Virus record (IMG/VR): IMGVR_UViG_3300030099_007399
Coordinates: 1-46,907 of that record
Reading direction: 5' to 3' (one strand)
DNA length: 46,907 nucleotides
DNA from: a virus
In this document: one piece after another, positions 1 to 46,907 of the stretch
Position numbering within the stretch: position 1 is the first letter of the stretch
Layout: every line of letters begins with the position of its first letter
The notes under the pieces: model-generated
Database searches by the model: none
Told to the model about the DNA's origin: nothing
Seen by the model: only the letters and a program-made list of their open reading frames with translations
Program-made: the position numbers and the translations under genes

Positions 1-1440
1 TCAACAAAGAGCTTCAGGTATTTGAACCGCCCACTTTTGACCAAAGTAAGATGCAAAATTAGCAACGAACTGATGAAGTTGATGTAAATGGCTTTCTCTT
101 TTATTTAACTTTCTTAAAAAATTTGCATATTCTCTAGCGTCATTCATTAAAGATACTGAGTCGCACTCTTCTGCATCAAGTTCGCCCCCAGCAATTAAAG
201 CGTAGGTTGCGTCAGCAACAAAAAAGTTTCCAACGCCTTGATTTGTACCTACAAAATCTCCAAGAATATCAGCCTTAAAGTACGCCATAAATTCTCTCCA
301 TGAATCAAAGCTTTCCTCTGCGGCTAAAATTTCTCCCGCAGTAACATTATATGTGCTTCCATTCAAATGTTTGCTAAAAGCCTGTAGCCCAATGTTCACA
401 TCGAAGCTATCCCCCATGTTTACACCTCTAAGCTTCGTGTTGGAGGTTACATCAAACTGCTCTCCTGTCTCAGGGTCTTCGCCCCAGTATTGTTTAATGA
501 TTGGGTTGTCGTTTCCTACTATAACCTGTTCAAAATCTCCAATGATACCAATTGCTGTAGTAATGTCATTTGTTTCAATACCTGCGGATGCAGACATAAC
601 TCTACTGCTAGATGTTCCTGTATTTCCACCAAAAACTGCACTGCCAAACTTTCTATAAACTCCTCCCGAAGCAATATCGCCTGAACTATTAACGCTTCTT
701 GCTAATGAAGAAGAGCCTGTAGTTGAATAAACTTTTATTGTGGTCCCTAGTATACCGGGCACCGTTTCAAGAAATATTCTTTTGCCTTGCGAGCTAGCGG
801 CTCTAGTGAGTGCAGAAAGAACGTCAATAACGTCTCCAGTAAATCTTAGGTCGCTGGCCGGAACTGCGCTTCCTATGCTAAGCTGAAGGCTGTTGCCGTA
901 ATACTGAAATACGCGCCCATCAATAACGTTTTTTATATGAGCCCAAGTTACACCCGTGTCATTGCACCAATCGGCAAATCCTAATTCTTTATGAAGGTTT
1001 ATTAAGTTTGTACTTCCCGTACTGTTGCTTCCCAATCCACTTAATATAACTTGAGAGTTTGATAAGACTTTAGATGGACTTCTAAGCCTAACACTGTAAG
1101 TAAATCCATTGGACCCTCCGTTTTTCTCCCAGTTTTCTAAAATACCACCAAATTTAAAAGTGCCGTATCTAAACATGCATGCACTTCCCAATGTAGGTGG
1201 ATTGAAACTGTCTGGGCTCGTTGTGAAAAAAGTTATGCCAAATGGGTTGTATGCTCTTTTTGTAGCGGTGGAAGTGTCCTCTGCTACGGTAACTGTTACT
1301 TCGCTGGCATCTGTCCCCCATCCTAGTCTTGTTTGCCAGCTAAGTATTGTTGCTCCTAGAAATCTTGTTTGTTGATATCCATTACTGGTGGCTCCAGAAT
1401 CTGATTTTATACTTTTAGATGGGCTTGGCGTGTAACTCAT
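1..1440 (-). CDS. Probable tail tip / baseplate hub protein
   Basis: A 479-residue protein and the last structural gene in the leftward late block, directly after two paralogous tail proteins. Its place downstream of the tape measure and tail-tip genes fits a hub or distal-tail component; I recognise no catalytic motif. The N-terminal half is beta-rich and has the feel of hub proteins (a segment with SWQTRLGWG near residue 35, and GGILENWEK near residue 100). The C-terminal part is helical and charged (NDAREYANFLRKLNKR). The ATG at 1440 follows an AGGAAGGAAA-type ribosome site. The stop codon is exactly at the first three bases of the window, so what follows is unseen; the abrupt end (QIPEALC) could mean the family's usual C-terminal part is separate or missing. 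The function is inferred from position. Confidence 0.5.
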   Translation of the reverse strand: MSYTPSPSKSIKSDSGATSNGYQQTRFLGATILSWQTRLGWGTDASEVTVTVAEDTSTATKRAYNPFGITFFTTSPDSFNPPTLGSACMFRYGTFKFGGILENWEKNGGSNGFTYSVRLRSPSKVLSNSQVILSGLGSNSTGSTNLINLHKELGFADWCNDTGVTWAHIKNVIDGRVFQYYGNSLQLSIGSAVPASDLRFTGDVIDVLSALTRAASSQGKRIFLETVPGILGTTIKVYSTTGSSSLARSVNSSGDIASGGVYRKFGSAVFGGNTGTSSSRVMSASAGIETNDITTAIGIIGDFEQVIVGNDNPIIKQYWGEDPETGEQFDVTSNTKLRGVNMGDSFDVNIGLQAFSKHLNGSTYNVTAGEILAAEESFDSWREFMAYFKADILGDFVGTNQGVGNFFVADATYALIAGGELDAEECDSVSLMNDAREYANFLRKLNKRESHLHQLHQFVANFASYFGQKWAVQIPEALC

Positions 1441-1457
1441 TTATTTTCCTTCCTTAC

Positions 1458-3254
1458 TTATTCGTCATTGTTTTGAGAAGCTTGGCTAACTTGAAATGTC
1501 CAGGTTACATTTCTTGAGTATTTTTTAATAGAATGCTCGTAATTTTCTCGGTCTTCTGTTAAATATCTAACGCTAGCTGTGGGGGCATACGTGTTAATTT
1601 TGGTGATTATTTTGTCTATAGATGAATCAATCTCAGAGTTGCTTATACCTTGGTCAAATTGAACTTCCGCAGAAACACTTATTGTTTCATCATTAACCGA
1701 GCGGAGCCACTGAAGAAAAGGCCCCCTTTCTCTACCAGGAACAACGTGTTCTACAAATCTGTCTGTGTCGTCAGAGCTGCTTACTTTAAGGCTTTCAGAA
1801 ACTGGTGGGGTAGCTAAACCAAAAGTATTTTGAGATGTGGCAAAAGACCAAGTAAAAGAAACAGTGCCCATTTTATGACTGATTGAATGTGCAGTTGATG
1901 TAGGCTTGAGTCTAAGTGAACCCGGAGAATATTGGCTTGTATTCAAAGTGGGCGCTGAATTAGCGGCTATGTAAATTGGATTAGAAGATGTGCCTTCATT
2001 CGCTTTTAAAACTTTATATCTATTTATAGCTTTTTCAACAGCCATGGCGGTTGTTGATTCTGTAGCTTGAGGATAAGAACTTATAGTATCCCACCCTTGT
2101 ATGGTGCCATTAACTGTAACCGTTAATTTATTTGCTGAAGAATCCCAAGAACTATTTACATTTATAGACTCTGTAAATTCAAATGAAGACGAAGAGTATG
2201 GGGCCAACAGCCATGTTTCTGTGGTTGAATAAGAGCCAGATGTAATATCAACGTCTTGTGAACGTGTATAATTATAAGCAACCCAATCTCCAACAGACGG
2301 GGATTTATCTCCGAAATATTTCTTACTCCAGTCAAATCCATGTATTTCTTTTCTAAATATTCTCCTATCGCTAGAGCTTCCTCCAGGATTTATATAATCA
2401 GCAGAACCTTTCGAAGAGCTGGTAAGTCCGTCTCCAGCATCTGAGGGGGTCAGCCTAGAATGCACCCATTTCTTAGCATTTTCCCAAGATTCTCTTATCA
2501 ATCCGTCTGGGCCAAAAGCTCTTTTGCCGGTAGCAGAAACCTGATGTGTGACTGTATATGTTCTTGTTTGCGAGGTGGTGTTTATGAAGGCCTGTTTTCC
2601 TGTAGGCTCGCTGTTCCAAGTTTCACTAATATCAGATAAGTAAACCTTGCCTCCAACGCGAAGACCATATTCAAAATCGTCATTGAACGATTGTCCGAAT
2701 TCAAAATTATCTGTTGAGTGCTGTTTGCCTCCGGTGTGCATTGCCAAATAAAAGTCTTCTTCTCCCACAGAATTGTTGATGCTTCCTCCATCCTCATCGA
2801 AGAAAACCTCATCACACTCTAATTCAATTGTGTAGGCTATTGGCTTGTTATATTCGCCTTCCGATATTGATATTGAATTTACCCTTGGAAAACAGCTAAG
2901 CCCGTAGTTGTTTGAATCCCAGGATAAAATTTGTAATTTTTGACCCTCGCTTGAAAACAGAAACCTAAGAGCTTGAGCTTTATTGAAAAGCGAAGATTGT
3001 ATTGAAGTTACCGGAATTGACTCTTTAATAAATTTTGCGGCACTAGGATTGCCATCAGTTCCATTATAAAAAGATGCGTCTGAGGATGGAGACCCTTTAT
3101 CTGGAATAAGAGTTCCATCTAGGGTTATACTGTACGTCGCACCAACTTTTTTGCCATCTGACGTTTTTATAAATTCTTTTGATATATTTACAGAGGGCGC
3201 AGGTATTATTGCTGCGTTAGATTTTGTATCGGCATTATAGTATAATACAGGCAT
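1458..3254 (-). CDS. Tail protein, paralog A of a tandem pair
   Basis: A 598-residue protein and a clear paralog of the gene just upstream (3254-5146). Both begin MPVLY, then carry IPAP-x-V-x-ISK and IKTSDGKK-(V/I)-GATY near residues 18-45, a FPRV-x-SIS strand near residue 120, an LECDE(V/I)F motif, and the signature SATGKRA(F/Y)G-x-DGLIRE-x-WENAK in the middle. The composition is Ser/Thr-rich and beta-prone, with no membrane segment or enzyme motif. The start ATG overlaps the upstream stop as TAATG, so translation is probably coupled. Position between the large tail protein and the hub-like gene supports a tail-tip or baseplate ring role. The exact role is unknown. Confidence 0.6.
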   Translation of the reverse strand: MPVLYYNADTKSNAAIIPAPSVNISKEFIKTSDGKKVGATYSITLDGTLIPDKGSPSSDASFYNGTDGNPSAAKFIKESIPVTSIQSSLFNKAQALRFLFSSEGQKLQILSWDSNNYGLSCFPRVNSISISEGEYNKPIAYTIELECDEVFFDEDGGSINNSVGEEDFYLAMHTGGKQHSTDNFEFGQSFNDDFEYGLRVGGKVYLSDISETWNSEPTGKQAFINTTSQTRTYTVTHQVSATGKRAFGPDGLIRESWENAKKWVHSRLTPSDAGDGLTSSSKGSADYINPGGSSSDRRIFRKEIHGFDWSKKYFGDKSPSVGDWVAYNYTRSQDVDITSGSYSTTETWLLAPYSSSSFEFTESINVNSSWDSSANKLTVTVNGTIQGWDTISSYPQATESTTAMAVEKAINRYKVLKANEGTSSNPIYIAANSAPTLNTSQYSPGSLRLKPTSTAHSISHKMGTVSFTWSFATSQNTFGLATPPVSESLKVSSSDDTDRFVEHVVPGRERGPFLQWLRSVNDETISVSAEVQFDQGISNSEIDSSIDKIITKINTYAPTASVRYLTEDRENYEHSIKKYSRNVTWTFQVSQASQNNDE

Positions 3255-5146
3255 TATATTTCCTCCTGATACTTCCAGGTAACTGTTCTAGAATATGTAT
3301 CTGAAATTGGGTCCCATTCCCTATTGTCGGCAGTCTTGAAATAAACCGCAACTGCAGTACCTGTGGTGGTACTTCCTGGTGTATAATCATTAATTTTTGA
3401 AACAATTTTATTAATGGCAGCAGACTGTTGGGTTGAATTAGTTGAAGGATGAAATTTTATGTTTATGCTAACTGTCCTTGATGGCATCGAAGGCGTTTCT
3501 AAATTTTGCAATACTGAACCCTGGCGCCTTCCTGGAACTAAATGGCTGGCAAATTGCGATGTTCCTTTTGTGTCTGTTACCACAATTGAACTAGAAATAG
3601 GCTTATCGATTCCGACTCCTAACGGGAGTCCAATATTATCTCTTCTGTTGTTGAAAACATAGCTAAAAGTTATAACGCCTTCCGTTTCATTTATAGAAAC
3701 ATTTTTACTAATTGCCTCAGAATCTATATCGGATGAAGACGAGTCTGATAAAAAATCTGTAACGGCGATTCTATATATGGGAGATTTATCTGATGTCTTA
3801 CTTGTTAATGTGGTCCATCTTTCCTTCGCATTTGAAGCGGCAGTAACATTAATCTTAGAGATGTCTCCTCCAGAATTGGTTGACACCACATCATGACCGG
3901 TTATTGTGCCATTAACTGTCACGGTTTTTATATCATTATCTAGGTCTTCAGAAAAATCAATCTTTATATCTTCAGTAACACTTTTGTTTTGAAGGTCGCC
4001 ATTGTTTCTAGCATACCCTGGAATCATTGTAAAGGTTTCAGTAATAGTATATGAGCCTGAGGTTCTGTCTATTTCTCCTGTTCTTGACCAGCCGTGAGGC
4101 GTCCATTCTGTATGTTTAGCGTCTGAAGAAACACTGTCTGGAAAATATCCCTCTTCCCAATCCCATCCGTTTCTATAGTAATTAAAAATTTTTGTTGTGT
4201 CAGAAGGGTCAATGTAATCGTTGGGCCTTGCTTCCTTTCCGCTATCATCTTTTGGATTTGGGCCAATTCTAGATTCAACCCAGATTTTAGCATTTTCCCA
4301 AGGCTCCCTGATAAGCCCGTCTTCTCCATACGCTCTTTTGCCTGTTGCAGAAACAGTGTGAGTAACCGCATACACATTTTCGCGTAAATATTTTAGTGCC
4401 GCAGTTTTACTGTCCGCAAAATCATCTTTAAGTTGGCTGTCATACCACATAAATCCTTTATCTTGATTGTTAGTTGCCCATGTTTCTGAGGCGTTAGATA
4501 AATAAACATTGACATTTCCTGTAATGTCTCCAACGGGGCTAATAAAATCAGAGTCAAAAGACTGCCCACCCTCTTGAGTTATATTCACTCCTGCATTATG
4601 AAGGTCTTCTTGGCCAACTAATGTGGTGGAAGAGCCGTCTGTTCCTGTGTCAATAAATATCTCATCACATTCAAGTTGTATGGTATAAGGCAAAGAATCT
4701 GCGTATCTCCCGTCGTCCATACTTATTGATTGAACTCTTGGAAAACAGAATATTCCTGGATTTCCAGACTTCCAAGTTAATATAGAAAGCTTTCTTCCTT
4801 CTATTGAGAAAAGCCTTCTTATTGCCTGAGATTTCATCATAAGGCTTCTTTGGCTCAAATCACCAGTCACAGACTGAGAATGATAAATAGAAGATGTTCC
4901 TGGCGCTCCGTCTCTGTTTTGATAAAATAATGGTACTTGTGCATCTCCAGCTATGGCTCCTCCTGCGGTTGGAGAGCCTCTGTCTGGTAATATAGTCCCT
5001 TTTAAAGTTATTCTGTAAGTAGCCCCTATTTTTTTACCGTCTGAAGTCTTTATGTAATCTTTTGATATGCTTACAATAGGAGCTGGAATTAAAGCCGCGG
5101 GGTTTCCCGCACTACTCAATGTCATGTCTTCATATAAAACTGGCAT
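3254..5146 (-). CDS. Tail protein, paralog B of a tandem pair
   Basis: A 630-residue paralog of the downstream gene at 1458-3254. It shares the N-terminal MPVLY, the IKTSDGKK block, the FPRVQSIS and LECDEIF motifs and the central SATGKRAYGEDGLIREPW block. It has extra loops not seen in the paralog, such as the insertion around residues 60-85. It is beta-rich with no transmembrane segment. The start codon at 5146 lies 4 bases after the large tail gene's stop, and its own stop overlaps the next ATG as TAATG. The pair most simply arose by tandem duplication and may form a hetero-oligomeric ring at the tail tip; that is inference. Confidence 0.6.
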   Translation of the reverse strand: MPVLYEDMTLSSAGNPAALIPAPIVSISKDYIKTSDGKKIGATYRITLKGTILPDRGSPTAGGAIAGDAQVPLFYQNRDGAPGTSSIYHSQSVTGDLSQRSLMMKSQAIRRLFSIEGRKLSILTWKSGNPGIFCFPRVQSISMDDGRYADSLPYTIQLECDEIFIDTGTDGSSTTLVGQEDLHNAGVNITQEGGQSFDSDFISPVGDITGNVNVYLSNASETWATNNQDKGFMWYDSQLKDDFADSKTAALKYLRENVYAVTHTVSATGKRAYGEDGLIREPWENAKIWVESRIGPNPKDDSGKEARPNDYIDPSDTTKIFNYYRNGWDWEEGYFPDSVSSDAKHTEWTPHGWSRTGEIDRTSGSYTITETFTMIPGYARNNGDLQNKSVTEDIKIDFSEDLDNDIKTVTVNGTITGHDVVSTNSGGDISKINVTAASNAKERWTTLTSKTSDKSPIYRIAVTDFLSDSSSSDIDSEAISKNVSINETEGVITFSYVFNNRRDNIGLPLGVGIDKPISSSIVVTDTKGTSQFASHLVPGRRQGSVLQNLETPSMPSRTVSINIKFHPSTNSTQQSAAINKIVSKINDYTPGSTTTGTAVAVYFKTADNREWDPISDTYSRTVTWKYQEEI

Positions 5147-5150
5147 TTAA

Positions 5151-8100
5151 TTAAACCCCTTCTCCGCTTTGAGGTATACTTACGTCTTGCTCAAATCCAG
5201 AAACAAACAAATTTAAGTCCCCCTGCGCTAAAAACTGTTTTGTGAAATTTCTATAATCTAAGTCAAATTGTTGTTCCATTGCATTTACGCTGCACACTTT
5301 ATTTGACACAACAAGCTCATCTATTAAAAACTCTTCTTGTTGTTTCGGCTCTAAGCTTATGTTTAATCCAAGATTAGAGTAGGGAACCGAATCAGACCCT
5401 CTTTGTAAGAGGCCTCCGACTTTAAATTTTATATCATCTGTATCAGTTTTTACTTCGTATCCATCCCATTTTTGAGATACGTCAGTGATGGGCTTAATTT
5501 CAGGCATATATCCAGACTGCCCTGGATGCCCTTTTGCTGGAGAGGCAACTCTAACAAATGATTGATATAGCTCTGTATCTACCCAGTAATTTATAAAATA
5601 CCATCTATCGTCGTCAAATGGAATCATTAAGCCTGGAAGGTGTTCTGGGGTTAATTCTCCATCGTCATTGGTTTTCCCAATTCTTCCCATTCTTCCTCCT
5701 GCTGTAGTGTTTACAAAAGGAATGAGTCCGCCAAAAGCAGAAAGCTCGCCTTGCAATTTATTTTCAGAATTAGGCTTGAGAAAATCTTTAAGAGAATTGA
5801 AAGGAGTGTCTCCGCTCGCTTTAACGTTTGAATTATGACCGGCATAATAAATTGACCACTGACCAGATGTTGCCGGAGCGCCCCTGGATTTAAAACCAAT
5901 CTCACAGTTTCCTAATACTCCTCTAATACCAAGGGACCCGACTGGGGGGACGTATCCAGGTGCTGGGCCTTTTCTTTTTATCCAAAAAGATGTGGAAACA
6001 CCTCTTCTTGCCGGAGTAAAGTTTCCAGCAGAATCAAGATGTCCGTCCTTGGGCGTAATTCTATGTTGGTCGTTGATAGATGGAGAACCAGACTGTACCA
6101 ATACGGTTCCATAATAAGGCGTTGATAAATCGCCTTTAAATCTTGATACTCCAGAGCCGGTAAGCGATGATGCTGGAAATCTATCGCTAGTTTGAAAAAA
6201 TCCAGATTCAGGGGTATAAGGGCCAGTAAACGAGCCCCCAACTTTGCTACGCCATCCACTTGCATATAATTTAAATCCATAATCCTGAGAATTATCATTT
6301 GTATTATTATCAAATTTATACAAAGAGCCGTCTGCACAATTTCTTTCAGAGCCAGCAAAAAGAAGGGCTTCTGATTTACTTGGTTTAAAATCAGAACTAT
6401 CAACAAGTTCGTTTCTGAAAAATGAAACTGAATCGGGAGCTGTAATTCCACTAAAGCCTTGAGTATTTAGTCCAATTTTATTTGTATTTTCTAAGTCTGT
6501 ATCTAAAAAGAACGAGTCTTCTGTTCTGGCTCGACCTCGAGAATCAGGCAGTCTCGTTGAGGCAGATATGTCTCCGGTATTGATTAATCCTTTCAGGTGC
6601 AATGTAAAATGTTCTTTAACACCGCTAGCAAAAACAATTAATTCATCACCCAAAATTACTCTGGGGTCTTTACCTTCAATATATAAAAGACCTCTTCTTT
6701 TTAAAGTAAAATTACCTATGTTCAACGGGGCAGTATTACTTTTTGGTATAGGAGCGTTTACAAACAAAGTTGAAAAAGAACTAGAGGAGTCTTTGATATT
6801 TGGTATGCTTAAATCAATTTCTTTTTGCGGCCCTCTACCAGAAATAAACATTGGGTAAAGACGACTAGCAAATTCGTCATTTATAAAAAATAGTCCAAAA
6901 TTATTAATTGTTGCGTGAGGTTTAATTGATAAAGAAACAAGCTCTTTAAACTTTGTCCCCTCTACAAATAAGTTATTTTCGGATTGTGATTTTATTAGGC
7001 CTCTTGTGTGCAGAGGTATGCCTGAAGAGTCTACAAAAACTCCACCCTCGATAAATAACGGATTAACGCCACTTGCTTTTGGAGGGGAGAACATTGTAAG
7101 ATTAATCTTATTGTCTAAAAGATTTGGCCCAGTGATAAACAAAGGCACGCCTTGAGGAAAGCCGCCAAATTCATATGCCCCAACATCGTACTCCTCAGTG
7201 CCAGGTCCAGATGCGAATGGCCTTGGCATAAGTCTTATGTCAGAAAGAACTGAGTCTATAGTTACTCCGCCGTTTATAGCTCTAGAATTTTTTCTTAATC
7301 TAAAGTCTGCTGTAGAAGAGACAGAAATTAAACCGCCAGAAGAATTTATTGATATTGTCTTGGTGGGGTTTTTGAATAGGGATGATGATGCTTGGTCAAA
7401 CTGAACAGCAAGAACATCTGAAGTGTCTAGGACGCTGAAGTCCGTAGATATATTATTGCGAAAGTCTATAAAGCCATTTCCACCTGAAGAAAAAGAAAAG
7501 TCTGACCCATCAGAATCCGCTCCAATGCAATTAAATATTTCAACATCTGCCCCGCCATAAAATCCAGGAAGGGCCGTGTTGTGTACTCTGTAACAAGAAT
7601 TTTTATGTCCATATGCAGTGCAGTTATGACATTGTATTCCGGGTTTACCTCCGGCCATGTCTGAGCCGCCCAGCTCAAATCCAATATCCTGATGTGTGGT
7701 TCCTATTGCAAGGCAATTTTTAAAAATATTTCCGGAGCTTGAAGTCGTTCCAACGCTAGATTTTGCCTTGAAGCAAAAATCGTTTTTTGAAGTTGCCCAA
7801 CAATTTTCAACCGTCATATTTGACGCTGTGTCTATATCCATATGAAAGCCTCGAGTGCTCCCAAGACCATCAACCTTAGCATGGCTAACAGCTATGGTAT
7901 TAACTTCTGTGCTGTCTTCTCCTGGATATATAATTGGACCGGTTGTTATGTTGCCGTTGTGAAGTTCTCCTGAAGAGGCAAAAATTCTTGGGTAGCCAGA
8001 GGGTGTCGGTGTAGACGACCAACCAGATAAGGTAAATGTACCAAGATTAAAGCCAGAAAAACACTCAGCCCATTGATATGGGTTGACCTTGTCGTCTGCA

Positions 8101-8189
8101 TAATCTTCCCACGCTTGAATCGTGGTAAAATCACCTGTTCCCAGTGGGTGGCTTGAAGCCCTAATTGTTTTTATTCTTGGTCTAGCCAA
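5151..8189 (-). CDS. Large tail fibre-like protein: beta-helix plus lectin fold
   Basis: A 1012-residue protein. The start is TTG at 8189, preceded by GGAG about 6 bases upstream; no ATG fits as well. Residues 1-330 look like a right-handed parallel beta-helix, opening with GTGDFTTIQAWEDYADD and followed by many short Asn/Cys/Ser strands. Residues 350-550 hold a run of about six degenerate repeats starting LF(I/V)-x-G followed by an I-x-L-x-I strand. Residues 660-960 look like a LamG/concanavalin-A fold (GVSTSFWIKRKG; DDDRWYFINYWVD). The N-terminal module is paralogous to the start of the neck-region protein at 21683-23209. Position after the tape measure, plus beta-helix and lectin modules, points to a tail-side receptor-binding or fibre protein. 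Confidence 0.65.
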   Translation of the reverse strand: MARPRIKTIRASSHPLGTGDFTTIQAWEDYADDKVNPYQWAECFSGFNLGTFTLSGWSSTPTPSGYPRIFASSGELHNGNITTGPIIYPGEDSTEVNTIAVSHAKVDGLGSTRGFHMDIDTASNMTVENCWATSKNDFCFKAKSSVGTTSSSGNIFKNCLAIGTTHQDIGFELGGSDMAGGKPGIQCHNCTAYGHKNSCYRVHNTALPGFYGGADVEIFNCIGADSDGSDFSFSSGGNGFIDFRNNISTDFSVLDTSDVLAVQFDQASSSLFKNPTKTISINSSGGLISVSSTADFRLRKNSRAINGGVTIDSVLSDIRLMPRPFASGPGTEEYDVGAYEFGGFPQGVPLFITGPNLLDNKINLTMFSPPKASGVNPLFIEGGVFVDSSGIPLHTRGLIKSQSENNLFVEGTKFKELVSLSIKPHATINNFGLFFINDEFASRLYPMFISGRGPQKEIDLSIPNIKDSSSSFSTLFVNAPIPKSNTAPLNIGNFTLKRRGLLYIEGKDPRVILGDELIVFASGVKEHFTLHLKGLINTGDISASTRLPDSRGRARTEDSFFLDTDLENTNKIGLNTQGFSGITAPDSVSFFRNELVDSSDFKPSKSEALLFAGSERNCADGSLYKFDNNTNDNSQDYGFKLYASGWRSKVGGSFTGPYTPESGFFQTSDRFPASSLTGSGVSRFKGDLSTPYYGTVLVQSGSPSINDQHRITPKDGHLDSAGNFTPARRGVSTSFWIKRKGPAPGYVPPVGSLGIRGVLGNCEIGFKSRGAPATSGQWSIYYAGHNSNVKASGDTPFNSLKDFLKPNSENKLQGELSAFGGLIPFVNTTAGGRMGRIGKTNDDGELTPEHLPGLMIPFDDDRWYFINYWVDTELYQSFVRVASPAKGHPGQSGYMPEIKPITDVSQKWDGYEVKTDTDDIKFKVGGLLQRGSDSVPYSNLGLNISLEPKQQEEFLIDELVVSNKVCSVNAMEQQFDLDYRNFTKQFLAQGDLNLFVSGFEQDVSIPQSGEGV

Positions 8190-8204
8190 TTTTATCTCCT
8201 GTCC

Positions 8205-11200
8205 TTACGCTGGAGTATCAACTTTTTCCGCTATTCTTGTCAGTTCCCTTTGTATTTCTTCAATAGTAGCGGATTTAACCGGTCCTTCCAGACTATCTAG
8301 TCCCGTCACATTTACTTGAACAGCATCAAGTCCGCTTATTTGCATTTGTATGCCATCGCCAAAGCTTGTTGTAAAATTATTCAAAGAATCAGTAAGAGCT
8401 GTAATTTTTTCTGATGAAGAAAAATTCGACAAAGCATTTGTTAAAGAAGATATAGACGAACCGTCCCCGCCATCTGCCTGCTGCTTGCTCTCAAAAACTG
8501 CAACTAAACGCTCAACTCCACTTGCTGTTCTTTCTGCAACGCCTATAGCTTGAGTTGATTCCTGTGGTGCGGCAACCTGAAACGGAGCATCAATCCCTGG
8601 GCTAATTGCTGTAGAGCTTGTTGCTCCTCCAAGACGTATCCCCGCTCCGGGAATTCCGTTATATATATTCGTGCTAGCCAAATCTACTGGTGGAATCGGA
8701 TTGGGCTTGTCCGGCGTAGATGTGGTTGGAATTTTTTGTGTTTGAACGTTTTGTTTTTGTGTTTCTAACCTGCCTTCTCTATCTGTCAGCCCTTTAAGTT
8801 TTGCATTGACAGAATCCAGTCGAGATTCAAAAACGTCCCAGCCATCAGTCTTTTTTAACCCTTCATTAAGAGACCTAGCCTTTTGTTCTATGTCTGAAAT
8901 ATCAATATCGCCTCTTATTATGCTATTTTGTAAGCCTCTGTCGATATTAGCCTCGTCAAGTCTTTGACGCTCATCTAATATTCTTGTGCCTGCAGCGTCT
9001 TTTGCTCCACTAAAAATTGATTCAAATGCGGGTGCCATTTTCCCTATCATGTCCGACACATCGCCAAAATCTGTGTCAAAATAATCAGCATCAAAGTCAG
9101 TCAGGCTGTTAATGGCGACGGCTAATTTACTAAGCTCTTCAGGACTAAAATCAAGATTTTCCTGCTCACCAACTTGCTTAAATACTCTTTGTGATATTCT
9201 TGCTCGCTCATCCCTTCCGGCAATATTGTCTTCAACAGCAATGTCGCTAGCGTTTATTTCTTGGAAAATTTGACTGAGAGCCCTTCGCATTGGGCTGTTT
9301 ATTGCGGCATCCATTTCCGCTCTAGTTGAGTTCGACAATCCCGGAACATCTGAACCAACACCGTGGCTTCGCGAGCGAATTTTTTTAGCCTCTGCTCCCC
9401 CAAATCCAGCACTCGTAATTCTATCAAGCCTGTGTAACTCTTTTGCCGACCTTCTAATTTCGTCAAAGCTAGAGGCGGCGCCTACAACTGCCTCTGCTTC
9501 CTTTCTGCCTCCAATTCCCATAGACGCAAGTTGGCCTCTTGTCGTTATTTTGTCTTGAGCCCGAACCTGTTCTTTTTGTGCGGTCTCTTTCTCTGCTTGT
9601 ACTCGCTCTTGAGCTTGCGCGACTATGGCTTCCCTAATTGACCTTGTTCCTTCTACTATTGCGTTTTTAACTTCAACGTCTGTTGTCTCAATCGTCTTCT
9701 CAAAAACCTCTTTTATTTTTTCTGCGGCTTGCCTCTGAACATTCATAGCCTCAAGTATCTTTTTCTCAAGTTCTTTCTCCCCCTTGCCTTTTTCCATACG
9801 TTTTTCCACTAAAACATCAATTTGTTTATCAGTTAACTTAGCCGCTGCGCTATTAGGAGGCGCCGCTCGAAGTTCTGCTTTTATCTGTTTCTTAGTTTGA
9901 CGTTTTATAATTTCGTCAGCGTCAACCATAATTTTTTTCCCATCTCCTTGCTCCGCCTCCTTCTCAAAATCTCTGACTTTTATTCCAGCCCCCGCAAATT
10001 CTCTAAGTTGTGCCAGTCCACCTTGCATCATCTGCTCACCCTGAGGACCAAGTCTGGCTATCTCTTGAGGAAGCATGCCTCTTTGAAGCAGGTTAGCCCC
10101 TCTCATGCCTGTTGCAAAGTTTTGTCTTTGCTCTTTAGTTCCAAAAGCAATGTCTGTCAGCTTTGATTGAGTATACTCTCTTCTTTTTTGCTCTTCTCCT
10201 AGTTGCTTTTGTAAAACCGAAAGTGTTGTAGTTGATTCAGCAAGATTCGAGAGGCCAGCTCTAAGCCTTTGACCCTCTTGGCCTAGAGTATTCAGGCTAT
10301 TAGTTGCGGCAAGATGTGCGGAGCTTCCAACTTCTAACTCTTTTATATATTCTCTTTGAGCTGCAATCTGTGCTTCATTTGCTTGAATTAAATCACCAAG
10401 CTCTTGGGGGTCCATTGGATTATTAAGATTTGCACCATAACCCAAGAAATCCGTTCCAATAATAGCTCGTTGCTCTTCTTCAAATCTTCTCGCTGCTTCC
10501 TGTCGAGCTTCCTGGTCTGTTCTTGCGGCTACTGCATTTCCCGCTACATCTCTACCAAACTGTTGTTCAGCGTCATCCAATTGGTTTTGCTTCTGAAGTA
10601 ATCGCTGCCTAGCTTGAGTGTAGGCCTCTTCAAGGTCATTTCTTTTCTGTAGCATAGAAAGAAGATTCTCTTGAGACTGAACTATTGCGTCACCTATTTC
10701 TTGCAATGCTTGCAAAACCTGCGGCCCAACATCACCTCTTATTTTTTCAGCAACAGCTCTAGAATCGCCTATAATTTCATCTCTTGCAGTTCCCTCTCCT
10801 TTTTGACGGCCTGTTGTCATTGTTCCTACAGCAGTAACAACCGAATTAGCAATGGTTCCGGTAAAACCCTTTGATTGTAAAGATTTTTTAACTGCATCAA
10901 CCAACTTAATATCGCTGTCCATTCCTGGGCCAACTGCCTTTGCGGCATCAAATAATACTCCTGGTAATTCTTGAGCAAGCCGGGCTTGTTGTGCTGCCTG
11001 TTGTCTTACATTTTCATCACTACTTGCCTGTCTTATTGCCTGTGAAAGCATGGCGGGGTCAACTCTTTCTCCCTCAGCCGCTCTTCCTAATATGTTGCCA
11101 GATTGTCTCGTGCCTCCAAAAGTTGCAGAAATATCTCCTCCTAACGCAGCATTAACTATTCCGCTTACCCTGTCTGCAAATTCAGACGTTATGTCTGCGG

Positions 11201-14200
11201 CCCTAAGTATAGCGTCTCTAAAAGAGTTTATTTCAGAGATAAAGTCTCTTTGTGCGGCAAACGCTTCGGCGGCAGCGGCTTGGGCTTCCCTTAGTCTTCT
11301 AGATACATCAATCTGCCTCTTATATTCTCCCCTTAACTCCTCGTAAGGAACACCCGTCAATCTACTAAGAATCTCAATTGCTTCTCGACCCTTTCCTCCC
11401 ATCATTGACTCAAAGTCTGAAATGCTCTCTGAGCCCTTTGCCATTTCTCCAGTCATTTTTTGAAGCTCTGGAACTAATCTTTTCATTTCCTGTTCCATTT
11501 TTTCCATTTGCTCAAGGTCGCCAGCACTAGCCATATTATCCATAGCTCTATTTACATCGTTAACTATACTTCCAACGACAGAGGACGTAGCTCCTTGGCG
11601 TTCCAGTTTTTTCATGTTTTTGTCTATGCTTTCTAAATGTCGAGCCTGCCTTCCCCTGTTTATTGCATCTACAACTTCTTTATTTGACCCGAAAATTCCA
11701 GCAACCAGACCGCCTATTGCTCCAACTACACTACCAATTAGCCCACCAAGAAGAGTTCCTATGACAGGTATAAAGCTTCCAATCGCTGCTCCTGCAACAG
11801 CGCCTCCAGCCATTCCTGTTCCAGTGGCGCTAATTACTTTGCCTTTTGTAAACTTTGCTTGTGCTGCGTTTTCGTCTGCAGTGTTTTTAGCTCTTTCTGC
11901 CGATTCTACGGCTTCTTTCTTTAATTTCTCTCCAAAAGACCTTATTGCTACTCCAGCAGAAGCGAGTGCGCTTACGACTGCTAGGGCGCCTGCGGAAGTT
12001 CTAGTCAAAGCTGCTCCAAAGGCTTTAACGTTGCCTCTGACTTTACCCATTCCTAAAGTATTTACGTTTCTATTGCTAAGGGCGCTAAAAGTTCTTCCAA
12101 ATGACGCTCTGCTAAATCTTTTTCCGCCTGCAGCGCCAGGAAGGCCCTCAAGAAGCTTTTGCGCACCAAGGCTTTCAAAAGCAATCTTAACAGTAAGAAG
12201 AGTTCCAAGAAAACCGGTGAGTCCTGACACGAGATTTGAAAAAGTCTTGTTAGTCGTTCCAACGCTTGCGGCAAGCTGTTCTAGAATATTTGGAAGAACA
12301 ATAGCCGCGGCAGTAAGCTTTTCAAACCCTCGACCAGAATCGCCTCCACTAGCCCTTCCACCGCGTCGAAATTTTTTAACTATTCCGCCAGAAGCAAAGC
12401 CTTGAGCTTGACCTTTATTTATTTTGTCTAATGCCCCATAACCAATTCTTTGAGCAGATTTTTTATTTACTACAAATTCGCCAGGAGTAAGAAGTGCGGG
12501 AACAGTATCAGAGCCAGATATTCCACCTCCCGAAGCTCTCCTTGCTACTTTCAGGCGATTTTGAATAGAGTCTTTATTGACATTGGCTATATCCCTCCAC
12601 TTTGTTCGTTTTTGGTTGTTAAATTCTCTTGTGACTTTTGTTCCTTTTAAGCCTGCCTTCATCTCCTGAAGGCTTCTTTTAACTTCTCCTGTTTTTAATT
12701 TTTCTGCGCCAGGACCAAACAGCTTGCCCCATGCGCTTCGCTGATTTTTGGTTATTTCAGGAATGTCAAACGCCGCTTTGTCACCTCCCATAGCTGTTCC
12801 CGTTAAAGCAGTTAGAACGCCTTCATAAATGAAACCCGCTACTGAGCTAATAACATTGGGGTCTGATTCAGTGGCCGCCTTAGCCGCGGCTATATTATTA
12901 TCATCTACAGAAACCCCAGCCTTTTTGAAAGTGGCATTCTTTTTTAATTTCGAAACCGCCCTTCCTACTCCACTACTAGCCCCTTTCGCCGCAGCCCTAT
13001 CGATTTGTGTCCCCATAACTTCTTTCAGGTCCCCTGGAGAAGGAGCGTAGCTCATGAAAGTTTGTTTATTCATGGACCCCTGTAGTCTTGTTGCGGCGCG
13101 TTGTCTTGAAGAAAGTTTATGTTTTTTTGCGGTTGACCTTTTCCAGTAATCTATAAAAGCTGGGTTTGTAATATCGAAGCTTTTAATTCCGGGATATCTG
13201 ATTGCAGTATCAGCTCCGCCTTTAGTTTTTGCCCCATCTCGTAAATGGATTCCTCCGATATGAGTTCGGGGAGTCATGTTAATTGGAAGGCCACCAGGGA
13301 ATCCTCTAAGGGGAAGTTCGTCTGCGTCTGCCTTTTTCTTTCCTCTTTTCATAGCAGCTCTGTCGTTTGCTCTTTTTTGAGCGACGGTAAGCGGCTTACT
13401 TTTTCTGGTCTGACCATAAAGAAGAGCGTGTCCATCGGGTAGGCCTCTGCCTGAAGAAATCTTACCGCCCATTGCTTTCCTGGCTTTAATAGATTTAACG
13501 CCAGGAATTTTAGATGCAGCCAAAACATTGGCATCATCATCATCAAGAAATGTTATGTTTCCATATTGTTTTTTAAGACGGTTAAGAACTTGAGCTTTCT
13601 TTTGAGACGTATCTCCTGGTCCCGGACTTCCTCCAACACCAATAATGTCTTTTGCGGTGACCCCAATTTTACTCATAAACCCGCTAATGCCCCTCCTAGT
13701 GGAACTATCACCGGGTCTAGCTGTGACCACGAATATATCGTGTCCCCTTGACGCTCTTGTTTTTGCCATAGACGCTATTTTTGTAGCTGTTGCACTCTTG
13801 ACAAAAGACTCCCCTCTTTTGCCTCTAAAATCAACGTATGGGTCTTCGGCGCCCTCTCTGACAACGGCATCGCTAACGGCTAATGTGTCGTCAAAATCAA
13901 AAGCGTAAGCGCGCTTTGATTTAGATATTCCTCGTCTTTTTTTGCCACCCCTGTTAAGTCTTTGTAAATTTTCAGCCCCATATTTTTCAACAGAGCTTTT
14001 TCTAATAACAAACTCGCCCGGCTCAAGCATAGCAGGAACGGTGTCACCAGTGCCTGTTCCAGGAACAATACCTCCAGTAGCAAATCTTCTCCTTCCGCTT
14101 CTTCCGCCCATCGCTCCTGAAGATATAATTTTTTGGTTGGATGAAGATAGACGGTTAATTGGTGGTATTAAAGAGTTTACCGCTGCTGTAAGTTTTGTGA

Positions 14201-15752
14201 TAGCTGTTGTATTAGTTGTTAGGGCTTGCACTTGTTTTGCTGCTGACGCAGCTTGCGCTTGTCCAGTTAACTGTCCTGCGGCCCCTCTCCCGGCACCTCT
14301 AGCTCCTCCTCCACCAAGACCGCCCGCGAAACCACTAACAAATTGAGAGCCAAGTTGAAAAGTTTTGAAAGCGGCCAAACCAGCAATTAAGGGAAGAACG
14401 GGCTTTATAGCATCTCCAACCTTAATCATTGCTGAGGCGATAGACAGAGCTGTTTTGGCAAAAGCTTGAAATGCAGTGGTCCCAGCTATCTCTCTAAAAA
14501 GGGCTAAAAATTGTTCCCTAACTTTTACAGCCTGTACAGCCAAACTCTGTTGAGCTGTTACTGCGTCTTTAGCTAAGGAGCCTTGCCCAGCTATAGCAAC
14601 ATTTAATGCTCTTTGTGCTGTTCCAAATTGTTGAATTAATGGGATTACTTTTGAAACCTGCCTAAATCCACCAAGCTCTTCAATGATTTGCTGGAATCTA
14701 GGGTCTGTGGTTTCAAGAGTGCTTAATGCTTTGTTTAGTCTTTTAATAGCTTCAAAAGGACCAACGAAGTTTCCTTGAAGGTTTTGAAGCTCAACTCCAG
14801 CCTGTCGCAAGAATTCGATTGTTTTTGGTCTTTGGATTCTTGTGAAGATGGTTCTAAAACCAGTTGCAATTGTTTCCGCACTTTCACGGGTTGTTGCTCT
14901 AACGCTAGTAAACAGAGCGAGAAGCTCTTCTAGATTGCCTCCAGCAGCTTGAAACGCACCACCAGCTCTTCTAATAGCAAAAATCAAGTCTTGAGATTCT
15001 ACAGCGAACTGCCCAGCAAGCGCATTTATTGAACCTAGCTTTCCTCCTAGCTGGTCTGCGGTAACGCCAAACTGACGCATGATAGCAATGGCACCCTCAG
15101 CGGTATTTGCCATGTCTTTAAAGGTAGGCGCTAAAGAACTCTGCGCTAGTGTTTTCAGGGCTGTTGTAACGTCTTTGGCAGCCAAGCCTGTTTGCGCCAA
15201 CGTTCTAGAAACATCTATTAACTCAGATGAAGCAACGCCCATGCCAGAGGCAAGTCTGCTGATTTCCTTTTCTAGGAAACCTAAAGATTGTAAGGTCTTG
15301 CCAGTAACCTGAGCAACCTTTACCATTTGCCTTTCAAAGTTTATCGCTTCAGAAACACCAGTTTTTAAAGCTGATGTGAAACTAATTAGAACTCCACCAC
15401 CAATACTAAATGCGGCAAATCTTTTTGTGGCTAATGCAATCTGGTGACCAAAGTTTTGAGCTGACGTTCCAGCCTCTTTTAAAGACGAAGAGGTTTTGTT
15501 GACATTGCTTGATGTTTTAGAGGTAGTGGAATTAAGTTGAGAAAGCGTCTTGTTTGTTTTGGCTACTTGAGCAGAAATGTTATTGAGTGATTTCTGCATG
15601 TTCTGCAAGGCCTGTAGGCCAGACTTGCTAACATTAAGATTAACATTAGCGTTGAGTCCGCCTAACTGCCTCTGCAGCCTGCTGACAACCTGCCTAACAT
15701 TTCCAGGACCCTGCAGTTGAAGCTGGGCGACTATATTAAATTTTTGAGCCAT
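8205..15752 (-). CDS. Tail tape measure protein with embedded enzyme-like domains
   Basis: A 2515-residue protein, the longest gene here. The N-terminus (1-110) is coiled coil; residues 110-450 resemble the TP901-type tape measure core. Two signature motifs, GG-x-V-x-G...DTVPA-x-L-x-PGEFV, are at residues 560-585 and 1075-1097. Between them lie a HAD-like domain (D619, D621, T677, K718/K719, D737-D740) and a stretch resembling a PD-(D/E)XK nuclease (E977, D996, E1023-V-K1025). A glycine-rich hydrophobic segment sits near 1300-1350; the rest is largely alpha-helical coiled coil. Tape measure proteins set tail length and are ejected before the DNA, so enzyme domains could act on entry. No GGAG-like ribosome site precedes the ATG, which is unusual for this block; start confidence is slightly lower. 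Confidence 0.9.
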   Translation of the reverse strand: MAQKFNIVAQLQLQGPGNVRQVVSRLQRQLGGLNANVNLNVSKSGLQALQNMQKSLNNISAQVAKTNKTLSQLNSTTSKTSSNVNKTSSSLKEAGTSAQNFGHQIALATKRFAAFSIGGGVLISFTSALKTGVSEAINFERQMVKVAQVTGKTLQSLGFLEKEISRLASGMGVASSELIDVSRTLAQTGLAAKDVTTALKTLAQSSLAPTFKDMANTAEGAIAIMRQFGVTADQLGGKLGSINALAGQFAVESQDLIFAIRRAGGAFQAAGGNLEELLALFTSVRATTRESAETIATGFRTIFTRIQRPKTIEFLRQAGVELQNLQGNFVGPFEAIKRLNKALSTLETTDPRFQQIIEELGGFRQVSKVIPLIQQFGTAQRALNVAIAGQGSLAKDAVTAQQSLAVQAVKVREQFLALFREIAGTTAFQAFAKTALSIASAMIKVGDAIKPVLPLIAGLAAFKTFQLGSQFVSGFAGGLGGGGARGAGRGAAGQLTGQAQAASAAKQVQALTTNTTAITKLTAAVNSLIPPINRLSSSNQKIISSGAMGGRSGRRRFATGGIVPGTGTGDTVPAMLEPGEFVIRKSSVEKYGAENLQRLNRGGKKRRGISKSKRAYAFDFDDTLAVSDAVVREGAEDPYVDFRGKRGESFVKSATATKIASMAKTRASRGHDIFVVTARPGDSSTRRGISGFMSKIGVTAKDIIGVGGSPGPGDTSQKKAQVLNRLKKQYGNITFLDDDDANVLAASKIPGVKSIKARKAMGGKISSGRGLPDGHALLYGQTRKSKPLTVAQKRANDRAAMKRGKKKADADELPLRGFPGGLPINMTPRTHIGGIHLRDGAKTKGGADTAIRYPGIKSFDITNPAFIDYWKRSTAKKHKLSSRQRAATRLQGSMNKQTFMSYAPSPGDLKEVMGTQIDRAAAKGASSGVGRAVSKLKKNATFKKAGVSVDDNNIAAAKAATESDPNVISSVAGFIYEGVLTALTGTAMGGDKAAFDIPEITKNQRSAWGKLFGPGAEKLKTGEVKRSLQEMKAGLKGTKVTREFNNQKRTKWRDIANVNKDSIQNRLKVARRASGGGISGSDTVPALLTPGEFVVNKKSAQRIGYGALDKINKGQAQGFASGGIVKKFRRGGRASGGDSGRGFEKLTAAAIVLPNILEQLAASVGTTNKTFSNLVSGLTGFLGTLLTVKIAFESLGAQKLLEGLPGAAGGKRFSRASFGRTFSALSNRNVNTLGMGKVRGNVKAFGAALTRTSAGALAVVSALASAGVAIRSFGEKLKKEAVESAERAKNTADENAAQAKFTKGKVISATGTGMAGGAVAGAAIGSFIPVIGTLLGGLIGSVVGAIGGLVAGIFGSNKEVVDAINRGRQARHLESIDKNMKKLERQGATSSVVGSIVNDVNRAMDNMASAGDLEQMEKMEQEMKRLVPELQKMTGEMAKGSESISDFESMMGGKGREAIEILSRLTGVPYEELRGEYKRQIDVSRRLREAQAAAAEAFAAQRDFISEINSFRDAILRAADITSEFADRVSGIVNAALGGDISATFGGTRQSGNILGRAAEGERVDPAMLSQAIRQASSDENVRQQAAQQARLAQELPGVLFDAAKAVGPGMDSDIKLVDAVKKSLQSKGFTGTIANSVVTAVGTMTTGRQKGEGTARDEIIGDSRAVAEKIRGDVGPQVLQALQEIGDAIVQSQENLLSMLQKRNDLEEAYTQARQRLLQKQNQLDDAEQQFGRDVAGNAVAARTDQEARQEAARRFEEEQRAIIGTDFLGYGANLNNPMDPQELGDLIQANEAQIAAQREYIKELEVGSSAHLAATNSLNTLGQEGQRLRAGLSNLAESTTTLSVLQKQLGEEQKRREYTQSKLTDIAFGTKEQRQNFATGMRGANLLQRGMLPQEIARLGPQGEQMMQGGLAQLREFAGAGIKVRDFEKEAEQGDGKKIMVDADEIIKRQTKKQIKAELRAAPPNSAAAKLTDKQIDVLVEKRMEKGKGEKELEKKILEAMNVQRQAAEKIKEVFEKTIETTDVEVKNAIVEGTRSIREAIVAQAQERVQAEKETAQKEQVRAQDKITTRGQLASMGIGGRKEAEAVVGAASSFDEIRRSAKELHRLDRITSAGFGGAEAKKIRSRSHGVGSDVPGLSNSTRAEMDAAINSPMRRALSQIFQEINASDIAVEDNIAGRDERARISQRVFKQVGEQENLDFSPEELSKLAVAINSLTDFDADYFDTDFGDVSDMIGKMAPAFESIFSGAKDAAGTRILDERQRLDEANIDRGLQNSIIRGDIDISDIEQKARSLNEGLKKTDGWDVFESRLDSVNAKLKGLTDREGRLETQKQNVQTQKIPTTSTPDKPNPIPPVDLASTNIYNGIPGAGIRLGGATSSTAISPGIDAPFQVAAPQESTQAIGVAERTASGVERLVAVFESKQQADGGDGSSISSLTNALSNFSSSEKITALTDSLNNFTTSFGDGIQMQISGLDAVQVNVTGLDSLEGPVKSATIEEIQRELTRIAEKVDTPA
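12648..12875 (-). other. Candidate PD-(D/E)XK nuclease-like segment inside the tape measure
   Basis: Residues about 960-1035 of the tape measure. A helix with E977 (GFIYEGVL), then AFDIPE with D996, then TGEVKRS with E1023 and K1025 match the E...D...E-x-K order of PD-(D/E)XK enzymes. Only motif order and rough spacing support this; a structure prediction is needed. It ends about 40 residues before the second PGEFV repeat. Confidence 0.4.
13485..13919 (-). other. HAD-superfamily phosphatase-like domain inside the tape measure
   Basis: Residues about 612-756 of the tape measure. Motif I is DFDDTLA (D619 nucleophile, D621 acid/base). Motif II is VVTAR with T677. The motif III lysine is in SQKKAQVL (718/719). 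Motif IV is FLDDDDA (737-741), preceded by hydrophobic strands as in HAD folds. All four motifs appear intact. The domain follows the first DTVPA...PGEFV repeat after a basic linker. Substrate unknown; a phosphatase or nucleotidase is possible from the family. Confidence 0.8.
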
Positions 15753-15828
15753 ATTATTTTAAAATAAAAAAGTAAAAAAACACTAAAAATAATAGTATTT
15801 ATGCCCGTCAATTATAGCCACTATCCAT

Positions 15829-16722
15829 TTAAACCGCTTCTTGTTCTGTCTTTTCCGAATCAGATTTTTTGGGCCTGCCTCTTCTTTTTGTTGTCTTTTT
15901 GGGTGCTTCTTTTAGTTGGGGGTTTTCTTTGCTAAAAACTTCATTTCCGTCTTCATCAAGGAATGGTGAAAATGCCACGATAGGATTGCCCTCTTCGTCA
16001 ACTCTTTCTCCGTCTATGTTTACATACTCGCCATCTTCATTAACAAACCTTCCCTCTGAGTCGATGAGCTTTCCATCAAAATCAATAAGTTGCCCTTCAC
16101 TATTGACTAGCCTGTTCTCATCGTCCGTAAATTCGTACTCGTTCAGGAATTTATTCTCAGGAAGATTTTTTTCATAGTTTTTATCAAGTCCATAGTAAAT
16201 ACCGGCAAAAACTTCAGCCGCTTTTACCGCGACACCGTCTTCTGACGACAAATATTTATCTATGTTTTCATAAACTGGTTCTCCAGTATCATTATACACC
16301 AAACATCCTACTAACAATGCATTAAATCTTGCGTTTTCAGCTTGTCCTTGAGCGGTGTTGACGTCTAAAGAGTTTTTCTCGGCTATTAATCCTTGAAGCG
16401 CCATTCTAAGCGTTCTTATTTCAAGGGCAACTTTTTTTGCCTCTGAAAGTTTAATTCCTCCGGCTTTTAAACTTTTTGATTTGTTAGATATTTCTTCAAC
16501 CAATCGGTTTTGTGTCTTTTCTTTTTGTTCGTCCCATATTCCTTGACTAATCATGTATTGTTCTAGTTTTTCTCTTAATAGAGCGCCAGAAGAAAGGGCC
16601 TTACTAAACACCCTATTATACTCCATGGTAGCGTCTTCATTATTTTGAAAAGTGGGTTGAAGGATAGCGTATTTTTCATCTTTTCCGTCAACAGAAAAAG
16701 TTGTTTTTTTATTTTTTGCCAT
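15829..16722 (-). CDS. Acidic protein with heptad repeats and an AT-hook-like tail
   Basis: A 297-residue protein placed directly before the tape measure. Residues 1-190 are alpha-helical. Residues about 204-245 hold six tandem seven-residue repeats of the pattern x-(V/I)-(N/D)-x-(E/D)-G (for example RFVNEDG, EYVNIDG, ERVDEEG). The C-terminus ends in KRRGRPKK (279-286), an AT-hook-like core. The start at 16722 follows GGAGAATTTT. Genes at this place usually encode tail assembly chaperones that bind the tape measure; that is the working guess. The repeats could be a beta-roll or metal-binding strip. No family recognised. Confidence 0.6.
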   Translation of the reverse strand: MAKNKKTTFSVDGKDEKYAILQPTFQNNEDATMEYNRVFSKALSSGALLREKLEQYMISQGIWDEQKEKTQNRLVEEISNKSKSLKAGGIKLSEAKKVALEIRTLRMALQGLIAEKNSLDVNTAQGQAENARFNALLVGCLVYNDTGEPVYENIDKYLSSEDGVAVKAAEVFAGIYYGLDKNYEKNLPENKFLNEYEFTDDENRLVNSEGQLIDFDGKLIDSEGRFVNEDGEYVNIDGERVDEEGNPIVAFSPFLDEDGNEVFSKENPQLKEAPKKTTKRRGRPKKSDSEKTEQEAV

Positions 16723-16741
16723 AATAAAATTCTCCTCTATT

Positions 16742-17119
16742 TTATGTAAGGTGAGTGTTCATTGTAAGTGTATATCTGTCCCAACTGACAGAATAGTTTC
16801 CAATCTCATTGACAGCGGCTCTTAGTTGTGTATTACCGTTGTCTAATATTTCTGCTCTAATTTCATCCCAAACCTCTCGCATCTCAATTTCATCCTGAGT
16901 AAGTTCCTCTTCACTTTTTCCGTGACCCCACAGAAATCCAAAATGATTTTCACAAGAGGATATGGCCCCTATAAAAGAGGTTTTCATTTTTGTTGATACG
17001 ATATTGGAGAGCCTCTTTTTTGAGCGCTCTTCGTACTCTTTAGATTTTGCCTCTTTCTGTTTATGTGCAGCGCTTGCTATTTGATAATGCGAAAGAGTTT
17101 CTTTTTTATTGTCTCCCAT
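16742..17119 (-). CDS. Small protein in tail-chaperone position
   Basis: A 125-residue charged, mostly helical protein of unknown family, with a Lys/Glu-rich N-terminus (KQKEAKSKEYEERSKKR). One of four genes between tail tube and tape measure, the usual site for tail assembly chaperones. AGGAAT precedes the ATG at 17119. No membrane segment or catalytic motif is visible. A few conserved-looking aromatic residues (FGFLWGHGKSEEELT) occur mid-protein. Confidence 0.55.
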   Translation of the reverse strand: MGDNKKETLSHYQIASAAHKQKEAKSKEYEERSKKRLSNIVSTKMKTSFIGAISSCENHFGFLWGHGKSEEELTQDEIEMREVWDEIRAEILDNGNTQLRAAVNEIGNYSVSWDRYTLTMNTHLT

Positions 17120-17146
17120 GTTTTTATTCCTTTTTTTAATTTTGTT

Positions 17147-18199
17147 CTACTTTCTGGCGTGTTGTGCGAAAGAGTCCATGGCCTGTCTTCTTAGTTCCAA
17201 TTGAGCGTCTAGGGTATGCTCAACAGAAACTCCTTTTTTACTCTTGTCTATCTGCTTCTGTCTATTTTTGATTATAGCTTTTGAATCGCCGGTATTCATA
17301 GCATATATTTTCGCCGCATCCTGTTGATTATCAGCGAACAAATAAACTTCATCCCCCTTCTGCGCAGCTTTGTTATTTGCATACTGCTCCTTCTTTTCTT
17401 TTTCTCTTTTCTTGTGTTGGAAAATCAACCAGCCGTCAAGCAAATCATCGTCCTGGATTACCTCATCGGCGGGACAATCTGGGCTTTCATGGATGCTGTC
17501 GTATATTCTTGACCAAGATATTATCATTCTTTGCTCGTCTGATAAAGAAGATGCCGGGATACCAAACACGCCAATTTCGCTTTTTGCACAATTCCATATA
17601 TTGGTCCAAGGGTCTTTTCTTGAAAGCTCCCTAATTTTATCTTCGTCTATGATTTGAGAGCTATATGAGTTAAATAAACTTTGAATTAATACAGATTCAG
17701 CCTTGTCATAATCATTATTTTTCCATATCAAATTTTCATCTAAGTCTCTAGCAGAGGAACAAATCCTATAAGTATGTTTGTAATTATCGGCCATACCCTC
17801 AGCGGTTTGCTGACGAAATACATTTCTAGCCATAGTCAAATTAATAATCTCTTTTTTGATTTTTTTTATCCTAGCTTTTAAATTATCTCTGCTCTTAAAA
17901 GAAATAAACGCAGTATAAAGTTGCAGTTTTGATTCTTCCATAATTCCTGGAATTGCTTTTATCCTGTTTTCATTTTCTTCACTCCATAAACCATCTTCTA
18001 TCATTTTTTGAATCATTTCGCTCTCAGATATCACCCCTTTTGAAATCGCTTCAAATAACTTTTCATTGTATATCTGTTCAGATATATACTTATTTCTAGG
18101 AGTAAGGTTGTCTATAACGTAAGTTACTCCGTGTATTTTACAAAAAGTTACGCCGCTAAGAATTTTGCTTACAAGGCGATTTCTTTCATTCCTATCCAT
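17147..18199 (-). CDS. Unknown protein in tail-chaperone position
   Basis: A 350-residue alpha-helical charged protein. It begins MDRNERNRLVSKILSGV and carries a Cys/His-containing stretch (FCKIHGVTYVIDNLTPR) near residues 17-35. The C-terminal half has Lys-rich coiled coil (HKKREKEKKEQYANN). It overlaps the preceding gene by 8 bases (18192-18199), which suggests coupled translation. The position suggests a virion-assembly role, perhaps a tape-measure chaperone. No known family recognised. Confidence 0.55.
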   Translation of the reverse strand: MDRNERNRLVSKILSGVTFCKIHGVTYVIDNLTPRNKYISEQIYNEKLFEAISKGVISESEMIQKMIEDGLWSEENENRIKAIPGIMEESKLQLYTAFISFKSRDNLKARIKKIKKEIINLTMARNVFRQQTAEGMADNYKHTYRICSSARDLDENLIWKNNDYDKAESVLIQSLFNSYSSQIIDEDKIRELSRKDPWTNIWNCAKSEIGVFGIPASSLSDEQRMIISWSRIYDSIHESPDCPADEVIQDDDLLDGWLIFQHKKREKEKKEQYANNKAAQKGDEVYLFADNQQDAAKIYAMNTGDSKAIIKNRQKQIDKSKKGVSVEHTLDAQLELRRQAMDSFAQHARK

Positions 18200-18437
18200 T
18201 TTGTCCTTCTAATTCATTAATGCGTTTTTTTAATTCAGCATTTTCTGAAGTGAGGTGGGTGGCTTGAACCTGCATGGCAGCAATTATTTCTGAGTAATAT
18301 TTTTCAGTTACTTGCTTTATACCTGAATTTTCAATAACCAAACGTCCAATAATTTGACAAACTGAGTCGTATGAAATTTCATTTTGAGAGTTAGAGTCTT
18401 TTTTTTCGGAAGAGAAATCCGATGTAGAATTTTCCAT
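18192..18437 (-). CDS. Small coiled-coil protein in tail-chaperone position
   Basis: An 81-residue protein with a Ser/Asp-rich start (MENSTSDFSSEKKDSNSQ) and a C-terminal leucine heptad helix (LTSENAELKKRINELEG) likely to dimerise. AAGGATT precedes the ATG at 18437. It lies just after the probable terminator behind the tail tube gene, so it may depend on read-through, which would lower its expression relative to the tube. Function unknown. Confidence 0.55.
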   Translation of the reverse strand: MENSTSDFSSEKKDSNSQNEISYDSVCQIIGRLVIENSGIKQVTEKYYSEIIAAMQVQATHLTSENAELKKRINELEGQNG

Positions 18438-18474
18438 ATTATTTTAATCCTTCTTTTGTATCCAAAAAATATAA

Positions 18475-18503
18475 AGGGGAGAGGGGTAAGCCCCTCCCCT
18501 TTT
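18475..18503 (-). terminator. Probable bidirectional rho-independent terminator after tail tube gene
   Basis: An AGGGGAGAGGGG arm, TAAG loop and CCCCTCCCCT arm form a GC-rich hairpin with a small bulge. On the leftward strand it is followed by TTTATATTTTTT; on the rightward strand by TTTTTT. It lies 10 bases beyond the tail tube stop. Confidence 0.75.
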
Positions 18504-18512
18504 TTAACTAAA

Positions 18513-19946
18513 TTAAACGCTTGCGTGAGCTGTTCCAGCGTCGCCGTGTCTACCATCCCTAAGGGTAAACTTGCTTGTTTGAAAGTGCTCTTTAATACCT
18601 TGATAGTATGCGGTAGTCGCCGCAGTATCGGAACCATTGGAGCCGGTGTTCCTATCTTTATCTCCAGTAGCACCACTATAAGCAACAGCCAACGGGTCTT
18701 GTGGATGGAAGACTGTGAAGTCATTAAAGTTTTGATAACTGTAAGTGATTTCTTCATTTCCACCACCAGCGTCACCTCCGGTAACATTAACTGAGGACAA
18801 CTTGTTTTTCTTGCCCATGTCAACCAACAGACCCTCTCGAAGATGCAATCTAATAGTCTCATTTTGAATATTAGATGTGTTTGACGGGTCAATGAAGCCT
18901 TCTTCAGTAACGTTAATTAAGTCGCCAGAAGTTGAAATACACGTAATTTCGCAAGTTGCTTCCGTGGGGAACGGAACGAACCTGTGATATCGACCTCTTC
19001 GGCCTAACTCAAAAATATCTTCTCTTCCGAAGTCGGTAGAGCATGTGATACTTTGAACGTGAACTTTAAAGCTTCCGTTGTCTCTTTCAACAGTACCGCT
19101 AGTGCTAACACCAGGAATCTGCCTGGGAAGAACCGTACCCAGTCCAGAAACAGCGCCGTTAACATCACGATACCCTCTTGTGTGCCTGTCGCCTCCTGCG
19201 GTGTCATTTCCAGGATAAACGTATAGAACATCCTCTCTTCTGTTTACACCGCCTGAACCCTGGGTGAATGCTAACGGGTCCTCTTCTCGAGTGATAAAGT
19301 CTGTCGCAGACCATAAGGCCATAGCAGGCACGCCATTGGCGATTTCGGTTGCATGAAAAACTTTATCTTGGCCAACCAAAGAAACACTCTCTGTGGCGTA
19401 ACCGTCGATACCAACAGTGTAGCTAACAGAATTCACAAACATTCCAGACATCATAACTGAAATTTCTGGCTGGTCTTTGTACCAAGCAGCGCCATCAGAG
19501 CCGCCATTGTCAATAACGTTTGCGGCAATCTCGCTTGTATCTTTATAAACATTTAAAGCAAAATCGCACTGAGCTTTAGAACGACCAATCAAAGTGGCTG
19601 CAGTAGCCTTGTTGTCTGCGTCGGTGGTTGATAGCTCTCCGTCTCCATTAATAGATGTCGCCAAAACGTAAGCTGGGCAGTATCCATCAAGAACTTTCTC
19701 AATATCTACGGAGATATCAGGAATACCTTCAATATTTTCATAGATTTGAAGCATTCCAAGTTCAAATGTTTGCTCCAAATTAAAAGTGGTTGTAATGCCA
19801 ACAGACTGAAGTCCATGAAGCTGCCTGAATTTACCCTTATCGGCTTGGGCAATGTCAGTAGGGTCATTGACACCCTTGACTTGGGCAGAGCCAACTGGAC
19901 CCATTCCGGCCTTTTTTGCGGCATAAAAAATTCTTTTGTTTGCCAT
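18513..19946 (-). CDS. Major tail tube protein (probable)
   Basis: A 477-residue protein with its own upstream promoter-like motif and a downstream terminator, the layout of a highly expressed virion gene. The body is beta-rich; a segment around residues 165-185 (VNSVSYTVGIDGYATESVSL) matches the look of tail tube beta-sandwich strands. It lies between neck genes and the tape measure cluster, where the tail tube belongs. It is longer than typical tube proteins, so residues beyond about 250 may be an extra surface domain. The ATG at 19946 has AGGAGAG upstream. I see no sheath gene nearby. Assignment rests on position and fold-like pattern. Confidence 0.7.
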   Translation of the reverse strand: MANKRIFYAAKKAGMGPVGSAQVKGVNDPTDIAQADKGKFRQLHGLQSVGITTTFNLEQTFELGMLQIYENIEGIPDISVDIEKVLDGYCPAYVLATSINGDGELSTTDADNKATAATLIGRSKAQCDFALNVYKDTSEIAANVIDNGGSDGAAWYKDQPEISVMMSGMFVNSVSYTVGIDGYATESVSLVGQDKVFHATEIANGVPAMALWSATDFITREEDPLAFTQGSGGVNRREDVLYVYPGNDTAGGDRHTRGYRDVNGAVSGLGTVLPRQIPGVSTSGTVERDNGSFKVHVQSITCSTDFGREDIFELGRRGRYHRFVPFPTEATCEITCISTSGDLINVTEEGFIDPSNTSNIQNETIRLHLREGLLVDMGKKNKLSSVNVTGGDAGGGNEEITYSYQNFNDFTVFHPQDPLAVAYSGATGDKDRNTGSNGSDTAATTAYYQGIKEHFQTSKFTLRDGRHGDAGTAHASV

Positions 19947-20010
19947 TATTTTTCTCTCCTGTTTCTATATAGAATCTCTGCTTGCTACCCAGAGACTAGC
20001 GCTAGTTAAC

Positions 20011-20021
20011 ATATTATACAC
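20011..20021 (-). promoter_or_regulatory. Putative phage late promoter (GTGTATAATAT) before tail tube
   Basis: Leftward strand reads AATTTGGTGTATAATATG with no -35 box. It is about 65 bases upstream of the tail tube ATG and nearly identical to the motif at 27675-27685. Confidence 0.55.
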
Positions 20022-20026
20022 CAAAT

Positions 20027-21022
20027 TTATATATCGGACGATATTAATGAAAAAGTTGCCCTTACTGTGCTTCTGTGAAGCCAGCTATTTACTGGCGGCA
20101 TATCTGTGCATTCCATCTTGTCAATTCTGGCTTGATTATACCTAAAGCCCCCTTCTCCAGTTGGAGATATTAAGTCTGGATACATTTTAGCATTTTTGAC
20201 TGGATATCCTAGCCTATTCAGTTGAAGTGGGTACTTTTTGTTTTCTTTCATCATAGCTCTATTGATAAGATATATAATTTTCTCATTTTGATTCAAAAGT
20301 ATGTCTCTTAAATTGTTTTTCTCAAACTCATTATCAGAGAATATATGGAATAAAATATCGTTATAAACTATCTGCCCCCCGCCAATAGCCCATCCTTGAT
20401 TTTTGCCTCCTTTGGATAATTCTAACGCAACAACAGGCAGTTGAAGCCTTCTCTTGCCAAGTTGGTTTCTTGAGCCAGAACTAGAAATTAAATAAGAATC
20501 TAAATCCTCAATATCATAAGAGTCATACATAAGCTCTTGAACAAATTTTTCGGATGCTAAAGTTATGCCTACGGTTCTATGGCTAAAATTAGCCTCTACT
20601 CTTCTTCTTATTGGGACAGGGTAGTCAAATAATATTCTTCCATTTGGATAGTCAACATAGTGAGAGTACGTTGCATCGCCAGAACCATAAAAATAACCAT
20701 CTACCCAAACTCCACTTACATGTATTGGTTTTGTGTCGTTGTATGTAAATCCAGACTCCCAAACCCAATCATTTCTAAATCCTTCCCAAACTTGTCCTTG
20801 CTCATAGTTTGGGTCATCAGACATCCTAAGTCTATATCTAGAACTTGAGTCGGAAAATGAGCCTGAAGCTGCGGGGCTTCTAGATATATTTTGAAATGCA
20901 CCTACTTGTAAAAAAGACCAAGATAAAAAATCTTGAACTCCTAGCAAGAGATTGTTGCTAATATTATCTTTCTGGATAGATGTAACGCCTTTAAATTTTG
21001 CGGGGTCTTGAATAAATGCCAT
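20027..21022 (-). CDS. Neck / tail completion protein candidate
   Basis: A 331-residue protein. The N-terminus (MAFIQDPAKFKGVTSIQKDN) and the central Trp/Tyr/Gly-rich part (WEGFRNDWVWESGFTYND; WVDGYFYGSGDATYSHYVDYPN) suggest a beta-rich structural protein; the C-terminus is beta-strand again. Located between the probable head-tail joining gene and tail tube, where tail terminator or neck proteins lie. The start at 21022 has AGGGGAT upstream and lies 3 bases after the preceding stop. No family recognised; role inferred from order. Confidence 0.5.
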   Translation of the reverse strand: MAFIQDPAKFKGVTSIQKDNISNNLLLGVQDFLSWSFLQVGAFQNISRSPAASGSFSDSSSRYRLRMSDDPNYEQGQVWEGFRNDWVWESGFTYNDTKPIHVSGVWVDGYFYGSGDATYSHYVDYPNGRILFDYPVPIRRRVEANFSHRTVGITLASEKFVQELMYDSYDIEDLDSYLISSSGSRNQLGKRRLQLPVVALELSKGGKNQGWAIGGGQIVYNDILFHIFSDNEFEKNNLRDILLNQNEKIIYLINRAMMKENKKYPLQLNRLGYPVKNAKMYPDLISPTGEGGFRYNQARIDKMECTDMPPVNSWLHRSTVRATFSLISSDI

Positions 21023-21024
21023 TT

Positions 21025-21681
21025 TTATCCCCTTCCACCTAAGGCAGAAATAAAAAGTTGTGTTAAGTCGTTCTGCAATTGAGGAAGAACAGAATCAATA
21101 GCCCGAGTAATAAAGTTATTGTCCTCTGAGCCAGAGTGTTCTGGCGGAACCCTCCATCCACGACCCTTAACCATTATTTTGTCTCCTGTTCGGGACCTTT
21201 TTGGAAATCCAGCTTTAACTTCGAAGCTTCTAATAATAACAGCATCGCCTAAAGTTAATAACCATTTAAGCCAAGGTAAGCTTTGACCTTTTTCTGTTTC
21301 TTGAAGCCCATCTTCTGAGCCCGATGTTACAGTTTGAAGGTCTGAAGGAGCTGCTTCAATTGTAAATTTAGCCACTATTTTGTCTCCAGATATTCTTGGG
21401 CTTTCTACTTTTAATTTTACAATATTAGATACGGCTGATGCTATTCCATCAGGGTTTACAGATTCTAAACCAAACTCCTCTCTTAAATTTCCGCTTTGCA
21501 AAGAGTCCATTGTTGAAGATTGCAAAATAGCGTTATACACTTGATTTTTAACTTCCATTTTTATTTTGTCAGTGCTTTTATTAAAGTTTTTTTTCATGTG
21601 TTTTTGAATAGCCATAAGTATATCTTTTTTAACTTTATCTTCATTAACCATTTTTAGAGAAAAGTTTAAAGAATTAGACAT
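21025..21681 (-). CDS. Head-tail joining / tail completion candidate
   Basis: A 218-residue protein starting MSNSLNFSLKM at the ATG 21681, preceded by GGAGG; an upstream TTG (21696) is possible but has no such site. The N-terminal helical part (KKDILMAIQKHMKKNFNKS) followed by a beta domain resembles HK97 gp10-like joining proteins in outline only. It follows the neck/beta-helix gene by one base and precedes the 331-residue neck candidate. Role inferred from position. Confidence 0.5.
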   Translation of the reverse strand: MSNSLNFSLKMVNEDKVKKDILMAIQKHMKKNFNKSTDKIKMEVKNQVYNAILQSSTMDSLQSGNLREEFGLESVNPDGIASAVSNIVKLKVESPRISGDKIVAKFTIEAAPSDLQTVTSGSEDGLQETEKGQSLPWLKWLLTLGDAVIIRSFEVKAGFPKRSRTGDKIMVKGRGWRVPPEHSGSEDNNFITRAIDSVLPQLQNDLTQLFISALGGRG

Positions 21682-21682
21682 A

Positions 21683-23209
21683 TTATCCTCCAGCAACCCG
21701 GCTAAGCATCTGAGCGAAATACCTGTCTTGAGTTATACCCCAAGGAACAGCTTCTCCACTTCTTTCGCATATCCATTTTCTGTATGGAGACAGATTTTTA
21801 TTTAAAAGTATTCTGTCACATTTTTCGAGTTTAGGTAAATTATAAATGTATCCTATAACCATAACAGAAGAATCTGGGTTTTCAACAGGGCCAAAAACAG
21901 ACCAGTCTTTTTGACTCCAATAAACTCTAAGCCTTAAATCTTCTTTTACTGCTCTACTGCTTTTACCCTCTCCTCCACACCAAGGACAAATCGTGTGATT
22001 TTGAAATGGAACAGGGCCTCCTTCTTTGTATATGTTTGATGACTTTTTCTGTCTTGGACTATATATACAATTAGGGCATATTGAGTTTTTAGTAGACGGA
22101 TAGATTAACTGACAGTCTTGTCCTGTAGGTCCGTCTATTAATAAATCAGCCATTGTCTCGTGGCTAGAAAAAATAGAACCAGGAATTTCAAACGATGGAG
22201 GCGCGCCATAAACTATTTCAACAACAGAAGCTTTTTCTACAGCGCCAATATCATATGCATCTCCTTGAGGCCTAGATGTTCCCAAAATATCTGACGTAAC
22301 ATCGGCGATAGTTTTACCAAAATCTAAAACAACTGAATTTTTAGCCAAAGAAAAAATATTGCTTTCTGCGTCAGCGAATACATTTTGCGCTCTTTCTTGC
22401 AGTTGATGATTTGTCCCTCCAAAGTCATCAGCGCTGGAATCACTGCTTACATTATAATTAAAGGTTTTAGTTCCTGTATGAAAAGCTATTTGGCTGTAAC
22501 AAAAAGTAATTGAGCTTCCACCACTATCAACCGCGCCAATAACAATATTATTTTCAACTGTAATATTAAGAGTGCATGAAGCTACATTAGCAAATCTAAT
22601 TCCAAAATTATTTAAAGTGCCTTGGTCTCTTACATAAATAGAGTTATGATATATGAACATATTTGTTGTGCCGCCAGAAGCATCGGTGCCATATGCATAT
22701 ATTGCTGTGGGAGTCGTGTTTGCGGAGCCATCAATAACTATTATATTATTAGTTACATAATTTGAGCTTGATACTCCAGTTGAACTTTGACCTATGAATA
22801 TACCATATTGAAATGTGCCATGAACCAAGCAGTTGTCTACCCTGCAGTCTCTAGAAGTTCCTGAAGCTAAAAAATTAATTGCCTTTTCACTGTTACTGCT
22901 TCCACTTACTCTTATTCCGTCTATTCTGGTGTAAGGCACCCCTACTGATATGGGGGTAGATGCGGATATATAAGCGCCAGATGAAAAATCAATACCATGA
23001 CCTTCTTTATTGGCGGCATAAATTTTTGGATAGTCGTTAGAGTCTGGGGTAGACGACCATCCAGAAAGAGTCACAGACCCTAAGTTTCCGCCAGTGTAGC
23101 ACTCAGCCCATTGGTCTGCGCTAGACTGTCCATCTGCAAAATCTTCCCATAAAGCTAATGTCGTAAAATCTCCGCCGCCTGCGGGTTTTATGGTTTTTAC
23201 TGTAGGCAT
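21683..23209 (-). CDS. Beta-helix adhesin-like domain fused to a zinc-ribbon neck protein
   Basis: A 508-residue protein. Residues 1-325 form a right-handed beta-helix that opens GGGDFTTLALWEDFADG and contains WAECYTGGNLGSVTLSGWSS, paralogous to the start of the tail protein at 5151-8189. Residues about 365-508 are different: C378-x2-C381 and C408-x2-C411 form a zinc-ribbon-like pair around GGPVPFQNHTICPWC, followed by a compact beta domain. I associate this Cys module with small head-tail joining proteins of other phages, from memory. The fusion would place a beta-helix at the neck. Its ATG at 23209 is 4 bases after the LamG gene's stop. Confidence 0.6.
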   Translation of the reverse strand: MPTVKTIKPAGGGDFTTLALWEDFADGQSSADQWAECYTGGNLGSVTLSGWSSTPDSNDYPKIYAANKEGHGIDFSSGAYISASTPISVGVPYTRIDGIRVSGSSNSEKAINFLASGTSRDCRVDNCLVHGTFQYGIFIGQSSTGVSSSNYVTNNIIVIDGSANTTPTAIYAYGTDASGGTTNMFIYHNSIYVRDQGTLNNFGIRFANVASCTLNITVENNIVIGAVDSGGSSITFCYSQIAFHTGTKTFNYNVSSDSSADDFGGTNHQLQERAQNVFADAESNIFSLAKNSVVLDFGKTIADVTSDILGTSRPQGDAYDIGAVEKASVVEIVYGAPPSFEIPGSIFSSHETMADLLIDGPTGQDCQLIYPSTKNSICPNCIYSPRQKKSSNIYKEGGPVPFQNHTICPWCGGEGKSSRAVKEDLRLRVYWSQKDWSVFGPVENPDSSVMVIGYIYNLPKLEKCDRILLNKNLSPYRKWICERSGEAVPWGITQDRYFAQMLSRVAGG

Positions 23210-23213
23210 TTAA

Positions 23214-24233
23214 CTATCCATTTGAGTCTGATTGAATTTGCCTTTTTGATTTAACAAACCTGTCGTTCAGTTCATCAACTTGAACTTGAGCGTCAATGCT
23301 ATCTGTATTGTCTCTTTTCTTAAAGTTGATACCACCGCTATTAACTATAATTCCAGCTTGAGTTCTACGATTAGCGGTAATGATTTCATGTAAAACGTCA
23401 TCTCCTGTAATCGCTGCTTCATCTGTGGCTTCTTCTTCGCCTCCTCCTCCTCCTCCTCCCCCTCCTCCAGAAGAGGTAAACGGAACATTATCGGTTCCCA
23501 TATAGGCGTTAGGATAAAAGAAATTAGTTATTCCTGCCGCACTTGCTTGAAATTGATTATCTCCATAGGCTGGGCTACTAGTTTCAGTCAAGCCATTTGC
23601 GTTTAAAACATCCCTGTATGCCCCATTTGTATCGGCAGAACTGCCAACGTATGGCCCACCCATTGGATAATATGCTAGCATTTTTCCAGGCCGAACAAAA
23701 AGAGGAGAAGCCCCATTATAAAGACTTGTTCTTTCGCCGGCAGTAAGAACTGTGGACCATCCCGCCCACTCAGCTATCTCTCCGTCAAAATAATAACCTG
23801 TACCTGGATTGGCGGGGAAGGCTAGTCCAATTTTAAAATCAAGGCCAGAGGTGCTGTGGTCAGAGGTTTTATTACTGGTGTTTGTTTTTACTATGGAGTT
23901 GTCTACATAAAGATTTCTTGAGCCATATTGAAAATCAGCAACAATGTGATACCAAGTTATGCTATTGTCGGCTATAATAACGTCGGTTGTTGTTTGATAG
24001 CTGGCGTGGTAACGTAACCTCATTTTACCGTTAGTAATCATAAAAACGCCTAATCTTCCTTGGCCACTAGAGCCGTCATACTGCTCCCAAACACCCCCAT
24101 TCTGTCTGCCGTGTGGTTTAATCCAACACGACACAGTAAAGGTATAGTTAGTATTGCTAAACGAAGAGTCATTTAAAATATTAACATTCTCTTTGCCAAT
24201 ACAATCATCTGTTCCGTCAAATATAATGCTCAT
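23214..24233 (-). CDS. LamG / concanavalin-like lectin protein with C-terminal anchor module
   Basis: A 339-residue protein. Residues 1-190 look like a LamG jelly roll (FDGTDDCIG at the start, FTVSCWIKPHG, ITWYHIVADFQYGSRNLYVDN, FDGEIAEWAGWSTVLTAGE). A poly-glycine and Glu linker lies near 254-268. The last 70 residues (AITGDDVLHEIITANRRTQ...VDELNDRF) are paralogous to the separate 67-residue protein at 25884-26087. This looks like a sugar-binding decoration tied to the virion by a small anchor. ATG overlaps the preceding stop as TAATG, with GGAG upstream. Confidence 0.65.
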   Translation of the reverse strand: MSIIFDGTDDCIGKENVNILNDSSFSNTNYTFTVSCWIKPHGRQNGGVWEQYDGSSGQGRLGVFMITNGKMRLRYHASYQTTTDVIIADNSITWYHIVADFQYGSRNLYVDNSIVKTNTSNKTSDHSTSGLDFKIGLAFPANPGTGYYFDGEIAEWAGWSTVLTAGERTSLYNGASPLFVRPGKMLAYYPMGGPYVGSSADTNGAYRDVLNANGLTETSSPAYGDNQFQASAAGITNFFYPNAYMGTDNVPFTSSGGGGGGGGGGEEEATDEAAITGDDVLHEIITANRRTQAGIIVNSGGINFKKRDNTDSIDAQVQVDELNDRFVKSKRQIQSDSNG

Positions 24234-24742
24234 TACGTCTCCTCGTATAAGGATACGGATGCAACGTAAACGTCTCCACTGACTCCGTCTCCACTAACAT
24301 CTCTCAAAATTCCTAGTCTGACTATATCTCCTGCGGCTACGCTGTCTTTTGCTGATAGCGTAAACGTAAGGATGTCTAGGTCTCCGGCTGTCCCAGGAAC
24401 TGTTTTCGTGCTGGCGGTTGCGCCAAAATCAAAGTCCTGGGCGGCATCCAAGTCTAAAGAATCTCCATCCGTAATGGCCTCAAGTAAACATGCGAATGCA
24501 ACGTCTCCACTGGTTGCGGAGGCGGTATAGTAAGCTATGTCGCATTTCAATGTTCCGCTTCCGGTATATTCAGCAGGCATAAAAAACATGCCCGTAGATG
24601 CACTTTCGTCGACAGAATCATCAAAAGCCAGACCAACTCTTGAAAAAGGGCTGATGCCATGATTAACATAAGTTGGACCCGTAGTGGATGCTGCTGGTCC
24701 AAGCGCAGTAGATGGGAAATTTAATGTAAAGTTTCTAGCCAT
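24233..24742 (-). CDS. Small beta-rich structural protein
   Basis: A 169-residue Ala/Gly/Thr/Ser-rich protein with alternating hydrophobic strands (GTLKCDIAYYTASATSGDVAF; GDLDILTFTLSAKDSVAAGD), suggesting a jelly-roll decoration or minor capsid protein. It overlaps its downstream neighbour as TAATG and its ATG overlaps the preceding stop region. No membrane segment or enzyme motif. It belongs to the cluster of surface-decoration genes between capsid and tail. Confidence 0.5.
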   Translation of the reverse strand: MARNFTLNFPSTALGPAASTTGPTYVNHGISPFSRVGLAFDDSVDESASTGMFFMPAEYTGSGTLKCDIAYYTASATSGDVAFACLLEAITDGDSLDLDAAQDFDFGATASTKTVPGTAGDLDILTFTLSAKDSVAAGDIVRLGILRDVSGDGVSGDVYVASVSLYEET

Positions 24743-25251
24743 TATTCAATCCCCTTTGCTGTTCGAATTACTACTTGTGGGTCAGCGGCTAGCCACGCAT
24801 CAAGATTTAGCTCCATTGCAGAAACCTCGTCTTCAGTGGTGGCAGCATCAACATTGTCTTGAGCAGCATAAAGCAAGTCTTGCCCTTGGTCAATCCAACC
24901 GGCGAGCTGAGAGACATAAGTCACTCTTGCCGTATTTCCGGCCGCGATTGCCAATTGAAGGATGAGCAGAAGACTGAGCTTCTCGTCATCCGTGTACTTG
25001 CTTCTAATAGCTTCGCCAAGGTCTTCCTTAAATTGGTCTTTTTTATCAGACTTAACCTGAGATAGCCACTCAGCGTCGGCAGATGCTCTTTCAGAGGCGC
25101 TTTTTAAAATAATTGAATTCCCATATACTTTCCAGTGTCGTTTAGGAGAGTCAGGAATATTAGGATTTATAAGCCATTCATCAAGGCTATATTCTGGAGT
25201 ATTTACACTCTCAATAACCTCAAGGGTTTTTTTATTTACTACTGTCGCCAT
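24742..25251 (-). CDS. Unknown virion-cluster protein
   Basis: A 169-residue protein. The N-terminal third is beta-like (NKKTLEVIESVNTPEYSLDEWL) and the rest helical with Asp/Glu-rich stretches (AAQDNVDAATTEDEVSAMELN). The composition resembles small tail-fibre assembly or chaperone proteins, but no family is recognised. GGAGTACATAAA precedes the ATG at 25251. It lies between the lectin/decoration genes and the connector-region paralogs. Confidence 0.45.
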   Translation of the reverse strand: MATVVNKKTLEVIESVNTPEYSLDEWLINPNIPDSPKRHWKVYGNSIILKSASERASADAEWLSQVKSDKKDQFKEDLGEAIRSKYTDDEKLSLLLILQLAIAAGNTARVTYVSQLAGWIDQGQDLLYAAQDNVDAATTEDEVSAMELNLDAWLAADPQVVIRTAKGIE

Positions 25252-25252
25252 T

Positions 25253-25891
25253 TTATGTACTCCAGCTATCTAATGGTTCAACTTTTCTTGAAAGAAATTC
25301 TTGTATGTCTGTGGTTTGGTCTCTTCTAAGTGCTGTAGCTGCATGCAAAATAGGGTTAGGGGTAAGTATATCCCTGTGCTCCTTTATTCCTCTCTCATGT
25401 GGCTCTCTCTTATCTATGCCCCTCTCTTCAATATAAACAACTAAATCATCTGCGGCTAGAAAATTAGCCTCTACTTCTGGGTCAAAAACATCGTCTGTTT
25501 CGCTATGAGGCAAATTGTCAAAATCAAAATGAAGGACACTTCTGTTTGTCATTACTGTTTGAAATACTGGCTCTCCATCTGGCCCAACGATTTGCGCTCC
25601 ATTATCATCTTCAATTGGTTCTGTTACAATCTCACAAAAAGGAAAATCGACGGTTGGATTAGGTTCACCCCATTCTTTTTTCTTATTAAGTATAGCAAGA
25701 GCAAGGGCGGCAGACTGAAGCTCTAGTTCAGAAGCGTTGTTTCCGGGCCAAGTCACCACTTGATGAACTTTCAATTCTTGACTTCCCCACCTACCTCCAG
25801 CAGCCCTGCAAGTAATTACATCTCCCCTTCTTTTGACGCCTTTTTCCCCTTGACGCCTAACAGAAACCATAAGTTCTATTTCATTAGGCAC
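25253..25891 (-). CDS. Unknown virion-cluster protein, paralog of 26092-26580
   Basis: A 212-residue protein with a GTG start at 25891 (GGAG 8 bases upstream), overlapping the previous gene's end by 8 bases. The N-terminus has KRRGDVITCRAAGGRWGSQE followed by LKVHQVVTWP; the neighbour at 26092-26580 has the matching KRPGDVICIKLEGFADWGS and TRVHQVVPW, and both continue with a (V)DF strand. Function unknown; paralogy and location between capsid and tail genes suggest a virion component. Confidence 0.5.
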   Translation of the reverse strand: MPNEIELMVSVRRQGEKGVKRRGDVITCRAAGGRWGSQELKVHQVVTWPGNNASELELQSAALALAILNKKKEWGEPNPTVDFPFCEIVTEPIEDDNGAQIVGPDGEPVFQTVMTNRSVLHFDFDNLPHSETDDVFDPEVEANFLAADDLVVYIEERGIDKREPHERGIKEHRDILTPNPILHAATALRRDQTTDIQEFLSRKVEPLDSWST

Positions 25892-26087
25892 TGTATCTGT
25901 CTCCGTTGTTTTCTATAAATCTGTTGTCAAGTTCGTCTATGGCATTTTGAGCCTCTGGCAAATCTTCTCCTCTTCTACCGTCAAAATAAATCCCGCCATT
26001 ACTCATTTTCATTCCCGCTTGAATTCTCCTATTCGCTGAAATAACTTCTGTGACTACATCAGCTCCTGTCAATGCTATTTCTGACAT
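25884..26087 (-). CDS. Small stand-alone copy of the anchor module
   Basis: A 67-residue protein with a GGAGG ribosome site. Nearly its full length (ALTGADVVTEVISANRRIQ...NGGIYFDGR...AIDELDNRF) matches the C-terminal 70 residues of the LamG protein at 23214-24233. This suggests a small structural module that can exist alone or carry a lectin domain. Ends by overlapping the GTG start of the next gene. Confidence 0.6.
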   Translation of the reverse strand: MSEIALTGADVVTEVISANRRIQAGMKMSNGGIYFDGRRGEDLPEAQNAIDELDNRFIENNGDRYSA

Positions 26088-26091
26088 TGTT

Positions 26092-26580
26092 TTAAACCTC
26101 CAAAAGACTATTTTTTATTTGATTTTTATTATATTCAAATTCTATAATAATTTCTTCCTCTGTTTTTTGTGAAATATATTTTTGAATATCTATTTCTCTA
26201 AAAAAATAAGGCTCAACGTAACAGTCATCTCTTATAACGTCTTTTTTTAAGGTTGGGTCTTCTATTGACTCAATGTTAAAATATTTGTATGACCTAGTTT
26301 TGGTTACCTCTTTTGAGCAAATCAAATCTCCTCGATAGTTTACAAAATCTACCGTTTCGACTTGCTTATATGGAGTTATACGTGCATCGACGGTACCTGT
26401 TTTTTTTATTTCTTCCCTGAGTTGTAATTCTAATTCATCGTCAATCCAAGGGACCACCTGATGAACTCTTGTCTCCATGGAGCCCCAGTCAGCAAAACCC
26501 TCTAATTTAATACATATGACATCTCCCGGCCTCTTGTCATACGCTCTCGAATTTTTTGTTCTAATTAAGGCTTCTAACAT
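26092..26580 (-). CDS. Unknown virion-cluster protein, paralog of 25253-25891
   Basis: A 162-residue protein related to the next-but-one gene by the KRPGDVICIKLEG and VHQVVPW stretch and a similar continuation. Its C-terminal half is more charged and lacks the paralog's extension. The ATG lies at 26580, directly abutting the preceding gene's stop (26581). No domain recognised; a connector or tail-completion role is possible by location. Confidence 0.45.
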   Translation of the reverse strand: MLEALIRTKNSRAYDKRPGDVICIKLEGFADWGSMETRVHQVVPWIDDELELQLREEIKKTGTVDARITPYKQVETVDFVNYRGDLICSKEVTKTRSYKYFNIESIEDPTLKKDVIRDDCYVEPYFFREIDIQKYISQKTEEEIIIEFEYNKNQIKNSLLEV

Positions 26581-27078
26581 TTATTCGTACCAAATGGTTA
26601 CCCAACCTCTATTGTAACTAGTTGAATCAAAGTCAGTAGAATCAAAACTTCCGCCCGTTTTTCTGATAAGCACAACTTTTTTATTTGTAATTCCAGAAAC
26701 AGCAACATCAACTGCTGTCATGTGCGTCCCGCTTTTTGAGTGATTGTCTCCAAAATACACTGTGTCCGCATCATTCCTAATTGTAAACGCAGTGTTTCTC
26801 GTGCCCTTCCAAGTGTCAGAATATTCAAGCTCGTGATTTACTTTAACAAATCCAGTGCTGTCCATATTCCAATCGCCAATCTCGACAGTATTTCTTCTAA
26901 GCCCGTAATCGTCAAATCTAGACTGATAATCTCCGGAGGCCCTGACCGCGAAATCAAGTTCAGTAATAGTCGATGTAACATTTACATCAATTCTTTGTGT
27001 ATCTCCAAGCTTGTTTACTGAAACAACACCGTCATTATTGTTGTATCCATCGCTTGTTTTTATTTTTTTTATCGGCAT
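26581..27078 (-). CDS. Beta-rich virion-cluster protein
   Basis: A 165-residue protein beginning MPIKKIKTSDGYNNNDGVVS. Alternating polar/hydrophobic strands and Gly/Asp turns (YFGDNHSKSGTHMTAVDVAVSG) suggest a beta-sandwich. GGAGAAATATT precedes the ATG at 27078. Sits right after the head-tail connector candidate. No family recognised. Confidence 0.45.
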   Translation of the reverse strand: MPIKKIKTSDGYNNNDGVVSVNKLGDTQRIDVNVTSTITELDFAVRASGDYQSRFDDYGLRRNTVEIGDWNMDSTGFVKVNHELEYSDTWKGTRNTAFTIRNDADTVYFGDNHSKSGTHMTAVDVAVSGITNKKVVLIRKTGGSFDSTDFDSTSYNRGWVTIWYE

Positions 27079-27097
27079 AATATTTCTCCGTTAATGT

Positions 27098-27634
27098 CTA
27101 TCTATAGCTTCGCGTGCTTGATGTATCGCCGTACACAGCGTTTCTGTGAGGGCCAATAATAGCTTCGCCCGCATTACTATTTCCTAGCCTAAACTCTAAC
27201 TCAGCTTGTTCATATTTATCACAAGCTTCCTTCATCATCTCTCTTTTAGCCGCAACCATACCTCTTGGGTCAATAGATGAAGGCCCATCTTTGATAACTA
27301 TACCTTGATTTGTAGCGGCTCTATACTCTCCCCCAGCTAAAAGACAAGACGCTTTAAGCAGGACTAGATTTATAAAGCCATTATCTCTCTCTCCTACAGT
27401 GGGGTCAGGAGATATTCCGCTGTTTGCAATGTCTACAACGTAATCTTTTGGAAAATCAACAACTCCTTTTGTTAATTGAGCCGAGGTAACTAACAGGCTG
27501 CAAAGTCTTTCGTCGGTAAATTCTCTTCTTGTTTCGTCTACGTCATTAATAACGTATCTTAGCAAGGATGTCATTTCGGGCTTCCATTTGGCAACGGAGT
27601 CGCTATACGATTTTCCAGCATATGTATAAGACAT
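27098..27634 (-). CDS. Head-tail connector (adaptor) candidate
   Basis: A 178-residue protein. The start is MSYTYAGKSY at 27634 (CAGGAGTTTTAAG upstream), not the in-frame start 18 codons earlier. The fold looks alpha-helical like head-tail adaptors: RYVINDVDETRREFTDERL, a loop, then FINLVLLKASCLLAGGEYRA and DKYEQAELEFRLG. It is the first gene after the major capsid terminator, with its own promoter motif (27675-27685). Position and helix pattern support the call; no sequence family is certain. Confidence 0.6.
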   Translation of the reverse strand: MSYTYAGKSYSDSVAKWKPEMTSLLRYVINDVDETRREFTDERLCSLLVTSAQLTKGVVDFPKDYVVDIANSGISPDPTVGERDNGFINLVLLKASCLLAGGEYRAATNQGIVIKDGPSSIDPRGMVAAKREMMKEACDKYEQAELEFRLGNSNAGEAIIGPHRNAVYGDTSSTRSYR

Positions 27635-27674
27635 CTTAAAACTCCTGTTTTTGGCAATAAGTCGCTGTTCTGCT

Positions 27675-27685
27675 ATATTATACAC
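27675..27685 (-). promoter_or_regulatory. Putative phage late promoter (GTGTATAATAT) before connector gene
   Basis: Leftward strand reads CAATTTGGTGTATAATATAGC, just after the capsid gene terminator and about 40 bases before the connector ATG. No -35 box is visible. Confidence 0.6.
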
Positions 27686-27696
27686 CAAATTGACAT

Positions 27697-27730
27697 AAAA
27701 AAAGCTGGCCCCAAAATGGAGCCAGCCCTT
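27697..27730 (-). terminator. Rho-independent terminator after major capsid gene
   Basis: Leftward strand: GCTGGCTCC, a 5-base ATTTT loop, GGGGCCAGC (one G-U pair), then TTTTTTT. It lies about 30 bases past the capsid stop at 27756. A new promoter motif follows immediately. Confidence 0.85.
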
Positions 27731-27755
27731 TTGTTTTTAGCTAAAAAGCTAGGGT

Positions 27756-28769
27756 TTACAGCGAGCCAACGATAACGCGACGGTTATCAAGCACAGCAAA
27801 GCCGTGCTCAGCAAAGCCATAAAAACCAGCTCTACGCTGACGGTGAAGATTTTCATCTTCAAATACCTGGACGTTTTCTCTCACCGGTCGAACGAAAGAA
27901 TCATTCGTGCTGAGGTCAAGGCCAACAACAAGCTCAACATCAGAAGCCTGAAGACTTCCGCTAAGCTCGCTCTTGAAGAAGTTTTGATACTCCTGGCCAA
28001 CGCCAAGCTCGTCAATATCCTGAATATTCACCGAGAAGATACGCGTGATGGCGGCAGAGCCGTCCTCTGACGTATAAATCTCTCTACGGGTAACATCGTC
28101 AACTTGGTCAACGCCCCAGTTGCGAATATCCTCGATAGCCTCTGGCGAAACATACAAGTCGGTAAGTTTGCCACGATTAATGCTGCTGGAATTACCACCA
28201 CCATTACGTCGCATAACAGTCTTCAGAAGCGAAACAAGTCGCTTAGTGAATTGACCTGCTGCTGCATCAGCATCATAAACCAAAATATTTCGGTCAACGC
28301 CAGCGGCCAAAATCGTGTGCCAAGCGTCATCGTTTGTCTTCTTGACAAAGCTAGACTGAAGAACCTGCAAGGCTCTGCCCACGATGTCCCAGCGAGCGTC
28401 TCTGGCATATCTGAGTGTCCAGTCAATGCTAGAGGCAATCTCGAATGTTGGAACCATGACATAATCGCCTTCCACATAACGCTCGGGAATACGACCGTGA
28501 TTTGGAATACTATATGCAACAAAATCTTTTTCAGTTCCGGGTGCCAAGAAATCCAAGGGAAATTCTGGGCTAGCTCCGGGAGCCAAAGAAATAGTCTCGT
28601 AGATACCTGCTGTGATATCTCCGCTCATAACGCCTTGACGTAGCGGCTCTTGAAGCGCAACAGCAAGCTGATGCGAAGCCTCGAGCGACTCAGCTCGATT
28701 AGCGGAACCGCTTCTTTTCAGAAGGTCGGTCATTTCTGGCGTAGGAGCGCTAATAACATTTTTATTCAT
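27756..28769 (-). CDS. Major capsid protein
   Basis: A 337-residue protein. The best start is ATG 28769 (MNKNVISAPTPEMTDLLKR) with GGAG upstream; the in-frame start at 28805 would overlap the preceding gene's stop region. It begins with a polar N-terminal arm, then helices and beta strands with Arg-rich loops (DWTLRYARDARWDIVGRALQ), in keeping with HK97-fold capsids. It follows protease/scaffold and decoration genes and is closed by a strong terminator, the usual signs of the major capsid gene. The order of protease, decoration, capsid and connector supports it strongly. Confidence 0.8.
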   Translation of the reverse strand: MNKNVISAPTPEMTDLLKRSGSANRAESLEASHQLAVALQEPLRQGVMSGDITAGIYETISLAPGASPEFPLDFLAPGTEKDFVAYSIPNHGRIPERYVEGDYVMVPTFEIASSIDWTLRYARDARWDIVGRALQVLQSSFVKKTNDDAWHTILAAGVDRNILVYDADAAAGQFTKRLVSLLKTVMRRNGGGNSSSINRGKLTDLYVSPEAIEDIRNWGVDQVDDVTRREIYTSEDGSAAITRIFSVNIQDIDELGVGQEYQNFFKSELSGSLQASDVELVVGLDLSTNDSFVRPVRENVQVFEDENLHRQRRAGFYGFAEHGFAVLDNRRVIVGSL

Positions 28770-28779
28770 TTTAGTTCTC

Positions 28780-29295
28780 CTATCTATTTGGGTAAGTGTT
28801 TGCATCTGCTTGTGGCAGATTTACAGAAATTTTCGCATAACCGTCTTCGTCTTTGAGGCTATCAAACTGACCAATTGCCAATCCACCTGCATAATTCTTA
28901 CGATTAATCAATGGACCACTGTTGGTATTAGTGATAAATCCGCTAGGACCAACAAAAGCAATCTGTCCCTTTGTGGGCGTGATGCCTGGGTCAATCCGGT
29001 TAGTAACAACGGTCCCCTTCTTAAGAAGGGTTACTTTGCCGCCTTTTTGCATCTCATTCTTGTGGAAATTGATGTGCTGACGAGTTTGGTCAATGTTGAC
29101 CATATCGTTAAGCAAGATACCAATGGGAACTTGCCCGGACTGAGCTGCTGCGTATGTAACTAACGCTGCTGACTGGTCAAGTGCAGCACCAGAGCCCGCC
29201 GTGCTGAGAGTAACGACACCACCTCTTTCGGCCACTTCATTCATGAAGAAGTCGATAGTGGTTTCGAACTCGTATCGGTCGCCTTTAAGTGCCAT
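28780..29295 (-). CDS. Capsid decoration / stabilisation protein (probable)
   Basis: A 171-residue protein, beta-rich with Gly/Thr loops (VVTLSTAGSGAALDQSA; TPTKGQIAFVGPSGFITN). It lies between the scaffold and major capsid genes, the standard slot for capsid decoration proteins. AGGAGAAATAAAC precedes the ATG at 29295. The name is inferred from position and composition. Confidence 0.6.
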   Translation of the reverse strand: MALKGDRYEFETTIDFFMNEVAERGGVVTLSTAGSGAALDQSAALVTYAAAQSGQVPIGILLNDMVNIDQTRQHINFHKNEMQKGGKVTLLKKGTVVTNRIDPGITPTKGQIAFVGPSGFITNTNSGPLINRKNYAGGLAIGQFDSLKDEDGYAKISVNLPQADANTYPNR

Positions 29296-29309
29296 AGTTT
29301 ATTTCTCCT

Positions 29310-30077
29310 TTACGACTCTTTTTCGTTATTATTGCCACCTAAAACTTCAGTAAAATACTGATTGAGGCTGGCAATAACCTCGCCAGACTCATCTTCGCTG
29401 CTTACAGCCAAAGCTGCAGCATCCTCTGCTTCAGCATCGTGCAAAATTTCTGCGTCTGCTGCTTCATCAGCGGCTTCTGCGGCGTCTTCTGCATCATGCT
29501 CTTCGGCTTTTTCAGCATATTTCTTTTTCATCATGCTTTTAGCCTTTTTCTTCTCATCGTCCTTGTCTTTGTGAAAAGGATAATGAGGGGCTTCGGTCTT
29601 CTCGTCTTTCTTCTTCTTCTTTTCCTCATCGTCGTCATGCATAGGCTTGTGAGGAGCTTCAGTAAGTTTCAGAACAAGAGTTTCAAACTGTTCGTCGGTA
29701 ATCCCGGCAAAAGTTTCAACTAATTCCTCAGACTCTTCCTTGTCAATGCCCTTATCTACAAGGGCGCTAACACGACTAGTCTTGAGATTTTCAGCTTCGA
29801 TAGAATTAAGCTTTTCAGTTAATTCAGTGATTTTGATTTCACTTTCGGCCTTAACGGCATCAAGCTCAGCAAAACTTTTCTTGGAAGCTTCTAAAACTTC
29901 ATTAGCCGCTTCAAGTTTAGAACCAAGCTCTGCAATCTCCGCGTCTTTGTCAGCGCAAGCTTTCTCGAACGCAGAAATTTGAGCTTGAACTTTCTCTTCG
30001 TCCAATTCTCTGAGTCTAGCCTCAAGAGTTTCCACCTGAGCCTGTAAAGAGCGGACTTGCTCATTGTTATCTGACAT
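29310..30077 (-). CDS. Nested scaffold protein from an internal start
   Basis: In-frame ATG at 30077 (MSDNNEQVRSLQAQVETLEA) preceded by GGAGAAAGCTCA, a strong ribosome site inside the longer gene. It would yield a 255-residue scaffold without protease, as in lambda C/Nu3. The site lies exactly at the boundary between the protease domain and coiled coil. Confidence 0.6.
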   Translation of the reverse strand: MSDNNEQVRSLQAQVETLEARLRELDEEKVQAQISAFEKACADKDAEIAELGSKLEAANEVLEASKKSFAELDAVKAESEIKITELTEKLNSIEAENLKTSRVSALVDKGIDKEESEELVETFAGITDEQFETLVLKLTEAPHKPMHDDDEEKKKKKDEKTEAPHYPFHKDKDDEKKKAKSMMKKKYAEKAEEHDAEDAAEAADEAADAEILHDAEAEDAAALAVSSEDESGEVIASLNQYFTEVLGGNNNEKES

Positions 30078-30941
30078 TGAGCTTTCTCCTTTATTACTAC
30101 TAGTTACTAGTAAATTGATTTTTGGTCTTGCGTCGGCAAGCCCTGTAAAAATCACACTGTCTTGTTCTTTAAAAATAATTGATTCGGGGTTACCTGGATT
30201 TTTAACCAAGCCTTTTCCGCTGAAGGTCATATTGCGCATCAAGCGCCCAACTTTATTGCCCTCATATTCTCCAGCACCACCATAAGAACGAAGGTGTTTG
30301 CTGAGAAAAGCAGTGTCTTCATTTCTGGAAACAATGCTTTCAACCCCTTTCGGAGAAACAACGGCGTAGTCAAAGTTAGAAAATAAAGCCTCCATTGAAA
30401 CATACCATTTGCCCTCAGAAATTTCTTGCAAAAGTTCTTTAGTCTGAAAAGTCAACTTTTCATCACGACTTGATATGTGTTTATATATAACAGCGCTTGT
30501 AAGTATATGAAATTTTTCGGGTAGCGAATCAACATCGGAGTCATTTTTAACTAGCTCATAATTTTCATCAACTATAGCGTTGCCTGTTATATGCCCAATA
30601 ATATTATTCGGGTCATGACCTTTATTAAATGGTTTGTCTTCTGGCGTATTTCTAGCTGACCACATTTCTTGACGGTCAAAAACATCGTCGTTTTTATTCC
30701 AGCCTGTAGTCGATAATATAGAATAAATATAATGCAAATCAAACTGCTCTTTATCAGAAGCAATTGACTGTTCTATAGGCTTGGTTTTTTTTGCCTTAAC
30801 AACTTCTTTAACTGAAGAGAGAACATTTTCATCTAATAAGATGGGGCAATATGCAGCTATAGCGCAGTTCTCTTTGGCTCTTATAGCCTCAGACAACCCA
30901 GCTTCAGCCTCTGCTTTATATATTGGGATATCCCTGTACAT
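29310..30941 (-). CDS. Prohead protease fused to scaffold
   Basis: A 543-residue protein. Residues 1-280 look like a T4 gp21-type prohead protease: a His in KGHDPNNIIGH, a Ser in KWYVSMEALF, and a late segment GLVKNPGNPESIIF typical of the family. Residues 289-543 are a Glu/Lys/Ala coiled coil with two related acidic-basic repeats (TEAPHKPMHDDDEEKKKKK; TEAPHYPFHKDKDDEKKK) and an acidic tail, as expected for scaffold. An internal ATG at codon 289 has GGAG in front. The ATG at 30941 has GGAGAG upstream. Protease and scaffold shape and mature the procapsid, and scaffold is normally cut away. Confidence 0.75.
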   Translation of the reverse strand: MYRDIPIYKAEAEAGLSEAIRAKENCAIAAYCPILLDENVLSSVKEVVKAKKTKPIEQSIASDKEQFDLHYIYSILSTTGWNKNDDVFDRQEMWSARNTPEDKPFNKGHDPNNIIGHITGNAIVDENYELVKNDSDVDSLPEKFHILTSAVIYKHISSRDEKLTFQTKELLQEISEGKWYVSMEALFSNFDYAVVSPKGVESIVSRNEDTAFLSKHLRSYGGAGEYEGNKVGRLMRNMTFSGKGLVKNPGNPESIIFKEQDSVIFTGLADARPKINLLVTSSNKGESSMSDNNEQVRSLQAQVETLEARLRELDEEKVQAQISAFEKACADKDAEIAELGSKLEAANEVLEASKKSFAELDAVKAESEIKITELTEKLNSIEAENLKTSRVSALVDKGIDKEESEELVETFAGITDEQFETLVLKLTEAPHKPMHDDDEEKKKKKDEKTEAPHYPFHKDKDDEKKKAKSMMKKKYAEKAEEHDAEDAAEAADEAADAEILHDAEAEDAAALAVSSEDESGEVIASLNQYFTEVLGGNNNEKES

Positions 30942-30970
30942 ATTGAAAATATCTCTCCTGGTTTGGTCAA

Positions 30971-30982
30971 ATAAATATACAC
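30971..30982 (-). promoter_or_regulatory. Weak version of the late promoter motif before protease gene
   Basis: Leftward strand reads AATGGTGTATATTTAT, about 30-40 bases before the ATG at 30941. It matches GGTGTAT but not the TAATAT end. Confidence 0.35.
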
Positions 30983-31012
30983 CATTATTTTTAAATGATG
31001 CTAATTAGTTAT

Positions 31013-33211
31013 TTATTTTGCGCATATGCAGTATGTAGCCGCCTGTATATTTCTAATTTCTTCTATAGTGGGCTGCCTATTTACGTTTTTTATATGAGAG
31101 GAAAGTAGAGCGCTATAGCAGTGTGAAAACATATTTGGCAATGTGGGGTGCTTCGACAATATGCTAGAAATTAAAGACTCGGTGATGGGTGTTTTCTGCG
31201 GTAAATTCGCTAGTATTCTGAACTTTGTCTGTTCTACATCTACGCATTGCTTTGCAGATAACCCCCTCATGTTTTTCTTGTCATAGTGCTTTAATATACC
31301 TGGAAGTATTATGGATGAAATTTCAGATTGAGCAGATTTTGCCCAAGACATTCCGTTTAAAAACGACCCAATGTCCGACGCTATTTGCTCTGAAGACCTA
31401 AGATTGAATTGTCTGTCTCTGTTTATTCCCGGAGCGTCTTTTGAGTTTATAGGTCTGCCTTCTCCGGGCCTCCCTGTTTTTGTGTCATTATTAGGAATTG
31501 ACAAAGTGTCTGGGTCTGAGTTTTGCGGATTTTCTTTCTTGTTCGAGTCTTGCTCTAATTCAACACCAGCCTCTTCAGGGCTTATTATTCCTTTTGAAAG
31601 AGCTATTTTTATTAAGTCGTGAATTTTGTCTTTGTCATAAGGCCCTGTTTTTGCCTCTCTTTTTCCTGAAATTCTTTCTCTGCTTTCCCTCTTCTTTCTA
31701 GACTTTTCTATTTCTGGCACAGCCCCAAACATTTCAACAACAAGCTCTTCACTGACTAGATTTCTGTCTAATAATTGTATTAACAATGCTTTTTCAGCGG
31801 ACTCATCCTTTAAAATCATGTTGTCAAAAACTACAGACGGAGCCTTGTTCCAACCCATTGCTTGCCTAAGTATTTCAAGTTCTGCCTGCCAAAATTTAGT
31901 CGCCTGCTGCCTTCCGTACTGAAGTCTTTGAACTAATGTTTGTAGTGATATAAAATTATTGCTTGCGCCTCCAACTCTTGAAGAACCCGTCAGCGTTGGG
32001 GGAACACCTAGTCCACTAAAAATACTATCTAATATAGGTTCGTATTTGGTTGAGCCAAGAAAATTATGAACAGATGTAGTCACTTCTTCAAAAGAAAGTT
32101 CTGGTCCCCATATCAAGTCAAAAGCACCTCCTCCTGGGTTGCTGAGAAGTATGTCCGCTAGTTTTTGTATGGCTGCGTCTGTTGGTAAAATGCCTTTATC
32201 TAAGTCGCCCAATCTCCACACTCTAATTTGAGATATAGCTCCATCTAACGCAGCTAAATCTGCTAGCTTCATTTTTTCTAAAACCATCAGGTCATCTAAT
32301 ATACACTCCAGCATGGGAGAGGCCCATAAGTCCCAGTCATCTTTCTTGTAGGTTGAATGAGTTATTTTGGAGTTATCTAAAGGAAGAATCTTTGCCCCAC
32401 TCCTTACGGCTTTTAAAAGCTCTTCAGGTATTTTTTCAACTAAAGCCTTCTCTAATTCATTTTTAGGGGAGTTAATTTTTGTTCTTAAACTGCCTGTTAT
32501 TTTCAAGCCAAATTTCTGTTCGCCAGCAAATTGAGCTAGTTCACCACCGGCTATTTCAAGCGTCATCGGATTCAAAAAAGAATATCCGCAGGGTATAACT
32601 CTTTTTCTTGGAATTGGAGATTTTTTTGGCGTATGCGTGGGCTCTAAGTAAACGGTTTCACTGGCCATAGCCATTTTTCTCTCATCAGTTAATGAAATTT
32701 TGCACATCTGTCTTTGCGCAACAACTGTCCCAATTCTGTATAGATAATTTAGGAATCTTTCAGTGACCTGCTCTCCATCAACTTTATGCGTAAACCACTT
32801 TTCAGAAAATTTCTGTATTCTTTTATTTTCGTGAACAAGACGAACGCCCTGTGAACCAAAATCAGACATCAAGTCAATTACATTTCTAACTATACCGACC
32901 TTTTTATATGACCTATCACAAGCGGACATAATCGCCTTAGACTTTGTAGGAATTGCCTCGCCAGCTCTGTAAGCCTCATAGTCATTTCTAGTAAACTCAT
33001 TCCTAATAGATATGTTTGTGCTTACGTCTTCAAATCTATCCCTGCTGCTACGAAAAGCGACGGCTTGGTATTGATTTAATGCCTTAGAGTTCTGTATTGC
33101 GTTAGCCGCCTCATCTGGCTTTTCTGGGTCAAAAGTTATAAAAGCTGCAGTATTTGAGGAATTAGAACTAGAAAGAAGATTAGTCTTAATTGGGTCTTTT
33201 CTTTGGGCCAT
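31013..33211 (-). CDS. Portal protein
   Basis: A 732-residue protein between large terminase and prohead protease, the portal position. The core (residues about 100-520) has portal-like helices and loops: MLECILDDLMVLEKMKLADL, a PGGGAFDLIWGPELS stretch with FLGSTKYEPILDSIFSGLG after it, and the helical LQTLVQRLQYGRQQATKFWQAE. Residues 520-600 are charged linker. The last 130 residues form an extra helical domain, making it longer than many portals. Start ATG 33211 has a weak GGAA site. The portal forms the dodecameric DNA gate at one capsid vertex. Confidence 0.8.
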   Translation of the reverse strand: MAQRKDPIKTNLLSSSNSSNTAAFITFDPEKPDEAANAIQNSKALNQYQAVAFRSSRDRFEDVSTNISIRNEFTRNDYEAYRAGEAIPTKSKAIMSACDRSYKKVGIVRNVIDLMSDFGSQGVRLVHENKRIQKFSEKWFTHKVDGEQVTERFLNYLYRIGTVVAQRQMCKISLTDERKMAMASETVYLEPTHTPKKSPIPRKRVIPCGYSFLNPMTLEIAGGELAQFAGEQKFGLKITGSLRTKINSPKNELEKALVEKIPEELLKAVRSGAKILPLDNSKITHSTYKKDDWDLWASPMLECILDDLMVLEKMKLADLAALDGAISQIRVWRLGDLDKGILPTDAAIQKLADILLSNPGGGAFDLIWGPELSFEEVTTSVHNFLGSTKYEPILDSIFSGLGVPPTLTGSSRVGGASNNFISLQTLVQRLQYGRQQATKFWQAELEILRQAMGWNKAPSVVFDNMILKDESAEKALLIQLLDRNLVSEELVVEMFGAVPEIEKSRKKRESRERISGKREAKTGPYDKDKIHDLIKIALSKGIISPEEAGVELEQDSNKKENPQNSDPDTLSIPNNDTKTGRPGEGRPINSKDAPGINRDRQFNLRSSEQIASDIGSFLNGMSWAKSAQSEISSIILPGILKHYDKKNMRGLSAKQCVDVEQTKFRILANLPQKTPITESLISSILSKHPTLPNMFSHCYSALLSSHIKNVNRQPTIEEIRNIQAATYCICAK

Positions 33212-33259
33212 TTTTATGTTCCATGTATTTGTATTGCATTTGATTGGTAATACTACTGT

Positions 33260-33270
33260 ATATCATACAC
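33260..33270 (-). promoter_or_regulatory. Putative phage late promoter (GTGTATGATAT) before portal
   Basis: Leftward strand reads ATAGTGGTGTATGATATACAG, one base off the motif at 20011 and 27675, about 50 bases before the portal ATG. No -35 box. Confidence 0.5.
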
Positions 33271-33272
33271 CA

Positions 33273-35324
33273 CTATTTACGTTGCACACCAATACCGTAT
33301 ATGCCTGTCATTTTTTTGACTAAATGCTCTGGGCCGGTGTATAATTGGCTGCCTGTTGGGTCTTTACCTTGCTTTGCGTAGCCCCCGACAAAATTATGCT
33401 CTTGTCCAGATAATTGATTTTCTAAGACATGACCCACTTCATTCGCCATTAATAAAGAAGAATATCTATCTTTTCTCATTCTAGACCTTTTTCCTCCCGC
33501 TTCAATTGTTTGCGGGGTGTCCCATCTGTCTCTTCCGGTAGAGGTCTGACCATGCTCGATAGTTGCAAGCTCGTCTTTAAGAGACTCTATTTCCATAACG
33601 CAATCTTCTAAGGTATCATAATGTCTGTTCGATATTTTATCGTCTGTGATAGCTTCCGATAGCAGGATAGTATCAAATTTAGGAAACAACAAGCTTTGTG
33701 TCTCAAGGTCTTTTCTTAGATTATGGTTTGCTTTAAATGTAAACTCAGATTTTGCAAATTGAATCATGTGCAATATGTGCAAACCAGCTTCGCCGTCTGT
33801 GGGTTTATTATTTGACTCCCAGTAAAAAGGGTCTTTGTTATCGTCCTCTTTGATATATGGCCACAATGGATGCTCTCCTTCTTTTAATAAGCTCTTGTCG
33901 TGAAGGGCCTCCATTATTGCTATCCCGCCTCCTTGAGCATCTATGGCTATATTTTTTGTTGGAAATATTTTTGTTAAATCTAGTATTTTTCTTGCGCAAT
34001 AATTGTAGAAGCTCTCTAGCTGAGATTCTTTTTTTGTTTTAATTCTTTCCCTCATTACCTGCCTGCTGCAAGTCCATACATAAACAATTCTTCTATGGCT
34101 CTCATTTTGTTCAAGAATTACAATTGAAAAATTGTCGTTTTCTGACGCTGGGTCTATACCGTAAATATATTTTTTATTTGGATTTCCACAAAGCATCGCG
34201 TCAAAAGAAACTTCGCTTCCGTCCTTAGTGGCGACAGGATTATTTGTTGAACATCTTTCAATTAAGCTTCTTCGAAAAAATCCTTCAGAGTCTTTTGCAA
34301 AGCACGCCTCGTACTCCATGTCATATCTTGAGCTGTGAAGCATAGCCTTTGCTTGAGCTAGCTGTGATTTATCCATAAAGCCTTCTGGCAAAACGCCCTC
34401 TGGTAATCTCATAACAGAATAGTGAGTCCAATCAAAACCTTCTGGTATTTTACCCTTGAATACGTGCTCTTCTAAATATCTCTCGTCTCCTTTACTACGC
34501 ACTATTTCTCTTTGTCTTACAAAATATTCGTAAAAATGATTAAATGCGTAGTAAGCTGTTCCAGCTATGATAGTTTGGTTTCCAAAACCAAGCTCCCCTT
34601 CTATCTCGTCTGCTTCTTCATACATGCCAAGCTCTTTAAGCTTTTGTATTTGAGCATATTCTTTTACTTTATCCGCAGGGTTGGCGGAAACAGCTCCAAA
34701 ACCCTTAATAACAACTTCAAATATTTCTTGGGGTATCGAGGCAAACTCATCGGCTATAATATAGTTCGCGCGTAAACCACGAATTTTAGAACCATCTCCA
34801 AGAGGTATAGCGATTATTTCGCTCTGGCCAACATAAAAAGTGCATCTATCTATATCTCTTTTTGGGCCTTGCCCTTTACCGGCGCCTACTATATTTCTGA
34901 ATATAGGAGAGTTTTTATAAAAAGTTTCCATGTACTCAAACAATAACTTAGATTGTCTGAACGCCGCACCTATTACGATAACCTTACAGCCCTGCATAAA
35001 AAAAGCTCTAAGTAAAGAATACAGAGCCAAAATCCATGTTTTGCCAGCTCCGCGAGTTGCAATTAACATTGGAAATTTTCTAGTCCAAAGCTCTTGTAAT
35101 ATAGAAAGCTGAAAAGGTAAGAGGTCAACGTTTAATAAATACTTACAAGTAAACCAAAAGTTTTCTGGCTTACTCATGTAATCCAAAAATTCTAAAACAG
35201 TATTATCATACTGCCTTTCTGGAAGTAATAGCTTGTTTTCTATATGTATCTTATCTACATCGCCTATATTTAAATGGGCGTGTTTTAGTAATATCTCTGT
35301 GCGGTTTTTATCTCTTATTTTCAT
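33273..35324 (-). CDS. terL: Terminase large subunit (TerL)
   Basis: A 683-residue DNA-packaging motor that cuts and pumps phage DNA. Start MKIRDKNRTE at 35324 is preferred over an in-frame start 22 codons upstream, because a GGAG lies about 12 bases before it and overlap with the nuclease gene is then 17 bases. Walker A is ATRGAGKTW (89-97), Walker B is NYIIADEFA (187-195), and the RNase H-like nuclease domain has D391 in YIYGIDPASEND and another Asp in KNIAIDAQGGG around 455-465. Domain order and length fit the family. Confidence 0.95.
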   Translation of the reverse strand: MKIRDKNRTEILLKHAHLNIGDVDKIHIENKLLLPERQYDNTVLEFLDYMSKPENFWFTCKYLLNVDLLPFQLSILQELWTRKFPMLIATRGAGKTWILALYSLLRAFFMQGCKVIVIGAAFRQSKLLFEYMETFYKNSPIFRNIVGAGKGQGPKRDIDRCTFYVGQSEIIAIPLGDGSKIRGLRANYIIADEFASIPQEIFEVVIKGFGAVSANPADKVKEYAQIQKLKELGMYEEADEIEGELGFGNQTIIAGTAYYAFNHFYEYFVRQREIVRSKGDERYLEEHVFKGKIPEGFDWTHYSVMRLPEGVLPEGFMDKSQLAQAKAMLHSSRYDMEYEACFAKDSEGFFRRSLIERCSTNNPVATKDGSEVSFDAMLCGNPNKKYIYGIDPASENDNFSIVILEQNESHRRIVYVWTCSRQVMRERIKTKKESQLESFYNYCARKILDLTKIFPTKNIAIDAQGGGIAIMEALHDKSLLKEGEHPLWPYIKEDDNKDPFYWESNNKPTDGEAGLHILHMIQFAKSEFTFKANHNLRKDLETQSLLFPKFDTILLSEAITDDKISNRHYDTLEDCVMEIESLKDELATIEHGQTSTGRDRWDTPQTIEAGGKRSRMRKDRYSSLLMANEVGHVLENQLSGQEHNFVGGYAKQGKDPTGSQLYTGPEHLVKKMTGIYGIGVQRK

Positions 35325-35799
35325 ATTTATGCTGAGACTCCATAAATCTCTTGAATATACTAGAACAAACTTCTTTTGCATATTTGCCACAAAAAATAAA
35401 TGGTACGTCGTATTTCTTTTGTAGCTCTAGTATTCTTTTTAAAAAGAAGGGGCCTCTAACTTTCATGTATTTTCTTTTGTAGGCCGGTATTTTACTTCCC
35501 TTTGGAAATTCAACAACATCCTTCATTTCGAATTCTAATAAAACGTATCTCCACGGGAACTCTATCATTCTTTCAAGCTCCCTTTCGAATCTTGGTTGGG
35601 TTATATTTGTTGCTAGCTCTGATACATTTCCTTTTCTTTCTATGCATATGTGATTTTCATATCCATACAAAGTATAGTCTCCGGTTTTTATAGTGTGCTC
35701 CTCTGTTCCGGCGCAATAACCAGAGTGCGCAAACTCCCAACCGTCTTTTTCTCTAGTGTCTCTATATACTAGATAAGGGTCGTATTTTTCTTTTGACAT
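35308..35799 (-). CDS. ERCC4 (XPF)-type nuclease
   Basis: A 163-residue single-domain nuclease. Motifs: YRDTREKDGW near residues 12-21, TGDYTLYG near 38-45, and IERKGNVSELATNI followed by RFERELERM, which match the ERCC4 pattern of (D)-R-E...GDY...ERK...RF. It lies between GDP-mannose dehydratase and TerL, overlapping both (31 and 17 bases), so it is co-expressed with packaging genes. It may trim or resolve branched DNA before packaging; that role is inferred. Confidence 0.75.
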   Translation of the reverse strand: MSKEKYDPYLVYRDTREKDGWEFAHSGYCAGTEEHTIKTGDYTLYGYENHICIERKGNVSELATNITQPRFERELERMIEFPWRYVLLEFEMKDVVEFPKGSKIPAYKRKYMKVRGPFFLKRILELQKKYDVPFIFCGKYAKEVCSSIFKRFMESQHKYENKR

Positions 35800-36836
35800 G
35801 ATTCGCTTATGTCGTGCTCTACCATTCTCTTTACCATTTCATTAAACGAAGTTTCTGGAGACCATCCTATTTCAGACTTGGCCTTATTATAATCTCCGTG
35901 CAAAAATTCAACTTCGGCTGGACGATAAAATTCTGGGTCAATAACAACTAAATTTTCCCATTCTTTTATGCCTATGAAATCAAAAGCCATTCTAACAAAA
36001 TCCCTAACGGTTCTGCTTGTACCGGTAGCTATGACATAATCCTCTGCTTGTTCTTGTTGTAACATCATCCACATTGCCTTGACATAATCAGGGGCATATC
36101 CCCAATCTCTGGCCGCATCCAAGTTTCCCAATCGCAGTTTTGGAAAACTTTCCTCTGGGTTCATTACGGAAAGTATATTGTCTGGGTCAGAAGCTGCGTC
36201 AAACGGTTTGTTTTCGCCAGTCATCCAGTTTCTAAATTCAGCGACCCACTTAGTTATTTTCCTGCTTACAAACTTCTCACCCCTTCTTTCGCTTTCATGA
36301 TTAAACAATATACCGCTACAAGCATACATTCCGTAAGCCTCTCTGTAAATTCTAACCTTATGGTGCGATGCTAGTTTTGCTATTGCGTATGGTGACTGCG
36401 GCTCAAATGGGGTGGTTTCTCTTTGATACCCGTCTTGGTCTACAGACTTTCCAAACATTTCTGATGTGCTCGCTTGATAAAATTTAGCATTAAATGCGTG
36501 CCTTCTAACCGATTCAAGTATATTAAGCGGACCCTCAGCATCAACCCTCCATGTATGTAAGGGCTCATTAAAAGATGTGGCTACATGAGACTGTGCGGCA
36601 AGATTGTAAACTTCATCTGGTTGGAAGTCATTAATAATTGAAGACACGCTGATAAAATCAGTAACATCGCCTTCCGTTAGACTAAAATTTTTGTTTTCCT
36701 TCAAGCACTTTAGCCTGCCCGTGTTGTCTATGCTGGCTCGACGAATTACTCCTAAAACCTTATACCCTTTTGAGAGTAAAAGTTCGGATAGATATGAACC
36801 GTCTTGTCCTGTAACACCAAAAATAATTGCTTTCAT
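35769..36836 (-). CDS. gmd: GDP-mannose 4,6-dehydratase
   Basis: A 355-residue enzyme of the extended short-chain dehydrogenase family, converting GDP-mannose to GDP-4-keto-6-deoxymannose, precursor of GDP-fucose and related sugars. The Rossmann motif GVTGQDGSYL is at 7-16, the family's N-terminal IRRASIDNT follows, STSEMFG near 127-133 gives the catalytic Ser/Thr and Glu, and SPYAIAK near 149-155 gives the Tyr and Lys. Length is normal and the gene looks intact. AAGGAAT precedes the ATG. It sits between terminase-related genes, a common place for moron-like insertions. With the glycosyltransferase at 39500-40252 it suggests glycan remodelling. Confidence 0.95.
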   Translation of the reverse strand: MKAIIFGVTGQDGSYLSELLLSKGYKVLGVIRRASIDNTGRLKCLKENKNFSLTEGDVTDFISVSSIINDFQPDEVYNLAAQSHVATSFNEPLHTWRVDAEGPLNILESVRRHAFNAKFYQASTSEMFGKSVDQDGYQRETTPFEPQSPYAIAKLASHHKVRIYREAYGMYACSGILFNHESERRGEKFVSRKITKWVAEFRNWMTGENKPFDAASDPDNILSVMNPEESFPKLRLGNLDAARDWGYAPDYVKAMWMMLQQEQAEDYVIATGTSRTVRDFVRMAFDFIGIKEWENLVVIDPEFYRPAEVEFLHGDYNKAKSEIGWSPETSFNEMVKRMVEHDISESCQKKNTTLI

Positions 36837-36838
36837 TT

Positions 36839-37642
36839 TTATTCCTTTTGCTCTTCTTCAAGTTCTGCTTCTGGCGTGAGCCAAGCCCTGTCAACCTCTC
36901 CATCAGCAAAAACCATTTCTTGCCGCATCTGTCCCTCTTTGGTTTTAGCTGCTTCGTAAACTAGACCTGTCATCCTTCCTTCTGTTTCTCGTAACTTTTG
37001 TTCATCAAGTAACTTAATGAGGGCAAATATATCCTTGCCTGACTCCTCAACAGTTTTTAGTCTCTCGTTTCTTGTTGCTTTTAAATCCTTGAATTTTCCG
37101 TCTTTAGTTTTCTTAATTTCGTTTATCTCTTTGGTATAGGCTTCTGAGGTGCCTCTCAGTTGAACTATGGTACGAAGGGCGTTCGTCATAAAATCAGAAT
37201 CTCGCTCCTCGATATCTTTTTTTCTCTCTTCCGCCAGTTGATTTTCGTAGTCTTTTATTTCTTCTAGTATATTTTTCTTTTGTTCAAGGGCTCGATGAAG
37301 CAATATATCCTCAATTATAACATCCTTCATCATTATCTCGTCAGTCGCAGTAACACCCTGATGAAAAAATTGGGAATAGAGAGAAGCCCAACTGTTTTCA
37401 AAAGTCTCTAGTTCTTCATTAAGCAAGCTCTTTTTAATAGTGACCCAAAAATGTTTTGAATGAAGTTGGGAAATGTAAGACTGAAGCTCATCGTTAGCAT
37501 TTTCTTGAGGGGCTACAGACCTTCTCTGAGAAACAGCTTCAACGCTCCTGCCAAGCTTCTTGGCCATTTCCTCGTCTGTCATGTTTTCTAAATTAGAGTC
37601 TATAAAAGACTTTTCATTTTTGCTGAGCCTTCCTGATTTCAT
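36839..37642 (-). CDS. DNA-binding protein, candidate terminase small subunit
   Basis: A 267-residue protein. Residues 1-45 form a helix-turn-helix of the SANT/homeodomain-like type (LSKNEKSFIDSNLENMTDEE, then MAKKLGRSVEAVSQRR). The rest is long charged coiled coil, ending acidic. DNA-binding N-terminus plus oligomerising coil upstream of TerL is what a small terminase looks like, although three genes separate the two. A related helix-turn-helix is found in the rightward gene at 38479-38703. The start overlaps the sigma gene's stop as TAATG. Confidence 0.5.
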   Translation of the reverse strand: MKSGRLSKNEKSFIDSNLENMTDEEMAKKLGRSVEAVSQRRSVAPQENANDELQSYISQLHSKHFWVTIKKSLLNEELETFENSWASLYSQFFHQGVTATDEIMMKDVIIEDILLHRALEQKKNILEEIKDYENQLAEERKKDIEERDSDFMTNALRTIVQLRGTSEAYTKEINEIKKTKDGKFKDLKATRNERLKTVEESGKDIFALIKLLDEQKLRETEGRMTGLVYEAAKTKEGQMRQEMVFADGEVDRAWLTPEAELEEEQKE

Positions 37643-38250
37643 TAGTTAGAGCCCCAATGCTTTTTTATGATTATCTTTATTTCGTGTATTAAGTTTTCTC
37701 TTCGGCTCTTTGGTATGCTTGCGCCGTCAACAAATTTCCTATAATCAGCTCTAAGACTAACGGGGATATGTTCATTGAGTAGATTTATGATATTGTCGCT
37801 AAAAACTTTCTGCTCTACATCTGGCGTAAATGAAACGCTTTGATTGTATACCTCCTCTACATCAAAGGGCTCCATCAAGCTCCTTTTGGCTAGATTTCTT
37901 TTAATCCATTTTTCATACTTTTTGCAGTCTAGTCGGTTAGGAGAATCATTCTTGCAAAGCTCACAATCGCACACAGGGGGCTCAACTCTACTTAGGCTTT
38001 TTCTTCTCATGTTCAAAAAACGCCATCTTACATGAGTTTTAAGAAAAGTTAGTAGCGCATCCCCTATATTGTCCTGGCATGATTTTTTAAAATTAAAAGA
38101 GGGTAGTGCTTCTATACAGAATATGACACCCTCTTGCTTCATATCTTCAATATCAAAGTATCCAAATTTAAAACTTGGAGATAAATACGCAACGGTTTTA
38201 TCTATTATATCTAAAACCTCTTGTTCAGTCAGTCCTTCTGGTAATTCCAT
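37642..38250 (-). CDS. Phage sigma factor, T4 gp55-like
   Basis: A 202-residue protein. Residues 30-85 look like sigma region 2 (FDIEDMKQEGVIFCIEALPS, then LLTFLKTHVRWRFLNMRRKS), as in gp55-type late sigma factors. A Cys cluster with C94, C96, C99 and C109 follows and could bind zinc. The C-terminus (GASIPKSRRENLIHEIKIII) might be a short second DNA-contact helix. Its start overlaps the 50-residue gene's stop as TAATG. It probably directs RNA polymerase to late promoters such as GTGTATAATAT seen upstream of several structural genes; that link is inference. Confidence 0.65.
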   Translation of the reverse strand: MELPEGLTEQEVLDIIDKTVAYLSPSFKFGYFDIEDMKQEGVIFCIEALPSFNFKKSCQDNIGDALLTFLKTHVRWRFLNMRRKSLSRVEPPVCDCELCKNDSPNRLDCKKYEKWIKRNLAKRSLMEPFDVEEVYNQSVSFTPDVEQKVFSDNIINLLNEHIPVSLRADYRKFVDGASIPKSRRENLIHEIKIIIKKHWGSN

Positions 38251-38402
38251 TATTTATCCGGTGATATAGCGTTTGCCTTAATTATATTTTCCCCGTCTTC
38301 CTTGTCTGGGTCAGGCGTATTAAGCTCCTCTTCAGTTTTTTTCTTGCTTTCTTCAGCTTCTGTAGTGTATAATATTGAAGGGGTAAGTTTTTCTTCGGGC
38401 AT
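38250..38402 (-). CDS. Small acidic protein, first gene of the leftward block
   Basis: A 50-residue Glu/Lys/Asp-rich protein, MPEEKLTPSILYTTEAEESK at the N-terminus and ending AISPDK. A clear GGAGG is 7 bases before the ATG at 38402, and the stop overlaps the sigma factor's ATG as TAATG. It is the first gene after the leftward promoter at 38434-38462. Function unknown; it could be a small regulator. Confidence 0.7.
   Translation of the reverse strand: MPEEKLTPSILYTTEAEESKKKTEEELNTPDPDKEDGENIIKANAISPDK
38365..38375 (+). promoter_or_regulatory. Rightward copy of the late promoter motif
   Basis: Reads TAGTGTATAATATTG on the plus strand, inside the 50-residue gene. It is about 100 bases before the rightward block start. 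Same core as the leftward motifs, no -35. Confidence 0.4.
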
Positions 38403-38433
38403 TTTGGGCCTCCTAAATAAAAGTGGACATTAT

Positions 38434-38462
38434 ATTATACCCTAAAAATGCAAAAAAGTCAA
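38434..38462 (-). promoter_or_regulatory. Sigma70-type promoter for the leftward late block
   Basis: Leftward strand: TTGACT, 17-base spacer, TATAAT. Predicted start near 38427, about 25 bases before the first ATG at 38402. Host-type consensus suggests early or middle expression of the sigma factor gene. Confidence 0.8.
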
Positions 38463-38478
38463 TAAAATGAGGAAAATT

Positions 38479-38703
38479 ATGAATCAGGTATGGAGTGAAG
38501 CGGAAAAGCAATTTATTAGAGATTCCGCTGGTAAGTTGACAGATGAAGTCGGAGCGATAGAATTAAGTAAGGTTTGTGGTAGAATCATTACTGTTAATGC
38601 TTGGAGAAAGCAGAGACAAAAGATGGGAATAAAAAAGAACCCTGGTAGAGGGGTTTGTTCTCTCAAAGAAAGCGAGGCTGAGGAATGTGGAGGTTCATCC
38701 TAG
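38479..38703 (+). CDS. Small helix-turn-helix DNA-binding protein
   Basis: A 74-residue protein. Start MNQVWSEAEKQFIRDSAG at 38479 (GAGGAAAATT upstream); an in-frame ATG at 38467 is possible. A helix, then TDEVGAIELSKVCGRIITVN and AWRKQRQKMG, similar in outline to the N-terminus of the leftward DNA-binding protein at 36839-37642. The tail is Cys-containing (VCSLKESEAEECGGSS). Likely a regulator of the divergent region. Overlaps the next gene's start by 19 bases. Confidence 0.55.
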   Translation: MNQVWSEAEKQFIRDSAGKLTDEVGAIELSKVCGRIITVNAWRKQRQKMGIKKNPGRGVCSLKESEAEECGGSS

Positions 38704-39182
38704 AGGTAATTGTATTTAGTCTTATATCCATGTTATGCTTTAGTGTATTTGGTCAGAATTGGCAAGATGAAGAGCATGTGTGGGATGAGGAGCGGCAGGA
38801 ATGGGTGGTACAAAACAGAGCACAAGGTAGAATAGCCGAAGATGGACCAGTTGGTGGTTTTTTAGCAAATGAGGCGAGGCCATACTATGGTCAGCCTTGG
38901 GAAAGATATTTGTCTAAGAATGTAAAGTATGGTAGAAGAGATGCTACTCCCTGGGAGCTTTCTGAGGCTAAAAGAAAACTTTGGGCTAAAGAGATGATGG
39001 TATATAGGTCTATGGAAAGGGCGCAGGAAAGGCGTCGAATAATGGCTTATAGAAAATCTACTGGCTGGTATGCGGCAAGGCGCTCTGGTGGTTATAACCC
39101 AGCTTATAATGGAATGCTGATGATGCATATGCAATCTGTAAATAACTATGTTAATGGAGGAAGATATGGTGGTGGGTATTAA
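38685..39182 (+). CDS. Secreted Tyr/Arg-rich protein
   Basis: A 165-residue protein with an N-terminal signal-like segment (WRFILEVIVFSLISMLCFSV then FGQ, residues 2-24). The mature part is rich in Arg, Tyr, Trp and Gly (GWYAARRSGGYNPAYNG; VNGGRYGGGY). The first residues overlap the upstream gene. No family recognised. The secreted, aromatic-basic composition is unusual for a phage protein and is shared in part by its neighbour at 39166-39510. Might act on the cell envelope or late in lysis; that is a guess. Confidence 0.6.
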   Translation: MWRFILEVIVFSLISMLCFSVFGQNWQDEEHVWDEERQEWVVQNRAQGRIAEDGPVGGFLANEARPYYGQPWERYLSKNVKYGRRDATPWELSEAKRKLWAKEMMVYRSMERAQERRRIMAYRKSTGWYAARRSGGYNPAYNGMLMMHMQSVNNYVNGGRYGGGY

Positions 39183-39510
39183 ATATTTTGTTTTTATTAT
39201 CTTTGTAGCTAATTCGTATTTAAATCCAACTTTAGTGTTTGCTGAAAACAGACCAAGACCTAATGTAATAACTGGTGGAAATCCAGCAAAAAAGAACGTT
39301 CCTTGGCCGAAAGATACTTCTGCAAATAAGTACTACAAGCAGAGAAACGAATCTACATATTATAAAAGAGCGGCGCAAAAAAATGCCTATTACGGAAATG
39401 TTTATCATGACCCTTACTGTGCTGCACATAGAAGAGGGTTTTATGGTGTAAAAATTCAGTACAAAGAATATAGAGCGGCAGTTTATGGGTTTATGAATAA
39501 TGGGGATTAG
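39166..39510 (+). CDS. Small secreted Tyr/Arg-rich protein
   Basis: A 114-residue protein. The start at 39166 (MVVGIKYFVFIIFVANSYLN) is chosen because GGAGG lies 5 bases upstream, giving a clean signal peptide ending near VFAEN; earlier in-frame ATGs at 39148 and 39154 lack it. The mature part is Tyr/Lys/Arg/Asn-rich (TSANKYYKQRNESTYYKR; NAYYGNVYHDPYCAAHRR). It overlaps both neighbours. No family recognised. It pairs with the preceding secreted gene by composition. Confidence 0.55.
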   Translation: MVVGIKYFVFIIFVANSYLNPTLVFAENRPRPNVITGGNPAKKNVPWPKDTSANKYYKQRNESTYYKRAAQKNAYYGNVYHDPYCAAHRRGFYGVKIQYKEYRAAVYGFMNNGD

Positions 39511-40252
39511 CCTATTGTGTGCGGTTAAAAACCGTACCGAGCATCTATTACGGTCGTATAAAAGTTGGCTCGATTGTGATTGCGTTGATGAAGTAGTCAT
39601 AGTTGATTGGGGAAGCGATATCCCCATATCTGAAAAGCTTGAAAAAAATAAGAAATTAAAAATAGTCCAGGTAAATAAGCATCATACCCGGTACTGGACT
39701 TTCAGTCAGGCTTATAACACAGCGGCGAGATTTGCCTCGTGTGATTATTATCTAATAATGAACGCTGACGAAATTATAGTCTCCTCTGAGGAGATATGTT
39801 CTCTAGAGCCACCAGATACATTTTTTTATGAGGGTACTAATTGGGATTCTCCCAGCGCTCATGGTGTATATTTCTTATATATATCAAAAGAAATTTTTTG
39901 GAAAGTCAATGGATATCATGAGGATATGATAGGGTATGGATATGATGACGTTGACTTTAAATATAGATTGGGGCAAGCTGGCTTTAAACCAAGAATTTCC
40001 TCGGTTAAAATAGAACACATAAAGCATGAATCATCTCATAAAACTAGAGACCACAAAATGAACTATATCGTTGGTTGGTCGCAGCCTTGGAGCGCTTGTG
40101 AAAGGCTAATAGGGCTGAGACACGAAGAAAAAGATGGGGTGATTATGTGCGATATAGATGATATAGATATAATAAGTAAGCAGAGAATGCTGCATAGGGA
40201 GGGCATAGCAAGAGCCCATTCTAGGCGTTCTTTAGACGATTTTGGTGTATAA
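39500..40252 (+). CDS. Glycosyltransferase, GT-A / galactosyltransferase-like
   Basis: A 250-residue soluble enzyme. N-terminal GT-A fold: LLCAVKNRTEHLLRSYKSWL then VVIVDWGSD (32-40), an N-A-D metal-binding variant of DXD at 88-90, and the C-terminal signature FWKVNGYHEDMIGYGYDD (133-150) with VDFKYRL, as in N-terminal galactosyltransferase-type families. Near-normal length for such an enzyme. It uses a nucleotide-sugar; the phage gmd gene makes GDP-deoxysugar precursor. Possible targets are phage virion protein, phage DNA or host glycan. Overlaps the upstream gene by 11 bases. Confidence 0.75.
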   Translation: MGISLLCAVKNRTEHLLRSYKSWLDCDCVDEVVIVDWGSDIPISEKLEKNKKLKIVQVNKHHTRYWTFSQAYNTAARFASCDYYLIMNADEIIVSSEEICSLEPPDTFFYEGTNWDSPSAHGVYFLYISKEIFWKVNGYHEDMIGYGYDDVDFKYRLGQAGFKPRISSVKIEHIKHESSHKTRDHKMNYIVGWSQPWSACERLIGLRHEEKDGVIMCDIDDIDIISKQRMLHREGIARAHSRRSLDDFGV

Positions 40253-40261
40253 GGAGATATC

Positions 40262-41623
40262 ATGCCACTACCAAAAAGAGAAAAAAACGAACAGGCCCGT
40301 GAGTTCATGGGCAGATGCATGGCCTCAAATGTCATGAAGGAAGAATATCCCGACCAAAAGCAGCGAGTGGCTGTATGTACCTCTCAGTCTAGGTCTGAAG
40401 CAAATAAGTCAAATCTTGGACAAATGGTTCAAGAAGAGCTTGTTTACGCTGAATATTTGTCAGACGCAGAATGTGGATGTGGAGAGGTCGAAGAGCTTAC
40501 CGAATCTAACTTTGTAGTTCCTAATGAAGAGGACTATGAGGATTTTGGAGAAGATGTTGAGGAAATTGATTTCGCCAGCCTTTGGGAAAACATTCGAAAA
40601 AAGAAAGAGCGAGAGGGAAAGAATTATAAGCCAGCAAAAAAGGGAGACAAAGACAGGCCTAAAAAAGACGCTTGGGATAGAGCCAAGGCTGATTCTGTTG
40701 ACTTGCTTGTAAAGCCTGGGGAAGATTACGTTATAAAACAAGACGTAGAAAAGTATCTTAGGGGATTACTGGTAGCAATAAACGAAGATAGTAGCTATGA
40801 GATTGCTTATTGGTATGATAAGCTAGAGCCTTACCCGATTGAAGTAATTATAGACGGAAAGTCTGTAGCTGAAGACGCAAAGATAATAAAGTTAAACTTT
40901 CACCCAGAAATAGACAAGGCTGACGCTTTACAGTACGGAAAGCCTAAAAAGAACGACCCAAGAAAAACACCAGCCAAGCCGTCTGAAAGAAAAAAGGGCT
41001 CTAAAAAGAACAAACCAAAAAGCGCATCAAAGCCTAATAAGTCTATTAAGTTCGGTAAAAATACAACCGAGCGATTAAGAAAGATGATGACGGAGCACAA
41101 TAAAAAGGGCAAGGGCTCTAAGGCAAGTATGGGGGCTTTAAAAGCCGTATACAGAAGAGGGGCAGGGGCGTTCTCAACCAGCCATGCACCTAAAATGAGT
41201 AGAGATGGATGGGCTATGGCTAGAGTAAAAGCGTTTCTTTATCTTTTAAGAAATGGTCGCCCGTCTAATCCTAACTATAAGCAAGACAATGATTTGCTTC
41301 CAAAGGGCCATCCAAAGAAAAGCTCAAAGGCTGATGCGTCATTTATTAGGTATCAACTTGGATTTGAAATAGCTGATGCGGCTAAATACAAGGGCAGGAC
41401 TGTGAAGTTGAATAAGCCCTTTCTAACTCCTGGTGGACCTAAAAAGCGTTCTGTCTATGTAAAGAACGAAAAAGGGAATGTAGTCAAGGTTAATTTTGGC
41501 GACCCTAATATGAAAATCAAAAAGAGTAATCCTGAGAGAAGAAGAAACTTTCGGGCAAGGCATAACTGTGATAATCCAGGCCCTAAATGGAAAGCGAGAT
41601 ATTGGTCGTGCAAGGCTTGGTAA
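40262..41623 (+). CDS. Modular phage protein with Cys-rich ends
   Basis: A 453-residue protein with AAGGAG before the ATG. Residues 1-45 carry a recurrent phage module (EFMGRCMASNVMKEEYPDQK then QRVAVCTSQS). Residues 60-150 are acidic then Lys-rich. Residues about 270-350 (KMMTEHNKKGKGSKASMGAL then AVYRRGAGAFSTS...GWAMARVKAFLYLL) resemble DUF5824-type sequences, from memory. The C-terminal 75 residues (GGPKKRSVYVKNEKGNVV, then NFRARHNCDNPGPKWKARYW) form another Cys-containing module often met in phage proteins. No catalytic role known. It may be a virion or head-associated protein. Confidence 0.6.
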   Translation: MPLPKREKNEQAREFMGRCMASNVMKEEYPDQKQRVAVCTSQSRSEANKSNLGQMVQEELVYAEYLSDAECGCGEVEELTESNFVVPNEEDYEDFGEDVEEIDFASLWENIRKKKEREGKNYKPAKKGDKDRPKKDAWDRAKADSVDLLVKPGEDYVIKQDVEKYLRGLLVAINEDSSYEIAYWYDKLEPYPIEVIIDGKSVAEDAKIIKLNFHPEIDKADALQYGKPKKNDPRKTPAKPSERKKGSKKNKPKSASKPNKSIKFGKNTTERLRKMMTEHNKKGKGSKASMGALKAVYRRGAGAFSTSHAPKMSRDGWAMARVKAFLYLLRNGRPSNPNYKQDNDLLPKGHPKKSSKADASFIRYQLGFEIADAAKYKGRTVKLNKPFLTPGGPKKRSVYVKNEKGNVVKVNFGDPNMKIKKSNPERRRNFRARHNCDNPGPKWKARYWSCKAW

Positions 41624-41847
41624 AAATAATAATAATCTTTTTAATTGCCATGGCTTGTTCTTGCGCAACGGCACAAGACAGGAGAACAAATCCATACAAG
41701 TCAGAAAAGGTATATCAGAGAAGACAAAGAATAGTAAGAAATGGAAATATAAATAATTTTTATAGACGGCCTATTAATATTCAATGGGTTTTAATTAACG
41801 GTCGGGCTGAAATGGTAATTTTGTTTAATAGAAACCAGGGGGGTTAA
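41617..41847 (+). CDS. Small secreted protein
   Basis: A 76-residue protein if started at TTG 41617 (MVKIIIIFLIAMACSCATAQ), giving a compact signal peptide with an ATA|Q cleavage site; an ATG start at 41587 would add ten residues. The mature part is Arg/Asn-rich (DRRTNPYKSEKVYQRRQR). It overlaps the preceding gene's stop. No family recognised; the Cys in the signal is not a good lipobox. Could be a lysis accessory or periplasmic factor. Confidence 0.45.
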   Translation: MVKIIIIFLIAMACSCATAQDRRTNPYKSEKVYQRRQRIVRNGNINNFYRRPINIQWVLINGRAEMVILFNRNQGG

Positions 41848-41848
41848 A

Positions 41849-42301
41849 ATGGCATCAACAATCACACCTTCAACCTTGACCATCACTATAGCTGAGGCTA
41901 TAACTCTTGGTGGAAATGCTTATAACTCTACGGTGGTGAAAACAATTGATAGCATAGGGAATGTGTCGAAAAGAATATTTACCCTAAACGCAACGTCTAC
42001 TCATACATTGGCAGAGTTTGCAAGCTCGACAACGAACGATAAGTTTGATTTGGATGACACGAAATATATAAGGGTAACTAATCTAGACGATGCGGCAAAT
42101 CTTGTTTTAACGCACGCAGGCGCCTCTGTAGCGGCTGGTGTAAGGCTTGGCCCTGGTTCAAGCCACATATTATTTGACCATAATATAAATGGCGCGGCCT
42201 CGTCTTCTGCGCTTACATCTTATGTGGATTTGGCAAATCTTCTAATTCGTAATAATGAGAGTTCTGCGGTAGACGTAGAGATGGTTATAGCAACTTTATA
42301 G
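41849..42301 (+). CDS. Probable minor structural beta protein
   Basis: A 150-residue Thr/Ala/Asn-rich protein with alternating strands (STLTITIAEAITLGGNAY; KYIRVTNLDDAANLVLTHAG; VRLGPGSSHILFDH), the look of a small virion decoration or fibre-tip sandwich. GGGGGG precedes the ATG. It is transcribed rightward, apart from the main structural block, so the role is uncertain. Confidence 0.5.
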   Translation: MASTITPSTLTITIAEAITLGGNAYNSTVVKTIDSIGNVSKRIFTLNATSTHTLAEFASSTTNDKFDLDDTKYIRVTNLDDAANLVLTHAGASVAAGVRLGPGSSHILFDHNINGAASSSALTSYVDLANLLIRNNESSAVDVEMVIATL

Positions 42302-42332
42302 GATAATTAGATAGGGACATTGGAATAATATA

Positions 42333-42668
42333 ATGTCTCCTGAAGAGATTTCAGCAAAATATCATAACTTAAGGTATGCCGTTCTAAGTATCTGTGACTG
42401 CATAGAGTCTTGTTCAGTGAAAAAAGTTGTAGAAGAGAAATATCTCCCTATGTTAGACGATTATAACGATAGGTTGACCCAAATTAAAAAAGAGCTTGCC
42501 AAGGAAATGTCTGACAAGAAAAAGCAAAAAGATAGGTGGGCTGATAAGATAAATAAGCTCTGTGCGGATGCTGCCTGCGATGAGACTATTTCTGATGAAT
42601 TGAGAGAAAGGATTATTGAGAAATTAAAGGAGCTAGCAGAAGGTGTTAAGGGGCATGAAGATTCTTAA
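42333..42668 (+). CDS. Small coiled-coil protein
   Basis: A 111-residue charged, helical protein with a central Lys-rich coil (KKELAKEMSDKKKQKDRW) and scattered Cys. No family recognised. It overlaps the next gene's start by 14 bases. GGAATAATATA lies upstream of the ATG. Confidence 0.5.
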   Translation: MSPEEISAKYHNLRYAVLSICDCIESCSVKKVVEEKYLPMLDDYNDRLTQIKKELAKEMSDKKKQKDRWADKINKLCADAACDETISDELRERIIEKLKELAEGVKGHEDS

Positions 42669-42918
42669 ATCACTATTAATGTTTGTTGTGCTGGCTCACT
42701 CTATTATAATATTTCTAAACATGGCGGCTTTCTTTATAGCGCCATTTGAAACTGCGTGGTACATCTGGGTACCAATATGTACAATGGTTGGGAGAACACT
42801 GTCTGCCAGTGGTAGGTGTCCTCTGACGATTCTTGAGAATAAAATAAGAGAAAGAATAGGTATGAAACCAATAAAAGGTTTTGTGTATCATTACTTCTAT
42901 CCTCATTTTCTTAAATAA
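42655..42918 (+). CDS. DUF2784-like small membrane protein
   Basis: An 87-residue protein. Start MKILKSLLMFVVLAHSIIIF at 42655 with AAGGGG upstream. Two hydrophobic helices (about 5-30 and 35-55), then the motif CPLTILENKIRERIG and FVYHYFYPHF, which match DUF2784 proteins as I recall them. Function unknown in that family. Followed by a probable terminator. Confidence 0.6.
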   Translation: MKILKSLLMFVVLAHSIIIFLNMAAFFIAPFETAWYIWVPICTMVGRTLSASGRCPLTILENKIRERIGMKPIKGFVYHYFYPHFLK

Positions 42919-42922
42919 AAGT

Positions 42923-42957
42923 TGTCGTTTCGTTTCTAGCGACGCTTGCTTTTTTTT
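42923..42957 (+). terminator. Probable terminator of the rightward block
   Basis: GTCG, a loop, CGAC with weak flanking pairs, then TTTTTTTT. It lies just after the last gene of the block. The stem is short, so moderate confidence. Confidence 0.5.
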
Positions 42958-43005
42958 GACCACCTCAGGTTTTTTCGCTACGATGAAGCAATGTGCTCAT
43001 TTTAT

Positions 43006-43085
43006 ATAAACCCCTAGCTGCAAACGACTTAGATGCTGTGGGGTCGGCCCGCGTCGACGTAACTCTTTGCGCAGTAAGCACTTAC
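43006..43085 (+). repeat. Paired 27-bp repeat element E1
   Basis: Two copies of the 27-bp repeat (43006-43032 and 43059-43085) with a 26-bp GC-rich spacer; starts are 53 bp apart. Each ends in (C/G)ACTTA(G/C). It is followed by AACTATTTTGACTTTTTTTT, which also follows element E4. Confidence 0.8.
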
Positions 43086-43126
43086 AACTATTTTGACTTT
43101 TTTTTGCTTTTTTGGTGAAATAGGGC

Positions 43127-43155
43127 TTGTAATTCCCAAACCATTCGATTAAAAT
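43127..43155 (+). promoter_or_regulatory. Promoter P1 for a leaderless mini-gene
   Basis: TTGTAA, 17-base spacer, TAAAAT. Only 6 bases separate TAAAAT and the ATG at 43162, so the mRNA would begin at or near the start codon. Shares CAAACCA-x-TCGA-x-TAAAATA with P2. Confidence 0.6.
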
Positions 43156-43161
43156 ATATGT

Positions 43162-43287
43162 ATGAAAAATGAGAAAAAAACAAAAAACTACTCAAGAACA
43201 CAGCCCCAAAATGCCGATAATAATAATATGAGAAAAAATGAAAAAAATACTCTGACCCCTCTTGTACTATTCAAACCAATCGAATAA
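43162..43287 (+). CDS. Putative leaderless mini-protein
   Basis: A 41-residue ORF, MKNEKKTKNYSRTQPQNADN at the N-terminus, Asn/Lys-rich. There is no ribosome site and it starts 6 bases after a -10 box. The stop overlaps the -10 of promoter P2. Coding status rests on promoter position only. Confidence 0.4.
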   Translation: MKNEKKTKNYSRTQPQNADNNNMRKNEKNTLTPLVLFKPIE

Positions 43288-43290
43288 AAT
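43262..43290 (+). promoter_or_regulatory. Promoter P2 before cassette 1
   Basis: TTGTAC, 17-base spacer, TAAAAT, related to P1 over about 25 bases. Predicted start near 43297, giving a leader of about 125 bases for the 54-residue protein. Confidence 0.65.
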
Positions 43291-43315
43291 AGAGCATACA
43301 ATTTGAGCGTTTAAC

Positions 43316-43344
43316 GTGTGCACCGCACACCCGGAGCCTTCCGG
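43316..43344 (+). promoter_or_regulatory. Structured 5' leader of cassette 1
   Basis: Two perfect hairpins: GTGTGC-ACC-GCACAC and CCGGA-GCCT-TCCGG. A similar two-hairpin leader precedes the paralog at 45176. Followed by a conserved 23-base string with the ribosome site AAGAAAGGAG. Confidence 0.55.
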
Positions 43345-43421
43345 AGAGAAGGACAAAAGCGGTAAGAAAAAATATGCAAACAAATAACAACAATACTCTA
43401 ACCAAGAAAGGAGAAACCATC

Positions 43422-43586
43422 ATGGATTTTGATAATGGTATTTTTCGTACCGTTCCCCATGATACCCTAACGGGTGTTGTGTGGATTGTCCGCAAAGCGG
43501 ATGGTGAGAGAATCACCTTCTGCCGTGGATTCGATGACGTAATGTTTTGCGTTGCCGAATTGATGAAACAGCGACTCGCTCGCTGA
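43422..43586 (+). CDS. 54-residue paralog pair, copy 1
   Basis: A small protein starting MDFDNGIFRT with strong AAGAAAGGAG upstream; an in-frame ATG at 43374 would add 16 residues (MQTNNNNTLTKKGETI), a segment also conserved in the paralog. About two-thirds identical to the protein at 45176-45340. Shared core: DGERITFCR and (M/E)FCVAELM-x-QRL. Pattern suggests a small beta-beta-alpha fold with two conserved Cys. No family recognised. Part of a duplicated cassette. Confidence 0.65.
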   Translation: MDFDNGIFRTVPHDTLTGVVWIVRKADGERITFCRGFDDVMFCVAELMKQRLAR

Positions 43587-43589
43587 TTC

Positions 43590-43757
43590 GTCCGGTACCG
43601 GTTACCCGTTCTACCGTATAAAAGGAACGGCCGGAATTATCCGGGGCTTAGCCGAATGGCTATTAAATACGCCTTAAAATAATCGCACATAGGGCTTGAC
43701 CCGCAAGCCGACCCCTAGCCGGTCGCATAGGTTGCCCCGCCTATTCAAGAATGGGGC
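43590..43757 (+). ncRNA. Structured non-coding stretch, cassette 1
   Basis: Contains the palindrome CCGGTACCGG (43592-43601), CCGTTC/GAACGG (43606-43630), CCGG-AATTAT-CCGG, the hairpin GCTTG-ACCCG-CAAGC (43694-43708), then CGACC-CCTAGCC-GGTCG (43709-43725), and GCCCC...GGGGC (43734-43757). Two sequence modules recur in cassette 2 in swapped order. Could be a 3' UTR element or small RNA. Confidence 0.4.
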
Positions 43758-43786
43758 TTGACATATTGTTTTTTGTTTGGTAAAAT
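43758..43786 (+). promoter_or_regulatory. Promoter P3, leaderless mini-operon
   Basis: TTGACA, 17-base spacer, TAAAAT, with 7 bases to the ATG at 43794. Near-consensus sigma70. The last bases (TTTGGTAAAATGAG) match P4. Confidence 0.8.
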
Positions 43787-43793
43787 GAGAGTT

Positions 43794-43973
43794 ATGAAAA
43801 TGGATATTGATAAAGCGATTGCAGAACACACCGAAAAATTTGATGCGATGATGGAGAGGCATCGGCATCTTGTCGCTAAGATTGATAAAGAAGCGGCCGA
43901 ATTACGCCAGCGAATTGATGAGTTGATTTCTAATCACGGTGAGACATTGCGGACTATTGACTGGAGAAAATAA
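43794..43973 (+). CDS. Small coiled-coil protein, probably leaderless
   Basis: A 59-residue protein, MKMDIDKAIAEHTEKFDAMM at the start, then a long charged helix (LVAKIDKEAAELRQRIDELI). The ATG is 7 bases after the P3 -10 box; ATGs at 43785 and 43800 are alternatives. No family recognised. First of three consecutive small genes. Confidence 0.55.
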   Translation: MKMDIDKAIAEHTEKFDAMMERHRHLVAKIDKEAAELRQRIDELISNHGETLRTIDWRK

Positions 43974-43975
43974 AA

Positions 43976-44179
43976 ATGAGTAAATTTTTACCCTACGAAG
44001 TACGCCAAACGATTGTGCGAAATGGTCAATTTTCGACCTGCGTGATTGATGAGGCTTCGACTTTTCAGGTTGCAAAGCAAATTGCGTGGCGTTCACACAA
44101 TGGGAATCCTACGACGCATATATACAATGCGTTAAGTGGGGAAACTTGGGTGTGTAAGAAAGGTGTATGGAGTAGCTAA
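43976..44179 (+). CDS. Unknown small protein
   Basis: A 67-residue protein, MSKFLPYEVRQTIVRNGQFS at the start. It has a short beta pattern and a Trp/Cys-containing C-terminus (SGETWVCKKGVWSS). GGAG lies about 10 bases upstream, inside the end of the preceding gene. Function unknown. Confidence 0.55.
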   Translation: MSKFLPYEVRQTIVRNGQFSTCVIDEASTFQVAKQIAWRSHNGNPTTHIYNALSGETWVCKKGVWSS

Positions 44180-44180
44180 G

Positions 44181-44330
44181 ATGGATAAGAAGGATAAATC
44201 GCACGTATTAGTGAAGAAGGATTGTGGTTGGCACTTTGGGAAAACTGGAGGGCCTTGCGAGAAGTGTAAAGATAAGGCGACTTCGATGGCTGCGCAACGT
44301 AGGTTAATGTGGAACAAAAGAGGGTTATAA
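44181..44330 (+). CDS. Small zinc-finger-like protein
   Basis: A 49-residue basic protein starting MDKKDKSHVL at 44181 (GGAG 8 bases upstream; an in-frame start 15 codons earlier is less likely). It has CGWHFGKTGGPCEKCKDK: three Cys and one His in a C-x2-H-x7-C-x2-C pattern fitting a zinc knuckle. Its stop is the first bases of repeat E2. Confidence 0.55.
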   Translation: MDKKDKSHVLVKKDCGWHFGKTGGPCEKCKDKATSMAAQRRLMWNKRGL

Positions 44331-44406
44331 CCCCTTACCACATAAGCACTTACGGCGGCGCGGGCGCCCCCTCCTTGACGTAACTCTATACACTGTAAGG
44401 CTTTAG
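44327..44406 (+). repeat. Paired 27-bp repeat element E2
   Basis: Repeats at 44327-44353 and 44380-44406, starts 53 bp apart, with a 26-bp GC-rich spacer. The first repeat overlaps the stop codon of the zinc-finger-like gene. Confidence 0.8.
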
Positions 44407-44420
44407 CATAATAGGCTCGC

Positions 44421-44482
44421 ACCGGTTCTAAGGGATTATAGCAGGAAGGTATAATGTACTAGAACCGGTTTAGAGGGATTAT
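44421..44482 (+). promoter_or_regulatory. Operator-like promoter region
   Basis: TATAAT (44450-44455) flanked by inverted arms ACCGGTTCTA (44421-44430) and TAGAACCGGT (44460-44469). A 19-base direct repeat (ACCGGTT...AGGGATTAT) also recurs at 44421 and 44464, with 3 differences. No good -35 is seen. GAGGG precedes the ATG at 44481. Confidence 0.5.
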
Positions 44483-44669
44483 GTATCAGCTAAGCCTACC
44501 GGCTAGGGCAGGGCAAAAGCTGCGCATCGGTGGCCAGCGTAAACTCTTGTATGGTAACGACTTACATCAACACGACCCCGCCCGGCGCGACGTAACCCCT
44601 TTGATACCAACGACTTACGACGACGAAATCATGGTACTTTGTAACTCCTTTGGTGGTAATGGTTTATAG
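44481..44669 (+). CDS. Doubtful small ORF running into repeat element E3
   Basis: A 62-residue ORF with promoter, operator-like sites and AGAGGG ribosome site. The first 18 residues (MYQLSLPARAGQKLRIGG) look like the start of a small regulator, loosely CsrA-like. From residue 19 on it is translated from three 27-bp repeats, so it may be a gene broken by the repeats. Function unknown. Confidence 0.3.
   Translation: MYQLSLPARAGQKLRIGGQRKLLYGNDLHQHDPARRDVTPLIPTTYDDEIMVLCNSFGGNGL
44539..44667 (+). repeat. Triple 27-bp repeat element E3
   Basis: Repeats at 44539-44565, 44592-44618 and 44641-44667. The first two starts are 53 bp apart with a GC-rich spacer; the third follows at 49 bp with a less GC-rich 22-bp spacer. 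Confidence 0.8.
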
Positions 44670-44960
44670 CGTGCCAAAAGTAAAATTTCGTGCTGAAAAT
44701 CGTGCCAAAAATCAGAAAATCGTGCCAAAAAAATAAAATGAGCAAAAATCACTGGGGCATAATGCCACGACGGGGCAAAACGCCACACCCCCTGTGGGGC
44801 AAAATGCCACACTATCTGTGATTGTAAATCGTTGTGAGGTATCGACTTAGCACAGCGTAGCACAATGCCCCAAATGCCCTGTGGCAAAACGCCACGGTTG
44901 AAAATCACGATGGGGCAAAATGCCACATGCCAAAAATCAGACAAAATAATTGGCACGCTG
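44669..44960 (+). repeat. Array of near-palindromes, possible origin or operator region
   Basis: Five copies of the 15-base GGGG/GTGG-CAWAAYGCCAC start at 44754, 44772, 44796, 44881 and 44912. Several CGTGCCAAAA repeats (44669, 44701, 44721; variant 44928) also occur. The ends are inverted (GCGTGCCAA at left, TTGGCACGC at right). One 27-bp repeat (44824-44850) lies inside. No gene fits this stretch. Confidence 0.7.
44824..44850 (+). repeat. Solo 27-bp repeat inside the palindrome array
   Basis: Reads GTAAATCGTTG then TGAGGTATCGACTTAG, a degenerate copy of the 27-bp repeat, same orientation as the others. Confidence 0.6.
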
Positions 44961-44986
44961 TAACTTGTTTGGTAGTAATGACTTAG
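44960..44986 (+). repeat. Solo 27-bp repeat before cassette 2
   Basis: Ends GGTAGTAATGACTTAG and is followed by a T-rich tract (TTTCTTTTTTTTTATTTTATTT), then a TATATAGAG stretch that may hold the cassette 2 promoter. Confidence 0.7.
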
Positions 44987-45073
44987 AAAAATGTTTCTTT
45001 TTTTTTATTTTATTTCCTGTTTGGTACGGCATGTGCACTATATAGAGATAGACAAGAGAGAAAACAACAACGT

Positions 45074-45110
45074 GGCTTCCGTAGCCCCGTAGGCCCCCCA
45101 GAGAGGGGGC
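45074..45110 (+). promoter_or_regulatory. Structured 5' leader of cassette 2
   Basis: Hairpins GGCT-TCCGT-AGCC and GCCCCC-CAGAGA-GGGGGC. They are followed by the same kind of GGA-AAAAGCGG-AAGA stretch and by the 23-base identical string ending in AAGAAAGGAG as in cassette 1. Confidence 0.55.
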
Positions 45111-45175
45111 GGAAAAAGCGGAAAGATAAAAATATGAAAAACATCAATACTCTAACCAAGAAAGGAGCCAATATC

Positions 45176-45340
45176 ATGGATTTCGATAACGGAATTTTCC
45201 GTACTGAAGCCGATGAGACCCGTCAGGGTATCTTCTGGGTCGTGCGGATTTCAGATGGTGAGCGAATCACCTTCTGCCGAACTCGGTCTGACGTAGAATT
45301 CTGCGTCGCTGAGTTGATGCGACAAAGGCTAAGCCTTTGA
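45176..45340 (+). CDS. 54-residue paralog pair, copy 2
   Basis: Starts MDFDNGIFRT at 45176 with AAGAAAGGAG upstream; ATG 45134 is an in-frame alternative. About two-thirds identical to the protein at 43422-43586, same length, with conserved DGERITFCR and FCVAELM-x-QRL and both Cys. Loops differ (residues 11-18), so both copies are under selection. Function unknown; cassette duplication suggests a dosage or variant role. Confidence 0.65.
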   Translation: MDFDNGIFRTEADETRQGIFWVVRISDGERITFCRTRSDVEFCVAELMRQRLSL

Positions 45341-45560
45341 GCATCCGACAAAACATAGGGCCTTGACCCGCAAGTCTACCCCAAGTCGGTAGCAAAGCCG
45401 GAGGGCTTTTCAAGATACTCAGAGGGACTTCCCGCCCTCTTAAAAGATTGGTCGGTGAAGCGGTTTAGCTTGCTACCGTGTAAAAGGCAAGTCGGCAAGC
45501 CGTTGCCGGGCTGGAGAGTCGAAAGACGTTGACCCTTAAATACGCAATAAAACGGCAAAA
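45341..45560 (+). ncRNA. Structured non-coding stretch, cassette 2
   Basis: Hairpins: CTTG-ACCCG-CAAG (45362-45374), CTACC-CCAAGTC-GGTAG (45376-45392), AGAGGG/CCCTCT (45421-45440), CGGCAA-GCCG-TTGCCG (45493-45508), GTC-GAAA-GAC (45518-45527). GGTAGCAA (45388-45395) can instead pair with TTGCTACC (45470-45477), so two folds compete. Hairpin 2 shows one G-C to U-A change against cassette 1. Confidence 0.5.
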
Positions 45561-45564
45561 ACAT

Positions 45565-45592
45565 TTGACAGGTTTATTTTATTTGGTAAAAT
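45565..45592 (+). promoter_or_regulatory. Promoter P4, leaderless mini-operon
   Basis: TTGACA, 16-base spacer, TAAAAT, with 7 bases to the ATG at 45600. The downstream half (ATTTGGTAAAATGAGGTTTATG) is close to P3. Confidence 0.75.
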
Positions 45593-45599
45593 GAGGTTT

Positions 45600-45848
45600 A
45601 TGATTATGAGTCAGCAAGAATTCACCGATGCAGTCGCCCGCGTTCCCGCACTTTGGGGTCGTAAGGTTGTGAGCGTTTTGGAAGTGGCCGATGGTATGGC
45701 GTCGGTTCGCGTGTCCGGTAATGTTCACGGCTTTTGGGTTCCTGTAGAAAAGTTGGAGCGTGTAGGTCACAAGCCTGCAAAGCCGAAACTGTATTTCGAT
45801 GGTGAGTCTTGGGGTACACAACCAGTTAAACGTTCGGAGGTTTGTTAA
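45600..45848 (+). CDS. Unknown small protein, probably leaderless
   Basis: An 82-residue protein, MIMSQQEFTDAVARVPALWG at the start, beta-rich (VVSVLEVADGMASVRVSGN; HGFWVPVEKLERVGH), perhaps an SH3-like small barrel. The ATG is 7 bases after the P4 -10; ATG 45606 with GAGG upstream is an alternative. First of four overlapping small genes. No family recognised. Confidence 0.6.
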   Translation: MIMSQQEFTDAVARVPALWGRKVVSVLEVADGMASVRVSGNVHGFWVPVEKLERVGHKPAKPKLYFDGESWGTQPVKRSEVC

Positions 45849-45971
45849 ATGCCAAGTTTAGAAGCAGAAGCGGCTGGAATGATTTGGTCAGAGGAACTCG
45901 ACCGCTGGGTTCACCCTGATGAATTTACAAATGAGAGTCTGAAAGAATTGGAGATTTTACTTAATGGTTAA
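45849..45971 (+). CDS. Unknown 40-residue acidic protein
   Basis: Starts MPSLEAEAAGMIWSEELDRW directly after the previous stop, with CGGAGG 8 bases upstream. Acidic and helical. Its stop overlaps the next ATG by 8 bases, so the four genes are translated together. Function unknown. Confidence 0.5.
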   Translation: MPSLEAEAAGMIWSEELDRWVHPDEFTNESLKELEILLNG

Positions 45972-46086
45972 GCTAATCGCAAAATGTTTTTTGTCGTTGC
46001 TCGGTTGGTGTGCTTTGATTGTTGGAACGTGGGCAGGTGCTACGTTGTTCGCTGCTTGGATGTTAAATTTTGGGAGGCCTCTTTGA
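45964..46086 (+). CDS. Single-span small membrane protein
   Basis: A 40-residue protein, MVKLIAKCFLSLLGWCALIV at the start, then GTWAGATLFAAWML, one long hydrophobic segment. It overlaps both neighbours (8 bases and TGATG). Family unknown. Confidence 0.5.
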   Translation: MVKLIAKCFLSLLGWCALIVGTWAGATLFAAWMLNFGRPL

Positions 46087-46316
46087 TGGTTGAATTATTT
46101 AAGGCCCTTGGCCTTGCGTTTTTAATGGGCTGTGCGATTGTAGTCGGCCCGCTTGTGTTGCAGCTTCACGTTCAACAGCTTGAAATTCAGCAGGCGGAGC
46201 GAATGATTGAAGCGGTACAAAATACGCCGCCGCAATTTCGCAACGCTTCGCCTTATGATTCTTGGCGGCAAGCTGAACAAGAAAACGACACGCGAATATC
46301 TGAGTATCGACCGTAA
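46086..46316 (+). CDS. Small membrane-anchored protein
   Basis: A 76-residue protein starting MVELFKALGLAFLMGCAIVV at 46086, with GGGAGG upstream and a TGATG overlap. An N-terminal membrane helix is followed by a Gln/Glu-rich coil (LQLHVQQLEIQQAERMIEAV) and a polar tail. The helix-plus-coil shape is spanin-like, but no family is recognised. Confidence 0.5.
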   Translation: MVELFKALGLAFLMGCAIVVGPLVLQLHVQQLEIQQAERMIEAVQNTPPQFRNASPYDSWRQAEQENDTRISEYRP

Positions 46317-46341
46317 CACCCAACCCGGCCGGATGAGGCGC

Positions 46342-46421
46342 GTAAACCTATATGCTGTAAGCACTTAGGAGGGCGCGGCCCCGCCCGCGTGAGCGTAAAC
46401 CCTTTGGTAGTAACGACTTAG
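46342..46421 (+). repeat. Paired 27-bp repeat element E4
   Basis: Repeats at 46342-46368 and 46395-46421, starts 53 bp apart, spacer rich in GC (GGCGCGGCCCCGCCCGCG). It is followed by AACTATTTTGATTATTTTTG, as after E1, and then promoter P5. Confidence 0.85.
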
Positions 46422-46471
46422 AACTATTTTGATTATTTTTGTTTATTTTGGTATTTTTGTAAAGAATTTTG

Positions 46472-46500
46472 TTGACAACGCCGATAATATATAGTAGAAT
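46472..46500 (+). promoter_or_regulatory. Promoter P5, leaderless gene
   Basis: TTGACA, 17-base spacer, TAGAAT, with 8 bases to the ATG at 46509. Confidence 0.75.
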
Positions 46501-46508
46501 CGTTTATT

Positions 46509-46637
46509 ATGACAGTTAAAAAATTCCTATTGCGACTGAGATACACAAGCAAGAGACCGCTTGACATTAGTGCGGCCCGATGGTATGCTATGGTCAAGCA
46601 ATACAACAACAACAAAGAGGCGTTTGAGAATGAGTGA
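46509..46637 (+). CDS. Unknown small basic protein, probably leaderless
   Basis: A 42-residue protein, MTVKKFLLRLRYTSKRPLDI at the start, basic and helical (AARWYAMVKQYNNNKEAF). Starts 8 bases after the P5 -10 box without a ribosome site. Its end overlaps the next gene by 8 bases. Family unknown. Confidence 0.5.
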   Translation: MTVKKFLLRLRYTSKRPLDISAARWYAMVKQYNNNKEAFENE

Positions 46638-46907
46638 GATAAAAAAATTGTGGCACTTTCGGCAGAACAACAGCGGCGGCAAGTATACCGGACCCGCTTA
46701 CAATATCGTTGTGGAAGGCGACACGATAGAAGAAGCGTGGCAAGAAGCTGAAAAGCTCGGTGCGACTAATGACGATAGTTGTTCTTGCTGTGGCGACCGC
46801 TGGAATGATGCCAATGAAATTAAGAGCAGAGACTATATCATTTATCTTGATATGGCTATCGAGGACAGCACTTATACAAGCCGAACGGGTGGAAAGTTTC
46901 CGCTGGT
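46630..46907 (+). CDS. Unknown protein, cut by window end
   Basis: At least 92 residues, starting MSEIKKLWHFRQNNSGGKYT and open at the window edge. Beta-alpha pattern with a Cys cluster (DDSCSCCGDRWND). AAAGAGG lies about 14 bases upstream. Too incomplete to name. Confidence 0.5.
   Translation, partial: MSEIKKLWHFRQNNSGGKYTGPAYNIVVEGDTIEEAWQEAEKLGATNDDSCSCCGDRWNDANEIKSRDYIIYLDMAIEDSTYTSRTGGKFPL

Follow-up and report, generated by a model that had tools for sequence, protein, structure and literature searches.

Several known elements serve here as points of comparison. The PeSL of T4-type phages, which associate a promoter with a simple stem-loop, are mobile intergenic elements linked to cassette swapping, and type III antitoxin RNAs (ToxI-like) are tandem pseudoknot repeats located upstream of a ToxN-type toxin. 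Two cyanophage RNAs, manA and wcaG, were reportedly brought out by Weinberg et al. in 2010 as conserved structures, through comparative genomics of phages and metagenomes, with their function unassigned. The put RNA of phage HK022 is a cis-acting antiterminator, which binds RNA polymerase and suppresses termination. It is ~70 nt long and made of two stem-loops; putR is found ~270 nt downstream of its promoter (PMC9378689).

The stretch of DNA analysed here (the window) comes from IMG/VR, as a viral record of 46.9 kb, the terminase of which is only 22-29% identical to those of known phages. It carries twice, in its last part, a leader, a gene for a 54-aa protein, a structured tract, a TTGACA/TAAAAT promoter and a set of small genes. 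Within the tract lies motif A, a folded RNA of ~65 nt in which a bulged hairpin, its stem covarying, is followed by one A and then by an H-type pseudoknot.

The duplicated cassettes

The original prediction of a duplicated cassette proved correct. Positions 43368-43525 and 45122-45279 (repeat D1) are 75% identical over 158 nt, the 54-aa proteins, said to be about two-thirds identical, are 67% identical, and the announced 23-base identical string with the ribosome site, CAATACTCTAACCAAGAAAGGAG, is found at 43391 and 45145 (all window features located here and below are on the + strand). The leaders had also been credited with two hairpins in common, and one of these stands: the hairpin with a CRGAGA-type loop, at 43337-43352 (CGGAGA) and 45093-45110 (GCCCCC CAGAGA GGGGGC), has a stem that covaries across four leaders. 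For the other, GTGTGC/GCACAC (43316-43330), copy 1 and the related record L004 offer convincing examples, but copy 2 a weak one. Leader copy 1 runs from 43316 to 43413, the string with the Shine-Dalgarno (SD) sequence occupying 43391-43413, and copy 2 (hairpin and SD string) from 45093 to 45167.

Upstream, cassette 1 has a putative promoter, TTGTAC-17-TAAAAT (43262-43290), and cassette 2 a sigma-54-like candidate, TGGTACGGCATGTGCA, of the GG-N10-GC type (45022-45037). Six TGGTACGGCATGTGCA-type sites were found in 458 kb (both strands) against 0.2 expected, every one of them upstream of a leader. Five copies of the GGGGCAWAAYGCCAC palindrome, candidate activator or operator sites, occupy 44754-44926.

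The 54-aa proteins are encoded at 43422-43586 and 45176-45340 (43422-43583 and 45176-45337 without the stop codon). Upstream in-frame ATGs would give 70 and 68 aa, but the shorter forms are favoured because of their strong SD. Copy 1 is predicted (pLDDT 93.5) to adopt a beta-beta-beta-alpha fold; no informative fold match was obtained, the methane monooxygenase inhibitory subunit fold being dismissed with a best Z of 6.1, under the trusted level. No match was found in Pfam or PHROG, nor by tblastn in isolate phages; the only homologues found are in two related phage records, L003 and L004 (93.7 and 148.8 kb).

Each cassette ends with a mini-operon. The inner promoters, TTGACA-17-TAAAAT at 43758-43786 and TTGACA-16-TAAAAT at 45565-45592, are both present as described in the original prediction; since an ATG comes 7 nt after each of them (at 43794 and 45600), the leaderless starts that it proposed for the first genes are plausible. 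Mini-operon 1 codes for a 59-aa protein (43794-43973), a 67-aa protein of the HNGNPTT family with paralogues in L003, L004 and L009 (43976-44179), and a 49-aa protein with HFGKTGGPCEKC (44181-44330). Mini-operon 2 begins with an 82-aa protein (45600-45848), 99% identical in L004 while its neighbours are at 54-75%, and goes on with three more small genes (45849-45971, 45964-46086 and 46086-46316).

The view that leader, protein and tract form one functional system has to be revised. In L004, the cassette at 8001-8162, which codes for a homologue of the MDFDNGIFRT-type protein, has the leader without the tract, and that at 10024-10188 has the tract without the hairpin leader; the three parts do not, therefore, make up a constant unit, judged by the standard that the original prediction had itself set. 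What survives of the proposal is that the tract is a functional RNA and not the residue of a random duplication. It actually consists of two separate elements, A and B, placed in the order B-A in cassette 1 and A-B in cassette 2. Its folding energy is ordinary (z between -1.3 and +0.7), so that energy alone would miss it; it is comparison between phages that reveals it.

Element B (43588-43687 and 45452-45566) contains in copy 1 a potential CCGTTC/GAACGG pseudoknot, two further hairpins and TTAAATACGC. It was found only in the window (two copies) and in L004; because only three copies are known, the evidence for an RNA element is no more than suggestive.

Palindromes at operon boundaries

The operons of the window are bounded by a 26-27-bp DNA palindrome, GTAAgTCCTT-N7-AAcGACTTAC, which in related phages also stands between operons. 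A position weight matrix scan detected 11 copies, all within 43006-46420, where about 0.35 are expected per shuffled window. They are often in pairs 53 nt apart: one pair precedes cassette 1 (43006 and 43059, spanning 43006-43085), and another closes cassette 2 (46342 and 46395, spanning 46342-46420). The others are at 44327 and 44380 (44327-44405), at 44539, 44592 and 44641 (44539-44666), at 44824, among the five GGGGCAWAAYGCCAC copies, and at 44960-44985. A strict version of the palindrome is present in at least 120 viral stretches. The sequence of each arm is conserved, and the two arms of a copy may fail to match; a DNA-binding site would be expected to behave in this way, an RNA hairpin would not. 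A dif/att site, i.e. a tyrosine-recombinase core, was considered and rejected for want of linked integrases: PF00589 was found in none of the 19 records in which motif A was first identified and in one of 50 palindrome records, with the reservation that the records may be fragments.

Motif A is a conserved pseudoknotted RNA

Motif A copy 1 (43690-43757, 73.6 bits with the covariance model) has a GACC/GGTC hairpin, a TAGG/CCTA stem and a GCCCC/GGGGC pseudoknot; the corresponding pairings in copy 2 (45356-45420) are TACC/GGTA, AAGCC/GGCTT and GAG/CTC. The motif is characterised by a 5' GGG..CCC element, a CC(U/A)AGUC loop on the bulged hairpin, a single A and a UUC(C)AAGAUA linker in the pseudoknot; about 20 of its bases are invariant.

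The fold was assessed on an alignment of 45 rows. Stem A is made of C23-G40, three variable pairs and C27-G36. Together with stem B it is paired in 96.4% of the cells, 70 of which are double changes versus 18.0 in shuffles (none of 500 shuffles reached 70), and slid structures fail the same test. A further pair, G21-C41, is A-U in 5 of 42 copies; stem A therefore has a bulged pyrimidine at position 22, and the invariant A42 joins it to stem B. Loop B forms base pairs with the stretch that comes after the linker. Each loop matches its own 3' strand over 4.03 nt of perfect pairing on average, against 2.81 nt after permutation (0 of 100,000 permutations), and the two strands vary in step: GCCCC/GGGGC, ACGGT/ACCGT, GAGC/GCTC, GCCTCT/AGAGGC. 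Part of the invariance of the bases fixed in the search patterns comes from the way copies were selected, and stem A served as a filter for the early ones. Stem B, G21-C41 and the pseudoknot played no role in the acceptance of copies at the pattern step, and the last two are also outside the covariance model. The fold is established by covariation, and the strand on which it forms is likewise shown.

Two other sources of conservation were discarded. Protein coding is contradicted by in-frame stops and by 1-nt indels, which affect loop B and the interval from GGG to CCC. A readthrough or frameshift signal does not fit either: in several copies the frame past the stop closes early, as in L005 (UAA GGG UUU AAC CCG CAA GCC UUG CCC UAG).

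Covariation also bears on the idea that the conserved blocks are boundaries for module exchange, where small-gene cassettes would be swapped by recombination. The cassettes have indeed been shuffled (opposite A/B order, independent losses of leader and tract), palindromes bound each of them, and the 82-aa protein at 45600 stands out from its neighbours by its near identity with L004. However, when two stems and a pseudoknot all show compensatory changes, selection must act on a folded strand and not on identical DNA, and the lack of integrase in the 19 motif A records goes the same way; we hold this explanation to be distinctly improbable.

Distribution of motif A

Degenerate DNA patterns derived from the tract retrieved motif A from viral contigs only, and the covariance model was then applied to the records so identified. 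It found the motif in all 19 first-identified records (1-4 copies each), in 4 of 50 records fetched solely for the boundary palindrome, and in 7 of 39 other records, some of them fetched with a relaxed pattern. The total is 30 IMG/VR records of uncultured phages, two of which (G018 and G140) seem to represent a single phage; the 54-aa protein was found in just three of the 30, including the window. A host origin was dismissed: the pattern scan of 84,980 prokaryote genomes gave 37 hits, none of which had the full stem (at most three of the four pairs). In isolate phages, blastn returned short chance matches only.

No Rfam 15 family matched motif A, whether the search covered positions 40000-46907 and L017 5950-6250 at permissive settings, the whole window, or further loci. 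The pistol, twister, twister-sister, hatchet, hammerhead and HDV-like models gave no match to it either; twister and twister-sister, suggested by ACCCGCAAG, were thereby set aside. As a positive control, the pistol model did detect a true pistol in one of the motif A phages (L149/G018), with 47.7 bits for a gathering threshold of 34.5 (same score in G140). This ribozyme lies 1.4 kb away from motif A and follows another small gene at a distance of about 70 nt.

Motif A often follows the stop codons of unrelated small genes

In 24 of the 43 distinct copies, an ORF of 45 aa or more terminates between -3 and +5 nt relative to the motif GGG, most of these junctions reading UAGGG or UAAGGG. By chance, such adjacency would concern an estimated few percent of copies, if ORF ends are taken to occur about once in 300 nt. 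The preceding genes belong to many unrelated small families: motif A is not tied to any one protein. It is not essential either, since the homologous L004 cassette at 8001 has lost the whole tract. For another 13 of the 43 copies our search showed no clear adjoining ORF, some being at contig ends.

On the downstream side, a candidate start codon is found 55-125 nt away in 20 of the 43 copies, and most of these starts cluster 84-94 nt after ACCC. In L004a, L009 and L306 motif A ends the operon and runs straight into the boundary palindrome; in L003, as in the window, it is followed by a new promoter. Motif A is therefore associated with the end of the upstream gene and not with the downstream one. 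This position weighs on two hypotheses. In the first, motif A would control the gene downstream, as a riboswitch or in another way, and the regular spacing of the start codons, the aptamer-like pseudoknot and the U-runs of at least 4 nt found after 17 of the 43 copies (a possible terminator platform) would suit this; but the link is with the upstream stop, the downstream genes vary or are absent, the pseudoknot strand does not overlap an SD and no Rfam riboswitch matches. The second is a put- or EAR-like processive antiterminator, which would modify RNA polymerase and could fold in untranslated intercistronic RNA. Its size class and gross plan are those of HK022 put, its stems A and B are one nucleotide apart, stem A is bulged and its position is independent of the gene. 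At the end of an operon, or ahead of a new promoter, it would nevertheless have little to act on, and no pseudoknot is described for put (PMC9378689 contains no mention of one). Antitermination seems to us quite unlikely, and a riboswitch at least as unlikely.

A proposed role at the 3' boundary of cistrons

The reading that we prefer, at a probability of roughly 40%, is that motif A is a cis-acting 3'-boundary element of the cistron that precedes it. After the ribosome leaves the stop codon, the RNA would fold and would then set or protect the 3' end of the upstream mRNA. It could do so by blocking 3'-5' decay, through cleavage (by itself or by a nuclease), or by termination where a U-tract follows, and the present data fit these routes alike. 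The outcome would be that small phage genes are expressed as separately stable mRNAs. The stop adjacency of 24 of the 43 copies, the covarying fold and the nearby occurrence of a pistol 3' of a small gene support this reading; the copies without clear ORF and the absence of U-tracts from most copies speak against it. The latter point disposes of a plain intrinsic terminator, for which a GC stem and a direct U-tract would be needed in all members. The boundary reading is also weakened by the number of invariant bases (about 20), which exceeds the requirements of a simple stabilising hairpin and suggests a specific partner, a ligand or catalysis. In copy 1, the 3' strand of the pseudoknot abuts the -35 box of the inner promoter, so that a role at the DNA level is possible there.

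Known ribozymes have stems that are free in sequence. In motif A the GGG..CCC element and the ends of stem B are fixed, which is one reason to judge unlikely that it is a new self-cleaving ribozyme, cutting the polycistronic mRNA where the first cistron ends; another is that it has neither a matching Rfam ribozyme family nor a nameable cleavage site. The compact double-helical pseudoknot with its invariant bases, the presence in the same phage of a genuine pistol in the 3' region of a different small gene, and the absence of a protein partner after the motif would all agree with such an activity. A very improbable alternative is a stable trans-acting small RNA (decoy or sRNA) released by cleavage from the 3' ends of mRNAs. 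The 1-4 folded, conserved copies per phage and their 3'-UTR position would suit it, but no unpaired seed is common to all copies beyond the structural core.

Taken more broadly, motif A might be a new class of RNA, either a self-cleaving ribozyme or an RNA directed at RNA polymerase or the ribosome, placed by environmental phages at the stops of small genes and splitting the transcript into separately controlled mRNAs; we consider this possible but doubtful. The position of motif A after the stop codons of unrelated small genes yields a simple, testable claim on how phages keep the expression of neighbouring small genes separate. Should motif A cleave itself or act on RNA polymerase, it would amount to an RNA mechanism of a new kind and would serve as a compact tool for genetics.

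Comparison with known systems

Motif A adds to phage biology a well-supported pseudoknot RNA family without Rfam entry. From manA and wcaG it differs in sequence and position, and in having no Rfam match. It resembles pistol (RF02679) in being a small RNA of phage small-gene regions, in which a hairpin loop pairs downstream across an A-rich linker; it departs from it by the lack of Rfam match, by its invariant bases and by an extra bulged hairpin. With regard to the tandem repeats of ToxI-like RNAs, motif A is single at each gene junction, with a close pair in L288 only. The likeness with HK022 put, compared at the level of gross layout only, lies in a phage RNA of about 70 nt with two bulged stem-loops and a gene-independent position, whereas motif A has an H-type pseudoknot, is located at the stop codon of the first cistron and can end an operon. 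Finally, the cassettes share with the PeSL the intergenic modules of promoter and RNA structure associated with cassette swapping, but they combine a conserved pseudoknot RNA with separate DNA palindromes.

Structured RNAs and repeats

Element B, which shares its tract with motif A (a pseudoknot RNA of about 65 nt found behind small phage genes), is a probable second pseudoknot RNA, CGGT..ACCGURUAAAAGG. Compensatory changes are seen in its two hairpins between the three copies compared (window 43588-43687 and 45452-45566; 10282-10398 in the uncultured phage record L004). Immediately 3' of motif A, three records (L007, at 2580-2800, L148 and L289) carry a tandemly repeated unit, CACTTGAAGTTGAACAAGTAAACAACGA, of about 28 nt. 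An uncultured phage with motif A also has a pistol ribozyme in its small-gene region (L149 2909-2970, record G018; G140 35004-35065).

Intergenic and promoter-like sites

A DNA palindrome of 26-27 bp, GTAAgTCCTT-N7-AAcGACTTAC, is sited between operons (window 43006-46420) and occurs in at least 120 IMG/VR stretches, paired copies, spaced 53 nt, being common. Directly 5' of the leaders comes TGGYACR-N5-YGCA, followed by a TATA-rich stretch: six sites (window 45022-45037; L003 9483; L004 9951; L007 3590 and 4932; L012 725, minus strand) against 0.2 expected. Five GGGGCAWAAYGCCAC palindromes, 100-270 nt 5' of the window site, are placed as activator sites would be and may serve as such. In their spacing, the TGGYACR-N5-YGCA sites resemble the GG-N10-GC of sigma-54 promoters.
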